Part shown: one piece after another, positions 1-64,000 of the stretch | Numbering within the stretch: position 1 is the stretch's first letter | Layout of the letters: each line of letters starts with the position of its first letter | DNA from: an uncultured Pseudoflavonifractor sp. | Lineage (GTDB): Bacteria > Bacillota > Clostridia > Oscillospirales > Oscillospiraceae | Direction: 5' to 3' | DNA: 64,000 bases | Assembly (NCBI GenBank): GCA_947577065.1 | Contig: CANPTT010000008.1 | Span: forward strand, 1-64,000 | Notes under the pieces: model-generated | What the model was told of the DNA's origin: nothing | The model's database searches: none | What the model saw: the letters and a program-made list of their open reading frames with translations, nothing else | Made by a program: the position numbers and the translations under genes

Positions 1-52
1 CGTTCCCGTCGTCTTAACCGCCCCATCTCGGAAAGCATTTTCTATAAACTTG
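1..52 (-). pseudogene. HsdR C-terminal-like fragment fused to the hsdM fragment
   Basis: Minus-strand frame reads RKFIENAFRDGAVKTTGT, resembling the HsdR C-terminal motif (from memory); preceded directly by a TGA and the hsdM frame. Confidence 0.4.
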
Positions 53-335
53 CGTCACTGGGCAGAATAAAGAATCCCTTTTCCTGCACCAAGCTCTCAC
101 GAGCCTCCGCCGCCTCAACATCAGATAACTGTGCATAATCAAAATCAGAATTTCCGGCGGCGACCTCACCCTCGTTGATATAATTGCAGAGGTTCTCGGA
201 TATGTAGCGATAAAACATAGTGCCGAGGACATAGTTCTTAAAGTCCCAGCCATCTACTGCGCCCCGCAGTTCATCGGCTATGGCCCAAATCGCCCGATGC
301 AGTTCCTCGCGCTCTTGTTCCTTTTTATTGTCCAT
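42..335 (-). pseudogene. hsdM: Type I restriction-modification HsdM N-terminal fragment (truncated)
   Basis: Translation MDNKKEQEREELHRAIWAIADELRGAVDGWDFKNYVLGTMFYRYISENL...GFFILPS is the HsdM N-terminus; the frame stops abruptly after ~100 aa. Confidence 0.75.
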
Positions 336-377
336 TCTCAGCACCCTTTTCTGTTTGTAATTTGATCTTTAGCCGTT

Positions 378-1061
378 TTATCGCTCCCGCTCCCGATACA
401 TTTTTACATTATAATAATTCCTGCACCTTGTTGAACAAAATTCGCTCTTGGCTCGGGGGTTATAGTACACCCTCCCGCAATTCTTACAAATCTTGAGGCT
501 TCTGCTCGGCGCTGTGATCAGGGCTGCATAGGTCAGTCGCAACACTGATTCCAAGCTTTTGATCTCCCAGATGAGCTGGGGTGTCCGCCCAGCTGTCAGT
601 CGGTACGGCAGAAGACCAGTCAATTCCCCAACAGGAGTTTCCCCTTCTCCGTTGGCGTGGAGAAAATGCTGATAGAGATGCTTGAATTCCTTTTGGAATG
701 AATCCATATCCTCGCCGTATTCTATCGTGCCTACAGGGCGAAACGGTGGGGGCGTGTCCGGCTCCTCTCCGATGGCTTGTCCCAACTCCACATCCGGCCC
801 CAAAAGGCCGTAGCGGACCGCAAAATCGGCACACAGGCGGTCTTGGTCGGTGCCCTCCATATTGAGCTGTCGTCCCAGCTCCAAAGCATCGGCCACCATC
901 TGCTCGGCATGCTCGGCGCAGTTGTAGGTCACCTCTGTGGCTCCCGGTACAGGTACCAGATAGCGGAATATCCGCCGGTTGAAGGCCTGCTCCACCACCC
1001 GGTACTCCGACCATCGCTTCCACAGCACGGTCAAATCAGAGAACATGGCTTTCATTTCCAT
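378..1061 (-). CDS. DUF6076-like protein with C-terminal CxxC...CxxxC zinc-knuckle-like motif
   Basis: 227 aa ORF ending CKNCGRVYYNPRAKSEFCSTRCRNYYNVKMYRERER. Confidence 0.55.
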   Translation of the reverse strand: MEMKAMFSDLTVLWKRWSEYRVVEQAFNRRIFRYLVPVPGATEVTYNCAEHAEQMVADALELGRQLNMEGTDQDRLCADFAVRYGLLGPDVELGQAIGEEPDTPPPFRPVGTIEYGEDMDSFQKEFKHLYQHFLHANGEGETPVGELTGLLPYRLTAGRTPQLIWEIKSLESVLRLTYAALITAPSRSLKICKNCGRVYYNPRAKSEFCSTRCRNYYNVKMYRERER

Positions 1062-1145
1062 GAAGATTCCTCCAGTGTAATCTATGTAATCAATGTATCA
1101 TATTTCAGTCCGGGCCGCAAGTACGGCTTGGACGTTTTTCTGTTT

Positions 1146-1661
1146 TTAGGACTGATTTTCCCGATTGGCGGCGGTTTTTCCCGTCACCAGCCACCTTACT
1201 TGTTCCAGCGCCCTCTGCCGCTGCTTGGTGATATTACGGACGCTGCACCCGGATTCTTCCGCCAAATCTTTTGTTGGAATACCCCAGACAATGTTTTTCA
1301 GCAGGATCTCCTTCTGCTTTGGCGTCAGTTCCCGCATGGCTGCGCTTACCGGGTATTCCTCTACCAACTGGTACAGCTCTTCCGGGTCTTGTAAGAAAAT
1401 AATCTCATTCCAATCCTCCGTCCTGCACAAACTCCGTAGTCCAATGAAGCCGTACTCACCTTCACAATGTTGTCGCTCCAGTAATGTCAGGTCCCGGTCA
1501 TCCCGATGCTCCCGATGCCGCCGCTCGTTGTTTTCATCAAAATGATCCAGCTCAGCCAACACCTCGTCCCACTTTCCCTCTGTTGCCAGAGCCTTTAGCT
1601 TGGCATCCAGCCGTTCTTCTCTTTGCTCCGCCATCGTCTTTTTCAAAATTCCTTTGCTCAT
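1146..1661 (-). CDS. Sigma-70 region 4-like / sigma factor-like protein of mobile element
   Basis: C-terminal LTPKQKEILLKNIVWGIPTKDLAEESGCSVRNITKQRQRALEQVRW resembles a sigma region 4 HTH; ATG at 1661 preceded by AGGAGG. Confidence 0.55.
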   Translation of the reverse strand: MSKGILKKTMAEQREERLDAKLKALATEGKWDEVLAELDHFDENNERRHREHRDDRDLTLLERQHCEGEYGFIGLRSLCRTEDWNEIIFLQDPEELYQLVEEYPVSAAMRELTPKQKEILLKNIVWGIPTKDLAEESGCSVRNITKQRQRALEQVRWLVTGKTAANRENQS

Positions 1662-1685
1662 GCGTACCGCTTTTAACCTCCTCAC

Positions 1686-1737
1686 CGTCTATAAAATAGA
1701 CGATTGTAATTGATATAATTATTATGATCAATTACAA
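1686..1737. promoter_or_regulatory. Divergent control region with two perfect inverted repeats
   Basis: CGTCTAT-AAA-ATAGACG (1686-1702) and TTGTAATTGAT-N12-ATCAATTACAA (1704-1737) between divergent genes. Confidence 0.6.
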
Positions 1738-1766
1738 CGATTTTGTCAAGAGTGAGGAGGGTATCC

Positions 1767-1940
1767 ATGCGAGATGAATGGAGCGGTCTGGCGGATTTGC
1801 TGGCCGGATTGATCGAAAAGTACATAGACCAGTTGGATCTGGATAATCTGCCTGCCCCTGCTCCCAAATCTTACAACACAGAAAAAGAAGTCGAAACAGC
1901 TCAAACTCCTTGTTGCAAAGGCCCGGAAGCTATGGTATGA
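1767..1940 (+). CDS. Small hypothetical protein of mobile element
   Basis: ORF MRDEWSGLADLLAGLIEKYIDQLDLDNLPAPAPK..., RBS-like GAGGAGG upstream. Confidence 0.5.
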   Translation: MRDEWSGLADLLAGLIEKYIDQLDLDNLPAPAPKSYNTEKEVETAQTPCCKGPEAMV

Positions 1941-1987
1941 TTATCGTGATAGAGCTGTCCAAACGAAATACAGGAGGTGTTCCTTTC

Positions 1988-2842
1988 ATGGGAAATCCGA
2001 TCAAGAAAGAGGTCATCCACGCCAAAGGAATTGATATTGGTATCTATACCACAGACTTCGAAAACGAATTTATTTCCTTGACTGATCTGGCAAAATATAA
2101 GAGCGACGAGCCAAACGATGTGATCCGCAACTGGATGCGGGGCCGGGATGTCATCGAATTTCTCGGCCTGTGGGAGAGCATGCACAACCCGGATTTTAAA
2201 CCCGTCGAATTCGACACCTTTAAAAGTCAGGCCGGCTCCAACGCTTTCACCATGTCTCCTACAAAATGGATTAAGGGTGTAAACGCCATCGGCATTGTGG
2301 TCAAGTCCGGCCGTTACGGTGGCGGCACCTATGCTCACATGGACATCGCCATGGCCTTTGCCACCTGGCTCTCCCCCGAATTCCAACTCTATGTGATGAA
2401 GGACTACCGGCGGCTGAAATCCGATGAGAGCAGCCGTATCTCCCTGGGATGGAACCTGAACCAGGAGATTGCCAAGCTCAACTACCGCATCCACACCGAT
2501 GCCATCAAGGAAAACCTGATTCCCCCGGAGCTGACAGCGGAGCAGATCGCCTTTACTTACGCCAGCGAGGCCGACCTTCTCAATGTGGCTCTGTTCGGTC
2601 TGACCGCCAAGCAATGGCGGGAGGCTCACCCCGGCAAAAAGGGCAATATGCGGGACGAGGCTACTCTCCAACAGCTTTTGGTGCTGGCCAATCTGGAAAG
2701 CTATAACGCCATCCTTATTGAGCAGGGCAAAGCACAGTCAGAACGGCTGGTGGCTTTGCGAGATCTGGCCGTTCAGCAAATGCGTTCCCTGCAAGCCTTA
2801 AACCTCAGCAGCCTGCCGCAGCTTCCCGAGGGCCAGGCGTAA
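1988..2842 (+). CDS. KilA-N domain-containing protein
   Basis: KGIDIGIYTTDFENEFISLTDLAKYKSDEPNDVIRNWMRGRDVIEFLGLWE...GGTYAHMDIAMAFATWLSPEFQLYVMKDY is KilA-N-like. Confidence 0.8.
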   Translation: MGNPIKKEVIHAKGIDIGIYTTDFENEFISLTDLAKYKSDEPNDVIRNWMRGRDVIEFLGLWESMHNPDFKPVEFDTFKSQAGSNAFTMSPTKWIKGVNAIGIVVKSGRYGGGTYAHMDIAMAFATWLSPEFQLYVMKDYRRLKSDESSRISLGWNLNQEIAKLNYRIHTDAIKENLIPPELTAEQIAFTYASEADLLNVALFGLTAKQWREAHPGKKGNMRDEATLQQLLVLANLESYNAILIEQGKAQSERLVALRDLAVQQMRSLQALNLSSLPQLPEGQA

Positions 2843-2843
2843 C

Positions 2844-4526
2844 ATGAACAGTATGGACAGAGGAAAAATAAAGGTCTATCTTTACACCCGTGTGTCCACC
2901 GCCATGCAGACGGATGGATACTCCCTTGATGCCCAGAAAGCCCGGATGAAAGCCTTTGCCGAATATAACGGCTATGAGATTGCAGGGGAATACGAGGATG
3001 CGGGCAAGTCAGGCAAATCCATTGAGGGCCGGGCCGAGTTCTCCCGGATGATGGAGGATATTAAATCCGGGAAAGACGGCGTATCTTTTGTACTGGTATT
3101 CAAGCTGTCCCGTTTCGGACGGAACGCCGCCGATGTGCTGTCCACCCTCCAAATCATGCAGGATTTTGGGGTCAATCTCATCTGTGTGGAGGATGGCATC
3201 GACTCCTCCAAGGATGCCGGAAAGCTGATGATCTCCGTCCTCTCCGCTGTGGCGGAGATCGAACGGGAGAATATCCGTGTCCAAACCATGGAGGGCCGCA
3301 TCCAGAAAGCCAGAGAGGGCAAGTGGAACGGCGGCTTTGCCCCCTACGGCTACCGCCTGGTGAATGGACGGCTGGAGATCAACGAAGAAGAGGCCGTTGC
3401 CATCCGAACCATCTATGACCAGTATGTTAACACCGACATTGGTGCCAACGGCCTTTCCAAGTATCTGGAGGATCACGGCATCCGCAAGCTACCCCGGCAA
3501 AACGGAACAAACACACTCTTTGACGCTCACCTTATTCGCTTGATTTTGAAAAACCCCGTTTATTGCGGCAAGATCGCCTATGGCCGCAGAAAGACCGAAA
3601 AGGTACACGGTACCCGCAACGACTACCGCCTGGTTCATCAGGAAAATTATTTGCTTGCGGACGGCCAGCACGAGGCTATTGTCTCTGAGGAGGTCTGGCA
3701 ACAGGCTCAGGTGAAGCTGTTGGCCCAAGCTAAACGGTACGAGCATATTCACCGGGGCAAGGATGAGCATATCCATCTTCTCTCCGGCATCGTAAAATGC
3801 CCTCTTTGCGGTGCCGGGATGTACGGTAACAAAAGCTCCAAGCGACACCCGGATGGCTCGTTTTACAAGGATTTTTACTACTATGGCTGCAAACACCGCA
3901 CCATGCTGCGGGGACACAAGTGCAATTATAAAAAGCAGATCCGGGAAGAGTTGCTGGACGAAGCGGTGGCGGAGGTCATTACCAAGCTGGTAAGCAATCC
4001 CAAATTCGCCGCCATGATGCAGGAGAAGATCAATCTAAAGGTGGACACTGCCGCCATCGATCAAGAGATCACCAACTACGAAAAAGAGCTTCGCCAGATC
4101 TATTCCCTCAAGTCCCGGCTGACCGAGGAACTGGATGGCCTCAACCCAGATGACCGGCACTACCTCCGTCAGAAGAATGACCTGGACGAGCGCATCTACA
4201 AGCTGTACGATAAAATCGAGTCTGTGGAAAATCAGCTTATCGAAGCCCGAGCTAAGAAGACCTCCATTGAGGCGGACAAGATCACCAGCGACAACATCTA
4301 CAAAGTCCTCATCTACTTTGACTGTCTGTATGCCATTATGAATCCGCTGGAACGCCGCCAACTTGTGGAGTCTCTCATCTCCGAGATTCATGTCTATGAG
4401 GAGCGCCAGCCTAATGGTCAGTGGCTCAAATCCATCAAATTCAAGCTGCCCATCATCCGGGAGGGCATGGAGTTGAGTTTAGACTCTGGAGAACATATCG
4501 AGACGGTGGCTCTTCTCACAAAATAA
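2844..4526 (+). CDS. Large serine recombinase (resolvase + recombinase + zinc ribbon + coiled coil)
   Basis: YLYTRVSTAMQTDGYSLDAQ, LSRFGRNAADVL, AEIERENI motifs; CPLCGAGMYGN zinc-ribbon. Confidence 0.92.
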   Translation: MNSMDRGKIKVYLYTRVSTAMQTDGYSLDAQKARMKAFAEYNGYEIAGEYEDAGKSGKSIEGRAEFSRMMEDIKSGKDGVSFVLVFKLSRFGRNAADVLSTLQIMQDFGVNLICVEDGIDSSKDAGKLMISVLSAVAEIERENIRVQTMEGRIQKAREGKWNGGFAPYGYRLVNGRLEINEEEAVAIRTIYDQYVNTDIGANGLSKYLEDHGIRKLPRQNGTNTLFDAHLIRLILKNPVYCGKIAYGRRKTEKVHGTRNDYRLVHQENYLLADGQHEAIVSEEVWQQAQVKLLAQAKRYEHIHRGKDEHIHLLSGIVKCPLCGAGMYGNKSSKRHPDGSFYKDFYYYGCKHRTMLRGHKCNYKKQIREELLDEAVAEVITKLVSNPKFAAMMQEKINLKVDTAAIDQEITNYEKELRQIYSLKSRLTEELDGLNPDDRHYLRQKNDLDERIYKLYDKIESVENQLIEARAKKTSIEADKITSDNIYKVLIYFDCLYAIMNPLERRQLVESLISEIHVYEERQPNGQWLKSIKFKLPIIREGMELSLDSGEHIETVALLTK

Positions 4527-4536
4527 AGATTTTCTC

Positions 4537-4567
4537 TTGACCTTGGACCCTCTCCATGGTGTATCTT
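4537..4567 (+). promoter_or_regulatory. MerR-type promoter/operator upstream of MerR-family gene
   Basis: TTGACC (4537-4542) and TATCTT (4562-4567) with 19-bp spacer containing dyad ACCTTGG-N7-CCATGGT (4540-4560). Confidence 0.7.
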
Positions 4568-4590
4568 TGATTCAGAAAGGAGTTGAGCCC

Positions 4591-5490
4591 ATGACCATCA
4601 AGGAAGCCCAACAGCTCTCCGGAGTGTCCGCCGACAACATCCGCTTTTATGAAAAACAGGGACTTCTCCACCCCATACGGAATCCGGGCAACGACTACCG
4701 AAACTACTCGGAAGAAGATATCCGCGTCCTGAAGCTCATCCGGCTCCTGCGGACGCTGGATATGCCCCTGGAGCAGGTGAGGGAGGTCCTCCGGGGTTCC
4801 CTCCCCCTTCCCCAGGCCGCCGCCCGGCAGCAGGCGCTGTTGGAGGAACGTTCCCAGCAGCTTTCCCACGCCATCCGTCTCTGCGAAGAGTTTACCGCCC
4901 TTCCCAGCCTGGAAGGGCTGGATATAGACGCCCTTCTGGCCCGGATGGACGCCCCCGAAACCAGGGAAGGTTTCTTCCAGGGCTGGCTCCGGGATTACCG
5001 CCAGGTGGCTCTGGCCGAACATGAGAAACGGTTCACCTTCCTCCCGGACGAGGCGGTGACCACCCCCCAGGAATTCTCCGCCGCCCTCTTTCAATATGCC
5101 CGGGAACACGGCCTTGACCTGGTAGTTACCAAGGAAAGCATGTACCCGGAATTCACCATTGACGGGATCGAGTATACCGCCACCCGGAACTATACCGCTG
5201 TCCGGGGCTGTCCCGTAGCCTCCATCCACTGTCAGGTCCTCCACCCCGAGGACTTTGAGCCTCAAGGGGTCTCTCCTCACCGCCGCCGGCTTCAACGGCT
5301 GTTTCACCTGCTCTGGTTTCCCCTTCTTCTGGTCCTGCTCCTGCTTCTGTCCCGAAAGGACCAGCTTGGCGGGCTTCTTTCCTCCTGGGAGGGCTGGGTG
5401 GTCCTGGCCTCCCTCCTGGTGGCCGTCGGTACCATGTCCTTCCGGAGCTGGCTGCTCTTTTACAATGAAAACGGCAAGGGAAAAAAATAA
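4591..5490 (+). CDS. MerR-family transcriptional regulator with C-terminal transmembrane segments
   Basis: MTIKEAQQLSGVSADNIRFYEKQGLLHPIRNPGNDYRNYSEEDIRVLKLI HTH; C-terminus has two hydrophobic segments. Confidence 0.8.
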   Translation: MTIKEAQQLSGVSADNIRFYEKQGLLHPIRNPGNDYRNYSEEDIRVLKLIRLLRTLDMPLEQVREVLRGSLPLPQAAARQQALLEERSQQLSHAIRLCEEFTALPSLEGLDIDALLARMDAPETREGFFQGWLRDYRQVALAEHEKRFTFLPDEAVTTPQEFSAALFQYAREHGLDLVVTKESMYPEFTIDGIEYTATRNYTAVRGCPVASIHCQVLHPEDFEPQGVSPHRRRLQRLFHLLWFPLLLVLLLLLSRKDQLGGLLSSWEGWVVLASLLVAVGTMSFRSWLLFYNENGKGKK

Positions 5491-5562
5491 CGTTCTTTCC
5501 CTCTGGACACCCCCCTTTTTCCGTGATAGGATAAAGCCATCACGGAGAAAGGGGGGCCTTTT

Positions 5563-5940
5563 ATGCCCACGCCCGTCATCCTGTTTTACTCTCCCACTCC
5601 CGCGCCGTATGGGTCTAAGCTCCTCCAGCTTTGTGCCGTCCAGGGAATCAGGCTGCGGACAATGGCTCCTGCCGATCTGGACCGCTCCCTCTCCTCTCTG
5701 GTCCAGAGCTCTCCCTCCCCAGAGATTCCGTCCCCCGGCGAGCCTCTGCCCGAGCCCCTGCTCATCCTCTGCCGCCTGTCCGACCGGCAGCTGGACCGCG
5801 CCCTTCTGTCCATGCGGCAGGCTCAGATCCGCTGTCTCAAGGCCGTCCTTACCCCCAGCAATGCCGTTTGGACCCCACGTACCCTATACGGGGAGTTGGT
5901 CCGGGAGCGCTCTCAGCTGGGCGGCGCCCATGCCCAATAA
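5563..5940 (+). CDS. DUF3783-like protein
   Basis: LILCRLSDRQLDRALLSMRQAQIRCLKAVLTPSNAVWTPRTLYGELVRER. Confidence 0.55.
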   Translation: MPTPVILFYSPTPAPYGSKLLQLCAVQGIRLRTMAPADLDRSLSSLVQSSPSPEIPSPGEPLPEPLLILCRLSDRQLDRALLSMRQAQIRCLKAVLTPSNAVWTPRTLYGELVRERSQLGGAHAQ

Positions 5941-6052
5941 CCCATCCTATTTTCCAGCAAAAACTTCCCCATTTCGCTTTTCTTCCCCTTGCGGGAAAAG
6001 GTGAAATGGGGTAAACTATTTAGGAGAAAAAACCGAAGGGGAGGAAGCCGTC

Positions 6053-6820
6053 ATGGATTATAGCGAGCTTTTGACGGTGGCCGCCGATCTGGGCTATGCT
6101 CTTTTGCGGAGTGGCGCCGAGATCTACCGGGTAGAGGAGGCCATTGAGCGTCTTCTCCGTGCCTATGGCATTGCCCAGCCCGCCCCCTTTGTCATTCCCA
6201 ACTGCATTATCGTCAGCTTTGTCACCCCTCATGGGGAGGCTATGACCCAGGTGCGCCGGATGCCCTCTCACGGCACCGATATCGATCAGCTGGAACGCTA
6301 CTATGACCTGGGCCGCCGGCTTTGCCGGGAGGTCCCGCCTTTGGAGGAGGCCCATCGCCAGTTGGAGGAGGTCCGCCGCCAGTGCCGCACCTATTCGTTC
6401 CCCGTCCTGCTGTGCGCCTACTTCACCGTCACCCTTTTTTTCGCCCTCTTTTTTGGCGGTACCGCCCGGGACGCCTTGGCCGCGGGGATCTGCGGACTGA
6501 CCATTGGGCTGGTCCTGACCCTCATGACCCGTCTTCACGCCAACCTGTTTTTTAAGTCTATGCTGTGCTCCGCCCTGTCCGCCCTCTTGGCTTGTACTCT
6601 GACCTGGCTGGGCCTGGCCCAGCACAGTGAGCTGGTCATCATCGGCGCTCTCATGGCTCTGGTCCCCGGCATTATTTTTACCAACGCCATCCGTGATGTG
6701 ATCGCGGGGGATATGGTGGCGGGACTGACCAAGATCGCCGACGCCCTTCTCACCGGGGTCTCCGTAGCCCTTGGCACCGGGTTCGCCCTAAGTCTGGCCC
6801 GGCTTTTCTGGGGGGTGTAG
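6053..6820 (+). CDS. Threonine/serine exporter family protein (ThrE N-terminal-type)
   Basis: MDYSELLTVAADLGYALLRSGAEIYRVEEAIERLLRAYG; multiple TM helices. Confidence 0.85.
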   Translation: MDYSELLTVAADLGYALLRSGAEIYRVEEAIERLLRAYGIAQPAPFVIPNCIIVSFVTPHGEAMTQVRRMPSHGTDIDQLERYYDLGRRLCREVPPLEEAHRQLEEVRRQCRTYSFPVLLCAYFTVTLFFALFFGGTARDALAAGICGLTIGLVLTLMTRLHANLFFKSMLCSALSALLACTLTWLGLAQHSELVIIGALMALVPGIIFTNAIRDVIAGDMVAGLTKIADALLTGVSVALGTGFALSLARLFWGV

Positions 6821-6826
6821 GCCGCT

Positions 6827-7294
6827 ATGACAGACGTTCTTTTTTCCGTTCTTTTTGCCTTCGCAGCCAGCGGCGCCTTTGCCGTCATCTACAATATCCG
6901 GGGCCCCGGCGTTCTCATCTGTGCCTTTGGTGGAGGCCTGGCCTGGTTTTCCTATCTGCTTTCCGCCCCCCTGCTGCACAGCGATATCGCCCAGACCTTT
7001 GTGGCCGCGTTGGTCATCTCCCTCTATGCCGAAGTCATGGCCCGGATCCGCAAATGTCCGGTGACCGGTTATCTTCTGGTGGCCATTTTCCCCCTGGTCC
7101 CCGGCGGCGGGATCTACTACACCATGGAGCATGCCATGGAGGGAGAGGTGAACGCCTTCCTCGCCTCCTTCCTCCACACTCTGGGTCTGGCAGGTGCCAT
7201 TGCCGTGGGTGTGCTGTTGGTCTCCTCCGCCGTACGGATGTGGACCGCCTTTCGTCGCCAGTCTTCCCCGATGAAAAAGGAGGAGCGCCCATGA
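6827..7294 (+). CDS. Threonine/serine exporter family protein (ThrE C-terminal-type, DUF3815)
   Basis: Short multi-TM protein immediately downstream of the ThrE-like partner; GGLAWFSYLL, ARIRKCPVTGYLLVAIFPLVPGGGIYYTM. Confidence 0.85.
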   Translation: MTDVLFSVLFAFAASGAFAVIYNIRGPGVLICAFGGGLAWFSYLLSAPLLHSDIAQTFVAALVISLYAEVMARIRKCPVTGYLLVAIFPLVPGGGIYYTMEHAMEGEVNAFLASFLHTLGLAGAIAVGVLLVSSAVRMWTAFRRQSSPMKKEERP

Positions 7295-8016
7295 CCCAAT
7301 ACCGCTGGCTCCTGATGGACGCCGACAACACACTCTTTGATTTCGATGCCGCCGAGGAATTTGCCCTGACACGGACCCTGGTCCGTTTTGGGATCTCCCC
7401 CACGCCGGAGATCAAAGCCCAATATCGTTCCATCAACTCCAGCCTTTGGCTGGCCTATGACCAGGGGAAGATCTCCCAGGAGGCATTGGGTCCCAAGCGA
7501 TTTCAGCTCCTTTTTGAGAGTGGGGATTTCCCCGGTCAGCCTGGCGATCCTACCCAGTGGAGCGCCTTTTTCCTGGACACCCTGGCCGATTGTCCCACCC
7601 TTCTTCCCGGCGCGGAGGCCCTTTGCCGCCGTCTGTCCGACCGGTATATCCTCTCTCTCACCACCAACGGCGTCTCCCATGTGCAGCGCCGCCGCCTGAA
7701 AAACTCCCCCCTGGCCCGCTATTTTGAAGACCGGGTCTTTATCTCTGGGGAAATGGGCTGCCGCAAGCCGGAAAAAGCCTATTTTGACCTGGTCCTCTCC
7801 ACCCTGGGGGTAGGCAACCAGCGCAGCAAAGTGCTGGTTGTCGGTGACAGCCTCTCCAGCGATATCAAAGGCGCTTTCTACTCCCGGCTGGACAGCGTTT
7901 GGCTGCGCAGGTCCGGGGCCCGACCCGGAGTCCTTACGCCCACCTTTGAAGTGGAAAACCTCCCTCAGCTCGGACGGCTTTTGGGCGTTGACCGGTATGT
8001 AAATATTCCTCTATAG
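7291..8016 (+). CDS. HAD-family hydrolase, YjjG-like noncanonical pyrimidine nucleotidase
   Basis: MTQYRWLLMDADNTLFDFDAAEEFAL...LTTNGVSHVQRRRL...GCRKPEKAYFD...VVGDSLSSDIKGA. Confidence 0.85.
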   Translation: MTQYRWLLMDADNTLFDFDAAEEFALTRTLVRFGISPTPEIKAQYRSINSSLWLAYDQGKISQEALGPKRFQLLFESGDFPGQPGDPTQWSAFFLDTLADCPTLLPGAEALCRRLSDRYILSLTTNGVSHVQRRRLKNSPLARYFEDRVFISGEMGCRKPEKAYFDLVLSTLGVGNQRSKVLVVGDSLSSDIKGAFYSRLDSVWLRRSGARPGVLTPTFEVENLPQLGRLLGVDRYVNIPL

Positions 8017-8029
8017 GAGTTGATCCCCC

Positions 8030-8872
8030 ATGTCTTCCCCCTCCGCACCCCCTCGCTGGCTTATGCTGGTCCTAATGGGCTGCCTGAGCTTTCTGCTGGT
8101 CTTTTTTCTCTCCCGTTCCGATTTGGCCGGATCCCCGGCTGAGGCCGCGATAGCCTCTCCCACCGCCACCCCTGTGCCTACATCCTTTCCGGAGCCCGTA
8201 CCCCTCCCCACTCCGGCCCCTACCCCAGAGCCCACTCCGGAGCCGGACTGGTCCCAGCCCGTCCCCGAGGGAGAGGCGGCAAATCAGGAAGAATGGTTTT
8301 CCGACGCCGTCTTTATCGGAGATTCCCGCACCGACGGCCTCAAACTCTATAGCGGCATTACATCCAAGGCTGCCTTTTTGGATCATACGGGTCTTACCGT
8401 CTACGATGTGCTGAATGAAAAAGAGGTGATCCGCTCCGGCGGGGAAAAGCTCTCTGTTTTGGGCGCGCTTGCTCTGGGAGCCTATGGGAAGGTCTACATA
8501 TCTCTGGGCATCAATGAACTAGGCTATTATGATCCCCAGGGCTTCTCCGAAGCTTACGGCCAGATCATCGACGCCATTCGGGCCTGCCAGCCTGAGGCCC
8601 GCCTGTACATCCAGTCCATTCTTCCGGTAAACTCCGCCAAATGCAAGGCCAATGACGTCCCCTACTATGTGACCAATGAGGGGGTATCCAGCTACAACAG
8701 CATCCTTCCCGCTCTCTGTGAGGAGAAAAAGGTCTTTCTGTTGGATATCCCGGCCGAGCTGAGAGATGAGTCCGGTGAAAGTCCCGACCAGCTCTCCGCC
8801 GACGGAGTCCATTTTAAAAAAGCGGGCTATGGCCTTTGGCTGGAGTATCTCACCACCCATACAGGTCAATGA
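8030..8872 (+). CDS. Secreted SGNH/GDSL-type hydrolase
   Basis: N-terminal TM/signal and Pro-rich linker; WFSDAVFIGDSRTDGLKLYSG, SLGINELG, LSADGVHFKKAGYGLW catalytic blocks. Confidence 0.75.
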   Translation: MSSPSAPPRWLMLVLMGCLSFLLVFFLSRSDLAGSPAEAAIASPTATPVPTSFPEPVPLPTPAPTPEPTPEPDWSQPVPEGEAANQEEWFSDAVFIGDSRTDGLKLYSGITSKAAFLDHTGLTVYDVLNEKEVIRSGGEKLSVLGALALGAYGKVYISLGINELGYYDPQGFSEAYGQIIDAIRACQPEARLYIQSILPVNSAKCKANDVPYYVTNEGVSSYNSILPALCEEKKVFLLDIPAELRDESGESPDQLSADGVHFKKAGYGLWLEYLTTHTGQ

Positions 8873-8895
8873 TCCCGCCCCAGGAGGAGCTATAT

Positions 8896-9354
8896 ATGAG
8901 AAAAATCCTCTGCGCCGCTTGTCTTTCCGCCCTTTTCCTCACTCTGAGTGCATGTGGCGGAGGGGGGGAGAAGGCGGAATTTTCCCCCACCGATGACGCC
9001 AGGACTCTTCTGGATTCCCCCGGTGTCTTTGGAGAGGCTTTGACCGAGATCGACCAGTCCACCGCCTGCGCCCTTTACGGCATTGAGGAGACCACCGTCA
9101 CCGAAAGCGCCGTCTATGGCTCCACCTCCTCCGCCGAGGAGCTTGCCATCTTCACCTTCTCCGACGAGACCTCCGCTCAGGCTGCCGCCCAGCAGTTTAC
9201 TTACCGAGTGGAGGACCGGCGGGACGAGCTTGAAAATTATCTGCCAGACGAGCTTCCCAAGCTGGATTCCGCCATCGTGGAGGTTCGAGGGAACTCCGCT
9301 CTGTTGGTCATCGCCGCCGACTACGGCCCGGTAGACGTCTTCTTGGGGAACTGA
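8896..9354 (+). CDS. DUF4358-type lipoprotein
   Basis: Lipobox LTLSACGGG; body matches remembered DUF4358 pattern; RBS aggaggag before ATG 8896. Confidence 0.65.
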   Translation: MRKILCAACLSALFLTLSACGGGGEKAEFSPTDDARTLLDSPGVFGEALTEIDQSTACALYGIEETTVTESAVYGSTSSAEELAIFTFSDETSAQAAAQQFTYRVEDRRDELENYLPDELPKLDSAIVEVRGNSALLVIAADYGPVDVFLGN

Positions 9355-9357
9355 CCC

Positions 9358-10086
9358 ATGAAAATTTATAAGCTCCCTCCCGTGGCCCTGTCCCTGCTCC
9401 TGCTCCTCTCCCTCCCCGGGCAGGCCGCCCCGCCCTCCCACCGGCAGGTCCTTCCCCAGGTGGTGGACGCCCCCCACGTTTTTAACACCCCCCTCCCCGC
9501 CTCCCGTCCCGTATCCGCCGATTGGTTTTCCGACGCTGTGTTCATTGGAGACGCCCGTCTGGGAGAACTTCTGAATGCGGGTCTATTCCAGCCCGCTCTG
9601 GCTCTCACCCAAATCGGCCTCAACGTCCGGGACGTCCGTTCCGGCAGTCTCTTCTCCCTTGACGGGCAGCGCGCCACTCTTCGTCAAATGCTGGAGGGGA
9701 CACAGTGGAAAAAGGTCTATCTTATGCTGGGCTTTAATGAGGCAGCCTGGATGGACGACCAGGAATTTTATGAGGAATACTCCGCCCTTATCGACGACCT
9801 GCGCGCCCTGCTTCCCGGCGCCCAGATCTATCTCCAGACCCTGATCCCCGTCACCGTCTCCCGGGCGGTGGCCCAGGTCCCGGATAACCGTCTTTTGGCC
9901 GACCGCAGCGCTCTTTTGACCCGCTTGGCCCGATCCCAGCGGGTCTATCTGGTAGCTGTGGACGCCTTTTTTACCGAGGCAAACGGGACGCTCTCCCCCG
10001 GACTCAGCACCGACGGACTCCATCTGACCGCCGAAGGAAACGCCCGGTGGTTTGAATACCTCCGCACCCACACCATGGGAAGTTAG
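9358..10086 (+). CDS. SGNH-like protein with Ser-to-Ala change in GDS block (putative pseudoenzyme)
   Basis: Signal peptide; WFSDAVFIGDARLGELL, MLGFNEAAW, LSTDGLHLTAEGNARW parallel the upstream paralogue. Confidence 0.75.
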   Translation: MKIYKLPPVALSLLLLLSLPGQAAPPSHRQVLPQVVDAPHVFNTPLPASRPVSADWFSDAVFIGDARLGELLNAGLFQPALALTQIGLNVRDVRSGSLFSLDGQRATLRQMLEGTQWKKVYLMLGFNEAAWMDDQEFYEEYSALIDDLRALLPGAQIYLQTLIPVTVSRAVAQVPDNRLLADRSALLTRLARSQRVYLVAVDAFFTEANGTLSPGLSTDGLHLTAEGNARWFEYLRTHTMGS

Positions 10087-10094
10087 ACAAAATC

Positions 10095-10130
10095 AGCCCC
10101 CGGCGTTTTGAAAACGCCGGGGGCTTTCTT
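10095..10130 (+). terminator. Rho-independent terminator
   Basis: AGCCCCCGGCGTTTT-G-AAAACGCCGGGGGCT then TTCTTTT. Confidence 0.9.
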
Positions 10131-10310
10131 TTAATCCTCAGGAATAGGGGCGATCACAGGCTTTCCGTCCCGGCTCAGCAGAGGGGTCACCCCACCGCCG
10201 CTGCCGCTCCAAAGGTAGAGGTACTCTACCCCCGTCGCCCTGTCCAGCCATATGTCCGCACCGGAGCCGATCCCTTGGCTATATATTTTTTCAAACCGTT
10301 TTTCCGCCAC
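10131..10310 (-). CDS. Small DUF6440-like protein (not in supplied ORF track; GTG start)
   Basis: Hand translation: VAEKRFEKIYSQGIGSGADIWLDRATGVEYLYLWSGSGGGVTPLLSRDGKPVIAPIPED*; GGGAGGG RBS upstream. Confidence 0.75.
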   Translation of the reverse strand: MAEKRFEKIYSQGIGSGADIWLDRATGVEYLYLWSGSGGGVTPLLSRDGKPVIAPIPED

Positions 10311-10328
10311 GTTTCCCTCCCCTTTCTC

Positions 10329-11612
10329 TCATTTACGGTATTCAAATTCCAGATTATAAAGGCAAATGGGGTCTCCATCTTGTATCCCCATCTCCTCCAG
10401 TCTGGCATACACGCCGGACTCTCTCAGCTTCCGCTCAAACCAGTTCCGAGATTCGTAATCCCCAAAGTTTACATTGGCCATAAGCTGGCGCAGCCAGGGC
10501 CCGTCCACCACCCAGGTCCCATCCACCACCTCGATGGTCGGGGGCTGGGTGATATCCACCTCAGGAGGCCGCTCTACAAACGTGGGCTCATATACCGTAA
10601 TGGGAGGCAGCTCCCGGAGCTGTCCGGCGGCATACCACATCAACTCCTTTGTCCCCTGATGTGCGGCGGCGGACATCTCAAAGAAGGGCAGTCCCAGCTT
10701 CTCTGCATGGGCCCTCAGCGCTTCCAGCCCCTCCCTGTCCTGGGCAATATCCACCTTGTTTCCCGCCACGATCATGGGACGGGAGGCCAACTCAGGACTA
10801 TACTCCGCCAACTCCCCATTGATGGCTTCAAAATCCTCCACCGGGTCCCGCCCCTCACTTCCGGACACATCTACCACATGGATCAGCAGCCGGCAACGGT
10901 CGATATGGCGCAGAAAATCATGTCCCAGCCCAGCCCCCTCCGCAGCCCCTTCAATAATGCCGGGGATATCCGCCAGAACAAAGGAGGTGTTCTCATCCAG
11001 CGCCACCACCCCCAGATTGGGGGACAAGGTGGTAAAGTGATAATTGGCGATCTTGGGCTGGGCCCGGGTCACCACGCTGAGAAGGGTGGATTTCCCCACG
11101 TTGGGAAATCCCACCAGCCCCACATCGGCCAGCAGCTTCAGCTCCAAAGTCACGTCCCGCTCCTGGCCGGGGAGGCCCGCCTTGGCAAAATGAGGCGCCT
11201 GCCGGGTTGGGGTAGCGAAATGCTGGTTGCCCCAGCCGCCCCGGCCGCCCCGACACAGCACGAACGTCTCCTGTCCCGCCATGTCGCAGATGATCTCACC
11301 ACTGTCGGTATCTTTGACCACGGTTCCCCGGGGGACCCGGATGTAAAGGTCCTCTCCGTCTTTGCCCGAGCAGCGCTTCCCCTGGCCCGGCGCCCCATCG
11401 GGCGCCACATACTTGCGCTTATACCGAAAGTCCATCAGTGTGGACATGTGCTCATCCACCCGGAGGACCACGTTGCCTCCCCGACCGCCGTCGCCCCCGT
11501 CGGGCCCCCCTGCGGCCACATACTTCTCCCGGTGAAAGGCCACCGCTCCTCCGCCGCCCGCACCCGCGCGAACGGTAATACGGGCCTTATCTATAAATCC
11601 GTTGTTCGCCAT
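10329..11612 (-). CDS. obgE: GTPase ObgE/CgtA
   Basis: FIDKARITVRAGAGGGGAVAFHREKYVAAGGPDGGDGGRGGNV; GFPNVGKSTLL; DIPGIIEGAAEGAGLGHDFLRHIDRC. Confidence 0.97.
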   Translation of the reverse strand: MANNGFIDKARITVRAGAGGGGAVAFHREKYVAAGGPDGGDGGRGGNVVLRVDEHMSTLMDFRYKRKYVAPDGAPGQGKRCSGKDGEDLYIRVPRGTVVKDTDSGEIICDMAGQETFVLCRGGRGGWGNQHFATPTRQAPHFAKAGLPGQERDVTLELKLLADVGLVGFPNVGKSTLLSVVTRAQPKIANYHFTTLSPNLGVVALDENTSFVLADIPGIIEGAAEGAGLGHDFLRHIDRCRLLIHVVDVSGSEGRDPVEDFEAINGELAEYSPELASRPMIVAGNKVDIAQDREGLEALRAHAEKLGLPFFEMSAAAHQGTKELMWYAAGQLRELPPITVYEPTFVERPPEVDITQPPTIEVVDGTWVVDGPWLRQLMANVNFGDYESRNWFERKLRESGVYARLEEMGIQDGDPICLYNLEFEYRK

Positions 11613-11640
11613 CTCACAAATCCCTTTCCTTCCAAACCCC

Positions 11641-12063
11641 TTAAAACTCCAGTAAATTTAAGCCGACCTCACCGCTGAACTTTCGTCCCGCCTGTCCATC
11701 CCACACCTGGACAAATATCTCCGCCGTGGCGCTGATGACGCAGCGGGTCAAGTGCCCCGCATAAACCTCCCCCTTCGCGGGATCCCCAAAGGTGATGTGA
11801 AGATGGAGGTAGGGTTCCCCCTCCTTGCGGGTAATATTTCCCACCAGGGCGGAAACCTCATACTCCCCCTCACAGCGCTTGCCATAAAATTTTTTCTCCT
11901 CCACACGGAAGAGCCCCACCGTCACGTCCTTCGCCGCCCCCAGCCCGGTGATGCAGGCCAGCCCGACCTCTTCCTCTTTTGCCAGCCGGGTGAGGCAATC
12001 CACCACCTCATCCCCGGGATCCAGGCGGAGAACATAGCCCTCGCCGTATTTCCGATATTCCAT
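11641..12063 (-). CDS. PPC domain (DUF296) DNA-binding protein
   Basis: MEYRKYGEGYVLRLDPGDEVVDCLTRLAKEEEVGLACITGLGAAKDVTVGLF...HLHITFGD...GHL. Confidence 0.85.
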   Translation of the reverse strand: MEYRKYGEGYVLRLDPGDEVVDCLTRLAKEEEVGLACITGLGAAKDVTVGLFRVEEKKFYGKRCEGEYEVSALVGNITRKEGEPYLHLHITFGDPAKGEVYAGHLTRCVISATAEIFVQVWDGQAGRKFSGEVGLNLLEF

Positions 12064-12087
12064 GGAATACCGCCTCCCTTTTAAAAA

Positions 12088-12120
12088 AGAAAGCCGCAAA
12101 CGAAGGTTCGTTTGCGGCTT
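12088..12120 (-). terminator. Terminator after rplU-prp-rpmA
   Basis: AAGCCGCAAACGAA-CC-TTCGTTTGCGGCTT followed by TCTTTTTT on minus strand. Confidence 0.9.
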
Positions 12121-12128
12121 CTTGCTGC

Positions 12129-12407
12129 TTACTCCGTGACGATAGAGACCTGCTTGCGGTCCTTGCCCAACCGGGAGAACTTCACCTTGCCGTCCCGCAG
12201 AGCGAACAGGGTGTCGTCGCTGCCCTTGCCCACGCCCTCGCCGGCGTGGAAGTGGGTGCCCCGCTGCCGGACCAGGATGTTGCCGGCCAGCACGAACTGG
12301 CCGTCGCCCCGCTTCACGCCCAGGCGCTTGGCGTTGGAATCACGGCCGTTCTTGGTGGAGCCGCCGCCCTTTTTATGAGCGAAAAACTGAAGACCAATAT
12401 TCAGCAT
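12129..12407 (-). CDS. rpmA: 50S ribosomal protein L27
   Basis: [49 protein letters not shown]-terminal MLNIGLQFF extension typical of Firmicutes (Prp-cleaved). Confidence 0.97.
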
Positions 12408-12412
12408 TGGTA

Positions 12413-12742
12413 TTACACCTCCATGACGATGATATTGTCGGGATACTCCTCCTGAAGCTGGGTGAAGTAGACCATCAGAGCCGCCATCAAAGTCTGGCAG
12501 GTGCTCTCGTTGGTCTGTCCCAGTCCCCCGGGGAGCTTAAGGGAAATGAGGGCCTTCTCCGGCTTCACCTTCACGCCGGCCTCCAGCCCCAGTACGTCGT
12601 TGACGGCGCACTCGGTAAGCCGGACCGCGCTGGTGACGGCGGCGCAGAGAACATCCTTCCCTGCTTCCGCCAGACCGCTGTGGCCCTCCACCTGGAAGGA
12701 AACAATGTTGCGCCCCTCCATGTGAAATGTGGCCTGGATCAT
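12413..12742 (-). CDS. prp: Ribosomal-processing cysteine protease Prp
   Basis: Between rplU and rpm[33 protein letters not shown] with conserved His and Cys. Confidence 0.93.
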
Positions 12743-13053
12743 CAGGCCTTGATCTTGCCGATGGTCACTTTGGTGTAGGGCTGACGATGGCCCTGCTTCC
12801 GGCGGTAGTTCTTCTTGGGCTTATACTTGAAGACGATGATCTTCTTACCCTTGCCGTTCTTTACCACCTCGGCCTCCACCGTGGCGCCCTCCACAACGGG
12901 AGCGCCAAAGGTAGCCTTGTCGCCGTCGATGACGGCCAGGACCTTGTCAAAGGTGATCTTGTCGCCGGCCTCGTTGGGCAGCTTCTCGATGAAGAGGGTA
13001 TCCCCCTCCGCCACCTTGTACTGCTTGCCGCCGGTCTCGATGATTGCATGCAT
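12742..13053 (-). CDS. rplU: 50S ribosomal protein L21
   Basis: [41 protein letters not shown]...[19 protein letters not shown]. Confidence 0.97.
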
Positions 13054-13136
13054 TTGCTTTCAACTCCTTCATTACGGGCTCGCTGTCGGGGGTGGAGATG
13101 TCTACACCTCTCACTTAGGGACCCATTCAAAGCGGC
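13054..13136 (-). ncRNA. Ribosomal protein L21 leader-like structured 5' UTR
   Basis: Minus-strand GUGAGAGGUGUAGACAUCUCCACC...GACAGCGAGCCCGUAAUG between promoter and rplU; hairpin GAGGUG-UAGA-CAUCUC. Confidence 0.5.
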
Positions 13137-13142
13137 TTTAGT

Positions 13143-13171
13143 AGTATATCAATCCAATCCGGAAATGTCAA
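13143..13171 (-). promoter_or_regulatory. Sigma-A promoter for rplU operon
   Basis: Minus strand TTGACA-N17-TATACT (TGTCAA 13166-13171; AGTATA 13143-13148). Confidence 0.8.
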
Positions 13172-13586
13172 TAGGTTTTGGGGATAAAACCTTGTTTTCC
13201 TGGACTCTCCGCCGCTTTTTCTTCTCTAATTCCGCAAAACGGCTGCTCAAATATTCCGCTGTGACGCAGTCCGGCTCCTGAAACAGCGGGCTATCCCCCC
13301 GGCGGCGGAGGCTTTCCCGGCGCACCCAGGTCTGGTAAAAGGCCAATATCCGCCGCAGGGCTACGATCTCCCCCAGGGTTATCTTGACAGAGACGGTCAA
13401 CCGGTTTTCCTGCTCGTACATTTCCCGAACCCGCGCCAGCCGGCGGCGGCGCAGGAAATCCTGGTACAGGTAGGAGGCCTTTCCCGGAGAGATTTGATAC
13501 ATCTCCCCGATGGCTTTGAAGGTCAGGCCCTGCTGTTCCCGGAGCTTGGTGATCTCCTCGGACATTTTTATGGTTTGGGCATCCAT
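13149..13586 (-). CDS. HTH (sigma region 4-like) protein
   Basis: SEEITKLREQQGLTFKAIGEMYQISPGKASYLYQDFLRRRRLARV. Confidence 0.5.
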   Translation of the reverse strand: MDAQTIKMSEEITKLREQQGLTFKAIGEMYQISPGKASYLYQDFLRRRRLARVREMYEQENRLTVSVKITLGEIVALRRILAFYQTWVRRESLRRRGDSPLFQEPDCVTAEYLSSRFAELEKKKRRRVQENKVLSPKPIDISGLD

Positions 13587-13693
13587 AGACTTCACCTCTT
13601 TTGACATATTTTAGGCCACATACAATCTAATGTCAATAGGCAATATATAATCTATGATAAAATTTTTTATCTACACAAGGGAGATGAATACCT

Positions 13694-13915
13694 ATGTCAT
13701 ATTCTGAAAAGCTGCGGGAGCTGCGGACGGATCATGATAAGACACAGCAACAGATCGCGGATTTATTGCAGACTACGCAAACCTATTACGCCAAATATGA
13801 AAATGGGAAGCATCCCTTGCCTATCAAGCATTTGATAGCTTTGTGCGAATATTATCACGTCTCTGCTGATTATATTCTTGGGCTGCCAAAGGGGTTGGAT
13901 TGGCCAAGGGAGTGA
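13694..13915 (+). CDS. XRE-family HTH regulator (small)
   Basis: MSYSEKLRELRTDHDKTQQQIADLLQTTQTYYAKYENGKHPLPIKHLIALCEYYHVSADYILGL. Confidence 0.9.
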   Translation: MSYSEKLRELRTDHDKTQQQIADLLQTTQTYYAKYENGKHPLPIKHLIALCEYYHVSADYILGLPKGLDWPRE

Positions 13916-13987
13916 GTTGGGGGTGGTTTCGTCTTCTGCTGATAGGCAGGATGGCGATGATGGGGTGTACCATTCCTTTCACTGAGT

Positions 13988-14262
13988 GGTCTGGGGGACT
14001 ATTCTTTGGCGGCAAAGAATAGCCCTCCAGACCCCCCAAGAAACCGCCAAGGGGAGAGAGTTTCGACTCTCTCCCCCCTTGGAACCCCTCTCTCAACGAC
14101 CAAAGAGGGGGCCCTGCGGGGCCCCTCTTTGGAAACTCCCCTCAGTTGTTCTATTGTTAAAAACTGACCCCCACGGCGTTACGAAGTAAGCCGTGGGGGT
14201 TCGTTCGCCTTTTCTCTAATGTGACCCCGTTCCTCCCCCCCGCGGGCGCACATTGTGCGCCC
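13988..14262. repeat. Cluster of five consecutive strong inverted repeats
   Basis: Hairpins at 13988-14033, 14047-14082, 14100-14132, 14168-14199, 14244-14262; no convincing ORF. Confidence 0.8.
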
Positions 14263-14318
14263 CTGCGAAGGGCCAAGAGCAAGGGCGGAGTCCTCACTCT
14301 GGGAAATGTCTGCCCAAC

Positions 14319-15494
14319 TTATTTCGCCCGGCGGTAGATCTCCGCCATATCCTCCCGGGTCAAATGCTTGGCGGCTCCCAGGTTGCCCCGGGTTGCCGCG
14401 TCGCACTTCTCGGCCAACTCCAGCACCTGCTCCTCGGTGAGTTCCAAACCTAACTCCTTCAGGTTGGTGGGCATCCCGATCTCCCGGTAAAACTCCTCCA
14501 TGGCCTCCACTCCCTTCAGGGCGGTGGCGGTATCGTCGGCCTGGGGGGCCACCCCCAGCACGTTAACGGCAAACTTGGCGAAGCGCTCCGGGCACTCGGG
14601 CAGGACGTAGCGGGCCCAAGTGCCCCAGACGGCGGCAAGGCCCGCGCCGTGGGAGACGTCAAACATTCCCCCCAGTTCATGCTCCAGCCGGTGGCAGGCC
14701 CAGTCACCCTTGCCCGCGCCGCAGCCGGTAAGGCCGTTGTGGGACAGGCTGCTCGCCCACATCACATTGGCCCGGGCCTCGTAATCCTTGGGGGCCTTTA
14801 CCAGTGTCCTGGAGGCGTCGATAACCGTGCGCATAAGCCCCTCCGCAATGGCGTCGGTGAGAGCCATCTCGTCGACATTGAAATACCGCTCCATGGTGTG
14901 CATCAGAATGTCGGCACAGCCGCAGGCGGTCTGGTAGTCGGGCAGAGTCATGGTCAGCTCCGGATCCATAATGGCAAATTTGCACCGGCACAGATCGCTG
15001 TTGCAGCCTCGCTTAATGCCTCCATCCTCATTGGTGATAACAGAGGAGTCGCTCATTTCACTGCCCGCCGCAGCAATAGTGAGCACCGCACCGATGGGGA
15101 GGCAAGCGGTGGGGGTGCGCTTAAAGTCATAAAAATCCCAGACCTCGCCTCCGCTGGCTACACCGTAACCGATGGCCTTGGCCGAGTCGATCGTGCTGCC
15201 GCCGCCCACGGGGAGAAGGAAGTCCACGCCCTCCCTCTCGCACAGGGCGATCCCCTCCCGCACAAGCCCCACATGGGGGTTGGGGACTACGCCGCCCAGT
15301 TCTACGTATCCAACACCCACCGCGTCCAGGGACGCCTTTACCCGGTCCAGGACCCCGGTGCGTTTGACGCTGCCTCCCCCGTAGTGGATCAGGGCCTTCT
15401 TGCCGCCAAAAGCCCTGACCTGTTCCCCCACTTGGTCCAGGGCGCCCTTTCCAAAAATCACCTTTGTGGGGGTGTAGTACTGAAAATTCATCAT
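14319..15494 (-). CDS. Iron-containing alcohol dehydrogenase (butanol dehydrogenase-like)
   Basis: MMNFQYYTPTKVIFGKGALDQVGEQVRAFGGKKALIHYGGGSVKRTGVLDRV...VGGGSTIDSAKAIGYG...HRLEHELGGMFDVSHGAGLA. Confidence 0.92.
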   Translation of the reverse strand: MMNFQYYTPTKVIFGKGALDQVGEQVRAFGGKKALIHYGGGSVKRTGVLDRVKASLDAVGVGYVELGGVVPNPHVGLVREGIALCEREGVDFLLPVGGGSTIDSAKAIGYGVASGGEVWDFYDFKRTPTACLPIGAVLTIAAAGSEMSDSSVITNEDGGIKRGCNSDLCRCKFAIMDPELTMTLPDYQTACGCADILMHTMERYFNVDEMALTDAIAEGLMRTVIDASRTLVKAPKDYEARANVMWASSLSHNGLTGCGAGKGDWACHRLEHELGGMFDVSHGAGLAAVWGTWARYVLPECPERFAKFAVNVLGVAPQADDTATALKGVEAMEEFYREIGMPTNLKELGLELTEEQVLELAEKCDAATRGNLGAAKHLTREDMAEIYRRAK

Positions 15495-15553
15495 GCTCTG
15501 TCCGCTCCCTTCAAAAATATATTGTATCGGCAATGCAGGCCGGCGTTCAGCCC

Positions 15554-16654
15554 CTATGCTTCGATCAGACGTCCAAAATACCAGCCCGTAACCCCATCCT
15601 TTTTGCACAGAGCCCCCCGGCTGGTCTGCCGCGCCACACTGAGCCTGTCCCCCGCCGTTACAGGCAGCCGGTAATCGGTGGAGTCCTCACAGTAGACCCC
15701 TTCCTCATCCCAGCGCAGATACTCAATCAGTATGTCCAGCTCCCGTCCCGTCTCCATATGGCGGCAGCGGCAAAATTCAGTCCCCGTGTCCAGCACCTCC
15801 ACCCGGCTTCGGCCCCAGCGGATATTCAGCGGATCCTCCGAGGGTGTTTGATCCTCCAGCGCGGTCATGACGGGAAGCCCGTCATAGGCCGCATAGGAAA
15901 ATTCTCCCCCCGGCCTTTGGGGCAGGATCAAGGCGTTTAATTGTCCGTCCGCCTTTAAAACACAGCCTCCGTCAATGCTGGCGATATGCCGGTCATGATC
16001 CAAAAGGGGCTTGGCAGACGGGATGTCCGCCCGGTAGAGGGTCACAGGGGTGTGCCCCACGATCACCCAGCGGCGGAAGGAGCGGCCCTGGTCCAAGAAA
16101 TTATCGTTCTTCATGCAGCCATAGGCGTCCAGCTCGTCCAGCCGGTCCTCCCGCGGCACTCCCCCATGGACGAAAAGATAGTCGTCACTGAGGAGGATGT
16201 GGGGCAAGTCCCGAAGAAAATCCAGTTCGGGGGCAAATGCCTCCCGGATCGCCTCCCGAAGGGCGGGGTATCCGTCCGGCAGATCTGCCCTCAGCCCCAG
16301 TAGCCCCGCCATTTCCACCAAGGCACACTTTTCCTTACGGGTCCGGAACCAATGTTCAAAAAACGCCTCCGGGATCCCATCCCGTCCGTCCACAAAGGCC
16401 AGCGTAATGTTGTCACAGTTCCCCAGCAGGGTGTGGACTGCGTATTTTTTCGACAGCTCCATCACAAAGCGCAGGGTCTCCAGACTGAACTCTGATTTTT
16501 CCAGGATATCTCCTAAAATAAAAAGTTCGTCATTGGCTCCAAACCCCACCTTGTCCAGAAGCCCCTTTAAAAAGGAAAGGTTGCCATGGATATCGCTGAG
16601 CACCAAGGTCCGATGGGCAGAAGATATCGCAACCCGCTTTACGACCGCATTCAT
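15554..16654 (-). CDS. Metallophosphoesterase
   Basis: LVLSDIHGNLSFLKGLLDKVGFGANDELFILGDILEK...LLGNCDN...FVHGG...VGHTPV. Confidence 0.88.
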   Translation of the reverse strand: MNAVVKRVAISSAHRTLVLSDIHGNLSFLKGLLDKVGFGANDELFILGDILEKSEFSLETLRFVMELSKKYAVHTLLGNCDNITLAFVDGRDGIPEAFFEHWFRTRKEKCALVEMAGLLGLRADLPDGYPALREAIREAFAPELDFLRDLPHILLSDDYLFVHGGVPREDRLDELDAYGCMKNDNFLDQGRSFRRWVIVGHTPVTLYRADIPSAKPLLDHDRHIASIDGGCVLKADGQLNALILPQRPGGEFSYAAYDGLPVMTALEDQTPSEDPLNIRWGRSRVEVLDTGTEFCRCRHMETGRELDILIEYLRWDEEGVYCEDSTDYRLPVTAGDRLSVARQTSRGALCKKDGVTGWYFGRLIEA

Positions 16655-16657
16655 TTT

Positions 16658-17599
16658 TTACTCCAAAGCTGCGGCCATTGCGCACCAGCCGTCCCGCTCG
16701 ACGCGCTCCAACAGGCGCAGGCCGTTTTTTTTCAGGGCGCCTTCCACCTCATCGGCCCGGGTATCGATGACTCCCGAGCAGATAAATACCCCCTCGGGGG
16801 CCAAATACCCCTTCGCCTGAGCAGAGAGAGGAATGATCACATCGGCCACAATATTGGCAAGGACCAGACGGTAAGGTCCTGTCCGGCCCAGCTCCTCCGC
16901 CAGCTTTTTATCGCAGAGCACATCCCCCGCCCGAACAGTGTAGGCAGACGGCCCGATCCCATTCAAGGCGGCGTTTTCATAGGCTACGTCCACCGATTTG
17001 GGATCGATGTCCACCCCCAGGGCCCGTTCCGCCCCCAAATTCATGGCGGCGATGGATAGGATCCCGCTGCCACAGCCCAGGTCCAATACGGCGTCTCCGG
17101 GTCGGAGGTATTTTTCCAGCAGGGTCAGGCACAGTTGTGTGGAGGCGTGGGAGCCGGTGCCAAAGGTAAGTCCCGGATTCAGATATACCGCCGTGCGGCC
17201 TTGGGGCACATACTTTCCCCGCTCCCACTCCGGAACGATATAGACCCTTTCCCCCACCGCCATGGGCTGGTAGTATTTTTGCCAGCCGTAGGCCCAGTCC
17301 TCTTCCTTCATCACGGTGGTGGAGACCGGAGCTTCGATCCCCGCCAGGGCCTGCGCCATTTGCTCCCTCCCTGTCTCGTCATCGGTAACATAGAACTTGA
17401 CCCGGGCAACACCCTTCATCCGCTCCAAAAGGGTGTCGTCCACATAGTCCCAATATTGGCGGTTCTGTTCCAGAAAGGTCTGAAAATCGCTCTCGCTCTC
17501 CAGCACCAGGCCCTCAGCCCCGTTCATGGTGAGGCGGGCGGCAAGGGTGTCCATTTCCTTGTCGGTGGTCTCCACCGTCACTTCCAACCAGTCATTCAT
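16658..17599 (-). CDS. prmA: Ribosomal protein L11 methyltransferase
   Basis: NPGLTFGTGSHASTQLCLTLLEKYLRPGDAVLDLGCGSGILSIAA...LANIVADVI. Confidence 0.95.
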   Translation of the reverse strand: MNDWLEVTVETTDKEMDTLAARLTMNGAEGLVLESESDFQTFLEQNRQYWDYVDDTLLERMKGVARVKFYVTDDETGREQMAQALAGIEAPVSTTVMKEEDWAYGWQKYYQPMAVGERVYIVPEWERGKYVPQGRTAVYLNPGLTFGTGSHASTQLCLTLLEKYLRPGDAVLDLGCGSGILSIAAMNLGAERALGVDIDPKSVDVAYENAALNGIGPSAYTVRAGDVLCDKKLAEELGRTGPYRLVLANIVADVIIPLSAQAKGYLAPEGVFICSGVIDTRADEVEGALKKNGLRLLERVERDGWCAMAAALE

Positions 17600-17619
17600 G
17601 TTGGGACCTCCTTCCAGGT

Positions 17620-18381
17620 TTAGTAGTCCAACAAAATAGGCACCTGATTTTCCTCCGCGAATTTCAGTGCCTGCCAAAAAAGAGAGAAGGCGAATTTTGC
17701 CAGGGACTGGGTGTCATATTGAAGATGTTCCTTCTCCATTGTGATACCGCCGCCCACACCGATGCTGCCGTCCGCAGGATAGCCCTCGGTGCGGCTCCAA
17801 CTCAGGATCGTATCCTCCTGTGCCTTCCATACCATGGCATTGATTCGCTTCAACTCGTCCCGCAGAATGGCGGTAGTGGCCAACATTCTCTGGTCCCCGT
17901 TGGGCAGAGGCACGCGGAACAGCATACTATCCGGCAGGGGAAGCCACCAGTCTGTTCCCCGGAACAGGGACCAGAACTTTTCCCTATCCTCTGACAAGCG
18001 CTTGATGGAGGGGTGTTCCATGAACTTCCAATCCTTTGGGACTGTGGAAGGCACTGGATCCTCATACACATGGCAGGCAGCCACCAGCAGCAGGGCTCCA
18101 AAGGCGTCCCAGTCCGGTTTGTCGGTAAAATAGGGCTTTTTGTTGTCCTCCGTCCAGGGCGCATAGGGCTTCTGATTTGGCCCGGTGATCGCGTTCAATA
18201 TCTGGTCCCGCCAAGCTTCAACGCTCTTTTGGATCTGGGCGGGAGACAACTTCTCCCACCCCTCCTCCGGAGCAATGCGCTGGAACCCGCAGCCATTTTG
18301 CTCCGCCCACTGTTGGGTCACGGTCTTCCAGTTGTGGGCGTAATACCGGGTCAAGGTCCCGGCATAAATATCAAGTCCCAT
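17620..18381 (-). CDS. Conserved hypothetical protein
   Basis: 253 aa ORF MGLDIYAGTLTRYYAHNWKTVTQQWAEQNG...; no family assigned with certainty. Confidence 0.55.
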   Translation of the reverse strand: MGLDIYAGTLTRYYAHNWKTVTQQWAEQNGCGFQRIAPEEGWEKLSPAQIQKSVEAWRDQILNAITGPNQKPYAPWTEDNKKPYFTDKPDWDAFGALLLVAACHVYEDPVPSTVPKDWKFMEHPSIKRLSEDREKFWSLFRGTDWWLPLPDSMLFRVPLPNGDQRMLATTAILRDELKRINAMVWKAQEDTILSWSRTEGYPADGSIGVGGGITMEKEHLQYDTQSLAKFAFSLFWQALKFAEENQVPILLDY

Positions 18382-18406
18382 AATTGTCTCCCGAAAAACA
18401 GCAAAA

Positions 18407-19279
18407 TTATCTGGGCTCTCCGAAGAAGAAAACCACCGCGCAGCCGGGGCCTGTGTGGGAGCCGATCACCGGGCCGATGTCGCAGATTTTTACATCTTTG
18501 ACCTTACATTTCTCCTTAAGCTGATCCGCAAGATACTCCACGTCCTCCCGGCAGTCGCTGTGACTGAGGAACATGGTCTGACCGGCGGGATCGATGGCGG
18601 TATCCGCCACCTTCTGCACCAGGTAATCCAAGGCCGCCTTCCGGCCCCGGGCCTTCCCCACCGTATCCAGCTTACCGGCGTCATCCACATGGATGATGGG
18701 TTTGATCTGAAGCATAGTCCCCACCATAGCGGTGGTGGCGGAGATCCGGCCGCCCCGCTTCAGGTGCATCAGGTCGTCCACGGTGACCCAATGGCAGACC
18801 TTCATTTTGTTGTCCTCGCACCAGTCCCGGACGGCCTCCAGGCTCTCCCCCGCCAGTCGTTTCTTTCCGGCGTACCAGACCAGCATCCCCTGGCCGGCGG
18901 AAGCGCAGAGGGTGTCCACCACCTGGATCTTCCGCTGGGGAAACTTTTCCCGCAGCTCCTCCGCCGCCATCATGGACGCCTGACAAGTGTTGGATAATCC
19001 CGAGGTAAAGGAGAGAATGAGCACATCCTTTCCGGAGGACAAAATGGGGTCCAGAAGATCTATATACTGCTGCATATTTACCGCCGAGGTAGTGGACATC
19101 TCCCCATCCCGGAGAAGCTGATAGAATTCCTTGGAGCTCATGTTCCGCTTGTCGGGGTGGTCCTCCAGAGTGGTGCCCCGGATGGTAAAGCTCAGGGGAA
19201 GGACTTTCAGCTCCAACTCCTCTACCAGCTCCTGGGGCAGATCGGCGGAGGAGTCGGTAACGATCATATACTCACTCAT
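18407..19279 (-). CDS. DegV family fatty-acid-binding protein
   Basis: YMIVTDSSADLPQELVEELELKVLPLSFTIRGTTLEDHPDKRNMSSKEFYQLLRDGEMSTTSAVN. Confidence 0.93.
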   Translation of the reverse strand: MSEYMIVTDSSADLPQELVEELELKVLPLSFTIRGTTLEDHPDKRNMSSKEFYQLLRDGEMSTTSAVNMQQYIDLLDPILSSGKDVLILSFTSGLSNTCQASMMAAEELREKFPQRKIQVVDTLCASAGQGMLVWYAGKKRLAGESLEAVRDWCEDNKMKVCHWVTVDDLMHLKRGGRISATTAMVGTMLQIKPIIHVDDAGKLDTVGKARGRKAALDYLVQKVADTAIDPAGQTMFLSHSDCREDVEYLADQLKEKCKVKDVKICDIGPVIGSHTGPGCAVVFFFGEPR

Positions 19280-19826
19280 GCTGCTTTTCTTCCTTTCGTT
19301 CCTTCTTGGATTTTTTTTGCGGCTCGGGTCGGCCCCGACGGATCAGATCCAGGACCCGCTGACAGGCCAACTTGTCGGCATAGCTTCTCATCGCCAGCTC
19401 CAGGGCCAGAGCAGGAAGCTCCTCCTCCCCCAGCTCGGGGTCCAGCCTCCCGGCTGTGGCGTCCAGAGCCTTGTCCAACTCCGTCTGAAACCGGACATAC
19501 ATCTGTTGCGCCCCCTCTCCGGCATGCTGTCCCACCAGCATCCCGGCGTCCTTTACGGGGAGGATCTGCTTCAGCGCGCAAATGGCGGTCAGATAACACA
19601 GATGGGGCCTGGAATACCGTTTCCCCTCTGCCCGTGGCAACAGGCCATCCTTAATGTAATTGTTCACCATAGCGGAGGTGAGCCATTCCTCCTCCCCGTA
19701 ACGAATAAGCTGCCGGGGCATATATCCAATGACCTGATCCATGTAAAGGCTCAGGTCGGGCAAAGCGTCCCATTGGGCGGGCCGCTGGGTCTCCAGCCGC
19801 CGCTTGAGCTCACCGAGTTCTTCCAC
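19272..19826 (-). CDS. DUF1836 domain protein
   Basis: LYMDQVIGYMPRQLIRYGEEEWLTSAMVNNYIKDGLLPRAEGKRYSRPHLCYLTAICALKQILPV; GTG start with GGAGGGAG RBS. Confidence 0.75.
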   Translation of the reverse strand: MEELGELKRRLETQRPAQWDALPDLSLYMDQVIGYMPRQLIRYGEEEWLTSAMVNNYIKDGLLPRAEGKRYSRPHLCYLTAICALKQILPVKDAGMLVGQHAGEGAQQMYVRFQTELDKALDATAGRLDPELGEEELPALALELAMRSYADKLACQRVLDLIRRGRPEPQKKSKKERKEEKQHE

Positions 19827-19952
19827 CGCTCTCCCTCCTGTCTTTTTTAGAAGCAAAGGTATTGTACCACATTTGGAAGGAGGTAGTAAAGTCCGCCGCC
19901 GCCGGTTTTCCGGCATATTGGGTCACATAACAAAAATATGTGATATGTGAAA

Positions 19953-19980
19953 AAGGAGGGCGCCGGAAGGCGCCCTCCTT
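19953..19980 (-). terminator. Terminator after ppdK
   Basis: AAGGAGGGCGCC-TTCC-GGCGCCCTCCTT followed by TTTCAC on minus strand. Confidence 0.85.
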
Positions 19981-19988
19981 CAAGTCTC

Positions 19989-22628
19989 TTAGCGGGGGTT
20001 CTTAATGGCGGCCTGCGCAGCAGCCAGGCGGGCAATGGGTACCCGGAAGGGGGAACAGGACACATAATCCAGCCCCACACTGTGGCAGAACTCCACGCTG
20101 GTGGGGTCGCCGCCGTGCTCGCCGCAGATGCCCAGATGGATATCCGGTCTGGTCTGACGGCCCAGCTTGGCGGCCATGGCCACCAGCTTGCCTACGCCGT
20201 TCTGATCCAGGCGGGCAAAGGGATCGCTCTCATAGATCTTCTGGTCATAGTAATAGCTGAGGAATTTCCCTGCGTCATCCCGGGAGAAGCCGAAGGTCAT
20301 CTGGGTAAGATCGTTGGTACCAAAGGAGAAGAACTCGGCCTCCTTGGCGATCTCGTCGGCGGTAAGGGCGGCCCGGGGGATCTCGATCATGGTGCCGACC
20401 TTGTACTTCATATCAGAGCCGGCGGCCTTAATGACCTCATCGGCTGTGGTCACCACCACATTTTTGACAAACTTCAGTTCCTTGACCTCGCCCACCAGGG
20501 GGATCATGATCTCAGGGACCAAGGTCCAGTCGGGATGCTTCTTCCGCACGTTCAAGGCTGCCTTGATAACGGCGCGGGTCTGCATCGCGGCGATCTCAGG
20601 ATAGGTGACCGCCAGACGGCAGCCCCGGTGTCCCATCATGGGATTGAACTCATGAAGGGAGTCGATGATAGCCTTGATCTCCGCCACGCTCTTCCCCAGA
20701 TCCTTTGCCAGCAGCTCAATGTCCTTCTCCTCGGTGGGGACGAACTCATGGAGGGGAGGATCCAGGAACCGGATCGTGACAGGGCAGCCCTCCATGGCCT
20801 CGTAAATACCCTCAAAATCGCTCTGCTGCATGGGCTCCAGAACGGCCAGGGCGGCCTCCCGCTGCTCGACGGTGTCGGAGCAGATCATACGGCGGATGGC
20901 AGGGATCCGGTCGGCGTCAAAGAACATGTGCTCGGTCCGGGTCAGGCCAATGCCCTGGGCGCCCAGCTCCCGGGCCTTTTTGGCGTCGGCGGGGGTGTCG
21001 GCGTTGGTGCGGACCTCCAGTTGGCGGAATTTATCGGCCCAGCCCATGATCCGGCCAAACTCTCCGGCAATGGTGGCGTCCACAGTGGGAATGGCCCCAT
21101 CGTAGACGTTGCCGGTAGAGCCGTCCAAGGAGATAAAGTCGCCCTCATGGTAGGTCCTTCCAGCCACCTCAAACTTCTTATTGGCCTCGTCCATCTTAAT
21201 GTCGCCGCAGCCGGAGACACAGCACTTACCCATACCGCGGGCCACCACGGCAGCGTGAGAGGTCATGCCGCCGCGGACGGTGAGGATCCCCTGGGCCGCC
21301 TTCATGCCCTCGATATCCTCGGGAGAGGTCTCCAGACGGACCAGGACCACCTTCTCGCCCTTCTCATGCCACTGCTTGGCCTCCTCCGCAGTAAAGACGA
21401 TCTTGCCGCAGGCGGCGCCGGGAGAGGCAGGCAGAGCCTTGGCGATGGGGGTGGCAGCCTTCAGGGCCTTGGCGTCAAACTGGGGGTGGAGAAGAGTGTC
21501 CAGGTTGCGGGGATCGATCATGGACACCGCCTTCTTTTCATCGATCATCCCCTCATCCACCAGGTCGCAGGCGATCTTCAGGGCGGCCTGGGCGGTCCGC
21601 TTGCCGCTACGGCACTGGAGCATATAGAGTTTTCCGTTCTCTACGGTGAACTCCATATCCTGCATGTCCCGATAATGGTCCTCCAGGGTGGCGCAGACCT
21701 TTACAAACTCGGCGTAGGCGGCGGGGAACTTGTTCTCCATCTCAGAGATGGGCATGGGGGTCCGCACGCCGGCCACCACGTCCTCCCCCTGGGCGTTGGT
21801 CAGGAACTCGCCCATCAGCTTCTTCTCACCGGTGGCGGGATCCCGGGTAAAGGCCACGCCGGTGCCGGAGTTGTCGTTCAGGTTACCGAAGACCATGGGC
21901 ATCACGTTGACGGCGGTGCCCCAGGAGTAGGGGATATCATTGTCCCGGCGGTACACGTTGGCACGGGGGTTATCCCAGGAGCGGAACACGGCCCGGATGG
22001 CCTCATAGAGCTGGACCTTGGGATCGGAGGGGAAATCCTGCCCCAGCTGCTTTTTATATTCCGCCTTAAACTCGGCGGCCAGCTCCTTAAGGTCCCCGGC
22101 GGTCAGGTCGATGTCAAGCTGCACGCCCCGGCGCTCCTTCATTTCGTCGATGAGCTTCTCAAAATATTTTTTGCCCACCTCCATAACTACGTCGGAGAAC
22201 ATCTGGATAAAGCGGCGGTAAGAGTCATAGACAAACCGTTCAAACTTGGGATCGGGGTTGCCGGCGATCATAGCGGCCACCACCTCGTCGTTGAGTCCCA
22301 GGTTTAAAATGGTATCCATCATGCCGGGCATGGAAGCCCGCGCACCGGAACGGACGGAGACCAACAGGGGATTTTGGAGATCGCCGAACTTCTTGCCGTT
22401 GAGCTCCTCCATCTTGGTCACGTTCTCCCAGATCTCGGCCATGATCTCATCGTTGATCTTCTGGCCGTCCTCATAATACTGAGTACACGCCTCGGTCGTG
22501 ATCGTAAAGCCCTGGGGCACCGGCATGCCGATATTGGTCATCTCAGCCAGGTTGGCTCCCTTGCCGCCCAATAGCTCCCGCATATCGCGGTTGCCCTCGG
22601 AAAATTTGTAGACATACTTTTTTGACAT
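19989..22628 (-). CDS. ppdK: Pyruvate, phosphate dikinase
   Basis: MSKKYVYKFSEGNRDMRELLGGKGANLAEMTNIGMPVPQGFTITTEACTQYY...GGMTSHAAVVARGMGKCCVSG. Confidence 0.98.
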   Translation of the reverse strand: MSKKYVYKFSEGNRDMRELLGGKGANLAEMTNIGMPVPQGFTITTEACTQYYEDGQKINDEIMAEIWENVTKMEELNGKKFGDLQNPLLVSVRSGARASMPGMMDTILNLGLNDEVVAAMIAGNPDPKFERFVYDSYRRFIQMFSDVVMEVGKKYFEKLIDEMKERRGVQLDIDLTAGDLKELAAEFKAEYKKQLGQDFPSDPKVQLYEAIRAVFRSWDNPRANVYRRDNDIPYSWGTAVNVMPMVFGNLNDNSGTGVAFTRDPATGEKKLMGEFLTNAQGEDVVAGVRTPMPISEMENKFPAAYAEFVKVCATLEDHYRDMQDMEFTVENGKLYMLQCRSGKRTAQAALKIACDLVDEGMIDEKKAVSMIDPRNLDTLLHPQFDAKALKAATPIAKALPASPGAACGKIVFTAEEAKQWHEKGEKVVLVRLETSPEDIEGMKAAQGILTVRGGMTSHAAVVARGMGKCCVSGCGDIKMDEANKKFEVAGRTYHEGDFISLDGSTGNVYDGAIPTVDATIAGEFGRIMGWADKFRQLEVRTNADTPADAKKARELGAQGIGLTRTEHMFFDADRIPAIRRMICSDTVEQREAALAVLEPMQQSDFEGIYEAMEGCPVTIRFLDPPLHEFVPTEEKDIELLAKDLGKSVAEIKAIIDSLHEFNPMMGHRGCRLAVTYPEIAAMQTRAVIKAALNVRKKHPDWTLVPEIMIPLVGEVKELKFVKNVVVTTADEVIKAAGSDMKYKVGTMIEIPRAALTADEIAKEAEFFSFGTNDLTQMTFGFSRDDAGKFLSYYYDQKIYESDPFARLDQNGVGKLVAMAAKLGRQTRPDIHLGICGEHGGDPTSVEFCHSVGLDYVSCSPFRVPIARLAAAQAAIKNPR

Positions 22629-22746
22629 AAAGTATCCTCCTTCATTCCGCTCTGGTGTAATTTTTTTGTGCGCAATTTTGAGCTTGACAGATATATTTGA
22701 TTATAAGCACTTTGGCCTGGAAAAGCAAGGAATCTTTTCCTCTTTT

Positions 22747-23484
22747 TCACGTTTTTTCCTTCACAAAGGGACCCAGCCATTTTTGGGCGGACCGGGTCAT
22801 TTCCCGTGAAAAGGCCGACTCATATTTTCTCTCGCAAAAAGCCCTGATCCATTCCTCAAAGCTCCGCTGCCCCGTATGGCCCTGAAACATCGACCGCAGC
22901 TCCTCCCCAGTAAGGGTGCGGTAGCGGTTTTCTGAAACCGTATATCTGCTCTCAAACCGCTTCGGCTTGGGGCGGGCCGCCTGCTGCTCTGTGGGATGGC
23001 CGATCACCAAAAGAGCGGCTGGGAATACAAATTCAGGCAGTCCCAGCAGCTGCCGTACCCGCTCCTCATTTTCCAAAATATCCCCGATGTAGCAGCTTCC
23101 CAGTCCCAGGGCCTGTGCTGCCGTCACCACATTTTGGGCGGCGATGAGAGCGTCCGCCATGGCCAGAAGGGCATCTCCCAGCCCGGGACTCCGGGGCGTC
23201 AGCCCCGCCTCTCGATACGCCTCCAACCATCTTTGGCAGTCGGCACAGAAAACAAGGACCATGGGGGACGCGGCGATAAAATCCTGGTGGTCACACAGCT
23301 GAGCCAGCTCCTCCTTTTCCTCTTGATCCGTCACGTCAAGAATGGTATAGAGCTGCTGGCATCCGGCGGTGGGAGCCTGGAAGGCGCACTCCAGCAAAAG
23401 GGTTCTCTCCTCCGCCGCCACAGGCTCCTCGGTAAAGATCCGGACAGATCTTCGGTCATACAAGCTTTGGATCACAGGGTCCAT
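22747..23484 (-). CDS. Nitroreductase family protein (NfsA-like)
   Basis: MDPVIQSLYDRRSVRIFTEEPV...ASPMVLVFCADCQRW...AAQALGLGSCYIGDI. Confidence 0.87.
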   Translation of the reverse strand: MDPVIQSLYDRRSVRIFTEEPVAAEERTLLLECAFQAPTAGCQQLYTILDVTDQEEKEELAQLCDHQDFIAASPMVLVFCADCQRWLEAYREAGLTPRSPGLGDALLAMADALIAAQNVVTAAQALGLGSCYIGDILENEERVRQLLGLPEFVFPAALLVIGHPTEQQAARPKPKRFESRYTVSENRYRTLTGEELRSMFQGHTGQRSFEEWIRAFCERKYESAFSREMTRSAQKWLGPFVKEKT

Positions 23485-23604
23485 TGGGATCCTCCTCCGT
23501 ATATTCTTTGCTCCTATCATGCCACAGGATAAAAAATTTTTCAACCGGGAAAAGCGCCCCAATGGGACCATTGAACGCCTGTCAAAAAAGGAAAGGCAAA
23601 ATTA

Positions 23605-23662
23605 TTGACAAAAATAGATGGGTCTGCTATACTTCTTATTGGTTGGTTTAACGTTTGATTAA
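23605..23662 (+). promoter_or_regulatory. Sigma-A promoter plus downstream LacI-type operator-like sequence
   Basis: TTGACA (23605-23610)-N17-TATACT (23628-23633); TTGGTTTAACGTTTGATTAA at 23643-23662 before the lacI RBS. Confidence 0.75.
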
Positions 23663-23670
23663 CGGAGGTA

Positions 23671-24735
23671 ATGGATGTGCACGCCACATTAAAGGACATT
23701 GCAGACGAGGTCGGGACCTCCATCACCACCGTCTCAAAAGTGCTAAACGGAAAAGAGATCCGTGTTTCTGAGGACAAGCGCCAGGAGATCCTGGCGGTGG
23801 CCGAGCGCCTGAAATATCTGCCCAACATTTCAGGCGTCAATCTTCGGAAGGGCTGCACCGACCTGATCGCCGTCATTGTGGGCGATCTCCTATACCCTTA
23901 CTACGCCAAGCTGCTCAAGGAGATGAGCGATCTGATCAGCTCCCGCGGCAAAAGCGTGATCGTCTGCGACATCGATAACAACGAGGAGATGGAACGAAAG
24001 CACTACCAGCGGCTGAAGAGCGGGTATGTGGACGGAGCCATTATCGTTCCCTCCCCCATCAATCGCTCAGAGGACAATGTGAAACAGGTCACCAAGATCC
24101 TGAGCGGCATCGACATGCCCATCCTGATGGTATCCGGCGACGGAGGAGAGGTGTATCCCGACTTCACCACCGTGGGGACCGATTCCGAAAAATGCGGGTA
24201 TATCGCCACCAAGCACCTGATCGAGCTGGGTCACCGCAGGATCGCCTATGTGTCCGAGCCCAGGGAAACGGGGCGGACCAATCCCCGGCTATGGGGCTAC
24301 ATCGCCGCGCTGCAGGAGGCCGGCATCCCCTATCAGCCTGAATGGGTCGCCTTGGGCCGCACCCGCTACAACGGTGGACGGACGGCCTATCAGGAGCTGG
24401 TCGGTCACGGGGTGACCGCGGCGGTTTGTTCCAGCGATATGCTGGCCATCGGCTTTGCGGGAGCAGCTATGGCGGACGGCTGTCTGGTCCCGCAGAACTG
24501 CTCTGTGATCGGCATGGATAACATCATGGCCACCGAGCAAAACACCCCCCAGATCACCACCGTCTCCCAAGGAGTGGGAGAGATCGCCCAAATTGCCGTG
24601 CAGGAGCTTTTTGACGACCTGGACGCCCGGAGACGCGGGCAAAAAAGAAAGCTCTGCCACATTCAGATCGAGCCCGAGCTGGTCGTGCGGCACAGCACCG
24701 CCGCTCCCCGGCAGAACGGGGGAAGCCGCCTATGA
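23671..24735 (+). CDS. LacI-family transcriptional regulator
   Basis: ATLKDIADEVGTSITTVSKVLNGKEIRVSEDKRQEILAVAERLKYLPN. Confidence 0.95.
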   Translation: MDVHATLKDIADEVGTSITTVSKVLNGKEIRVSEDKRQEILAVAERLKYLPNISGVNLRKGCTDLIAVIVGDLLYPYYAKLLKEMSDLISSRGKSVIVCDIDNNEEMERKHYQRLKSGYVDGAIIVPSPINRSEDNVKQVTKILSGIDMPILMVSGDGGEVYPDFTTVGTDSEKCGYIATKHLIELGHRRIAYVSEPRETGRTNPRLWGYIAALQEAGIPYQPEWVALGRTRYNGGRTAYQELVGHGVTAAVCSSDMLAIGFAGAAMADGCLVPQNCSVIGMDNIMATEQNTPQITTVSQGVGEIAQIAVQELFDDLDARRRGQKRKLCHIQIEPELVVRHSTAAPRQNGGSRL

Positions 24736-25955
24736 GCCGAAAGCGATATTATCCCTACCTTATTTTTCTTTTATGCTTTTTGATCCAAGGCGGTATTTTG
24801 GGTATCATCTCCAACTGCCGGGGCCTTTTCTACACGCCGGTATGTGAAGAATTGGGGATCGGATTGGGCACATTCACCGCCTATTCCACATTTTACGGCA
24901 TAGCCCTCTGCGCCTCCATCCCGCTGGCGACAAAGCTTGTCCGGCAGGGAAATTTACGGGTGGTCTTAACGGCGGGCAGCGTGGCCATCGCCGCCACGCA
25001 ATACGCCATGTCCTGGTTCAACGCCCCCTGGCAATGGTATCTGGCCGCGGCAGTGCAGGGCATTTGTCACGCGGTGCTGTTTATTCAAACGGTACCCATG
25101 CTGATCCACAACTGGTTTGCCGATCGGAAGGGCCTTTTCCTCGGCCTTGCCTGCTCCGCTTCCGGTCTGGTAGGCGCCGTGATGAACCGGGCCACCGAGC
25201 GGTACATGGCCCTCCACGGCTGGCGCGCCTCCTACCGCATGCTGGGACTCGTTCTGTTTCTGCTTCTGGTCCCTGCCTGCGCCGCTTTTTCCGTTCGCCG
25301 GCCCGAGGACGTAGGGGCAAGGCCCTATGGCGCGGACCGGGTCCGGGCTCCCACAAAGGCCGTTCAAAAGGACTTCCAAAATTTCAAGCGCAAGCACATG
25401 GTCTTTGGCGCTCTGGCCGGATACGCCTGTTTGATCTGTCTGACTGTGGGATACAATCAAATTCTTTTTTTGCTTGGTTTAACGTTTAATCACTCCTCTG
25501 AGCAGGCCAGTTCCTTTGTCTCCCTGGCCATGATCGGCACCATTGTTTTTAAAGTGTCGGTGGGTTGGCTCAACGACCGTTTTGGGGCGGCGGCAGCCTG
25601 CTACCTCTCAGGCTTCGGCATTGCGGCCGGCCTTCTTCTGCTGATGATGGGGCAGACCACAAGCTTTATGTTGGCCGGCTCTCTTCTGATGGGAATGCCC
25701 ATGGCGGTATCCATCGTGGTCATGCCCAATTTGGTCCGCAGCGTATTTGGAGAACAGGAATTTGAGAGCAGGTATAAGCTTTTGTCCATTCTGGTCAACC
25801 TGTCCAGCAACTTCAGCTACTCCCTCATCGGTTGGATGATATCCGTAACGTCCTACCAGGATACTCTGGCCGTTGGCGCTCTTGTGACGGCGGTGGCCCT
25901 GCTTTTGTCCGCGATAGCCTTTGCGATCCGAAAAAGGAGTTTTGTCTATGAATGA
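24732..25955 (+). CDS. MFS transporter
   Basis: 12-TM-like protein MSRKRYYPYLIFLLCFLIQGGILGIISNCRGLFYTPVCEELGIGLGTF. Confidence 0.88.
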   Translation: MSRKRYYPYLIFLLCFLIQGGILGIISNCRGLFYTPVCEELGIGLGTFTAYSTFYGIALCASIPLATKLVRQGNLRVVLTAGSVAIAATQYAMSWFNAPWQWYLAAAVQGICHAVLFIQTVPMLIHNWFADRKGLFLGLACSASGLVGAVMNRATERYMALHGWRASYRMLGLVLFLLLVPACAAFSVRRPEDVGARPYGADRVRAPTKAVQKDFQNFKRKHMVFGALAGYACLICLTVGYNQILFLLGLTFNHSSEQASSFVSLAMIGTIVFKVSVGWLNDRFGAAAACYLSGFGIAAGLLLLMMGQTTSFMLAGSLLMGMPMAVSIVVMPNLVRSVFGEQEFESRYKLLSILVNLSSNFSYSLIGWMISVTSYQDTLAVGALVTAVALLLSAIAFAIRKRSFVYE

Positions 25956-26484
25956 AGTGATCAAAACCATTCTGGAGCGCCGCTCCATCCGCAGCTTTGA
26001 ACCGCGGGAGGTGGAGGCCGAGATCGTCGCCGAGATCCTGGAGTGCGGCCGATGCGCTCCCTGTGCCTGGGGCCGTCAGAGCTTTGAATTTTTCGCGGTG
26101 ACCGACCGGAGGTTGCTGCATGAGCTGGCCTGCCTCACCGCCAAGTATTTGGGGGGTGAGCCCCGGGAGCACGACTTTTTCTCCGCGCCGCTGGTGATCC
26201 TTGTCGCCGACCTGCGGGAAAATTTTATGCGTTTGGCCGACGCCGGCTGCGCCATGGAAAATATGTTTATTGCCGCCCAAAGTTACGGTCTTGGCTCTGT
26301 CTGGATCAACCAGCTCTCCCCCATCAGCGATAAGCTGGAGGTCATTGAAAAGCTGGAGAGCATCGGTGTGACCAAGGACCGTATCATCACCAGTGTAGGG
26401 GCCTTTGGCTATCCGGGGGAAGGCCCACGGGAAAAAGAACTGATTTCCAAGGTCCATTACATCCGAGGGGAGGAAACCCTATGA
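25948..26484 (+). CDS. Nitroreductase family protein
   Basis: MNEVIKTILERRSIRSFEPREVEAEIVAEILECGRCAPCAWGRQSFEFFAV...SYGLGSVWINQ. Confidence 0.9.
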   Translation: MNEVIKTILERRSIRSFEPREVEAEIVAEILECGRCAPCAWGRQSFEFFAVTDRRLLHELACLTAKYLGGEPREHDFFSAPLVILVADLRENFMRLADAGCAMENMFIAAQSYGLGSVWINQLSPISDKLEVIEKLESIGVTKDRIITSVGAFGYPGEGPREKELISKVHYIRGEETL

Positions 26485-27230
26485 CCATGCACAACCACGC
26501 CCGGCCCGGACAGATCGCCAGCCACGTGATCGTAGCCGGAGACCCCGGGCGGGTGGAGTATATTGCCCAGACTTATTTAAAAAACGCGGAGTTGGTAAGC
26601 GATGTGCGGGGGGCGGTATGCTATACCGGCATTTATGACGGCCAGCGCATTTCCGTTATGGCCACCGGCATGGGAGTGCCCTCCATGCTCATTTACGCCA
26701 CCGAGCTTTTTCGGGACTACGGCTGTGAGGCCATTATCCGGATCGGTACCTCAGCGGGCTACCTGAGCTCCATGAAGCGTCACGATATCGTCTTGTCCCA
26801 GGCCGCCTGCCACACCACAGCCATCAACGACGGTCTGTTTAACGGGACCTTCTGCCCCATCGCGGACTTCGGCCTGCTTCGCCTGGCCGACCGGGAGGCC
26901 CATCGCATGGGCCAGGCGGTATACATAGGCAACACAGTCTGCAACGACCGATATTACCGTCTTCCGGAGAGCTACCGTTCCTCCAGCTGGGCCGATTACG
27001 GCGTCCTCTGTTCAGAGATGGAGGCGGCCGGTCTCTATACCGCGGCGGCCCAGTTCCGCAAGCGGGCTTTGATGATCGTCTCCATTCTCTCCCACCTGGA
27101 CCGTGACGAGGCCGGGAGGGAGACCATCACCCCTCTCCCCCAGGGAGAGCAGACCATCGACAACGCCATCCTTCTGGCTCTTTCCACCGCGGCGGCAGAC
27201 ATCCGGGAGGGACAAGATGGAGCTCTTTGA
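26481..27230 (+). CDS. DeoD-type purine nucleoside phosphorylase-like protein
   Basis: VAGDPGRVEYIAQTYL...VRGAVCYTGIYDGQRISVMATGMGVPSMLIYATEL...SEMEAAGLY. Confidence 0.87.
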   Translation: MTMHNHARPGQIASHVIVAGDPGRVEYIAQTYLKNAELVSDVRGAVCYTGIYDGQRISVMATGMGVPSMLIYATELFRDYGCEAIIRIGTSAGYLSSMKRHDIVLSQAACHTTAINDGLFNGTFCPIADFGLLRLADREAHRMGQAVYIGNTVCNDRYYRLPESYRSSSWADYGVLCSEMEAAGLYTAAAQFRKRALMIVSILSHLDRDEAGRETITPLPQGEQTIDNAILLALSTAAADIREGQDGAL

Positions 27231-27768
27231 GGCCATGCGTGCCCGGAGCAGCGTGCGGGAATACCGGGACGAGCCGATCCCCCCGGGAAAAATAGCGGCC
27301 CTGCAGCAGGCCGCTCTGCTGGCCCCCACCTCCCTGAACCTCCAGGAGCAAAAATTTTATTTTATTACCGACCGATCCGTCCTAAACCGGATCACAGAGG
27401 GAATGATAGAAGTCTCCCGGCAGCGAGAGGAATGGGACTATCTGGAGCGGCTGGCCCAGCGGGACGGAAAAGCCCTCTTCGGCGCCCCTCTGCTCATTGT
27501 GATCGCTGTAAACTCAAAAAATAATTATATCGATGTAGACGCCGGGATCGCCGCTCAAAACATCACTCTGGCGGCCAAGGCCCTGGGTCTGGATTCGGTC
27601 ATTATGGCCGCACCCGACCGGGTCTTTGGGGGAGAGCGAGGTGAAGAATACGCCGCCCTGATCGGCATTCCCGAGGGATATCGTTTCGCCATTTCAGTGG
27701 CTGTGGGCTACGGGGCCCGCCCCTTCCCGCCTCATGACCTGAAGCCGGGAAACATCCTATCCGTATAA
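27217..27768 (+). CDS. Nitroreductase family protein
   Basis: MELFEAMRARSSVREYRDEPIPPGKIAALQQAALLAPTSLNLQEQKFYFITD...AAKALGLDSVIMAAPD. Confidence 0.9.
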   Translation: MELFEAMRARSSVREYRDEPIPPGKIAALQQAALLAPTSLNLQEQKFYFITDRSVLNRITEGMIEVSRQREEWDYLERLAQRDGKALFGAPLLIVIAVNSKNNYIDVDAGIAAQNITLAAKALGLDSVIMAAPDRVFGGERGEEYAALIGIPEGYRFAISVAVGYGARPFPPHDLKPGNILSV

Positions 27769-27823
27769 GTGACAGGCCGCATTTGCGGTTTTCACAAAAA
27801 CCAAACAAAAAGGAGAAGAACAA

Positions 27824-28948
27824 ATGAAAAAGAAAAACTGGCTCGCGATCCTTCTTGCCCTGAGCATGACCCTGGGACTGGCCGCCTGCGGCAAAGCCCC
27901 CAGCGCGCCCACGCCCTCGGCGGGCACACCGGACGACGCCCCCTCCGCCTCCGGCGAGTCCTGCAATGTGGTCCTTGTCGTCCCCAACACCTTGGGTGAC
28001 AAAGCCTTCTCCGACATGGTCTGGGCCGGCGTTCAGATGGCCAAGGCGCAGAATCCCCAGGTCGGCAACATCAAGTGCATCGAGCTTCAGGGCGACACCA
28101 CCACTCCCATCCCCACCATGACCGAGTTGGCCGAATCCAAGGAGTGGGATATCATCGTCACCGGCACCTTTAGCCTGAAGGAATCCATTGTGACCGTGGC
28201 CGAACAGTTCCCCGACCAGAAATTTATTATCTACGACGCCGATATGGATTACAGCAACGGCGCCTTTGCCAACTGCTCCTCCTTTGCGGCCCTGCAAAAC
28301 GAGGGTTCCTTCCTGGGCGGCGCCCTGGCCGCCCTCATGTCCGACACCGGTGTCGTCGGCTTTGTGGGCGGCAAGGAGACCAGCTCCGTCAGCGACTTCC
28401 TGGTGGGCTACATTGAGGGCGCGTCCTATATCAACCCCGACATTGTAGTTCGGTCCTCCTTTATCGGCAGCTTTACCGACACCCCCAAGGCCAAGGAGCT
28501 TGCCCTGGCTCAGAACGCCCAGGGTGCCGACGTGATCTACGCCGTCTGCTCCGGTGCCGGCGCCGGGGTTTATGAGGCCGCCGCCGAAAACAATTTCTGG
28601 TCTCTGGGCGTGGATTCCGACCAGTCTTTGATCTTTGAGGAAACCAACCCCACCGCCGCCAAGGCCATTCTCACCTCCGTGGTAAAGAATTTTGACACCA
28701 TCCTGTGCCAAGCCATTACCGACGCTATCAGCGGCGATTTCCAGTGGGGCGTCCACAACGCCATCGACCTGGCCGCCGGCGGTATCGGCCTTGCCGAAAA
28801 CAGCTACTATGAGGCCGCCGTCCCCGCCGACATCCGCGCCCAGATCGACGAGCTCAAGGGCAAGATCGAAAGCGGAGAGATCAAGGTCAGCACTGCCATC
28901 GGCATGGAGGCCAGCGTATACGAAGCGCTCAAGGCGTCTGTGAATTAA
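27824..28948 (+). CDS. BMP-family (PnrA-like) nucleoside ABC transporter substrate-binding lipoprotein
   Basis: Lipobox LGLAACGK; VVLVVPNTLGDKAFSDMVWAGVQMAK...AVCSGAGAGVYEAAAENNFWSLGVDSDQ. Confidence 0.92.
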   Translation: MKKKNWLAILLALSMTLGLAACGKAPSAPTPSAGTPDDAPSASGESCNVVLVVPNTLGDKAFSDMVWAGVQMAKAQNPQVGNIKCIELQGDTTTPIPTMTELAESKEWDIIVTGTFSLKESIVTVAEQFPDQKFIIYDADMDYSNGAFANCSSFAALQNEGSFLGGALAALMSDTGVVGFVGGKETSSVSDFLVGYIEGASYINPDIVVRSSFIGSFTDTPKAKELALAQNAQGADVIYAVCSGAGAGVYEAAAENNFWSLGVDSDQSLIFEETNPTAAKAILTSVVKNFDTILCQAITDAISGDFQWGVHNAIDLAAGGIGLAENSYYEAAVPADIRAQIDELKGKIESGEIKVSTAIGMEASVYEALKASVN

Positions 28949-28984
28949 AAATAAACCAGCGGACAGCGCGGCAAGGAGGCTGCC

Positions 28985-30538
28985 ATGGAACAGGAATACG
29001 TCCTTTCAATGCAAAACATCACTAAGATCTATAAGGACGGCTTTGTAGCCAACAAAAATATCGACTTCTCCGTCCGAAAGGGGGATATCCACGGTCTGGT
29101 AGGGGAAAACGGCGCCGGAAAAAGCACCCTGATGAAGGTACTCTTCGGCCAGGAACTGCCTGAGACCGGCAAGATATTCTTCAAGGGGGAGGAGGTCAAT
29201 ATCAGCAGTCCCCTCGCCGCGCTGAAGCTCGGGATCGGGATGGTGCACCAGCATTTCATGCTGGTGCCCTCCCTTACCGTGGCCGAAAACATGGTATTTG
29301 GCATGGAACCCACCAAGGGGGGGCTTTTCGATTTCAAGGAGGCCGTCCGCCTAACCGAGGAGGTGGCCCAAAAATACGGTCTTCCCATCGACCCCAACAT
29401 GAAGATCCGGGACCTCTATGTGGGCCAGAAGCAGCGGGTGGAGATCTTAAAGATGCTCCTGCGGAATGTGGAGGTCCTCATTCTGGACGAGCCCACGGCC
29501 GTGCTTACCCCCCAGGAGACCCAGGAGCTGTTTGTCCAGCTGGTCAAGCTGAAAGAGCAGGGCTATACCATCATCTTCATCTCCCATAAGCTGGGGGAGA
29601 TCAAGCAGATCTGCGACCGGCTCACCGTGCTGCGGGACGGCTGCTCTATTCAGACCGTGGACGTGGACAGCGTCACAGAACAGGACATCTCCCGCATGAT
29701 GGTGGGCCGCAACGCAGTAAACTCTCTGGTAAAGACTCCTCCCAAGATCGGACAGGTCAAGCTCCGGGTAAAGCGTCTCAATTACTTTAACGGCTTTGGC
29801 AAGCACGTACTTCAAAACGTCTCCTTTCAGGTGCGGGGCGGCGAGATCCTGGGTATTGCCGGGATCGAGGGGAACGGCCAGCGGGAGATCTCCGAAATGA
29901 TCACCGGCATCGACTCCATCCAAAGCGGCGAGATCCTGGTCAACGGTACCTGCGTCAAAGGGAAGAGCGTACGGGAGATCCGGGAAATGGGGGTGGCCCA
30001 CATCTCAGAAGACCGCATGACCTACGGTGCGGCCGCCGAGGCTTCTATCGAGCAGAATCTGATCTCCGACCGGTTTTATAAAAAGCAATATCAGCGTGGG
30101 CAGATCCTGAACAAAAAAGTGATCCAAAGGACCTCCAGGGAACTCATCAAGAGCTTTACCATTAAATGCGACGGCGGCTCCGCCCCTGTGAAAACTCTCT
30201 CCGGCGGCAACATTCAAAAGGTGGTGGCTGCCCGCGAGTTCTCCCAGAGCCCCCAGGTCATGGTAGCCAACCAGCCCACCCGGGGAATTGACGTAGGCGC
30301 CAGCGAGCTGATCCGGGAAAAGCTGATCGCTCTGCGGGACGAGGGTGCCGCCGTGCTCCTCATCTCGGCCGACATGGGCGAGCTGCGGGAGGTAAGCGAC
30401 AGTCTTATCGTTCTTTGCAACGGAAAAATCGTGGCCTACTTCGAAACGGTGGAGGGCCTGAGCGAAAACGAGCTGGGCGAATATATGCTGGGGCTGAAAG
30501 AACAGACGCCGGAGGAGATCGGGAGGTGCTTCCAATGA
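28985..30538 (+). CDS. Nucleoside-type ABC transporter ATP-binding protein (two NBDs)
   Basis: GLVGENGAGKSTLMKVLFG...EVLILDEPTAVLTPQE...LSGGNIQKVVAAREF. Confidence 0.95.
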   Translation: MEQEYVLSMQNITKIYKDGFVANKNIDFSVRKGDIHGLVGENGAGKSTLMKVLFGQELPETGKIFFKGEEVNISSPLAALKLGIGMVHQHFMLVPSLTVAENMVFGMEPTKGGLFDFKEAVRLTEEVAQKYGLPIDPNMKIRDLYVGQKQRVEILKMLLRNVEVLILDEPTAVLTPQETQELFVQLVKLKEQGYTIIFISHKLGEIKQICDRLTVLRDGCSIQTVDVDSVTEQDISRMMVGRNAVNSLVKTPPKIGQVKLRVKRLNYFNGFGKHVLQNVSFQVRGGEILGIAGIEGNGQREISEMITGIDSIQSGEILVNGTCVKGKSVREIREMGVAHISEDRMTYGAAAEASIEQNLISDRFYKKQYQRGQILNKKVIQRTSRELIKSFTIKCDGGSAPVKTLSGGNIQKVVAAREFSQSPQVMVANQPTRGIDVGASELIREKLIALRDEGAAVLLISADMGELREVSDSLIVLCNGKIVAYFETVEGLSENELGEYMLGLKEQTPEEIGRCFQ

Positions 30539-31614
30539 ATAAAACCAAGAAAATCGAAGCGTTCTTTTTTGTCCTCCGCGACCTGTGCGCCATCGGGATC
30601 GCTCTGCTCATCTCCCTGATCCTTATCTTCGCGGTGAGCCAGGACGGCTGGGGCGCCTTTCGCCTCTTCCTTTTCGGCCCCCTTCAAACGGTGAGTCGAA
30701 TGGGCTATATTGTGGAAAAGATGATCCCGCTCATGTTCACCGGCGTAGGCGTGTGCCTTATGGTCCGCTGCGGACAGATGAACATGGGCAGCGAGGGTGC
30801 TTTTTATCTGGGCGGCGTTGCCTGCGCTGCGGCAGCCATCAAGATCGCCCTGCCCGCCGGGATCCACCCCCTGGTCTGTATGCTGGCTGCCGGCGTCGTG
30901 GGCGCTCTGGCCTGCGGCGTTACCGCCGTGCTCCACACCAAGTTTCACGCGCTGACTATCGTGACCTCCCTGATGATGAACTACATTTGCCTGTACCTGG
31001 GCCAGTACTTCATCAACCACCCCCTTTGGGACTCTATGTCCGGATACCAGGCGTCCTTTAAATACGCCCAAACTGCGCTTCTTCCCAAGCTGTTTTCCCG
31101 CACCAACATCCACGCCGGTCTCTTTGCCGCCGTGGCAGTGGTCATTCTAGGTCACATCCTGCTGGAAAAAAGCACCTTTGGCTACCGGATCAAGATGGTG
31201 GGCACCAATCTTCACTTTGCCCGGTACTCCGGCATCAACGTGACCGCCACCATCATCATCTGCGAACTGATCGGCGGCTTCCTGGCCGGTTTTGGCGGTG
31301 CGGTGGAACAGCTGGGCATGTATAAACGGTTTGAGTATTCCGGCCTGTCCGGACACGGCTTTGACGGTGTTATGATCGCCGTTATCGCGGGCAACAACCC
31401 CAAATACATTCCTCTGGCCGCCCTGTTCCTGGCCTATGTGCGGGTAGGGGCGGAGGCTATGGCCCGCATGTCCGACGTCCCTCCCGAGCTGGTCTCCATT
31501 GTCCAGTCGGTGGTCATCATGCTGGTCGTGGCCGAGAAATTCCTTGCCGGCTGGAAGCACCGGGTCATCGCCAAGCAATCTATGAAGGACCTTGCGCTCA
31601 CGGAGGTGAAATAA
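30535..31614 (+). CDS. ABC transporter permease (nucleoside/BMP type)
   Basis: GVGVCLMVRCGQMNMGSEGAFYLGGV...YSGLSGHGFDGVMIAVIAGNNPKYIPLAALFLA. Confidence 0.93.
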   Translation: MNKTKKIEAFFFVLRDLCAIGIALLISLILIFAVSQDGWGAFRLFLFGPLQTVSRMGYIVEKMIPLMFTGVGVCLMVRCGQMNMGSEGAFYLGGVACAAAAIKIALPAGIHPLVCMLAAGVVGALACGVTAVLHTKFHALTIVTSLMMNYICLYLGQYFINHPLWDSMSGYQASFKYAQTALLPKLFSRTNIHAGLFAAVAVVILGHILLEKSTFGYRIKMVGTNLHFARYSGINVTATIIICELIGGFLAGFGGAVEQLGMYKRFEYSGLSGHGFDGVMIAVIAGNNPKYIPLAALFLAYVRVGAEAMARMSDVPPELVSIVQSVVIMLVVAEKFLAGWKHRVIAKQSMKDLALTEVK

Positions 31615-31616
31615 GC

Positions 31617-32588
31617 ATGGAAAGCGTATTGGGGTATATCTTTTCCACAGAGTTTATTATCGCGATCCTCCGTATGAGCACACCCCTGATCCTGTGCTCC
31701 ATGGGGGTGCTTCTGGTGCGGAACTCGGGGGTGGTCTGCATCGCCTTTGAGTCCATGATGCTGGCTGCCGCTCTGGGCGGGGTCCTGGGCAGCGCCTATT
31801 CCAGGAGTCTGCTGGTGGGCCTTCTGTGCGGCATTGCTCTCAGCGTTTTGTTTGCCATGCTGTTTGGATTTTTTGTCCTGGTGCTAAAGGCCAACAATAT
31901 GCTGGTAAGCTTGGCCCTCAACACCTTGGGCAGCGGCGGGACAGTATTTATCCTGTTCGCCTTTACCGGCGACCGCGGCAGCTCTACCAGCATTCAAAGC
32001 CTTCAATTTCCCACCGTAAATATCCCTGTCATTCAGGATATTCCCATTCTGGGCAACATCCTCTCCGGCCACAATATTTTGACCTATGTGGCCCTTGTCA
32101 GTGTGCCCGTGGTCTATCTGATCCTGATGAAATCTCCTCTGGGCCTTCGCATCCGGGCGGTGGGGGAAAACAAAAACGCCGCGGAATCTCTGGGGACCAG
32201 CGCGATGAAGACCCAGTTCGTCGCACTGTTCATCGCCGGCATTTTCGCCGGTCTCGCGGGCATGTACATGTCGATGGCCTACGTCTCCGCCTTTACGCAG
32301 GACATGATCGCCGGTCGGGGCTTTATCGCCATCGCGGCTCAAAATCTGGGCGGCTTTATGCCGATCCCTACCCTTATCTGGTCCCTGGTGTTCGGTGCGT
32401 CCAATGCTATCGCCAACGCCTTCCAGGCCATCAATATGCCCCCGGAATTTCTCCAGATGTTCCCCTACTTTTCCACTGTTTTGGGTTTGATGCTGGTGGG
32501 TATGAGCATCAACCAGCAGGAGAAGAAAAAAGCCGCGGAGATCGAAGAAAAGTCAAAACTGGCTGACGCCTGTGAAGGGAATGGATAA
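31617..32588 (+). CDS. ABC transporter permease (nucleoside/BMP type)
   Basis: LRMSTPLILCSMGVLLVRNSGVVCIAFESMMLAAALGG...LGLRIRAVGENKNAAESLG. Confidence 0.93.
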   Translation: MESVLGYIFSTEFIIAILRMSTPLILCSMGVLLVRNSGVVCIAFESMMLAAALGGVLGSAYSRSLLVGLLCGIALSVLFAMLFGFFVLVLKANNMLVSLALNTLGSGGTVFILFAFTGDRGSSTSIQSLQFPTVNIPVIQDIPILGNILSGHNILTYVALVSVPVVYLILMKSPLGLRIRAVGENKNAAESLGTSAMKTQFVALFIAGIFAGLAGMYMSMAYVSAFTQDMIAGRGFIAIAAQNLGGFMPIPTLIWSLVFGASNAIANAFQAINMPPEFLQMFPYFSTVLGLMLVGMSINQQEKKKAAEIEEKSKLADACEGNG

Positions 32589-32590
32589 CT

Positions 32591-33598
32591 ATGACAAAGC
32601 CAAAGATCATTATGGACGTAGACACCGGTACCGATGACGCCGTAGCCCTGACTCTGGCTATGTTGGGCGGGGAGGTAGAGCTGCTGGGCGTCACCACAGT
32701 GAATGGAAATCTGGAGTTAAAGCTTACCACAGACAACACGCTGCGGGTGGTGGACTATTGCGGGAAGGGTGACCAGGTCAAGGTGTACAGCGGCTGTGAA
32801 TATCCGTTGGTCTCCACCCTCTCCCCCACCAGCGCCCAGTCCCTTCACCCCATTCCGAAGCGGGAGGGAACAAAGGTGGCCTTTGCCATGCACGGCGACC
32901 ACCTTCCGTTGCCGGAAACCAACTTGAAGCCCCAGGCCAAGGGCGCGGTCCTTTGGCTCATTGAAACCATCATGGCCGCCGAACCGGGCTCCATCTCCAT
33001 TGTCGCCCTCGGCCCCCTGACCAACATCGCCACCGCCATGCGGGCCGAGCCTTCCTTCGCCTCCCGTCTGAAGGAGATCGTGCTGATGGGCGGCGGAGAC
33101 CGGGTGTGCAATGCCTCCCCCGCCGCGGAGTTTAACATCTGGACAGATCCGGAAGCGGCGGAGATCGTATTGCAAAGCGGCTGTAAGCTGTCCATTATCC
33201 CTCTGGACGCCACGCATGAGGCAGAGATCTCCGCCTCAGAGGCCGACGAGCTGGCGGCCATTGGAAGCAAGGAGGCCCGGTTTGTGGCAGACGTTATCCG
33301 GGGACGGATCGGCGGCTACAGCCTTCGGGATCCTGACCTGGCTGCCCGCCAGGCCGCCCCACTCCACGACGCCCTGGCCCTGTGCTATCTCCTCCACCCC
33401 GAATGCGTCAGCAAAAAGCTGGAGGCCGTGTGCCATGTGGACATATCCGGAGGGCGGGCCTACGGCAGAACGGTGGTGGATCGCCGTGCCAACCTGGTCT
33501 CCGAAGCGCCCAACTGCACCTTTGCCCTGGGCGCCGATCGGGAGTGGTTCCTTCAGTGGATGAGCGGACTTTTAAAGCAGGCCGCCCTCGGCTCTTGA
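32591..33598 (+). CDS. Inosine/uridine-preferring nucleoside hydrolase
   Basis: KPKIIMDVDTGTDDAVALTLAMLGGEVELLGVTTVNGN...VALGPLTNIATAM...VLMGG; HDALALCYLLHPE. Confidence 0.96.
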   Translation: MTKPKIIMDVDTGTDDAVALTLAMLGGEVELLGVTTVNGNLELKLTTDNTLRVVDYCGKGDQVKVYSGCEYPLVSTLSPTSAQSLHPIPKREGTKVAFAMHGDHLPLPETNLKPQAKGAVLWLIETIMAAEPGSISIVALGPLTNIATAMRAEPSFASRLKEIVLMGGGDRVCNASPAAEFNIWTDPEAAEIVLQSGCKLSIIPLDATHEAEISASEADELAAIGSKEARFVADVIRGRIGGYSLRDPDLAARQAAPLHDALALCYLLHPECVSKKLEAVCHVDISGGRAYGRTVVDRRANLVSEAPNCTFALGADREWFLQWMSGLLKQAALGS

Positions 33599-33627
33599 AG
33601 GGGCCCGACATATTAAATATGAGGCAA

Positions 33628-33662
33628 AAATCGGGGCCCCCTGTCAGACGACAGGGGGCCCC
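33628..33662 (-). terminator. Terminator downstream of the flavoprotein gene (minus) / convergent
   Basis: GGGGCCCCCTGTC-N4-GACAGGGGGCCCC, with ATTTTTG on the minus-strand 3' side. Confidence 0.8.
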
Positions 33663-33685
33663 AACTCGAAAGGAGAGAAAAACGC

Positions 33686-36097
33686 TTATTTCTTCAGCGC
33701 CGCCACAACGCTCTGAGCCGCCACGGCTCCGGAGGTCCAGGCGTAGCCCTGAGTCCAGCCCTCCCCTTCATAGTAAGGGTAGCTGAAATAGCCGCCGCTG
33801 TCCTGACCGGCCACATAGAGCCCCGAGATGGGCTGGTAGTCCTTGTTCATGGCCTGCATCTTGTCGTTGACCCGGATACCGTTGTAGGTACCGTCAATGG
33901 CAGAGATGACCTTCACGGCGTAGTAGGGACCCTTGTCCAGGTCGGGCATCATATCGGCGCGTTTGCCGAAGAGGGGATCCTCCCCGGTCTTCAGGACCTG
34001 GAGGTAGTCGGCGATGGTCTCCTGGTAAAGGCCCTGGTCTTCAAAACCGATAACCTTGCCCAACTCCTCCAGAGAGTTGGCCTTCCAGGCCTCCCCGGCC
34101 TCCAGAGCCGCCTGCATCTCGTCGTTCAGGGTGTAGTAGGAGGGCACCACGATCCGGGCCCGAAGCTTCAGGCTCTCAATGGTCTCCTTACTCAACACGC
34201 CCCACAGCCCCTTTTCCACCATGGCGTCCAACTGGTCCTGGGTAAAGACCAGATAGGCGTAGCCCACCCGGCGAAGAGCCGAGGCGCCGTAGGACAGGGC
34301 CTGGGTCACAAAGAACTCCTCATTGACAAACCGCTGGCCGGAGGGATCCAGGGCCAGGAAACCGGCCTGGTTCATAAACTTCATATAGCCGGCGTAGAAG
34401 TCCAGGTTCTTGTTGGAGCAGAATTCAGCCAGGTGAGGAGAGACCTCATCGGACAGGGAGGCCCCGGCGGCCAGGCACATGTTGAGGCCGTCGCCCACAT
34501 TGGTGGCCAGGCCGTTGAGATAGAAGTTGTCGTGGCCGAAGTACTCCCGCATCATCTCATCGTTGCCCCCGAAGCCGCCGGTGCAGACCAGGGTGGCCTT
34601 GGCGTTGACGGTAACGGTGGTCCCGTCCTGCTTTACGGCCTTTACCCCCGCCACGGTATCCCCCTTCATGATGAGGTCGGTGGCGGAGGTTTCCAGCAGC
34701 ACCTTCACCCCGCCGGGCTCAAGAAAGTTGTCATAGAGCACATCAAACTTGTGGGTGCCCTTCCCGGTGTCGTGGGCCCAGCGGGCGTTGTTGACCTTGG
34801 TGACGCCGGGGTCATCGGTCTTGTCCCAGTAGCCCTGGATCTTGTTGGCAACACCGGCGCTGGAATTTAAGATCTTATAGACCAAGGGGGCATTGGCCCG
34901 CCACTTGCAGAAGTCCATCAGGGTCTTAAAGGTGCCGTCCACGGTCTGGGGGTTGTCCACCGCCTTCTGCAGGTCACTCCCCACGGCGGCAAATCCGGTG
35001 GAGCACACCGAGGTGCCGCCCACCTTACCGCATTTCTCCAACACCACGACCTTCAATCCGGCCTCCATGGCCTCCAGGGCCGCCATGGTTCCCGCCGCAC
35101 CGGCGCCCACGATGGCCAGATCTACGTCATAGCTCTCGCTGGCAGAAGACTTGGCTACAGGGGCGTTAAAGCCCGCCAGGTTGGCTCCCGCCTGGGTCAG
35201 GGCCTGGGAGATGCCGCTCATGATGGCATTGCTGGTCATGGTAGCGCCGGTGACAGTATCCACCGCCAGGGACTGGTGCTCCACTACGGCGGCGGGGATG
35301 CGCTCCATGCAGGGCTCGATAAAGCCCGGGGTATCGGAACAATCCTCCACCACCACGGAGAGGATCTTGGTCTCATCTACGGTGACGGCCACCTTGGTGG
35401 GAAGAATGGTGGCGGGGGAGCCGAAGCGCTCGCCCTCAATGGTGCCCTTGCCCCACTTTCCGTAGGCCTCGCCGTAATAGGTGCCCGGCTTCATGTGCTG
35501 CTCCACCGCCACGGTCTTCCCCGCGAGGGTGACGCCGCTCTGCCCCAGGGCCTCCTTGGCGGCAGCCAGGACGGCTGCGCTGGTGATCGAGGCGCCGGAT
35601 ACGGCCTCCACCTCCACGCTGCCGGCGGCCATCATGGTCTGGGGCAGCAGGTCCACGGCCCGGCTGCCAATGCCGCTGGTCTCCTTATCGCCCACTACAG
35701 CGACAGCGGCCAGGGCTCCGCCGGAAATGGTCAGGGTAACGGTCACATCGCCGCCAAAGCCTTGGGCCGTAGCGGTGTAGGCGCCGTCCTTTCCTCCGGC
35801 AGGCTGTACGGGAGCCTTTACATCCCCCACCAGCTTTACGGTGTTGGGGTCATTCTTGTCCCACTCCACATCGATGCCCAGCAGTTCACACAGATAGCGC
35901 ACAGGGGCATAGGTAACGCCCTCGGAGGCGAAGACCTCCCCCTCCGCGCCGTTGGAGGCGACGGCGGACACCTTCTGACCGTTGACCGCCAGCTCCATGG
36001 GCATCACGGAGATGGTCCTTGCCCCACCGACGGCCAAAGCCGTTGTTCCCATGACCATGGCAGCAGCCAGGGCCAGGGCCGTGATCCTTTTTTTCAT
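33686..36097 (-). CDS. Secreted FAD-dependent reductase with copper-amine-oxidase-like N-domain and two FMN-binding domains
   Basis: Signal peptide; NGQKVSAVASNGAEGEVFASEGVTYAPVRYLCELLG; flavinylation-like motifs SGASITS and TGATMTS; FAD_binding_2 domain VDLAIVGAGAAGTMAALEAMEAGLKVVVLEKCGKVGGTS. Confidence 0.92.
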   Translation of the reverse strand: MKKRITALALAAAMVMGTTALAVGGARTISVMPMELAVNGQKVSAVASNGAEGEVFASEGVTYAPVRYLCELLGIDVEWDKNDPNTVKLVGDVKAPVQPAGGKDGAYTATAQGFGGDVTVTLTISGGALAAVAVVGDKETSGIGSRAVDLLPQTMMAAGSVEVEAVSGASITSAAVLAAAKEALGQSGVTLAGKTVAVEQHMKPGTYYGEAYGKWGKGTIEGERFGSPATILPTKVAVTVDETKILSVVVEDCSDTPGFIEPCMERIPAAVVEHQSLAVDTVTGATMTSNAIMSGISQALTQAGANLAGFNAPVAKSSASESYDVDLAIVGAGAAGTMAALEAMEAGLKVVVLEKCGKVGGTSVCSTGFAAVGSDLQKAVDNPQTVDGTFKTLMDFCKWRANAPLVYKILNSSAGVANKIQGYWDKTDDPGVTKVNNARWAHDTGKGTHKFDVLYDNFLEPGGVKVLLETSATDLIMKGDTVAGVKAVKQDGTTVTVNAKATLVCTGGFGGNDEMMREYFGHDNFYLNGLATNVGDGLNMCLAAGASLSDEVSPHLAEFCSNKNLDFYAGYMKFMNQAGFLALDPSGQRFVNEEFFVTQALSYGASALRRVGYAYLVFTQDQLDAMVEKGLWGVLSKETIESLKLRARIVVPSYYTLNDEMQAALEAGEAWKANSLEELGKVIGFEDQGLYQETIADYLQVLKTGEDPLFGKRADMMPDLDKGPYYAVKVISAIDGTYNGIRVNDKMQAMNKDYQPISGLYVAGQDSGGYFSYPYYEGEGWTQGYAWTSGAVAAQSVVAALKK

Positions 36098-36140
36098 ACA
36101 TATTCTCTCCTTTTTTGGGGGATCCCCCAGTGTTGAAAAA

Positions 36141-36171
36141 ATCATACACGCTAAAGCGACTTTAGATGCAA
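36141..36171 (-). promoter_or_regulatory. MerR-type promoter/operator for the flavoprotein gene
   Basis: Minus strand TTGCAT-N19-TATGAT with perfect dyad CTAAAG-TCG-CTTTAG (36151-36165) in the spacer. Confidence 0.85.
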
Positions 36172-36187
36172 GCTCTTTTCAAGAAAA

Positions 36188-36226
36188 AACAGAGGCCGTG
36201 GGAGAATATTCTCCCACGGCCTCTGA
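36188..36226 (-). terminator. Terminator of the hydrogenase-merR operon
   Basis: CAGAGGCCGTGGGAGAATATTCTCCCACGGCCTCTG followed by TTTTTTC on minus strand. Confidence 0.88.
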
Positions 36227-36366
36227 GGACTACCATCGATCATCTCTAGCTGTCTTCCGCCGCACTGGCGGATCGTACATCCTACGGATAAATAGGGACC
36301 TGCCGGCCAATCTATGGATCCCCTTTGCCCGGCAGCCGGATTATGGCGCCGGTGCGTTAAATTTTT

Positions 36367-37197
36367 CTATCCCTCCACCGCCAACCAATATTCAAAATGG
36401 ACCATCTGTGGAAGCAGATCCTCCCGGCATCGGATCTCCCCCGTCTTGGCAAGGCAACGGCCTACGGCAGAGGTCACCGTCAGCCCTTTGTCCCGGGCGT
36501 AGTCCAAGGCGTAGCCCAACAGCTCCCCCACCGTAATGCCGGGACGGTCCAGGGCGGTAACGGTATGAATGGCCCGGCCTCCCCCCATCACCCGAGTATG
36601 GAGGCCCCGGGGCACCCCCAGAGTCCCGGCTACCGGCTCCTCTATGCAGTAGCCACATTCCCGGGCTTCCTCATAGGGGGAGTCCGGAACCAGTCTCTCC
36701 CCCTCTATGGCCACGGCGGCGTAGACCCAGGGAAGGAAGTGCATCCACTCCTGGACCTCCTTCTGAAGGGCGGGGGTCTGGTCCACGTTCTGTCCCTTCT
36801 GGTCCATCACAAGCCAGAGCCGGGGCATATCCGCCATCTCACAGCGGTGAAACAGCTGACCGATCCGTTCCAGCTCCTCTCTCTGTCGCCGAAGAGCGCC
36901 CAAGCGGCTCTCCAGCAGCTCCAGCTCTGCCCGTGTCTCCCGTTCCTTCGCCGCCGCCATAACATCCAGCTCTTGGACACTCTCGCAGGAGAAGAGCTCC
37001 AGGGTCTCCTCCAGACTGTAGCCCAGGTCATGATACCGCCGAATGCTGTAGAGCCATTTCAGGTTGCGGCTTTGGTATCTCCGGTCTCCCCCCTCGCTCT
37101 CCCGGGCGGGCAAAAGCAGACCGTGGCGCTCATAAAAGCGCAGGGCCTGGGGTGTGACCCCAAACCGTTTTGCCAGGGTACCGATCTTATAATACAT
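36367..37197 (-). CDS. MerR-family regulator with effector-binding (GyrI-like) C-terminus
   Basis: MYYKIGTLAKRFGVTPQALRFYERHGLLLPARESEGGDRRYQSRNLKWLYSIRRYHDLGYSLEETLEL. Confidence 0.9.
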   Translation of the reverse strand: MYYKIGTLAKRFGVTPQALRFYERHGLLLPARESEGGDRRYQSRNLKWLYSIRRYHDLGYSLEETLELFSCESVQELDVMAAAKERETRAELELLESRLGALRRQREELERIGQLFHRCEMADMPRLWLVMDQKGQNVDQTPALQKEVQEWMHFLPWVYAAVAIEGERLVPDSPYEEARECGYCIEEPVAGTLGVPRGLHTRVMGGGRAIHTVTALDRPGITVGELLGYALDYARDKGLTVTSAVGRCLAKTGEIRCREDLLPQMVHFEYWLAVEG

Positions 37198-37200
37198 CCC

Positions 37201-38907
37201 TCACAGCTCCCAATCCTCCTGCTCGGTATGGAGCAGTTCATGGGCCCTATGGGACAGGGGCGCACCCAAATAGCTCTTATAAAGCTCCTCCACTGCCGGG
37301 TTCTCATGGGAGAAGCGCAGGGCGTAGGAGCGGTCCAGCTCATAAAGCCGTTCCCCCCGCTCTCCCGCCAGCTCCTGCCCGTCACAGATGGGCTGTCCGC
37401 CCCCTCCGGCACAGCCGCCGGGGCAAGCCATGATCTCCACAAAATCGTAGGAGACCTCTCCCCTCTCCAAGGCTTCCACCAGCTTCCTGGCATTGCCCAG
37501 TCCACTGGCCACCGCCACTTTCAGCTTCTTATCCCGGATCTGGAAGGAGGCTTCCTTCCAACCATCCAGGCCCCGGACCTCAGAAAATGCGTCCACCTCC
37601 GGATTCCGACCGGTAAGCAGGTAGTAGGCGCTGCGCAGGGCCGCCTCCATAACACCGCCGGTGGCCCCAAAAATGACCCCCGCTCCGGTGGCGGTGCCCA
37701 GGGGCTGGTCAAATTCCTCTTCTTCCAGGGCCGCCACATCCACATGCCGCAGCAGCCGCCCCAGTTCCCGGGTGGTGAGGACCACATCCACATCCTTCCG
37801 GGCGGCGTCGTTCACCGCCGCCACATCACACTCGTACTTCTTGGCGGTGCAGGGCATAATGGACACGCAGAAGATCTTGTCCGCCTCCACCCCCAGCAGC
37901 TGGGCATAATAGCTCTTGGCCACCGCCCCAAACATCTGCTGGGGACTCTTGGCTGTGGAAAGCTTCTTCACCAGATGGGGATACTCCAGCTTCAAAAACC
38001 GTACCCATCCAGGACAGCAGGAGGTAAACATGGGCCCCTGCCGCCCCTCCTTGATGTGCTCAATGAGCTCGCTTCCCTCCTCCATGATGGTGAGGTCGGC
38101 GGAAAAATCAGTATCAAACACATAGTCCACGCCCAAGGCCCGGATGGCAGCCACCATACGTTTCTCCGTGGCCGCTTCGGCGCTCACGCCCACCGCGTCC
38201 CCCCAAGCCGCCCGGACGGCGGGGGCCACCTGGACCACCACGATCTTCTCGGGGTCGGCGACCGCTTGGCGGACTCTCTGGGTATCGTCCCGGACCGTAA
38301 GCGCTCCCACAGGGCAGTGGGTGATGCACTGCCCGCACAGGGCGCAGTTCACATCCCGAATGCTTTTCCCTCCGGCGACCTCTACCCTGGCCCGCTTCCC
38401 CGTTCCCGTCAAGGACCAAACCCCCAGGGTCTGTACCTTCTCGCACACATTGACACAGCGCAGGCACTGGATACACCGAGAGGCGTCCCGGACCAGCGGA
38501 AAGGTCTTGTCCCACTTGTTGGAGAAGGGCTTCTTCTCAAAGGGTTCCTCCTGCAGATTCAGGTCCAGGGCAACCTTCTGCAGCTTGCAGTTCCCATTGC
38601 GCATGCAGGTGGTGCAGGACACGTTATGCTGGCTCAGGATCAGCTGCACATTGATCCGTCTGGCGTCCAGGACCCGAGGAGTCGCGGTGCGGACCACCAT
38701 CCCCTCCTCCGCCACAGTGGCGCAGGCGGCGCTGAGCCGGTCCTGCCCCTCGATTTCCACCACGCACACCCGGCAGGCTCCGATCTCATTCAGATCCTTT
38801 AGATAGCAGAGAGTCGGAATGTCGATCCCCGCCTTCTTCGCGGCGTCTAAAATAGTAGTCCCCTGTTCCACCGCCACCGGGTGGCCATCGATCGTCAGTT
38901 TTACCAT
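37201..38907 (-). CDS. [FeFe]-hydrogenase, group A
   Basis: N-terminal 2Fe-2S domain; H-cluster motifs TSCCPGW, MPCTAKKYE, MACPGGCAGGGGQP. Confidence 0.96.
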   Translation of the reverse strand: MVKLTIDGHPVAVEQGTTILDAAKKAGIDIPTLCYLKDLNEIGACRVCVVEIEGQDRLSAACATVAEEGMVVRTATPRVLDARRINVQLILSQHNVSCTTCMRNGNCKLQKVALDLNLQEEPFEKKPFSNKWDKTFPLVRDASRCIQCLRCVNVCEKVQTLGVWSLTGTGKRARVEVAGGKSIRDVNCALCGQCITHCPVGALTVRDDTQRVRQAVADPEKIVVVQVAPAVRAAWGDAVGVSAEAATEKRMVAAIRALGVDYVFDTDFSADLTIMEEGSELIEHIKEGRQGPMFTSCCPGWVRFLKLEYPHLVKKLSTAKSPQQMFGAVAKSYYAQLLGVEADKIFCVSIMPCTAKKYECDVAAVNDAARKDVDVVLTTRELGRLLRHVDVAALEEEEFDQPLGTATGAGVIFGATGGVMEAALRSAYYLLTGRNPEVDAFSEVRGLDGWKEASFQIRDKKLKVAVASGLGNARKLVEALERGEVSYDFVEIMACPGGCAGGGGQPICDGQELAGERGERLYELDRSYALRFSHENPAVEELYKSYLGAPLSHRAHELLHTEQEDWEL

Positions 38908-40727
38908 CTCTTGTCCCTCCCTCCCCGGAACGAACCCATTCCATGATGATCGCAGCGCAGACACCGGGAGCACTCCTGATGCGCCTCCTGCTCGGTCATG
39001 CACAGCTCCATCAGAGCAAAGTCTCCCTTTCTCTCTCCGGCGGCCCGCTCGGCCATATTGATCCGTCCGCAGGGGCCCGCCGCGGTCCGCGGGGCGTCCG
39101 GGATGGCCACCGGTCGCGCCAGCACATGGTGGAACCCCAAGTACGCGTCAATGTTGGCGGCGGCCGTTTTCCCCGCCTCCACAGCCCGGATCACGGTGGA
39201 GGGTCCGCTTACCGCGTCTCCTCCGGCAAAAACAGCCTCGCTGCCAAAGACGGCGCAGCCCGCGTCACTCTTCAGGTTATTCCGGCTCACAGGCAGCCCC
39301 CGCTCGGCAAAGGTGGCGCTGTCCACCACCTGCCCGATGGCGGCCACGATCACGTCGCACTCCAGCCGCACCTCCTCCCGGTCCGCCTTCACCGGCCGGG
39401 GCCGCCCCCGGTCATAGGCCCCGGGAAGCTGGGGTTGGACAATAAGGGCGGCCACGTTCCCATCCCGGTCCTTCTCCACCCGAACAGGGGACATCATGGT
39501 CACCATCTCACAGCTCTCGGCAATGGCCCCCTCCACCTCCTCAGGAAGGGCGGTCATATCCTTTTGACGGCGGCGGTAGACACACTTGACCTCCTTGGCT
39601 CCAAGCCGCATGGCGGTCCGGGTGCAGTCCATAGCTACATTGCCGCCTCCCACGACCACCACCCGCTTGCCCCGAAGGTCCAGCTCCTCCTCATCCCCCA
39701 TGGCCCGCAGCAGCTCCACCGCGGACAGCACGTTCCCCGCGTCCTCTCCGGGAACTCCCAGGCTGTTGGCGGCGTGGGCGCCGATGGCGATGTATACCGC
39801 GTCAAATTCCTTGCGCAGCTGCTCATACCTCTCTCCGGTAATGGCGACTCCGGTCTCAGCCGTTACCCCGGTACTCAAAATAGCGTCGATATCCGCGCTT
39901 AAGTAAGACTCCGGCAGCCGGTACCGGGGAATGCCATAGCGCATCATACCTCCCAGCTTCTTCCGCTGCTCAAACACCGTAACTTGGTGGCCCATCAGCT
40001 GCAAAAAGTAGGCCGCCGTCAGCCCGGAGGGACCGCCTCCCACCACCGCCACCTTCTTTCCCGTGGCGGGCAGGGGCTCGGGAGTGGGCACCGTCCCCGC
40101 GTTGTCGATGGCCATGCGTTTGATCCCCCGGATGTTTATCGCATCGTCCACCATATTTCTCCGGCACACGTTCTCACAGGGATGCTCGCACACCAGGGCG
40201 CAGGCCGCTGGGAAGGGGTTGTCGTACCGGATGACCCGCACCGCGTCGGCATACCGCTTCTCCTTCACCAGGGCGATGTACTCCGGGATATCCACGTGAG
40301 CCGGACACCCCAGCTTACAGGGTACCGGTACAAAGGTAGCGGTACAGTGATCGGACAGGATATGGGCCATAAAGTCCTCATGGAAGGACTGGAGGCTCTC
40401 CAAAAGGCTCCCCGCCGCCTCATAGCCGATGGGGCAGTCGGCGCTGTCCCGAATCGCCTGGGCCAGCCGCTCCAGGGTATCCAGGTCCTCCATCTCTCCC
40501 CTGCCCTCCAGGATACGGCCCAGAATAAGGGACATCTGGTTCAGTCCTACCCGACACGGGACGCACTTGCCACAGCTTTGGGAGGCACACAGAGCCAAAA
40601 ATGCCGCGCTCTGCTCCACTGGACAGTTCCCCGCCGGAGCCACTGCCCCCCGCCGGGCCAGGTCGGCATACAGGCTGCTGACCTTTTTCTCCGCCCCGGA
40701 GGGATGGATGATCTCGATCCGATTCAT
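38901..40727 (-). CDS. NuoF C-terminal-like 4Fe-4S domain fused to GltD-like NAD(P)H FAD oxidoreductase
   Basis: SCGKCVPCRVGLNQM; then CKLGCPAHVDIPEYIALVKEKRYADAV, KKVAVVGGGPSGLTAAYFLQLMGHQVTVFE, VVVVGGGNVAMDCTRTAMRLGA. Confidence 0.93.
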   Translation of the reverse strand: MNRIEIIHPSGAEKKVSSLYADLARRGAVAPAGNCPVEQSAAFLALCASQSCGKCVPCRVGLNQMSLILGRILEGRGEMEDLDTLERLAQAIRDSADCPIGYEAAGSLLESLQSFHEDFMAHILSDHCTATFVPVPCKLGCPAHVDIPEYIALVKEKRYADAVRVIRYDNPFPAACALVCEHPCENVCRRNMVDDAINIRGIKRMAIDNAGTVPTPEPLPATGKKVAVVGGGPSGLTAAYFLQLMGHQVTVFEQRKKLGGMMRYGIPRYRLPESYLSADIDAILSTGVTAETGVAITGERYEQLRKEFDAVYIAIGAHAANSLGVPGEDAGNVLSAVELLRAMGDEEELDLRGKRVVVVGGGNVAMDCTRTAMRLGAKEVKCVYRRRQKDMTALPEEVEGAIAESCEMVTMMSPVRVEKDRDGNVAALIVQPQLPGAYDRGRPRPVKADREEVRLECDVIVAAIGQVVDSATFAERGLPVSRNNLKSDAGCAVFGSEAVFAGGDAVSGPSTVIRAVEAGKTAAANIDAYLGFHHVLARPVAIPDAPRTAAGPCGRINMAERAAGERKGDFALMELCMTEQEAHQECSRCLRCDHHGMGSFRGGRDKRW

Positions 40728-40834
40728 TCCCGCTCACTCCTTTATTCTTATTTTGTCAAAAAACTTTCGTTTTCCCCATTATATCACCACATTGTCCCCG
40801 GTGAATAGCCCCAGATTTTTCATTGTTCTCCCCG

Positions 40835-41146
40835 TCAGGCCACCAGCACCCCTTCCACCGCCAGCACCACCAAACAGCAGCATACCGCCACCGGAAACAG
40901 ACCCGCCCCCGCGAAGGCCAGGCCGACCCCCGCCGCCAACGCCAGCGCCCCGGCCACAGGGGACTGGGTGGTCTCTACGATGGCGGGGAAGGTCATGACC
41001 GCCAAGGTCACATAGGGTACATAGTAAAGAAAGGACCGGATAAATCGGCTTTTGATCTGTCCCCGGATCAGAGTCAGGGGCAGCACTCGGACGGCAAAGG
41101 AGACCAGGGACATGACCGCGATATAGATATATATGTTACCCCCCAT
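40835..41146 (-). CDS. azlD: Branched-chain amino acid transporter AzlD family
   Basis: ~104 aa multi-TM protein adjacent to AzlC: VRVLPLTLIRGQIKSRFIRSFLYYVPYVTLAVMTFPAI. Confidence 0.87.
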   Translation of the reverse strand: MGGNIYIYIAVMSLVSFAVRVLPLTLIRGQIKSRFIRSFLYYVPYVTLAVMTFPAIVETTQSPVAGALALAAGVGLAFAGAGLFPVAVCCCLVVLAVEGVLVA

Positions 41147-41876
41147 GGCATTCTTCCTCCTTTATCGGAAACAGGACCGCGGCGCCCCCCGCCAGCAGCA
41201 CAGTCAGCAAAATGACCCGAGTCCCCCCGGTGAGCCAGTCCAGCCGGAAAGCCCCCGCCGCCCTTCCCAAGGCAAAGCTGCAAAGAAAGCTTAGAAGCAC
41301 CAGCGCCCCCACCACCCTGTCCCTTCGGGCGGGGGGAATGATAATGGCCAAAAACATGCCGTACAGCGCCACGCTGAGGGCGCTCACCACCCGAAGAGGC
41401 AGAATGTTCCCGGCCACGATCCCCAGCGCGGTCCCCGCTGCCCAACTGGGGATGGACACCAGCATAGCTCCATATGTATAGACAGGTTCCACCGCTCCCA
41501 TCCGGGCCATGGTAACGCCAAAGATCTCATCGGTGATCCCGAAGCCTACTCCGAGCCGGTGCCAGAGGGAAGTCTCAGGGGAAAATCTTTGACTTAGGGC
41601 ACAGCTCATCAGTAGATACCGGGCGTTAGTGATGAGGATCGTGAGAGCCAGCTCCCAGTAGGGGGCCATGGCGGCAATGGCGGTGATCCCCGCGTACTCC
41701 CCGGCGGAGGCGTGGTTCAAAATGCTGATCACAAACCCCTGCGCCGCGGTGAGCCCCGCGTTGCGCCCGGCTATGCCCAGAGAGAAAGCCACGGCAAAGT
41801 ATCCCATGGCAATGGGGACCCCGTCCCGCAGTCCGGCCCGGAAGGCCCCTCTTTTTTCCATAGTCATGGGCATCAT
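41136..41876 (-). CDS. azlC: Branched-chain amino acid permease AzlC family
   Basis: GLRDGVPIAMGYFAVAFSLGIAGRNAGLTAAQGFVISILNHASAGEYAGITAI...RYLLMSCALSQR. Confidence 0.92.
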   Translation of the reverse strand: MMPMTMEKRGAFRAGLRDGVPIAMGYFAVAFSLGIAGRNAGLTAAQGFVISILNHASAGEYAGITAIAAMAPYWELALTILITNARYLLMSCALSQRFSPETSLWHRLGVGFGITDEIFGVTMARMGAVEPVYTYGAMLVSIPSWAAGTALGIVAGNILPLRVVSALSVALYGMFLAIIIPPARRDRVVGALVLLSFLCSFALGRAAGAFRLDWLTGGTRVILLTVLLAGGAAVLFPIKEEECHGG

Positions 41877-42577
41877 TGCCCCTTTCCGGTCAAGTTTTCT
41901 GTCACATCCACCACAGTGAGGGTCCGCCCGTCCACGGTGAAGCGGACCTCCAACCCGGCGAAGGCCATACCGTAGACCCGCTCCGGGTCGGCCTGATAGT
42001 GGGGCCGGGGATCCCAGGCCAGGACCCCCCGCAGGGCCTGCACCCGCTCAGGAGGGATCCTTCCCTCCATTTCCGGGGAAATGACCACCTTCAGCGTCTC
42101 CGCCGGGGCGGGGGCAAAGCCCTCCGAGGCCTCAGGACGGCAGTCGGCATAGGGAACGTATGGCTTGATATCGTAAATGGGGGTGCCGTCCATCAGATCG
42201 GCGCCGGATACGTGGAGCACAGGCCCCTTTGGGGTGGATAGCTCCACCCTCTCCAGCTTTACGCAGGAAAGGCCCAGGCCGTTGGGCCGGAAGGGAGACC
42301 GGGTGGCGAAGACCCCCAGCCGCTCGTTGCCCCCCAGCCGGGGGGGACGTACCGTGGGGGACCAGGTCTCCCGGCGGTTTTCCGAAAAGCCCCAGATGAG
42401 CCACAGGTGGGAGAAGCCCTCTATCCCCCGGAGAGCGTCGGGGCAGCGGTATTCCGGCTCAAAGGTCACTGTGGAGCGCAGCTCCTCCACCAGCCCACTC
42501 TGCCGGGGGATGCCGAACTTGGTGGGGAACTGGCTCTCCATCCGGGCGATCACCTTCAGTCCCGTTCCCTCCTCCAT
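41873..42577 (-). CDS. trmO: tRNA (N6-threonylcarbamoyladenosine37-N6)-methyltransferase TrmO
   Basis: FPTKFGIPRQSGLVEELRSTVTFEPEYRCPDALRGIEGFSHLWLIWGF...RSPFRPNGLGLSCVKLE. Confidence 0.93.
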   Translation of the reverse strand: MEEGTGLKVIARMESQFPTKFGIPRQSGLVEELRSTVTFEPEYRCPDALRGIEGFSHLWLIWGFSENRRETWSPTVRPPRLGGNERLGVFATRSPFRPNGLGLSCVKLERVELSTPKGPVLHVSGADLMDGTPIYDIKPYVPYADCRPEASEGFAPAPAETLKVVISPEMEGRIPPERVQALRGVLAWDPRPHYQADPERVYGMAFAGLEVRFTVDGRTLTVVDVTENLTGKGQ

Positions 42578-42732
42578 GTCCGTCTCCCCCTTTCCTTTGG
42601 AAAAAATCATACCACAACCCGCCGTCAAACACAAGCGGTCCCTCCGGCGCTCCCATTTTTCAATTTTGCCTTTCCCTTGTTTCCCCTTGCTGGTATAATA
42701 GACTCATCACTAAAGAAACGGGAGGTATTTTC

Positions 42733-43446
42733 ATGAGCACCCATATCAGCGCCCAGCCCGGCCAGATCGCCCCCAAGGTCCTGATGCCCGGCGATCCTCT
42801 CCGAGCCAAATACATCGCGGAAAAGTTCCTGGCGGACCCGGTGTGCATCAACGAGATCCGGGGCATGTACGGCTACACCGGACGTTATAAGGACCAGCCC
42901 GTCACCGTCATGGCCTCGGGCATGGGAACCCCCTCCCTGATGATCTACATGACCGAGCTCTGCCGGGACTATAAGGTCAGGGAGTTTGTCCGCATCGGCA
43001 CCTGCGGGGCGGTGCGGGAGAGTCTGAAGGTGAACGACCTGATCCTCTCCACCGCCACCAGCACCACCTCGGGCATCAATCTCTACGACCTGCCCGGCAC
43101 CTTTGCCCCCGCCGCTGACTTCGACCTGAGCCGCCGGGCCTGGGAGCAGGCCAAAAAGGCGGGGCTTGCCCTCCACACGGGCACCACCCTGTGCAACGAC
43201 CACTTTTATGTGGAGGACAAGCCCGCCTACAGCCGCAAGTGGGAGAAGTGGGGGATCCTGGCCTCCGAGCAGGAAGGGGCGGGCCTCTACTCCGTGGCCG
43301 CCCGGGAGGGGGTCAAGGCCCTGATGCTCCTCACGGTGGTAGCCAACCTCTACCATCCTGAGGAGGACGTCCTCACCGCCCAGGAGCGGGAGCGGGGCCT
43401 GGACCGGATGATCCTGCTGGGGCTGGATACGCTGGTCAGTGAGTAG
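42733..43446 (+). CDS. deoD: DeoD-type purine nucleoside phosphorylase
   Basis: MSTHISAQPGQIAPKVLMPGDPLRAKYIAEKFLADPVCINEIRGMYGYTGRYKDQPVTVMASGMGTPSLMIY. Confidence 0.9.
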   Translation: MSTHISAQPGQIAPKVLMPGDPLRAKYIAEKFLADPVCINEIRGMYGYTGRYKDQPVTVMASGMGTPSLMIYMTELCRDYKVREFVRIGTCGAVRESLKVNDLILSTATSTTSGINLYDLPGTFAPAADFDLSRRAWEQAKKAGLALHTGTTLCNDHFYVEDKPAYSRKWEKWGILASEQEGAGLYSVAAREGVKALMLLTVVANLYHPEEDVLTAQERERGLDRMILLGLDTLVSE

Positions 43447-43511
43447 GTTTTTCTCCGCAGAAAAGAGACGCCTTCTTTTTATGCCAAGCGATCCCCCCCC
43501 CAAAAAGCGAC

Positions 43512-43556
43512 AGAAGACTCTCTCCCACGATCTGATATCGTGGGAGAGAGTCTTCT
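43512..43556. terminator. Long perfect hairpin, terminator-like
   Basis: 20-bp stem AGAAGACTCTCTCCCACGAT-CTGAT-ATCGTGGGAGAGAGTCTTCT. Confidence 0.75.
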
Positions 43557-43616
43557 TTGCTCGTTCCAGGCCCTGCCCTGTGCCCTATATTGCCCGGCGG
43601 CGCTCCCCGCCCCCTC

Positions 43617-44405
43617 TCAGCGGCCCAAAGCCTCCATAAAACGTCGGACCCGACTTTCCTCTATAGGGTTCCAGACGTTTCCGTCCCTTTTAAAGGAGCT
43701 TCCCACAATGGCCCCGTCCGCGATTTGAAGAAATTCGGCCCCGTTTTGAGCGGAGATCCCGCTCCCCAGCAAAACAGGAAGCGCTCCCGCTGCTCTTTTG
43801 GCCTCTCTCACATCCTCCAGGGTGGGATTGTGCCCTGTGGCAATGCCGGTAATGATAATGGCGGACGCCTCCGCCTCCTTTGCCGCCTCGATAGAAAAAT
43901 CCATAGGCTGTTCCGCCAGCGGATAGGTATGCTTCACCTGGATGTCCGCAAAAATCATTGTCTTCGCCGGATACCGGGCCTTCCGCCGCAGAAGAGAGGG
44001 ACCCGCCGCCAGCGTGATCCCCTGGGGACCCACCCGGTTTTCCACCAATGCCTCTACCCGGATAAAATCATACCCCGCCGCATGGGCAATACTCCATTCC
44101 GCGGCGGTATCGTTAAATTGAACGTTCAGTCCCAGCACAAGTCCGCTCTCCTGCCGCAGGCGGCCGGCCAATACAGCCATTGCCGTCAGGGTGGCTATCT
44201 CATTTTCTATACTGTAGGGCACATCGCCAAAGTTTTCTACAATAGCGGCGTCCACCCCTCCCCGCTCCAGAGCATGGAGATCCTCCGCCGCCGCCCGGTA
44301 TATTCCCTCCATATCTCCGTCATAATGAGGCGTCCCCGGCAGAGCCCTCAGGTGGACCATGCCGATAACCGCCTTTTTCCCTTGAAACACAGTTTGAAAA
44401 TCCAT
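43617..44405 (-). CDS. BtpA/SgcQ family protein
   Basis: GKKAVIGMVHLRALPGTPHYDGDMEGIYRAAAEDLHALERGGVDAAIVENFGDVPYS. Confidence 0.93.
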   Translation of the reverse strand: MDFQTVFQGKKAVIGMVHLRALPGTPHYDGDMEGIYRAAAEDLHALERGGVDAAIVENFGDVPYSIENEIATLTAMAVLAGRLRQESGLVLGLNVQFNDTAAEWSIAHAAGYDFIRVEALVENRVGPQGITLAAGPSLLRRKARYPAKTMIFADIQVKHTYPLAEQPMDFSIEAAKEAEASAIIITGIATGHNPTLEDVREAKRAAGALPVLLGSGISAQNGAEFLQIADGAIVGSSFKRDGNVWNPIEESRVRRFMEALGR

Positions 44406-44449
44406 GCCTTCTCCTCCTTTTTTCTTATAGCCGTCCCACTGATTTTTTG

Positions 44450-45100
44450 CTAAATGACCGAGCGGATATACTCCCCCATCTCTTTTACCGTACGGGCGGA
44501 AAAGACGTGGGGGATCCCGTCCAGACTTCCGGGCCGCCGAAATCCCTCCCCCCGCAGCAGGGGGACAAAGGCCACGCCCGCCTCCGCCGCCGCCAGGCCG
44601 TCCTGGGGACTATCTCCAAACATGACCGCCCTTTCCGCGGCCCGGTCCAGGCTTGCCAGACATTCCCGGATCAGGCCCGCTTTGCCCCCCGTCCCCATGT
44701 CCAGGGCTATATGATCAAAGCATTCCGACAAGCCTGTGCGAGACAGGACCTCTTGGGCCAAATGGTGCTCTTTCAGCGTTGCCAGCGCTGTTTTTCCGCC
44801 CCGGTCACGAATATAATACAGAAAATCAAATACCCCGTCAAATATCACCGTCCGGTCCACCCCCAACTCCATATAGCCCTCCCGGTAGACCTTAAGCATA
44901 TCCTCGATCTCGGCAGCCGAAGCGTGATAGTGCGTCACAAAGGAATCCTTCAGCGCCGGGCCCAAAAAGGTTCGCAGCGCCTCTTCAGACAGCGGCCGCA
45001 ATTTCAAACGCTGCTCCATCCGCCGCAGAGCGGTCAGGATCGCTCCGTCGCTGTCAATAAGCGTTCCGTCCAAATCGAATAGAAAGCAATCTATTCCCAC
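44450..45100 (-). CDS. HAD-family phosphatase (PGP-like)
   Basis: CFLFDLDGTLIDSDGAILTALRRMEQ...VMFGDSPQDGLAAAEAGVAFVPLLRG. Confidence 0.88.
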   Translation of the reverse strand: MGIDCFLFDLDGTLIDSDGAILTALRRMEQRLKLRPLSEEALRTFLGPALKDSFVTHYHASAAEIEDMLKVYREGYMELGVDRTVIFDGVFDFLYYIRDRGGKTALATLKEHHLAQEVLSRTGLSECFDHIALDMGTGGKAGLIRECLASLDRAAERAVMFGDSPQDGLAAAEAGVAFVPLLRGEGFRRPGSLDGIPHVFSARTVKEMGEYIRSVI

Positions 45101-45190
45101 TGTTGTCCCCTCCTGTCTATCTCCGATTCAAAGAGGCAGGCTCACGCGCCCCGGTCAACGCCCAAAGCCGCCTGACCTTGTTATAAAAAG

Positions 45191-45228
45191 ATGGGGACAG
45201 CCTGTATCGTTCGGACGGCTGTCCCCAT
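45191..45228. terminator. Bidirectional-looking terminator inside the PTS gene cluster
   Basis: ATGGGGACAGCC-N14-GGCTGTCCCCAT with T-runs on both 3' sides. Confidence 0.85.
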
Positions 45229-45231
45229 TTT

Positions 45232-45957
45232 TTATAGCTTCCAGAGCTTCCTGGCGTTATCGTAAAAGATTTTTTTCTTGTCTTCCTCCGACAGCCCGTA
45301 GGGCTCAAATTTGACGATCTCACTGCCAGGATATTTATAAGGCCAGTCCGTAGCAAACAAGATCCGGTCAGGGCCCAGCTCCTCCAGGGCCTTTTCCATT
45401 ACCTGGATCTCCACCTGTCCCGCCGTATCCACATACACATTGGAAAGGGGCTTCGCACACTCCACGCAGCCATAGCCAAAGTCCAGATATCCAATGTGCG
45501 CAAAGACAAAGGTCGCGTCAGGGTGACGGGCGGCAATGGCCGCCCACTGCTGCGGCAGCGCCAAGGGCGCGGTCCCTGTATGACAGAGAATCGGCACGTC
45601 ATAGGGCGCTATGGCGTCAATGATCTTGTCCAACGCCGTATTGTTGTCAGGAAAATATCCGTGCTTCCAGGAGTGGAACTTGATCCCCCGAAAATATCCA
45701 CTATCCAGGCAGCGGCGCACCTCATCCACCGCTCCCGGCTCCCGGGGATTTATGTAGGCAAAGCCCACGATCCGGTCCGGGCACTCCTCTACCGCCGCCT
45801 TGACCTGGTCGTTAAGCTCAGCGGTAAGTACCCCATTCAGGATCGACAATCCGGAGCGCTCAATCTGGAACCGATCCATAGAGGCCACCAGATCCTTTAG
45901 ACTGTAACTGCCCCCTTTGCTGCTTTTCCCCATGTGGACATGAAAATCGTTGATCAT
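45232..45957 (-). CDS. Amidohydrolase family (amidohydrolase_2-type) protein
   Basis: MINDFHVHMGKSS...RGIKFHSWKHGYFPDN...VPILCHTGT...FVFAHIGYLDFGY...RILFATDWPY. Confidence 0.9.
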   Translation of the reverse strand: MINDFHVHMGKSSKGGSYSLKDLVASMDRFQIERSGLSILNGVLTAELNDQVKAAVEECPDRIVGFAYINPREPGAVDEVRRCLDSGYFRGIKFHSWKHGYFPDNNTALDKIIDAIAPYDVPILCHTGTAPLALPQQWAAIAARHPDATFVFAHIGYLDFGYGCVECAKPLSNVYVDTAGQVEIQVMEKALEELGPDRILFATDWPYKYPGSEIVKFEPYGLSEEDKKKIFYDNARKLWKL

Positions 45958-46006
45958 GGAATTCCCTTCTTCCTTCAAGGTATCCGGTTCGCAGTCGCAC
46001 TTTCGC

Positions 46007-46822
46007 TCAGAATATCCCCAAATACGTACCGGCCACTCCCGCCGCCATCAGGGCCAGCATAAGGACGATGGGAGATACCTTTTTCTTTGATACCAGATAG
46101 AACATGAGCAAGGTCAGTCCCACGGGAAGGATCCCGGGAAGCAGGCCGTCCAGAGTCTGCTGAAGACTGATCACCGTATCGCCCGCCGTATAGGCCAGGG
46201 AGGTGTTCAGGCTCACCACGCCCGGAGTAAAGCCGCCGATGATCACAAACGCGGCCACCGCCGCCAACTCAGTGATCTTGCTGATCAGGCCGGATCTTTG
46301 CAGGTCGGCCACCAGCGTAACGCCCTTTTCATATCCCTTGAACACGCCAAAGTAGCGCACTCCCAGAGTAATGATGCTCATGCCCACCAAAAACAGAAGG
46401 GGACCCAGGATGCTGCCTTGGAGCGCCAGTCCGCAGGCAATGCCTGCCAGGATGGGCCGGGCCGTACCATTGATCAGGCTGTCGCCCAGGGCGGCCAGAG
46501 GGCCCATGAGTGCGGTCTTGACCGCGCTTATGGCGGAGGGATCCACATCCCCCTCTGTCGCCAACCGCTCCTCCATGGCGGCGGCCACACCCACCGGAAT
46601 GGCCGAGACCATGGGCTGGGTCAGGAACAGCTCCATGTGCCGCTCCATCGCCTGCGTCTTCTCCTCCGGCGTATCGTAGTACTTTTCAATAATGGGTCCC
46701 ATGGCCTGAGTAAAGCCGATGCACTGCTGCCGTTCAAAGTTTAGAGCACTGCGGATAAACATCTGGTTGCGCAGGATCTTCCAAAGATCCTTCCGGGTCA
46801 ATCTTTGATCGGTATTTTTCAT
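46007..46822 (-). CDS. PTS mannose/fructose/sorbose-family IID component
   Basis: LTRKDLWKILRNQMFIRSALNFERQQCIGFTQAMGPIIEKYYDTPEEKTQAMERHMELFLTQP. Confidence 0.93.
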   Translation of the reverse strand: MKNTDQRLTRKDLWKILRNQMFIRSALNFERQQCIGFTQAMGPIIEKYYDTPEEKTQAMERHMELFLTQPMVSAIPVGVAAAMEERLATEGDVDPSAISAVKTALMGPLAALGDSLINGTARPILAGIACGLALQGSILGPLLFLVGMSIITLGVRYFGVFKGYEKGVTLVADLQRSGLISKITELAAVAAFVIIGGFTPGVVSLNTSLAYTAGDTVISLQQTLDGLLPGILPVGLTLLMFYLVSKKKVSPIVLMLALMAAGVAGTYLGIF

Positions 46823-46839
46823 GGGGGTCTCCTCCTCTC

Positions 46840-47586
46840 TTACGCTGCTTCAGCAGTATTCTTGCCGCTGGTAAAGATCTGATGCAGGGATACAGCGGCT
46901 ACGGCGATCAGGCCAATCCCCAGCATGTTGATGCCCAGGAATGCGGCGGCAATGTAACCGACAATAAAATAGGGCCACAGCTTTTTGACCTTGATGGTGC
47001 TCAGCAGCAGGCCAAAGCCTACCGCGCCGATCATTCCGCCGCCCACAGCCAGGCCGCTGATGATCTGCTCCGGGATCATGGCAATGATGGGCTCCACAAA
47101 TTCAGCCCCGAAATAGACCGCCAGGAAAGTGGGCAGGCCATAAAACAACAGATTGAATGCCAGCGCCACATAGTTGGCCCGCCGCACCCCTTTGAGTTCC
47201 CCCTTGGCCACAGACTTGTCCGCCCAGTGCAGAAGAGCCACGTTTACTACGCCATACTGCAAGGTGGTGATGGTCTGACCGATCAGGGCGATGGGGATCG
47301 CGGTGGCCACGGCCAGCTCAGTATTCCCCCCCGCAAAGACGGCAAAGGCGGTGGCGATCGCTGCCGCCAGGGTCGGGTCGGGCGGGATCGCCGTTCCCAC
47401 GAACACTACGGCCAGGAACATCATCTCCACGGTAGCGCCTACCACAAGACCGGTCTGAAGGTCTCCCATGATAAGTCCCACCACAACGCCCGTAATAATG
47501 GGCCGGGTGGTTTGCAGCTGGAGGGTCTGTTCGTCAATAATGGCCCACGTCACCCAAAGTCCCACCAAAATTGCTTTTAACAACAT
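46840..47586 (-). CDS. PTS mannose/fructose/sorbose-family IIC component
   Basis: MLLKAILVGLWVTWAIIDEQTLQLQTTRPIITGVVVGLIMGDLQTGLVVGATVEMMFL. Confidence 0.92.
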   Translation of the reverse strand: MLLKAILVGLWVTWAIIDEQTLQLQTTRPIITGVVVGLIMGDLQTGLVVGATVEMMFLAVVFVGTAIPPDPTLAAAIATAFAVFAGGNTELAVATAIPIALIGQTITTLQYGVVNVALLHWADKSVAKGELKGVRRANYVALAFNLLFYGLPTFLAVYFGAEFVEPIIAMIPEQIISGLAVGGGMIGAVGFGLLLSTIKVKKLWPYFIVGYIAAAFLGINMLGIGLIAVAAVSLHQIFTSGKNTAEAA

Positions 47587-47706
47587 GGTTCTTTTCCTCC
47601 CTTTTCTGTTTTCGGGCCCTCTATCCAAACTCCGGAATCTGGACCGGGCCCCACATTATGCTCTATTGGCGGCCGCCGCAGGACACACGCTTTCCACTCT
47701 CCCTAT

Positions 47707-48186
47707 TTATTCGATCAGAGAGAACAACTCCGTCCCCTTCTCGTTTGGCACCACTCGGACCTCCAGGTAGATCCCCTTTTCCTTCAGTCTGGCAAAGTTG
47801 GCAATATCCGCCTCATCCAGCCATACCGACTTGGAATACTTTGTCTTCCGGGCGTTCGCACTTACGTTGCCCACATTGATCTCCTCTATTGCCACCCCGT
47901 TCTCCACCAGGGCCAAGGCGCTCTCCACGTTCCGCAGGACCACCAGTACCTTGGGAAGGTCTGCCTCCGGGGAGCAAAGCCATGCCGCGGCCTCCGCCAC
48001 CGGCAGGATCTTCAACGCGATCCCCGGTGGGCAAGCCATCTCCAGCAGCATTCTTTGAAACGGCTCCGCCGCCGCCTTATCGTCTGCGACCACAATGGTA
48101 TTGCTTCTCAGCACCGAGAGCCAGGCCGCCACGATCTGTCCGTGGATCAGTCTGTCGTCTATTCGCACATGTCCGATCTTTCCCAT
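47707..48186 (-). CDS. PTS mannose/fructose/sorbose-family IIB component
   Basis: MGKIGHVRIDDRLIHGQIVAAWLSVLRSNTIVVADDKAA. Confidence 0.94.
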   Translation of the reverse strand: MGKIGHVRIDDRLIHGQIVAAWLSVLRSNTIVVADDKAAAEPFQRMLLEMACPPGIALKILPVAEAAAWLCSPEADLPKVLVVLRNVESALALVENGVAIEEINVGNVSANARKTKYSKSVWLDEADIANFARLKEKGIYLEVRVVPNEKGTELFSLIE

Positions 48187-48201
48187 TCTCGCTTCCCCCT
48201 T

Positions 48202-48597
48202 TCAGTCTGTGGTGATCTTATCCATTCCCTGCGCGCCCGCGTGGAGCGCAGCCTCCGCCAGTTCCTTCAAATCTCCCCTGTGCTCCCTCAGCTCCAGGAT
48301 CTCCAAGAGCATTGGAATATTGAACCCGTGCAGCACCTGGATCCCTTCCGTTGTCTTCTGGTACAGGCTTGCCACATTGCAGGGACTCCCCCCCTTCAAA
48401 TCGGTAAGGATCATGATCCCCTCCTCTCTTCCCAGGTCCTGGATCGCGGCCTGAAACCGCTCTCCCAACACGTCCAGGCTGTCTCCCGGCTGAAAATCGA
48501 TGCACCGGACCCGTTCCTGTTCCCCCAAAAACATACTCACCAGCTCCAGCGCAGCCGGCGCCATGGTACCATGGGCCGCTATAATGATCCCCACCAT
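48202..48597 (-). CDS. PTS mannose/fructose-family IIA component
   Basis: MVGIIIAAHGTMAPAALELVSMFLGEQE...IMILTDLKGGSPCNVAS. Confidence 0.92.
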   Translation of the reverse strand: MVGIIIAAHGTMAPAALELVSMFLGEQERVRCIDFQPGDSLDVLGERFQAAIQDLGREEGIMILTDLKGGSPCNVASLYQKTTEGIQVLHGFNIPMLLEILELREHRGDLKELAEAALHAGAQGMDKITTD

Positions 48598-48697
48598 ATC
48601 TCCACCCCATTCCTTTCCGATTTTTCCTCATTTTGTCTATACATATATACTAAACAGGAGAAAAAGAAAGTGCCGGGCTCTCCCGCCAGCATTTCGG

Positions 48698-49495
48698 TCA
48701 GCTCATCCGCTGATGATAGCAGATAATTTGATACATATCACTTCTCAAATAATTTCTTGTGTACTCAAACAATTTCTTCGCCCCATCATAATTAAACCGC
48801 TGTCCATAGATCACCGGGGCATTCCGCCCATATTTCAGCAGGTCGTATATCTCCTTTTTTGAAATCACACCAATCGAAAAAGTCTCTTTGGTAGAATATG
48901 GCTTTACCCCTCTCTCCTCCAACAGCTTATAAAGTGAGCGCTGCCGCTCCAAAAATATCCTGTCGTCGGCGGTAAGGATCGCGGTGGGCAGATAGGAAAT
49001 GGACACCGCAGCCGGCTCCTCATTCATATAGCGAAGACGTTTGACCTCGGTGACCGGTTCCGTAGGCTGAAGGCCCAACAGCTTCGCCACCTCCGGCTTC
49101 ACTACCGACCGCATATCCAGGATCCTCGTAGACGGTGCGTACCAGCTTTCCTCCACATTATCGGCAAAATTGCCCGACATCGTTTTCCAGTGGAGCGGAC
49201 GCCGCTTTACAAAGGTCCCCTTTCCCTGCTCGGCATACAGGATCTCATCGTGAATAAGCCCCAAAAATGCTTTTCGGACCGTGATCGAGCTGACTCCATA
49301 CACCTTTCGATACCAACTCTCCGGCGGGATCCTCTCTCCCGGCAAAAACACCTTCCTTTTGATGTTCAGCGCCACATCCTTCTGCATGTGCTGGTACTTG
49401 GACGCGCCCTCCGCAAGGGCGGTCACCCACACCAGCTTGTCCGGCTGTCCCTTTCTGTAAAAAGGCACTTGCCACTCCCTTTTCGTTCCTATCAT
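48698..49495 (-). CDS. GntR/HutC-family transcriptional regulator
   Basis: PGERIPPESWYRKVYGVSSITVRKAFLGLIHDEILYAEQGKGTFVKRRP and UTRA-like C-terminus. Confidence 0.85.
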   Translation of the reverse strand: MIGTKREWQVPFYRKGQPDKLVWVTALAEGASKYQHMQKDVALNIKRKVFLPGERIPPESWYRKVYGVSSITVRKAFLGLIHDEILYAEQGKGTFVKRRPLHWKTMSGNFADNVEESWYAPSTRILDMRSVVKPEVAKLLGLQPTEPVTEVKRLRYMNEEPAAVSISYLPTAILTADDRIFLERQRSLYKLLEERGVKPYSTKETFSIGVISKKEIYDLLKYGRNAPVIYGQRFNYDGAKKLFEYTRNYLRSDMYQIICYHQRMS

Positions 49496-49659
49496 AACCT
49501 TTTTCCCCCTCCTTTGCAACATCCCTCACACCGATTCATATGGCTGCACAAAATTTATATATATGAACTCTTGGAATAACATATAGAAATTTGACAAATT
49601 CCCCTTTTTCCCGCCTTTCGTGCATACCTTTCTGTTTATTCTGCCCCAAAGTCCCCTTG

Positions 49660-49699
49660 GGCAGGAAAGTTTGACAGGCAAATCCTGCCATGATAAGAT
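49660..49699 (+). promoter_or_regulatory. Promoter with flanking inverted repeat upstream of GntR gene
   Basis: TTGACA (49671)-N17-TAAGAT (49694-49699); GGCAGGA (49660-49666)/TCCTGCC (49683-49689) bracket the -35. Confidence 0.6.
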
Positions 49700-49728
49700 A
49701 AGTATTATTATACAGCCAGGGGGTGCCT

Positions 49729-50460
49729 ATGCACAATAGTGTAGATAGAGAAAAACCCATTCCCATTTATTACCAGATAGAGGAAAGCATTCGTCAAGAT
49801 ATTGCCGCGGGGCGGCTCTCCCCGGGGGACCGTCTGCCCACGGAGCAGCAGCTGTGCGACCTGTTCAAGGTGAGCCGAATGACGGTCCGCCAAGCCCTCC
49901 AGAACCTGATCTCTGACGGAGTGGTCCAGCGCCGGCGCGGGCACGGTCCCGTCGTGGCTCTGTCCAACGTAGTCCATCCTCTGAGCCATTTTTCCGGGTT
50001 TTCCGATACACTGGCCGCCCAAGGGATCCATGTAACCACCAAGGTCCTATCCTTGCAGACTCTCCCAGCCACAGGCAAGGAGGCCGCATGGCTCCAGGTC
50101 CGGGAGGGCGATCCGATCCTCTTCCTCCGCCGGCTCCGCCTGGTGGACGGCACCCCCATCGCTCTCCAGCACACCTTTCTTCCCAAGGCCGTGGTGGGCC
50201 CTATCCGGGCTGCCGAGCTGGAGGAGCAACCACTCTACCACCTGCTGGACCGTCGCGGTTTCCAACTGGAAAGCGCCACGCAAAAGGTCTCCGCCTGTAT
50301 GCCCACCAAGCTCCAGTGTCGCCTGCTGGCCCTCTCCTCTCAAACCCCTCTTCTCTACACCGAGCGCTCCTCCCGACTGATCGGCGGCGTTCCTTTGGAA
50401 TTTGCCTGCTCTTGGTATAATTCCTCCCGCTTCTCCATGACCGTAGAGTTGGGGAGTTGA
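49729..50460 (+). CDS. GntR/HutC-family transcriptional regulator
   Basis: PIPIYYQIEESIRQDIAAGRLSPGDRLPTEQQLCDLFKVSRMTVRQALQNLISDGVVQRRRGHGPVV. Confidence 0.93.
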   Translation: MHNSVDREKPIPIYYQIEESIRQDIAAGRLSPGDRLPTEQQLCDLFKVSRMTVRQALQNLISDGVVQRRRGHGPVVALSNVVHPLSHFSGFSDTLAAQGIHVTTKVLSLQTLPATGKEAAWLQVREGDPILFLRRLRLVDGTPIALQHTFLPKAVVGPIRAAELEEQPLYHLLDRRGFQLESATQKVSACMPTKLQCRLLALSSQTPLLYTERSSRLIGGVPLEFACSWYNSSRFSMTVELGS

Positions 50461-50461
50461 T

Positions 50462-50520
50462 CGGTCAAAAAAGGCTCTCTCCCGCGACCTCGGGTCACGG
50501 GAGAGAGCCTTTTTTGACCG
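50462..50520. terminator. Very long hairpin terminator (28-bp stem, one mismatch)
   Basis: CGGTCAAAAAAGGCTCTCTCCCGCGACC-TCG-GGTCACGGGAGAGAGCCTTTTTTGACCG. Confidence 0.9.
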
Positions 50521-50539
50521 TTTTTCCTTTTGTCTTTCC

Positions 50540-51649
50540 TTATACCAGCTGACGGCGCTGCCGCTCCTTCTCAGCGGCCTCATCCTCGGCGGGATACCAC
50601 ATGGGAGAGGCCAGCCGCACCCGGCACGCCTCGCCCTCGGCAAAGGCGATCCGGTGGGGAGTCTGGATCTTCAGGTTTTGCTCTCCCACAGGCACGATGT
50701 ACTCGGTGCGGTCGGTGAGGAAAATGCGCTTGGCAATGTGGGTGGGATACCCCTCCTGGTCGGCGCCCAGCAGATCGATGGAGTTGGGCCGGGTGGCCAC
50801 CACCATCTGTTTGTCGGCGTCCTTGGGGATATCCAGCGCCAGGGGGTTCTCCATATCCCCCTTGGCGTAAACCTTTCCGTCCGCGATCTCCACATTGAGG
50901 AAGGTGCTCTCCCCCAGGAAGCTGTGGACAAACCGGCTGTTGGGCTTGTTGTAGAGGTTCTCCGGGGTGTCGATCTGCATGATCTTGCCCATATCGCACA
51001 CCATCATCCGGTCGGAGATCGCCATGGCCTCCGACTGGTCGTGGGTCACAAAAATAATGGTGAATCCAAACTCCCGCTGGAGCTCCTTGATCTCAAAGCG
51101 CATGGTCTCGCGGAGCTTGGGGTCCAGGTTGGAGAGGGGCTCATCCAACAGCATGACCTTGGGCTGGGTGACGATAGCCCGGGCCAGAGCGATCCGCTGC
51201 TGCTGGCCGCCGGACAGGTCGGAGGGATATACGTTCTCAAGGCCCGTAAGGCTGGTATGCTTCATGGCCGCCTTGACCCGCTGCTCGATCTCGGTCTTAT
51301 TCACCTTTTGGATCCGCAGGGGGAAGGCTACGTTTTCAAAGACGTTCATGTGGGGCCACACGGCGAAGGATTGGAACACCATGCCCAGTCCCCGCTCCTC
51401 CGGCGGGATGTAGAGATTCTTCTCCTTGGAGGAGACCAGCTTGCCGCACAGCTCGATCTCCCCCTCACTCAGGTCCTCAAACCCGGCCACCATACGCAGG
51501 GTGGTGGACTTGCCACAGCCGGAGGGGCCCAGGAAGGAAAAGCACTCGCCCTCGTGGACCTCCAGATTGAAGTCGTCCACGGCCACGATGTCGCCCAGGG
51601 TCTTGGTGGTGAAGCGCTTGGTCACATGTCTCAGTACCACTTGATCCAT
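50540..51649 (-). CDS. ABC transporter ATP-binding protein (FbpC/PotA-type)
   Basis: FLGPSGCGKSTTLRMVAGFEDLSEGEIELCGK...LSGGQQQRIALARAIVTQPKVMLLDEPLSNLD. Confidence 0.95.
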   Translation of the reverse strand: MDQVVLRHVTKRFTTKTLGDIVAVDDFNLEVHEGECFSFLGPSGCGKSTTLRMVAGFEDLSEGEIELCGKLVSSKEKNLYIPPEERGLGMVFQSFAVWPHMNVFENVAFPLRIQKVNKTEIEQRVKAAMKHTSLTGLENVYPSDLSGGQQQRIALARAIVTQPKVMLLDEPLSNLDPKLRETMRFEIKELQREFGFTIIFVTHDQSEAMAISDRMMVCDMGKIMQIDTPENLYNKPNSRFVHSFLGESTFLNVEIADGKVYAKGDMENPLALDIPKDADKQMVVATRPNSIDLLGADQEGYPTHIAKRIFLTDRTEYIVPVGEQNLKIQTPHRIAFAEGEACRVRLASPMWYPAEDEAAEKERQRRQLV

Positions 51650-51652
51650 GGC

Positions 51653-53374
51653 TCAGACCCCCTTCCTGTCCTTCGTCACCTCAGTGACGATGGTATTGCA
51701 AACAATGATAATGATAATGGCGATAGATCCCAGCGCCGCAGCCTGGGGGATCATTCCCGCGTCCCGCAGGGAGTAGATCTGCACGCCCAGGGTCCGGGTG
51801 TAGGGGCCGTACAGAAGCACCGAGGTGGTAACCTCCCGCATGGCCGGCAGGAAGATCAGGAAGAAGCCGGAGACCATAGCCGGGCGGATCAGGGGCAGGG
51901 TCACATCCTTCAGACTCTCCATGTGGCTGGCGCCGCAGGTCCGGGCCGCCTCCTCCAGAGAGGGGTGGACCTGAAGCAGGGCCGCCGAAGAGCTCTTCAT
52001 AGAGAAGGACAGGTACCGGGCGATGTAGGCGATCAGAATGATCCACAGGGTATTGTAGAGGCTGATCCCAAAGATGGCGCCGGACCAGGCCAGGATCACG
52101 CCGATCGCCAGCACTGTACCAGGCAGAGAGTAGGGCAGCACGGAGAGGATCTCCAGCATTTCCTTTCCCTTGGGCTTGATCTTCTGCACCACATAGGCGA
52201 TCAGAGTGCCCAGGAACATGCAGATGATACCCGCGCCCACCGAGAGAATAATGGAGTTCTTAATGGAGCCCAGAGTACCGTCAGACTTAAAGACCTTGAT
52301 GTAGTTATTGAAGGTAAAGTTCTCCGGCACCAGCGGCAGGCCATACGCCTTCACCAGACTCACCAGGAAGATCATCACCAGGGGCACAATGACGATGAGC
52401 ACCAGGGTGGCAATACACAGCACCAGCAGGGGGATCTTTGCACCCCGGAGCTTGATAAGAGTGGGCCGCATACTTTTGCCCTTGATGATATCGTAGCTGC
52501 CGGAGGAGAGGATCTTCTTCTGGATGACCAGAGCGACGGCCACCACCACCACAAGCATGATGGACAGGGCCGCCCCCTGGCGGATCCCCTCAAAGCTGCC
52601 TCCGGTTCGGGAGATAACGGCGTAGATCTTAGTGGGCAGGGTGAAGATGCCCTGAGAAAAGCCAAGAATAGAGGGCACGCCGAAGTGGGCCAGGGAGGTG
52701 GTCATGATAAGCAGGGCTCCCGCGGAAATGGCGGGGACCACCAGAGGAAGGGTAATCTTCCGAATAACGGTCATCTGCTTGGCCCCCGCGATCCGGGCGC
52801 ACTCCTCCAGCGTGGGATCCATCCGCTCCAGAGCGGAGACCACCTGCATGAACACGAAGGGGAAGTAGTAGGAGAGCTCCACAAAGATGATGCCACCCAG
52901 GGTGTTGATATTGACAGGGGCCTTGGAGAGGTTGAACACACTCATCAAAAGCTTATTGAGGTAGCCGGACCGGCCATTGAGCAGCAGGTCCCAGGCCATG
53001 GCCCCCAGGAAGGGGGGGAACATATAGGGGATGTTGAACAGCGCCCGCATCAGCCCCTTGGCGGGAATATCGCTGCGGCCCAGCAGCCATGCGTAGAAGG
53101 TGCCCAGGATCGTGCCCAGAAGGGTCACCCAAAAGGCGATCTTGATGGTGTTCCACATGGCCGACAGATTGCTGGGATCGGTAAGCTGGCCGATAAAAAG
53201 TTGGGGATCGAAGTGGCCCTGGTAGAAGAAGGAGTTGTAGATGATGGATACCACAGGGATGACCACCACGATAAGCAGCAGGACCACGCTGACCGCGGTA
53301 AGGACTCCGTCCACATTGACGCGTCGGCCGTCCACCGCGGCCAGGTCTTTATTTTTACTGCCAAACCGGCTCAT
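51653..53374 (-). CDS. ABC transporter permease, fused two-domain (FbpB/AfuB-type)
   Basis: 573 aa with two BPD_transp_1-like halves: EECARIAGAKQMTVIRKITLPLVVPAI and EEAARTCGASHMESLKDVTLPLIRPAM. Confidence 0.94.
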   Translation of the reverse strand: MSRFGSKNKDLAAVDGRRVNVDGVLTAVSVVLLLIVVVIPVVSIIYNSFFYQGHFDPQLFIGQLTDPSNLSAMWNTIKIAFWVTLLGTILGTFYAWLLGRSDIPAKGLMRALFNIPYMFPPFLGAMAWDLLLNGRSGYLNKLLMSVFNLSKAPVNINTLGGIIFVELSYYFPFVFMQVVSALERMDPTLEECARIAGAKQMTVIRKITLPLVVPAISAGALLIMTTSLAHFGVPSILGFSQGIFTLPTKIYAVISRTGGSFEGIRQGAALSIMLVVVVAVALVIQKKILSSGSYDIIKGKSMRPTLIKLRGAKIPLLVLCIATLVLIVIVPLVMIFLVSLVKAYGLPLVPENFTFNNYIKVFKSDGTLGSIKNSIILSVGAGIICMFLGTLIAYVVQKIKPKGKEMLEILSVLPYSLPGTVLAIGVILAWSGAIFGISLYNTLWIILIAYIARYLSFSMKSSSAALLQVHPSLEEAARTCGASHMESLKDVTLPLIRPAMVSGFFLIFLPAMREVTTSVLLYGPYTRTLGVQIYSLRDAGMIPQAAALGSIAIIIIIVCNTIVTEVTKDRKGV

Positions 53375-54465
53375 GCCGACACCTCCTTTTTCGGGGAATA
53401 GAAGCGGTAATTGAGGAATCGGACCCCAACCTCGGTCCCCTCCTTTACCACGCCCTGCCGGGCGGCGTCAAGGGTATTCTGCTGGACCCGAAGCTCCTGG
53501 TCCCCCAACTGGATAAAGTAATCGTACTCGCTTCCCAGGAACACGGAGCGGGTGACCGTGACCTTGATGGGGGAGGCGGGGTCAAAGACGATATCGTTGG
53601 GCCTCACTCCCACCTCCAGCTCTTGGGCTCCCTTGTTCTCCTCCGGGAGGACCCCGTCAGCCCAGGGAATGGTCCCACCCCCGGCGGGCTTCAGGGTCAG
53701 CTTGCCGTCCTGGACCTCCACGGGGATAAAGTTGGACACCCCAATAAACTCAAAGGTAAAGCGGTTGGCGGGACGGAGGATGATGTCCTCATCGGTGCCC
53801 ATCTGACAGAGGGTGCCGTCAGGCTCCATGACCGCCATCCGGTCGCACAGCTGAAGGGCGGATTGCTGGTCATGGGTGATATAGAGGACGGTGGTCCCGC
53901 TCTTGCGCTGGATCTCCCGGATCTCCTCCAGCATTTGTTCCCGAAGCTTGGCGTCCAGGTTGGTGATGGGCTCATCCATGACGATGATGTCGCTGTTGGT
54001 CACCAGGGCCCGGGCGATCGCCACCCGCTGCTGCTGGCCGCCGGAAAGCTGACTGGGAAGGTGGTTTGCATACTCGGTCATGTTCACCATGGCCAGGGTG
54101 TCGGCCACCCGCTGCGCGATCTCCGCCTTGCCGATCCGCTTCTTTTTCAGAGGATATCCCACATTCTCGCTTACCGTCAGGTGGGGCCACACGGCGTAGT
54201 CCTGAAAAACGATGCCGATATTCCGCCGCTCTACCGGCTGGTTGATCCGCCGGCCGGCGCTGAAAATACAGTTGTCCCCCACATAAATTTCTCCCGTTTC
54301 CGGCTTGTTGAGCCCCAGCAGGCAGCGGACCAGGGTGGTCTTGCCGCAGCCGGAGGGCCCTACCAGACAGAGGATCTCGCCGCTTTCAATGTCCAGGCTG
54401 AAATTCTTCAATATCTGGTTGGCGCCGTACTTGAAGGAGACGTCCTTAAATGAAACCTTTGCCAA
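53371..54465 (-). CDS. ABC transporter ATP-binding protein (FbpC-type)
   Basis: LVGPSGCGKTTLVRCLLGLNKPETGEIYVGDN...LSGGQQQRVAIARALVTNSDIIVMDEPITNLDAKLREQM. Confidence 0.95.
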   Translation of the reverse strand: MAKVSFKDVSFKYGANQILKNFSLDIESGEILCLVGPSGCGKTTLVRCLLGLNKPETGEIYVGDNCIFSAGRRINQPVERRNIGIVFQDYAVWPHLTVSENVGYPLKKKRIGKAEIAQRVADTLAMVNMTEYANHLPSQLSGGQQQRVAIARALVTNSDIIVMDEPITNLDAKLREQMLEEIREIQRKSGTTVLYITHDQQSALQLCDRMAVMEPDGTLCQMGTDEDIILRPANRFTFEFIGVSNFIPVEVQDGKLTLKPAGGGTIPWADGVLPEENKGAQELEVGVRPNDIVFDPASPIKVTVTRSVFLGSEYDYFIQLGDQELRVQQNTLDAARQGVVKEGTEVGVRFLNYRFYSPKKEVSA

Positions 54466-54507
54466 AAAGTTCCCCTCCTTACTCTCTTTTTTATGGGTCT
54501 ATTTACA

Positions 54508-54544
54508 ACAAGGTGGGGGCAACGTATCGTTTCCCCCACCTTGT
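54508..54544 (-). terminator. Intercistronic hairpin between substrate-binding protein and ATPase genes
   Basis: ACAAGGTGGGGG-N13-CCCCCACCTTGT. Confidence 0.65.
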
Positions 54545-54653
54545 CAGTCACGCTTTCGTTCCCGCCCGGACAGCCGCGTTTTCCGCGGTGGGCCTTACCA
54601 AAGGTTCACCATTTGCCGGGCAGATCCTTTCCGCTGTTTGGGAGAGTGCGGGA

Positions 54654-55724
54654 TCAGGACAGGCCGAAGATCTTGTTGAAGTTCTCCAGATTGGTCTTGC
54701 CGTCGGCAGCCAGCTTTGCAAAGTCGCTTTCCAGCATAGAGGGAATGGCGGTCAGATCCACAGCCTGCTCCACATCGGTGCGGACGGAGACCAGGTTGTT
54801 GGCCACCAGGATCTCCTGACCCTCCTTGGAGAGGATGAAGTCATAGAGCAGCTTGCCGTTCTCCTCGTTGTTGCAGTCCTTCACCAGGCCGATGGGGCTG
54901 GCGATGGAAACGGTATCCTCAGGATACAGGAAAGCGATGGGGGAGCCCTCGGCCACCAGATTGGCGGTGACGTAGTCCAGGCACACGCCTACCTGATAGG
55001 CGCTGGCGGCCAGCTGGTTATGGGTGGCGGTAGTGCCGCTCTCCAGCAGACAGCCGTTGTCCTTCAGCTTCTGCATATAGTCGGTGCCGTACTTGTCAGA
55101 GCACATCATGGCGTTCATCCAGTACTTGGTGGTGCCGGCGGTGCCGGGGTCGGACATAACGATCTGGTCCTTCCACTTGGGATCCAGCAGGTCGTTCCAG
55201 GTCTTGGGCGCCTCCTCCGGGGTAACGGTGGCGGTATTGTAGGCAATGCCTACGCCCACCAGACGGGCGGCGGTGTAGTAGCCGTCGGCGTCGATGTAAG
55301 CGGGGTCAAGCCCGGCAGCCTCGGGAGAGGAGTACTGCTGAAGAATGTCCTCTTCCTTGAAGGAAACATAGTCGGCGGCGTCGCCCACCCAGATCACGTC
55401 GGCGTCCACGTGGCCGGCCTGAGCCTCGGTGGAGATCTTGGTGACCACCTTGCTGGTGCCGGCAAAGTAATACTCCATCGTCACGCCGGGATACTTCTTC
55501 TCAAAGCCCTCTTTAATGGCCACCAGCTGGTCCTCCTGCATGGAGGAGTACAGCATGACCTTGCCGGAATAGGTCTTCTCAGGGGCGGGAGCGGGGGCCT
55601 GACTCTCCACAGTGGGAGCCTGGCTCTCAGGGGCGAGAGTCTCGTCAGTCTTGCCGCTACCGCAACCGGCCAGCAGAGACAGGGTCATGACCAGGGACAG
55701 GCCGAGACAAATTTTCTTCTTCAT
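54654..55724 (-). CDS. Extracellular solute-binding lipoprotein (ferric iron/aminoethylphosphonate-type)
   Basis: Lipobox LLAGCGSG; GKVMLYSSMQEDQLVAIKEGFEKKYPGVTMEYYFAGTSKVVTKISTEAQAGHVDADVIWVGDAADY. Confidence 0.9.
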   Translation of the reverse strand: MKKKICLGLSLVMTLSLLAGCGSGKTDETLAPESQAPTVESQAPAPAPEKTYSGKVMLYSSMQEDQLVAIKEGFEKKYPGVTMEYYFAGTSKVVTKISTEAQAGHVDADVIWVGDAADYVSFKEEDILQQYSSPEAAGLDPAYIDADGYYTAARLVGVGIAYNTATVTPEEAPKTWNDLLDPKWKDQIVMSDPGTAGTTKYWMNAMMCSDKYGTDYMQKLKDNGCLLESGTTATHNQLAASAYQVGVCLDYVTANLVAEGSPIAFLYPEDTVSIASPIGLVKDCNNEENGKLLYDFILSKEGQEILVANNLVSVRTDVEQAVDLTAIPSMLESDFAKLAADGKTNLENFNKIFGLS

Positions 55725-55831
55725 TTCACTCAGTTCCTTTCCACTCTTGATTTATGTAGCGAAGGTTTCCCCCCGCCTTTACCCGTTCATTTTATAGCAT
55801 TTCGCATAAAAACGGAAGTTTAAATTTTAAA

Positions 55832-55853
55832 AAAATGTGCAAAGTCACATTTT
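55832..55853. promoter_or_regulatory. Palindromic operator candidate in divergent intergenic region
   Basis: AAAATGTG-CAAAGT-CACATTTT between the SBP gene and the AraC gene. Confidence 0.5.
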
Positions 55854-55885
55854 CAAACTTTGCTTTCAGGGAGTTTCCCCCTGTG

Positions 55886-55913
55886 TTGACATATTTTTCT
55901 CAACCGATATAAT
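55886..55913 (+). promoter_or_regulatory. Sigma-A promoter of AraC-type regulator gene
   Basis: TTGACA (55886-55891)-N16-TATAAT (55908-55913). Confidence 0.75.
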
Positions 55914-55946
55914 AGGTTTATCTTGAAAGCAGGAAGGGGGCTCCCT

Positions 55947-58007
55947 ATGGAAAAGTCCGCCAGTTCCTCCCGGCTGCGCCGGCGTCTTACCCAGGTGTGG
56001 ATCTGTATTCTTCTCCTTCTTGCCTTTTTGAGCGTTTTTCTCTTTCTGTTTTTTCAATTCCGGACCGCCGCTCTTCAGAGCATTACCGCCGCCAACGAGA
56101 GCTTTGGCAATTATGTAGATTCCGTCCTGGAGCTGTCCCACGCCAACATTCGCACCTCCGCCATGCAGGTATTCTATACCTCCTCCATCCGCAAGTTGCG
56201 TACCGCCGGGGAACTCACCCGCTCGGAGCAGATCATCGGCCTTCGGGACCTGGGCAATTTTGTCAGCAGCAGCGCTTTTATTGACAACATTATGGTCTAC
56301 AACGGGGAGGTGGACATGATCTTCACCTCAGAAAGCGGCTACGGCTCCGCCTTCTCCGGCCAATTTCACGATCAGGAGGCCTCCCACCTGCTCCTCCATC
56401 CCAAGGAGCATTCCTACCTGGTCCCCTTCAAGCGTCAGGCCGACGGGTACACCCACTACTCCTTCCTCTTTTCCGCCGACGACTCCTCCGGCTTTAGCTC
56501 CATCCTTTTGGACATCAACGCCTCCTGGTATGAATCCCAGCTCCTGGGGGCCCTTCCCCAGGACCGGCACATGATTGTGGACGGACAGGGCCAGCCCATT
56601 ATCTCCGCCAAGGAATCTATGGTCCTCCCCAGCTGGTCCGTCTTTGAAAACGCCTTTCTCTCCGCTCCGGACAGCGGTTATGTCCCGGCCGACCAATCCC
56701 CCTTTCTCTCCTCCTGCTGGGTCTATCACAGGCTGGGACAGACCGGCTGGTATTATCTGGAGTCTTTCCAGCTGGAGACGGATGCCCCCGGTCTTGTCCG
56801 TATCCAGCGGGTGGTCTTTGCCGTATTTTCCGCCATCTGCGTCGCCATTCTGATCCTCTTCGCCTACCTGCTCTTTGTGATCCTGCCCACCTTCTTCCAC
56901 ATCTCTCGGGCCCTTACCACCGTGAGTACAGAGGGAAAGGATTTTACGGAGAAGTTTGACCGGCTTCTCTCCTCCCACCAGGCTTATGAATCCAGTCGGA
57001 AGCTTCAGGAGCTCCAAGCGGGAGTCTTTCCCTCCGACACTGCCCTTCCCGTGGTCCTCATTGCCGCCAGCAATGACAGCGGAGAAAGCCTTTACAACCT
57101 GCTCCTCCTCTCCTGCGGGATCGGGGAGGCCACCGTGGCCCGGTCTGAGCTGGGAGACATCCTGGTCCTTCCCGCCTGCACCAACAAGGGCCGAAATCAC
57201 CTTTTGGGCTCTCTTCAGGGATTAAAGCTCCCCTCCCCCATTTTTGTCAGTCTCCCCTGCTATTCAGAAGAGCAGCTCTTGACCGCCTTTGACGCCTTGG
57301 ATGAGCTGCGGCGGCTGGCCTTTCTCTATCCCAATCAATCCATCCTGTGCCAGGAACTTCTGTCCGACTGCAATGAAACCAGCAGTCTTCAGCCCGAGAT
57401 GGTCTCCGCCCTGGAAACCGCTCTTAAAAAGGGACAGCTGGAGGTCGCCCAGGCCCAATGGCTGCTCCTGTTCAATCATATTCGCCGCGACCGGTACAAT
57501 GACTTCCATTTTGCTCTTCACTATGTGGACCGGACGCTTTCCTCCCTGGCCGGGGAATACGGCCTGGACCCCGCCCCCCCTATCGACGGCAGCCTTACAA
57601 GTCTTTCCGTCCTTCAGGACCATGTGGCCGCCCGTCTCAGGTCCATCACCGACGCCGCCTCCCAGCAACAGCAGCAGCTGGCGGAATCCCTGTCCGGCTC
57701 CGTCTGGGACAAGGTATACGAGCTTTACCACGATGAAAATTGCTGCAGTCAAATGATTGCCGAGCAGCTTGGCATGAGTCCAAGCTATCTTAACCGCCAG
57801 TTCCGGGCCGCAGCGGGGATGTCCGTCAACGACGCCATCCAACACGTCCGCATCGATAAGGTCTGCAAGCTCCTCCGCCAGTCGGACCTCCCCGTGGAGC
57901 AGATCGCCCGCCAGGCAGGGTACAGCAACACAAAATACTTTTTTGTCCTCTTTAAAAAGTATACCGGCAAAACCCCCTCCCAGTTCCGGAGCGATATGAC
58001 GGAGTAG
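55947..58007 (+). CDS. Membrane-anchored AraC-family regulator with extracytoplasmic sensor
   Basis: Two TM segments flanking ~250 aa; C-terminal MIAEQLGMSPSYLNRQFRAAAGMSVNDAIQHVRIDKVCKLLRQSDLPVEQIARQAGYSNTKYFFVLFKKYTGKTPSQFR. Confidence 0.92.
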   Translation: MEKSASSSRLRRRLTQVWICILLLLAFLSVFLFLFFQFRTAALQSITAANESFGNYVDSVLELSHANIRTSAMQVFYTSSIRKLRTAGELTRSEQIIGLRDLGNFVSSSAFIDNIMVYNGEVDMIFTSESGYGSAFSGQFHDQEASHLLLHPKEHSYLVPFKRQADGYTHYSFLFSADDSSGFSSILLDINASWYESQLLGALPQDRHMIVDGQGQPIISAKESMVLPSWSVFENAFLSAPDSGYVPADQSPFLSSCWVYHRLGQTGWYYLESFQLETDAPGLVRIQRVVFAVFSAICVAILILFAYLLFVILPTFFHISRALTTVSTEGKDFTEKFDRLLSSHQAYESSRKLQELQAGVFPSDTALPVVLIAASNDSGESLYNLLLLSCGIGEATVARSELGDILVLPACTNKGRNHLLGSLQGLKLPSPIFVSLPCYSEEQLLTAFDALDELRRLAFLYPNQSILCQELLSDCNETSSLQPEMVSALETALKKGQLEVAQAQWLLLFNHIRRDRYNDFHFALHYVDRTLSSLAGEYGLDPAPPIDGSLTSLSVLQDHVAARLRSITDAASQQQQQLAESLSGSVWDKVYELYHDENCCSQMIAEQLGMSPSYLNRQFRAAAGMSVNDAIQHVRIDKVCKLLRQSDLPVEQIARQAGYSNTKYFFVLFKKYTGKTPSQFRSDMTE

Positions 58008-58048
58008 ATAAGTTCCGTTTTCTCCCCCCAACGCACCCTTTACGGCAA

Positions 58049-58081
58049 AAATGGGCCGCCACTTTATGTGGCGGCCCATTT
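58049..58081. terminator. Bidirectional terminator
   Basis: AAATGGGCCGCCAC-TTTAT-GTGGCGGCCCATTT with flanking T/A runs. Confidence 0.88.
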
Positions 58082-58120
58082 TTTATGTCTGCTGCTGCAA
58101 ATATTCAGAATCGGTCATTT

Positions 58121-58585
58121 TTATTTATATAGCCCCAAGCCAATCAGGAAGTTCGGCATGCTGACCCCTATCGTTGAGATCAGCATGGTCGCCCCCGTCA
58201 CCGTCCTGCGTCTTGTAAAAGCAGCGATAGTCCCCAGCGTGATCCCCACCGCCATGGAAAACGCAAAAGCCGTAAGACCCAGTCGGGCTGTCACCGGAGC
58301 GCTCCTCGCAATTATTTCGGTCACCTGCTGTCCCTTTCGAATCAAGGACTCGCCCAAATCTCCGTGGAACAGACCCTTAATGTAAATGACATACTGCTCC
58401 CCCAGCGGCTTATCTAACCCATATTTGATATTCAAAGCCTCATAGGCTTTGACCGCGGCCGCAGTGTCGTCATCGTTGATAAATGGAGAGCCCGGGATGA
58501 TTCGTTCCAGGAAAAAGGTCACCGTGATCAGGATCGCCATGGTAACTAACCCAATAGTCAAACGCTTTAGTATATATTTCGTCAT
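58121..58585 (-). pseudogene. DppB/OppB-type ABC permease, C-terminally truncated
   Basis: MTKYILKRLTIGLVTMAILITVTFFLERIIPGSPF...MPNFLIGLGLYK* ends at 154 aa; full-length members are ~300+ aa. Confidence 0.8.
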
Positions 58586-58677
58586 CTGCCCTTCCTCCTG
58601 CCGAAATAAACGAATTTGGATTTTTTCCCAATTTTAAATTTATTTCCGGTATTTTTACCATTCATTTTTATTTTATA

Positions 58678-58706
58678 AGTATACATAGCGTGCCCCCTGC
58701 TGTCAA
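58678..58706 (-). promoter_or_regulatory. Consensus sigma-A promoter upstream of the truncated permease
   Basis: Minus strand TTGACA-N17-TATACT. Confidence 0.8.
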
Positions 58707-58867
58707 TATACTTTTTACGTCACAATTTAATAAAAATTCCAAATATACCGCAATAGTTTTGTGATATTTTTACCGTGCTATACAAAGTTGTCAAAACTGT
58801 GTACAGTTAATTTTCTCCCTTTTCTCCCCATTTTTGTACCCTGCGAGGGGCAAAAGGGAAAAAATAG

Positions 58868-58901
58868 CCGCTGAGAGCTTCACAACAAATGCTCTCAGCG
58901 G
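58868..58901 (-). terminator. Terminator after RpiR gene
   Basis: CCGCTGAGAGC-N12-GCTCTCAGCGG followed by CTATTTTTTCCC on minus strand. Confidence 0.85.
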
Positions 58902-59015
58902 TTGTTCAAATTGATATTTTGTCAACCCCGTTTTTTCTGTTCAAACCATTGAAATAGAGATGTCTAAAAATAAAATAATGACATCAGCAAGTGTTTCTCT
59001 CTCCCAATTTGACAA

Positions 59016-59798
59016 TCAGGAACCGGACAATGCGGAGCCTAAGTAAGAGACCAGCACCTCGATCCAAACCAGATAGTTGGCATGCTGATCCAGAAAAAAG
59101 TCGTCTGTAAACTGATTTGTCGACGGTATATATACCGTTTTTTCTGCATATTTTTGCATAGGGCTGTTCTTTGTGCTGGTCACCAAAAGTGTGTAGACCC
59201 CCGAAGACCGAGAGACCTCAATCGCCTCCCGAAGACCCGGTGTATTTCCGGTTACCGTTAAAAAGATGTGAGCATCCTTTGGGGTCCCGACTTGAGACAG
59301 CTCCTCTACCAGAACGGGATCAAACACTGCCTCAGCGTCAAAATTGATTTTATAAAAATGGTGACGCATGTGCTGAGCGGTATAGGCGTCCCGGTTCAGC
59401 GCAAATATTTTTACCCGCTCAGAGACCATAAGCCGCTTTGCGATCTCAGCGGTCTCTGCTTCACTGATGCAGTGCTCCATTTCTCTCAGTGTATAGAGAT
59501 AGGCCTCAATAATTTTATACACTGCCGTGTCTTCCCGGTTTCCGCTTTTTATTCGTTGTCCCTTTGCCCCACTGTGGACGTAGCGGGAAAAATCGTATTT
59601 GAATTCTGTAAATCCACTGTATCCAAGCTTTTGAGAAAAGCGCATCAACGCTGTTTTCGATACGCCGCAGGCCTGCGCAAGGACTATCAAATTGCTTTTA
59701 AGAACCTCCTGACTATTTTGAGTAATATAGGAGTAGATCTGTTTTTCGCTCTTGGTAAAGGTATTCCATACCTCTGACATTCGTTCCATCGGCGTCAT
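59016..59798 (-). CDS. MurR/RpiR-family transcriptional regulator
   Basis: WNTFTKSEKQIYSYITQNSQEVLKSNLIVLAQACGVSKTALMRFSQKLGYSGFTEFKYDFSRY; SIS-like C-terminus. Confidence 0.92.
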   Translation of the reverse strand: MTPMERMSEVWNTFTKSEKQIYSYITQNSQEVLKSNLIVLAQACGVSKTALMRFSQKLGYSGFTEFKYDFSRYVHSGAKGQRIKSGNREDTAVYKIIEAYLYTLREMEHCISEAETAEIAKRLMVSERVKIFALNRDAYTAQHMRHHFYKINFDAEAVFDPVLVEELSQVGTPKDAHIFLTVTGNTPGLREAIEVSRSSGVYTLLVTSTKNSPMQKYAEKTVYIPSTNQFTDDFFLDQHANYLVWIEVLVSYLGSALSGS

Positions 59799-60271
59799 TT
59801 CTCTTTTCTTCCTCTCTCCACAAATTGGGGATAGTGCACCTGCATCCCCCTGCGGCCCTATGATCGCAGCTGAAATCAAGTCTATACGGCCCAGTATTTT
59901 TTGCGCTCCTTTAATTTTCTATTGGTCCAAACTGACAATCTCACTAATTTATGTTAATTATTATATGTCAGAATTGGTTCTTTTGCAAATAATATTTCGC
60001 CTGTCCAGTCTTCTCCTCACCCTATTCCCGCCGCAATTATTTGTCTTAACATCACATATGCGAAACCACTCTCAGCCCTGAGCCTGAACTCTCATTCCTG
60101 CTCAATAAAGCCAAACGTCTTTTTCTTTTCTGCGATTGGATCGCGGTTGGAAAGATAGGATCCTGCCATTCCTTGCGTCCCAATAGACAAACAAGGGTAA
60201 GCGGCCCCAAAAAGTTGGCCGATCAGTTGAAAAGCCGTTTTTTGCCGGGGCTCTCTTTCCCCAACGAAAAG

Positions 60272-60306
60272 AAAAACCCTGTAACCGAAACGGTTACAGG
60301 GTTTTT
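60272..60306 (-). terminator. Terminator downstream of tRNA-Thr fragment
   Basis: AAAAACCCTGTAACCG-AAA-CGGTTACAGGGTTTTT. Confidence 0.88.
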
Positions 60307-60309
60307 CTT

Positions 60310-60357
60310 TGGAGCTGCTACCCAGATTTGAACTGGGGACCTCATCCTTACCAACTG
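60310..60357 (-). pseudogene. tRNA-Thr(GGU) 3'-half fragment, att-site scar
   Basis: Minus strand TTGGTAA-GGATG-AGGTC-CCCAG-TTCAAAT-CTGGG-TAGCAGC-T-CCA: anticodon loop to CCA end intact; no matching 5' half (CATCC absent). Confidence 0.85.
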
Positions 60358-60493
60358 ATTGCCAGCCTCGGATGTACCGCTTTCCGGTGCTTTCGGGGCG
60401 TTTTTGTTGCGGAGGTACATGGTCTTTGGCCCTTTTCCGTCCTTTGACTCCGTCTGGATTTTTCCGCGTGTGGGTCACGGTGTGGGTCAAAGA

Positions 60494-60715
60494 TCAAGCC
60501 TCTGCCCGTTGGAGATAGAATTCACTCTCTGCCACTCGCACCACAAAATCGTATTCCAGACGAGTCGCTTTGGAGGGAATAATATTATACCGTTTGAACA
60601 CTGTGCGTAAATAAGAAAAGTATTCTTTATCCTCCTTGGTCATCGGAGAAACCCATCCCTGCTCACTGCCCACAGACTCAGCCTGTAATAATTCTTCTCT
60701 GCTCATTTCAGACAT
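60494..60715 (-). CDS. Small hypothetical protein coupled to GNAT gene
   Basis: MSEMSREELLQAESVGSEQGWVSPMTKEDKEYFSYLRTVFKRYNIIPSKATRLEYDFVVRVAESEFYLQRAEA; overlaps the end of the upstream GNAT ORF. Confidence 0.6.
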   Translation of the reverse strand: MSEMSREELLQAESVGSEQGWVSPMTKEDKEYFSYLRTVFKRYNIIPSKATRLEYDFVVRVAESEFYLQRAEA

Positions 60716-61229
60716 TGGAATCCCTCCTAAACTCTGAAATAATTCGTTCCGCTGCATCCTCCCAAATCACCATTCGGAAAGGGTCATATGCGGAAACCTG
60801 ACGTGCACCAAACTCTCTCCTATAGTAATCCAGCAACTCACTAGTCTTGGCCTTGAACATTAAAACTCCGTCAAACCCGGCCTCCAGAGATACCTGCACT
60901 GCATAGGCAAACAGCGCCTTAGCAATTCCGTAATAGCGTTTTTGCCCACCCTCAATATGAAGAAGATTCGCATTGCTGTGGCGGGCACTCTCCATGTAAA
61001 CAATTTCCACTGCCAAACAGCTCTCATCTGCTTCATAGGCCATAAGGCCCAGCAACTCATTACTGTCCAATCGACGCAGTGCCACTTTATTGGGTAGCTG
61101 ACGCACATATGATGTAGTCCAGCTCGTCTGCCAATCCTGTGTCTCTATTAAATCATGCTCTGTTGCCTTTTCGATGATGGTCGATATTTTTCTGTCAGAA
61201 CCAGATTCCCGTACAAATAGGTCAAGCAT
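60708..61229 (-). CDS. GNAT-like acetyltransferase
   Basis: ESCLAVEIVYMESARHSNANLLHIEGGQKRYYGIAKALFAYAVQVSLEAGFDGVLMFKAKTSELLDYYRREFGARQV. Confidence 0.6.
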   Translation of the reverse strand: MLDLFVRESGSDRKISTIIEKATEHDLIETQDWQTSWTTSYVRQLPNKVALRRLDSNELLGLMAYEADESCLAVEIVYMESARHSNANLLHIEGGQKRYYGIAKALFAYAVQVSLEAGFDGVLMFKAKTSELLDYYRREFGARQVSAYDPFRMVIWEDAAERIISEFRRDSNV

Positions 61230-61508
61230 AGCACCACTCTTTTCACTGGTAGTCTACCATAGAAACCCGCAAAATACAAGTCCCGCCCCCACGCAGAATT
61301 TGCTATGCTGTAAACAATATAAGGGGCTATTCTAATACTCCAAATATCGTGGCAGCATAGTAGGCGCTGACCTTCCGGGTGGCAATCGCTAAAGGCAGTT
61401 TAAGAAATAGTGCCTCTTATATGTTTGAAATCTTACAATTACTTTTTGCCTCTGTATTTCACCATTTGTCCCTATCGACTTCCATCTCCAATTATGTACA
61501 ATAAAGGA

Positions 61509-61544
61509 AGCCCCTCCGGCCGGTGGAAATCGGCCAGAGGGGCT
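61509..61544 (-). terminator. Terminator-like hairpin after nucleotidase gene
   Basis: AGCCCCTCCGGCCG...CGGCCAGAGGGGCT. Confidence 0.7.
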
Positions 61545-61562
61545 GATGCTTTATAGATGCTG

Positions 61563-63077
61563 TTACCGAACCGAAAAAGGATTTTGCGGCAGGCAGACAT
61601 TATCCCCATACTGCTTAAAATATCCCATCATCAAATCAGACATCTCCAAATTGATCTCCTTCTCCACCCGGCAGCCCAGATAGCACTCATAGCCCCCCGT
61701 CCCGCTGGCCCGATAGCTGTTGAGACAGATGGAAAAGCTGTCCTCCTCCCGGACGGGGACGCCCTGGTACTCCAGCTTGACCACCCGGCTGCCCACAGGC
61801 TTTGCAATATCAAAGGTATACGCTACTCCCGCATAATAGTCATAATTATAGTGCTCCACCTTCGGATGCAGAAAGCTGTCCGAGACCTGGAGCGCTCCGT
61901 CTGGCCCATAGGAAAAGTAGGCCGCGCTGCGCTCCATGGCCTGGCGGAGCACCGACCCGGAGATCCGGAGCACCGCTAAGGTGTTGGTGTATGGATAGGC
62001 GGTGAGGAGGTCCCTGCGGTGCACCGTCTGGGGCAGTCCCGCAATTTCATTGGCCAGGCTTGTGGCAGACAACTGGGCCCCGGATACCCACAGCTGGACC
62101 AGATTGAAAAAGTCTGCCAGTCTGCACCCCTTGCTGGCCATGGTCAGCGGATCACTGGGAAGCAGCGGTTCCTCCAGATGGCCCACCACCTCGTCCAGCC
62201 ATTGCTGGGCCCCCTGCTCAACGGTGGAAAATTTCTGCAGCAGGGCCGGCTCACAGGCCCCGCCCGCCGGGATCGTTCGGCTGGAAAAATACTTCTTTCC
62301 ATCCTCTTCCTCCATATTGATTTGGAGAAACTCTTTCCCATTCTCAGCGGGTTGAACCACAAAGGTACCATGAACCATCTGGCCGGGAACCGACATATGC
62401 TGGTGTCCGGTCAGGAGAAGATCGAAGTCCAGCTCCCGGCAGATGCGGCAGGCGATATTTTCCCTGCTGGTGCTGAGCGTCCTCCCGGTGGACAAATCCT
62501 GCTCAAATCCGCCATGATAGACGCACACCGTCACATCCACCTGACCCCGTAATTTTTCAAGCGCCGCCCGGGCTTCCTCAAAGGGGTCGCTCACCGTGAT
62601 ACCCTCCAGGTGCTCCGGCCGCTCCCAGATATTCACATGGTCGGTGACAATACCTACCAGCCCCACCCGCAGGCCGTTCTCCAGCACATGGATCCGGGCG
62701 GGGAACCGGGCAGTACCGTCACTTCCCCGCACGTTTTCACAGATACAGCCCGCTCTGAGCATCCGGAGATAGCCGTCCAGATAGGGCATGCCGAAATTGA
62801 AGTCGTGGTTCCCCAAGGTGACGTAGTCGTATCCGCAGCAGTTCATGATCTCCGCCAGTGTGTCGGCTTTGCCCAGGTTATCGTGGCAAAAGGCCCCAAA
62901 AGGAGAGCCCTGCAGTCCGTCTCCCCCGTCAATGACCAGGGTATTCCCGTCCTTTTGGAACCGGTTGGCGCACTTGAACAGGCCGATATTTTTTTCTTCC
63001 CGGCTACGGTAATCCGTGGGATAGATATAGCCGTGTATATCAGAAGTAAAATAAATTGTCAGCTTCCTACTTCCCAT
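61563..63077 (-). CDS. Bifunctional UDP-sugar hydrolase/5'-nucleotidase-type metallophosphatase
   Basis: LTIYFTSDIHGYIYPTDYRSREEKNIGLFKCANRFQKDGNTLVIDGGDGLQGSP...VTLGNHDFNFG...LLTGHQH; 5'-nucleotidase C-terminal-type region. Confidence 0.92.
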   Translation of the reverse strand: MGSRKLTIYFTSDIHGYIYPTDYRSREEKNIGLFKCANRFQKDGNTLVIDGGDGLQGSPFGAFCHDNLGKADTLAEIMNCCGYDYVTLGNHDFNFGMPYLDGYLRMLRAGCICENVRGSDGTARFPARIHVLENGLRVGLVGIVTDHVNIWERPEHLEGITVSDPFEEARAALEKLRGQVDVTVCVYHGGFEQDLSTGRTLSTSRENIACRICRELDFDLLLTGHQHMSVPGQMVHGTFVVQPAENGKEFLQINMEEEDGKKYFSSRTIPAGGACEPALLQKFSTVEQGAQQWLDEVVGHLEEPLLPSDPLTMASKGCRLADFFNLVQLWVSGAQLSATSLANEIAGLPQTVHRRDLLTAYPYTNTLAVLRISGSVLRQAMERSAAYFSYGPDGALQVSDSFLHPKVEHYNYDYYAGVAYTFDIAKPVGSRVVKLEYQGVPVREEDSFSICLNSYRASGTGGYECYLGCRVEKEINLEMSDLMMGYFKQYGDNVCLPQNPFSVR

Positions 63078-63080
63078 AGT

Positions 63081-63899
63081 TTACCCCCTCGCCAGCTTTG
63101 TCCTGATCCTGGCGGATATAGTCTCGATAATCAGCACCAGGACGATCAGGCCCAACAGGATGGCCCCCACCTCGTTCCAGCGGTATGCGCTCATGGCGAA
63201 GATCAGGGGCGCGCCAATACCTCCCGCTCCCACCAGACCGAGAACGGTGGCGTCCCGCAGATTCATGTCAAAGCGGTAGATGATGGTGGAGGTAAAGTCC
63301 GGCATGAGCTGGGGCAGGATGCCGTAGCGAATTTTCTGAAAGGTGGTGCAGCCGGCAGCGTCCAGGGATTCCAGGATCCGTTTATCCAGGTCCTCGATGC
63401 TCTCAATATACATTTTGGAGACCATCCCAATGGAGCAGAGAGACATGGTCAAAAGGCCCGCAAAGGGGCCGGGGCCGGTCACGCGGATGAACATAAGGCC
63501 ATACACAAAGGCGGGGATGGTCCGCACCGCCGCGATCAGGCCCCGTCCAATGACCGCCACGGGCCTGGGCACCAGATTGGTGGCGGACAGGAAAGACAGG
63601 GGCAGAGAGATCACCGCCCCCACCACCGTCCCCAGGAAAGCGATGCAGAAAGTCTCCAGCAGAAGATAGGGCACTCCATTAGTGCCAAAGGTCAGCAGAA
63701 GCTTGCTGTCCGGGTGAAAAATCCCTGCCAGGATGTTCCCCGCCACTTTCCAGCCGTTCTCTCCTGTGCTACCCAGTTCAATGGTTGTACTGGACCAGGC
63801 CAGAATGCCGGCGAGCAGGAGGGCGAGCAGGAGCTGATACGCCCAGCGCTTTGGCGCGGACTGATAGGCCTGCCGAATGGTTTCATTCATATGCCGCAC
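63081..63899 (-). CDS. phnE: Phosphonate ABC transporter permease (PhnE-type)
   Basis: FIDTFCIAFLGT-like, RTIPAFVYGLMFIRVTGPGPFAGLLTMSLCSIGMVSKMYIESIEDLDKRILESLDAAGCTTFQKIRYGILPQLMPDFTSTIIYRFDMNLRDATVLGLVGAGGIG. Confidence 0.93.
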   Translation of the reverse strand: MRHMNETIRQAYQSAPKRWAYQLLLALLLAGILAWSSTTIELGSTGENGWKVAGNILAGIFHPDSKLLLTFGTNGVPYLLLETFCIAFLGTVVGAVISLPLSFLSATNLVPRPVAVIGRGLIAAVRTIPAFVYGLMFIRVTGPGPFAGLLTMSLCSIGMVSKMYIESIEDLDKRILESLDAAGCTTFQKIRYGILPQLMPDFTSTIIYRFDMNLRDATVLGLVGAGGIGAPLIFAMSAYRWNEVGAILLGLIVLVLIIETISARIRTKLARG

Positions 63900-63905
63900 C
63901 TCCCG

Positions 63906-64000
63906 TCAGGTCAGCCGCTTGCGGATGGCATGGCTGACCCACTCGATCACGACCACCGTGACAAAGAGGACAACCAGGATCATCCCAAGGCTGTCATATT
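63906..64000 (-). CDS. PhnE-type permease C-terminus (runs off window; not in ORF track)
   Basis: Hand translation YDSLGMILVVLFVTVVVIEWVSHAIRKRLT* directly upstream of phnE. Confidence 0.7.
   Translation of the reverse strand, partial: YDSLGMILVVLFVTVVVIEWVSHAIRKRLT

Follow-up and report, generated by a model that had tools for sequence, protein, structure and literature searches.

Which signal switches on the predicted exported flavin reductase encoded in this DNA, and which electron acceptor does the enzyme serve? Exported flavin reductases without an assigned substrate number in the dozens in gut bacteria, and Little et al. are said to have worked on gut flavin reductases in 2024. A search of the open literature gave no paper in which such a reductase is under MerR control. 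In this study, one such gene was analysed within a stretch of 64,000 nucleotides (hereafter the window), together with the genome from which the window comes (the home genome, approximately 85% complete) and with related genomes. We believe that a MerR-switched exported flavin reductase best explains the whole locus, and we give this reading a probability of roughly 0.7. The features are collected in Table 1.

Table 1. Coordinates of the features discussed, as positions in the window
Feature	Position	Strand	Remark
Exported (predicted) multi-flavin reductase, 803 aa	33686..36097	-	start ATG 36097
Weak Cu_amine_oxidN1 match, residues 54-83	35849..35938	-	under Pfam cut-off in home copy
Flavinylation motif 1 SGAS, residues 167-170, first FMN_bind domain (residues 113-184)	35588..35599	-	
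Flavinylation motif 2 TGAT, residues 283-286, second FMN_bind domain	35240..35251	-	
FAD_binding_2 domain, residues 326-770	33788..35122	-	Pfam
Intrinsic terminator 3' of reductase	33628..33667	-	18-bp stem, -37.3 kcal/mol
-10 element TATGAT	36141..36146	-	19 bp from -35
15-bp dyad CTAAAG-TCG-CTTTAG, predicted MerR operator	36151..36165	-	fills spacer positions 1-15
-35 element TTGCAT	36166..36171	-	read directly; kept in G003 and at C30
Intrinsic terminator between MerR gene and reductase promoter	36190..36225	-	-34.5 kcal/mol, z -8.5
MerR-family regulator, 276 aa	36367..37197	-	PF13411
[FeFe] hydrogenase, group A6 (NCBIfam), directly upstream of MerR gene	37201..39003	-	
NuoF-C-terminal / GltD-like oxidoreductase, likely hydrogenase partner	38901..40727	-	

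Direct reading of the minus strand from 36171 to 36141 gives TTGCAT, the 19-bp spacer CTAAAGTCGCTTTAGCGTG and TATGAT. The sequence-only reading had described a textbook MerR promoter here (TTGCAT-N19-TATGAT with a dyad in the spacer), and this was confirmed both by the direct reading and by a rarity scan. The scan used the pattern TTGNNN, a 15-bp dyad, N4 and a TANNNT-like -10, and covered 329 kb of the home genome, all of it at loci selected for their proximity to a reductase or a MerR gene. In these chosen loci, six sites had 6 or more of the 7 pairs, compared with 0.25 in simulated sequence. Four of the six sites precede flavin reductases, and three of those four lie directly behind a MerR gene. 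Exact matches to TTGNNTCTAAAGNNNCTTTAG numbered only two in the 2.0-Mb home genome, and both precede flavin reductases. The MerR gene had also been placed immediately upstream, which is right, though approximately 195 bp and a strong intrinsic terminator come before the promoter. With this terminator at 36225-36190 and another at 33667-33628, the reductase gene looks like a transcription unit of its own. The listed reading frame is longer and runs from 36145; its in-frame upstream ATG overlaps the -10 element and is unlikely to be the start.

The same arrangement was found in two other genomes. In G003, a congeneric Oscillospiraceae MAG (record L119), the MerR protein is 69% and the reductase 85% identical, and the order of hydrogenase, MerR, terminator-like repeat, TTGCATCTAAAGCTGCTTTAGGGCTTATGAT and reductase is the same as in the home genome. 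In a MAG that comes from the mouse gut according to its record name (L120), the MerR protein is 48% and the reductase 68% identical; TTGAATCTAAAGCTGCTTTACATGCTATACT, with a 19-bp spacer, lies between the two genes, and the hydrogenase is absent there. The dyad promoter pattern occurs once in the 5.6 Mb of this MAG. When four promoters were aligned, TTG-ATCTAAAG--GCTTTA was invariant and the remaining DNA had diverged. Neither the window-type MerR (E < 1e-20) nor the dyad promoter was found in the 14 other congeneric genomes. Among 351 family genomes, the home genome alone had the dyad pattern or any MerR hit below 1e-31; the same was true of the MerR at 1e-40 among 391 class genomes, and the only reductase ortholog at E < 1e-150 among 401 family genomes was the home gene. 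Because these wider searches returned home genes only, the module of MerR and reductase is rare. All three genomes having either the MerR or the dyad have both, in the same place, and the rest of the samples have neither. By this comparison, control of the reductase by the MerR protein is a well-founded prediction.

The window reductase fuses FAD_binding_2 to FMN_bind with the [ST]GA[ST] motif (Pfam scores of 148 bits for FAD_binding_2 and 81 bits over two stretches for FMN_bind). The two FMN-binding motifs and the FAD_binding_2 reductase that had been read from the letters were thus both recovered, as SGAS and TGAT and as the two Pfam domain types; at flavinylation motif 1, the window protein has E where the orthologs have D. 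The N-terminus, judged by eye, consists of MKKR, a hydrophobic stretch and ALA, and that of the mouse-gut ortholog has the lipobox-like LTSAGC. The proposed extracellular flavinylated reductase is therefore supported as a predicted exported protein with two FMN domains and one FAD domain. We regard an exported reductase carrying two FMN and one FAD as well founded at the level of sequence, and the protein would be covalently flavinylated. The stalk-like CuAO-N domain of the same proposal fared less well. The Cu_amine_oxidN1 (PF07833) match of the window reductase is marginal, at 20.9 bits under a Pfam cut-off of 24.2; it rises to 40.8 bits, above the cut-off, in the 85% identical ortholog, and the domain is missing from one ortholog. 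For multi-flavinylated proteins, a published model has PF07833 serving in dimerisation and not as a stalk (PMC11334425). An AlphaFold model of the reductase, built from three sequences, had a mean pLDDT of 33 and was discarded.

All 33 home reductases and the window orthologs were aligned to compare the catalytic residues. The positions of H365, R402, H504 and R544 of flavocytochrome c3 all differ in the window protein and in both orthologs, and R402, H504 and R544 are kept in approximately ten paralogues of the same alignment. We take these four residues to be catalytic in fumarate-type enzymes, where they presumably bind the carboxylate and donate the proton. Because the catalytic residues of fumarate and urocanate reductases are absent, a simple enoate is an unlikely substrate, and the dietary or aromatic enoates that had been put forward as acceptors lose their footing with the missing carboxylate-binding and proton-donating residues. 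By sequence, the nearest solved relatives are flavocytochrome c3 and urocanate reductase. The top NCBIfam model for both dyad-linked reductases (this one and a second, described below) is vinylphenol reductase VprA, NF053717, with 191.5 bits (window reductase) and 154 bits; both scores are well under the family's 600-bit cut-off. The name of VprA implies an ene-reductase acting on a substrate without carboxylate. Its model (481 positions) covers the FAD part only, and the FMN domains of the window protein fall outside it. We read the window reductase as an ene-reductase or a related enzyme, whose substrate would be without a fumarate-type acid. It resembles the Listeria fumarate reductase and Shewanella UrdA (survey in PMC8238504) in its signal-like N-terminus, FMN_bind with [ST]GA[ST], FAD_binding_2, an ApbE in the genome and a single-gene unit. 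Unlike them, it is without the fumarate or urocanate catalytic residues and has two FMN domains, a PF07833-like N-domain, a dedicated predicted MerR operator and approximately 33 paralogues.

These paralogues belong to a large repertoire. Approximately 33 FAD_binding_2 reductases of the window family were found in the home genome by a genome search followed by fetching of the loci, and most have FMN_bind matches and signal-like N-termini. Their neighbours include approximately 12 LysR and four MerR genes, the LysR genes being on C1, C3, C6, C14, C15, C22, C28, C36, C48 and C50. The LysR neighbours suggest separate regulation for most members of the repertoire. The home genome was expected to hold an ApbE, and a single copy was found (C4:17614-18441, E 3.1e-88). 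A full Rnf gene set lies beside it (L065:2854-12571) and supplies a plausible candidate for the electron donor that the sequence-only reading had also expected; a fumarate-type flavin reductase adjoins as well. The RnfG on C4 has 699 aa and five FMN_bind domains. Multi-flavinylated RnfG has been proposed to feed other extracytosolic acceptors (PMC8238504), and on the strength of this proposal and of the genome content, Rnf is the most likely supplier of electrons to the window reductase. The home Rnf is like those systems in that its five-FMN RnfG adjoins ApbE, and it differs in not being adjacent to the window gene.

The MerR regulator matches MerR_1 (PF13411) with 59 bits (cut-off 21.6), and its C-terminal region has no Pfam match. 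The structure model is confident in the DNA-binding half and the coiled coil only and of low confidence elsewhere; when this low-confidence model was searched with Foldseek, full-length BmrR ranked first among the PDB matches. Studies have shown that BmrR-type MerR activators work by DNA distortion on spacers of 19-20 bp (PMC7722741, PMC8113463). The window MerR shares with BmrR of B. subtilis (PMC7722741) and EcmrR (PMC8113463) the MerR HTH, a long dimerisation helix, a C-terminal domain of effector size and a dyad in a 19-bp spacer. It differs from them in that it is predicted to control an exported respiratory-type reductase, not a drug pump, and in that its C-terminal domain has conserved cysteines and no Pfam match; in the BmrR group, this domain is GyrI-like.

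From these data we infer MerR binding and activation, the electron path, and the kind of inducer and substrate as follows. The MerR protein (36367-37197) would be a one-component sensor. Without ligand, it would occupy the 15-bp dyad and keep the promoter, whose 19-bp spacer is over-long, inactive; with ligand, it would distort the DNA so that RNA polymerase could start, as BmrR does. It would then activate the window reductase, a single-gene unit, and probably also a further one on C30 that has the same operator. The window enzyme would be exported, and it would carry two covalent FMN attached by the single ApbE, plus one FAD. Electrons would most likely come from Rnf through the five-FMN RnfG and would go to an extracytosolic acceptor other than an acid of the fumarate or urocanate kind. 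The likely inducer would be the acceptor itself, which would then double as the signal, or something travelling with it. If this is true, a promoter reporter carried by a laboratory host could be used to screen for the sensor ligand, and acceptors could be found without culturing the bacterium.

The cysteines of the regulator allow a different account, in which the MerR protein senses an electrophile or a thiol-reactive or metal stress (a quinone, enal, enone or metal ion) and both reductases are extracellular detoxifiers, not respiratory enzymes. The three MerR orthologs all have C71, C119, C184, C248 and C257; the distant MerR homologues in the alignment lack C184, C248 and C257. With five invariant cysteines, sensing could be thiol- or metal-based, and two nitroreductase-family genes in the same window fit such a stress response. 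Against this, the top structural match of the MerR protein is of the ligand-binding BmrR type, a CxxC-like metal site is not established, and dozens of such reductases together with an Rnf donor in one genome fit respiration. We consider the detoxifying role unlikely.

It could also be argued that the MerR protein is a sensor of redox state or hydrogen that chiefly controls the adjacent [FeFe] hydrogenase, or shares its regulation, and that the reductase is an accessory electron sink. The MerR ATG comes almost at once after the hydrogenase stop codon, and this arrangement is kept in G003. In the mouse-gut MAG, however, MerR, dyad and reductase stand together with no hydrogenase alongside, and a conserved link between MerR and hydrogenase was rejected on that ground. 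Furthermore, no 19-bp-spacer dyad was found upstream of the hydrogenase operon, where the best promoter has a 16-bp spacer. A main role at the hydrogenase is therefore quite improbable, and we return to the MerR-switched reductase as the preferred reading; the regulator could have further targets, as its gene also follows the hydrogenase gene. In place of the usual HydB, the hydrogenase itself (37201-40727) has as its partner an oxidoreductase in which NuoF-C-terminal and GltD-like parts are fused, and this pair also adjoins the MerR gene in G003. The genes at 25921-33598, on the other side of the reductase, all point the same way and converge on it. They comprise a Bmp-type ABC transporter, a nucleoside hydrolase, a nucleoside phosphorylase-like gene and two members of the nitroreductase family, and they look like a cluster for nucleoside uptake and salvage.

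The second exact copy of the operator lies at C30:16115, and its -10 ends approximately 55 bp before the start codon of the second reductase. Because of this exact copy, the regulon is probably two-membered, with the window MerR probably driving both the window and the C30 reductases, and identity of the operator would group these two genes by a shared inducer. In the reductase tree, the C30 protein falls in a clade apart from the window protein and its orthologs; the shared operator is thus not a simple relic of recent duplication. Two reductases on C11 are sister to the window protein and its orthologs (support 95/87). A joint duplication of the MerR-reductase pair with the C11 pair was rejected because their two regulators do not form a group in the MerR tree.

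Three further MerR-reductase pairs occur in the home genome, on C11, C19 and C1, and their promoters all have spacers of 19 bp. The dyad is CTCATCTAAGGTGAG in the C11 pair and TGAAAGCTGCTTTCA in the C1 pair, and it is weak in the C19 pair. In the sister species G012, the window MerR and the window dyad are both absent, and an 86% relative of the C30 reductase lies directly behind another MerR (L135:3319-6722, G012:C1). This MerR and the home C1 MerR are 74% identical, and the 31-bp promoter core there is identical to that of the home C1 gene, whose reductase is a different, fumarate-type enzyme of 40% identity. Near-orthologous reductases thus stand with different MerRs across species, and the operator goes with the MerR; in the genomes compared the dyad tracks the regulator, not the enzyme. 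With its other sensor in G012, the C30-type reductase would illustrate the evolution of such repertoires.

The core AAAGC-N-GCTTT is common to the operators of the window and C1 MerR types; a few substitutions could thus have produced the C30 operator, and cross-talk between the two types is possible. The home genome has eight MerR genes and dyad cores are alike between MerR types, so one might assign the dyad to another regulator, such as a different one of the eight, and call the MerR neighbour incidental; this is very improbable, as dyad and window MerR occur together in three of three genomes with either and are both absent elsewhere in the samples.

Under the preferred reading, with the window MerR as the owner of the dyad, these data suggest that such bacteria may gain electron acceptors through re-pairing sensors with enzymes. 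We tentatively propose, at somewhat less than even odds, a modular set of respiratory acceptors in which each MerR has its own dyad (two of them being told apart by the bases outside the shared AAAGC-N-GCTTT), reductases swap sensors in the course of species divergence, and the window MerR, with one inducer, would open two non-fumarate-type routes with enzymes of two clades.

Distant MerR homologues, 21-31% identical, were collected from 29 family loci (L087-L115) with no such reductase in the fetched flanks. In 14 of the 29, the promoter next to the MerR gene has a 19-bp spacer, and the dyad TTGGAA-N3-TTCCAA, with small deviations, lies at the spacer positions that the dyad takes in the window. 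These loci serve as an independent test of the promoter geometry and agree with it, and their operator marks a common MerR subgroup in the family. On C30, the row at 15430-23914 (L051:3431-11916) contains four flavin reductase genes, the fourth of them truncated where the contig ends, together with an FMN_bind lipoprotein-like gene. It also holds a short 5' reductase fragment between genes, and it looks like a tandem expansion with a remnant.
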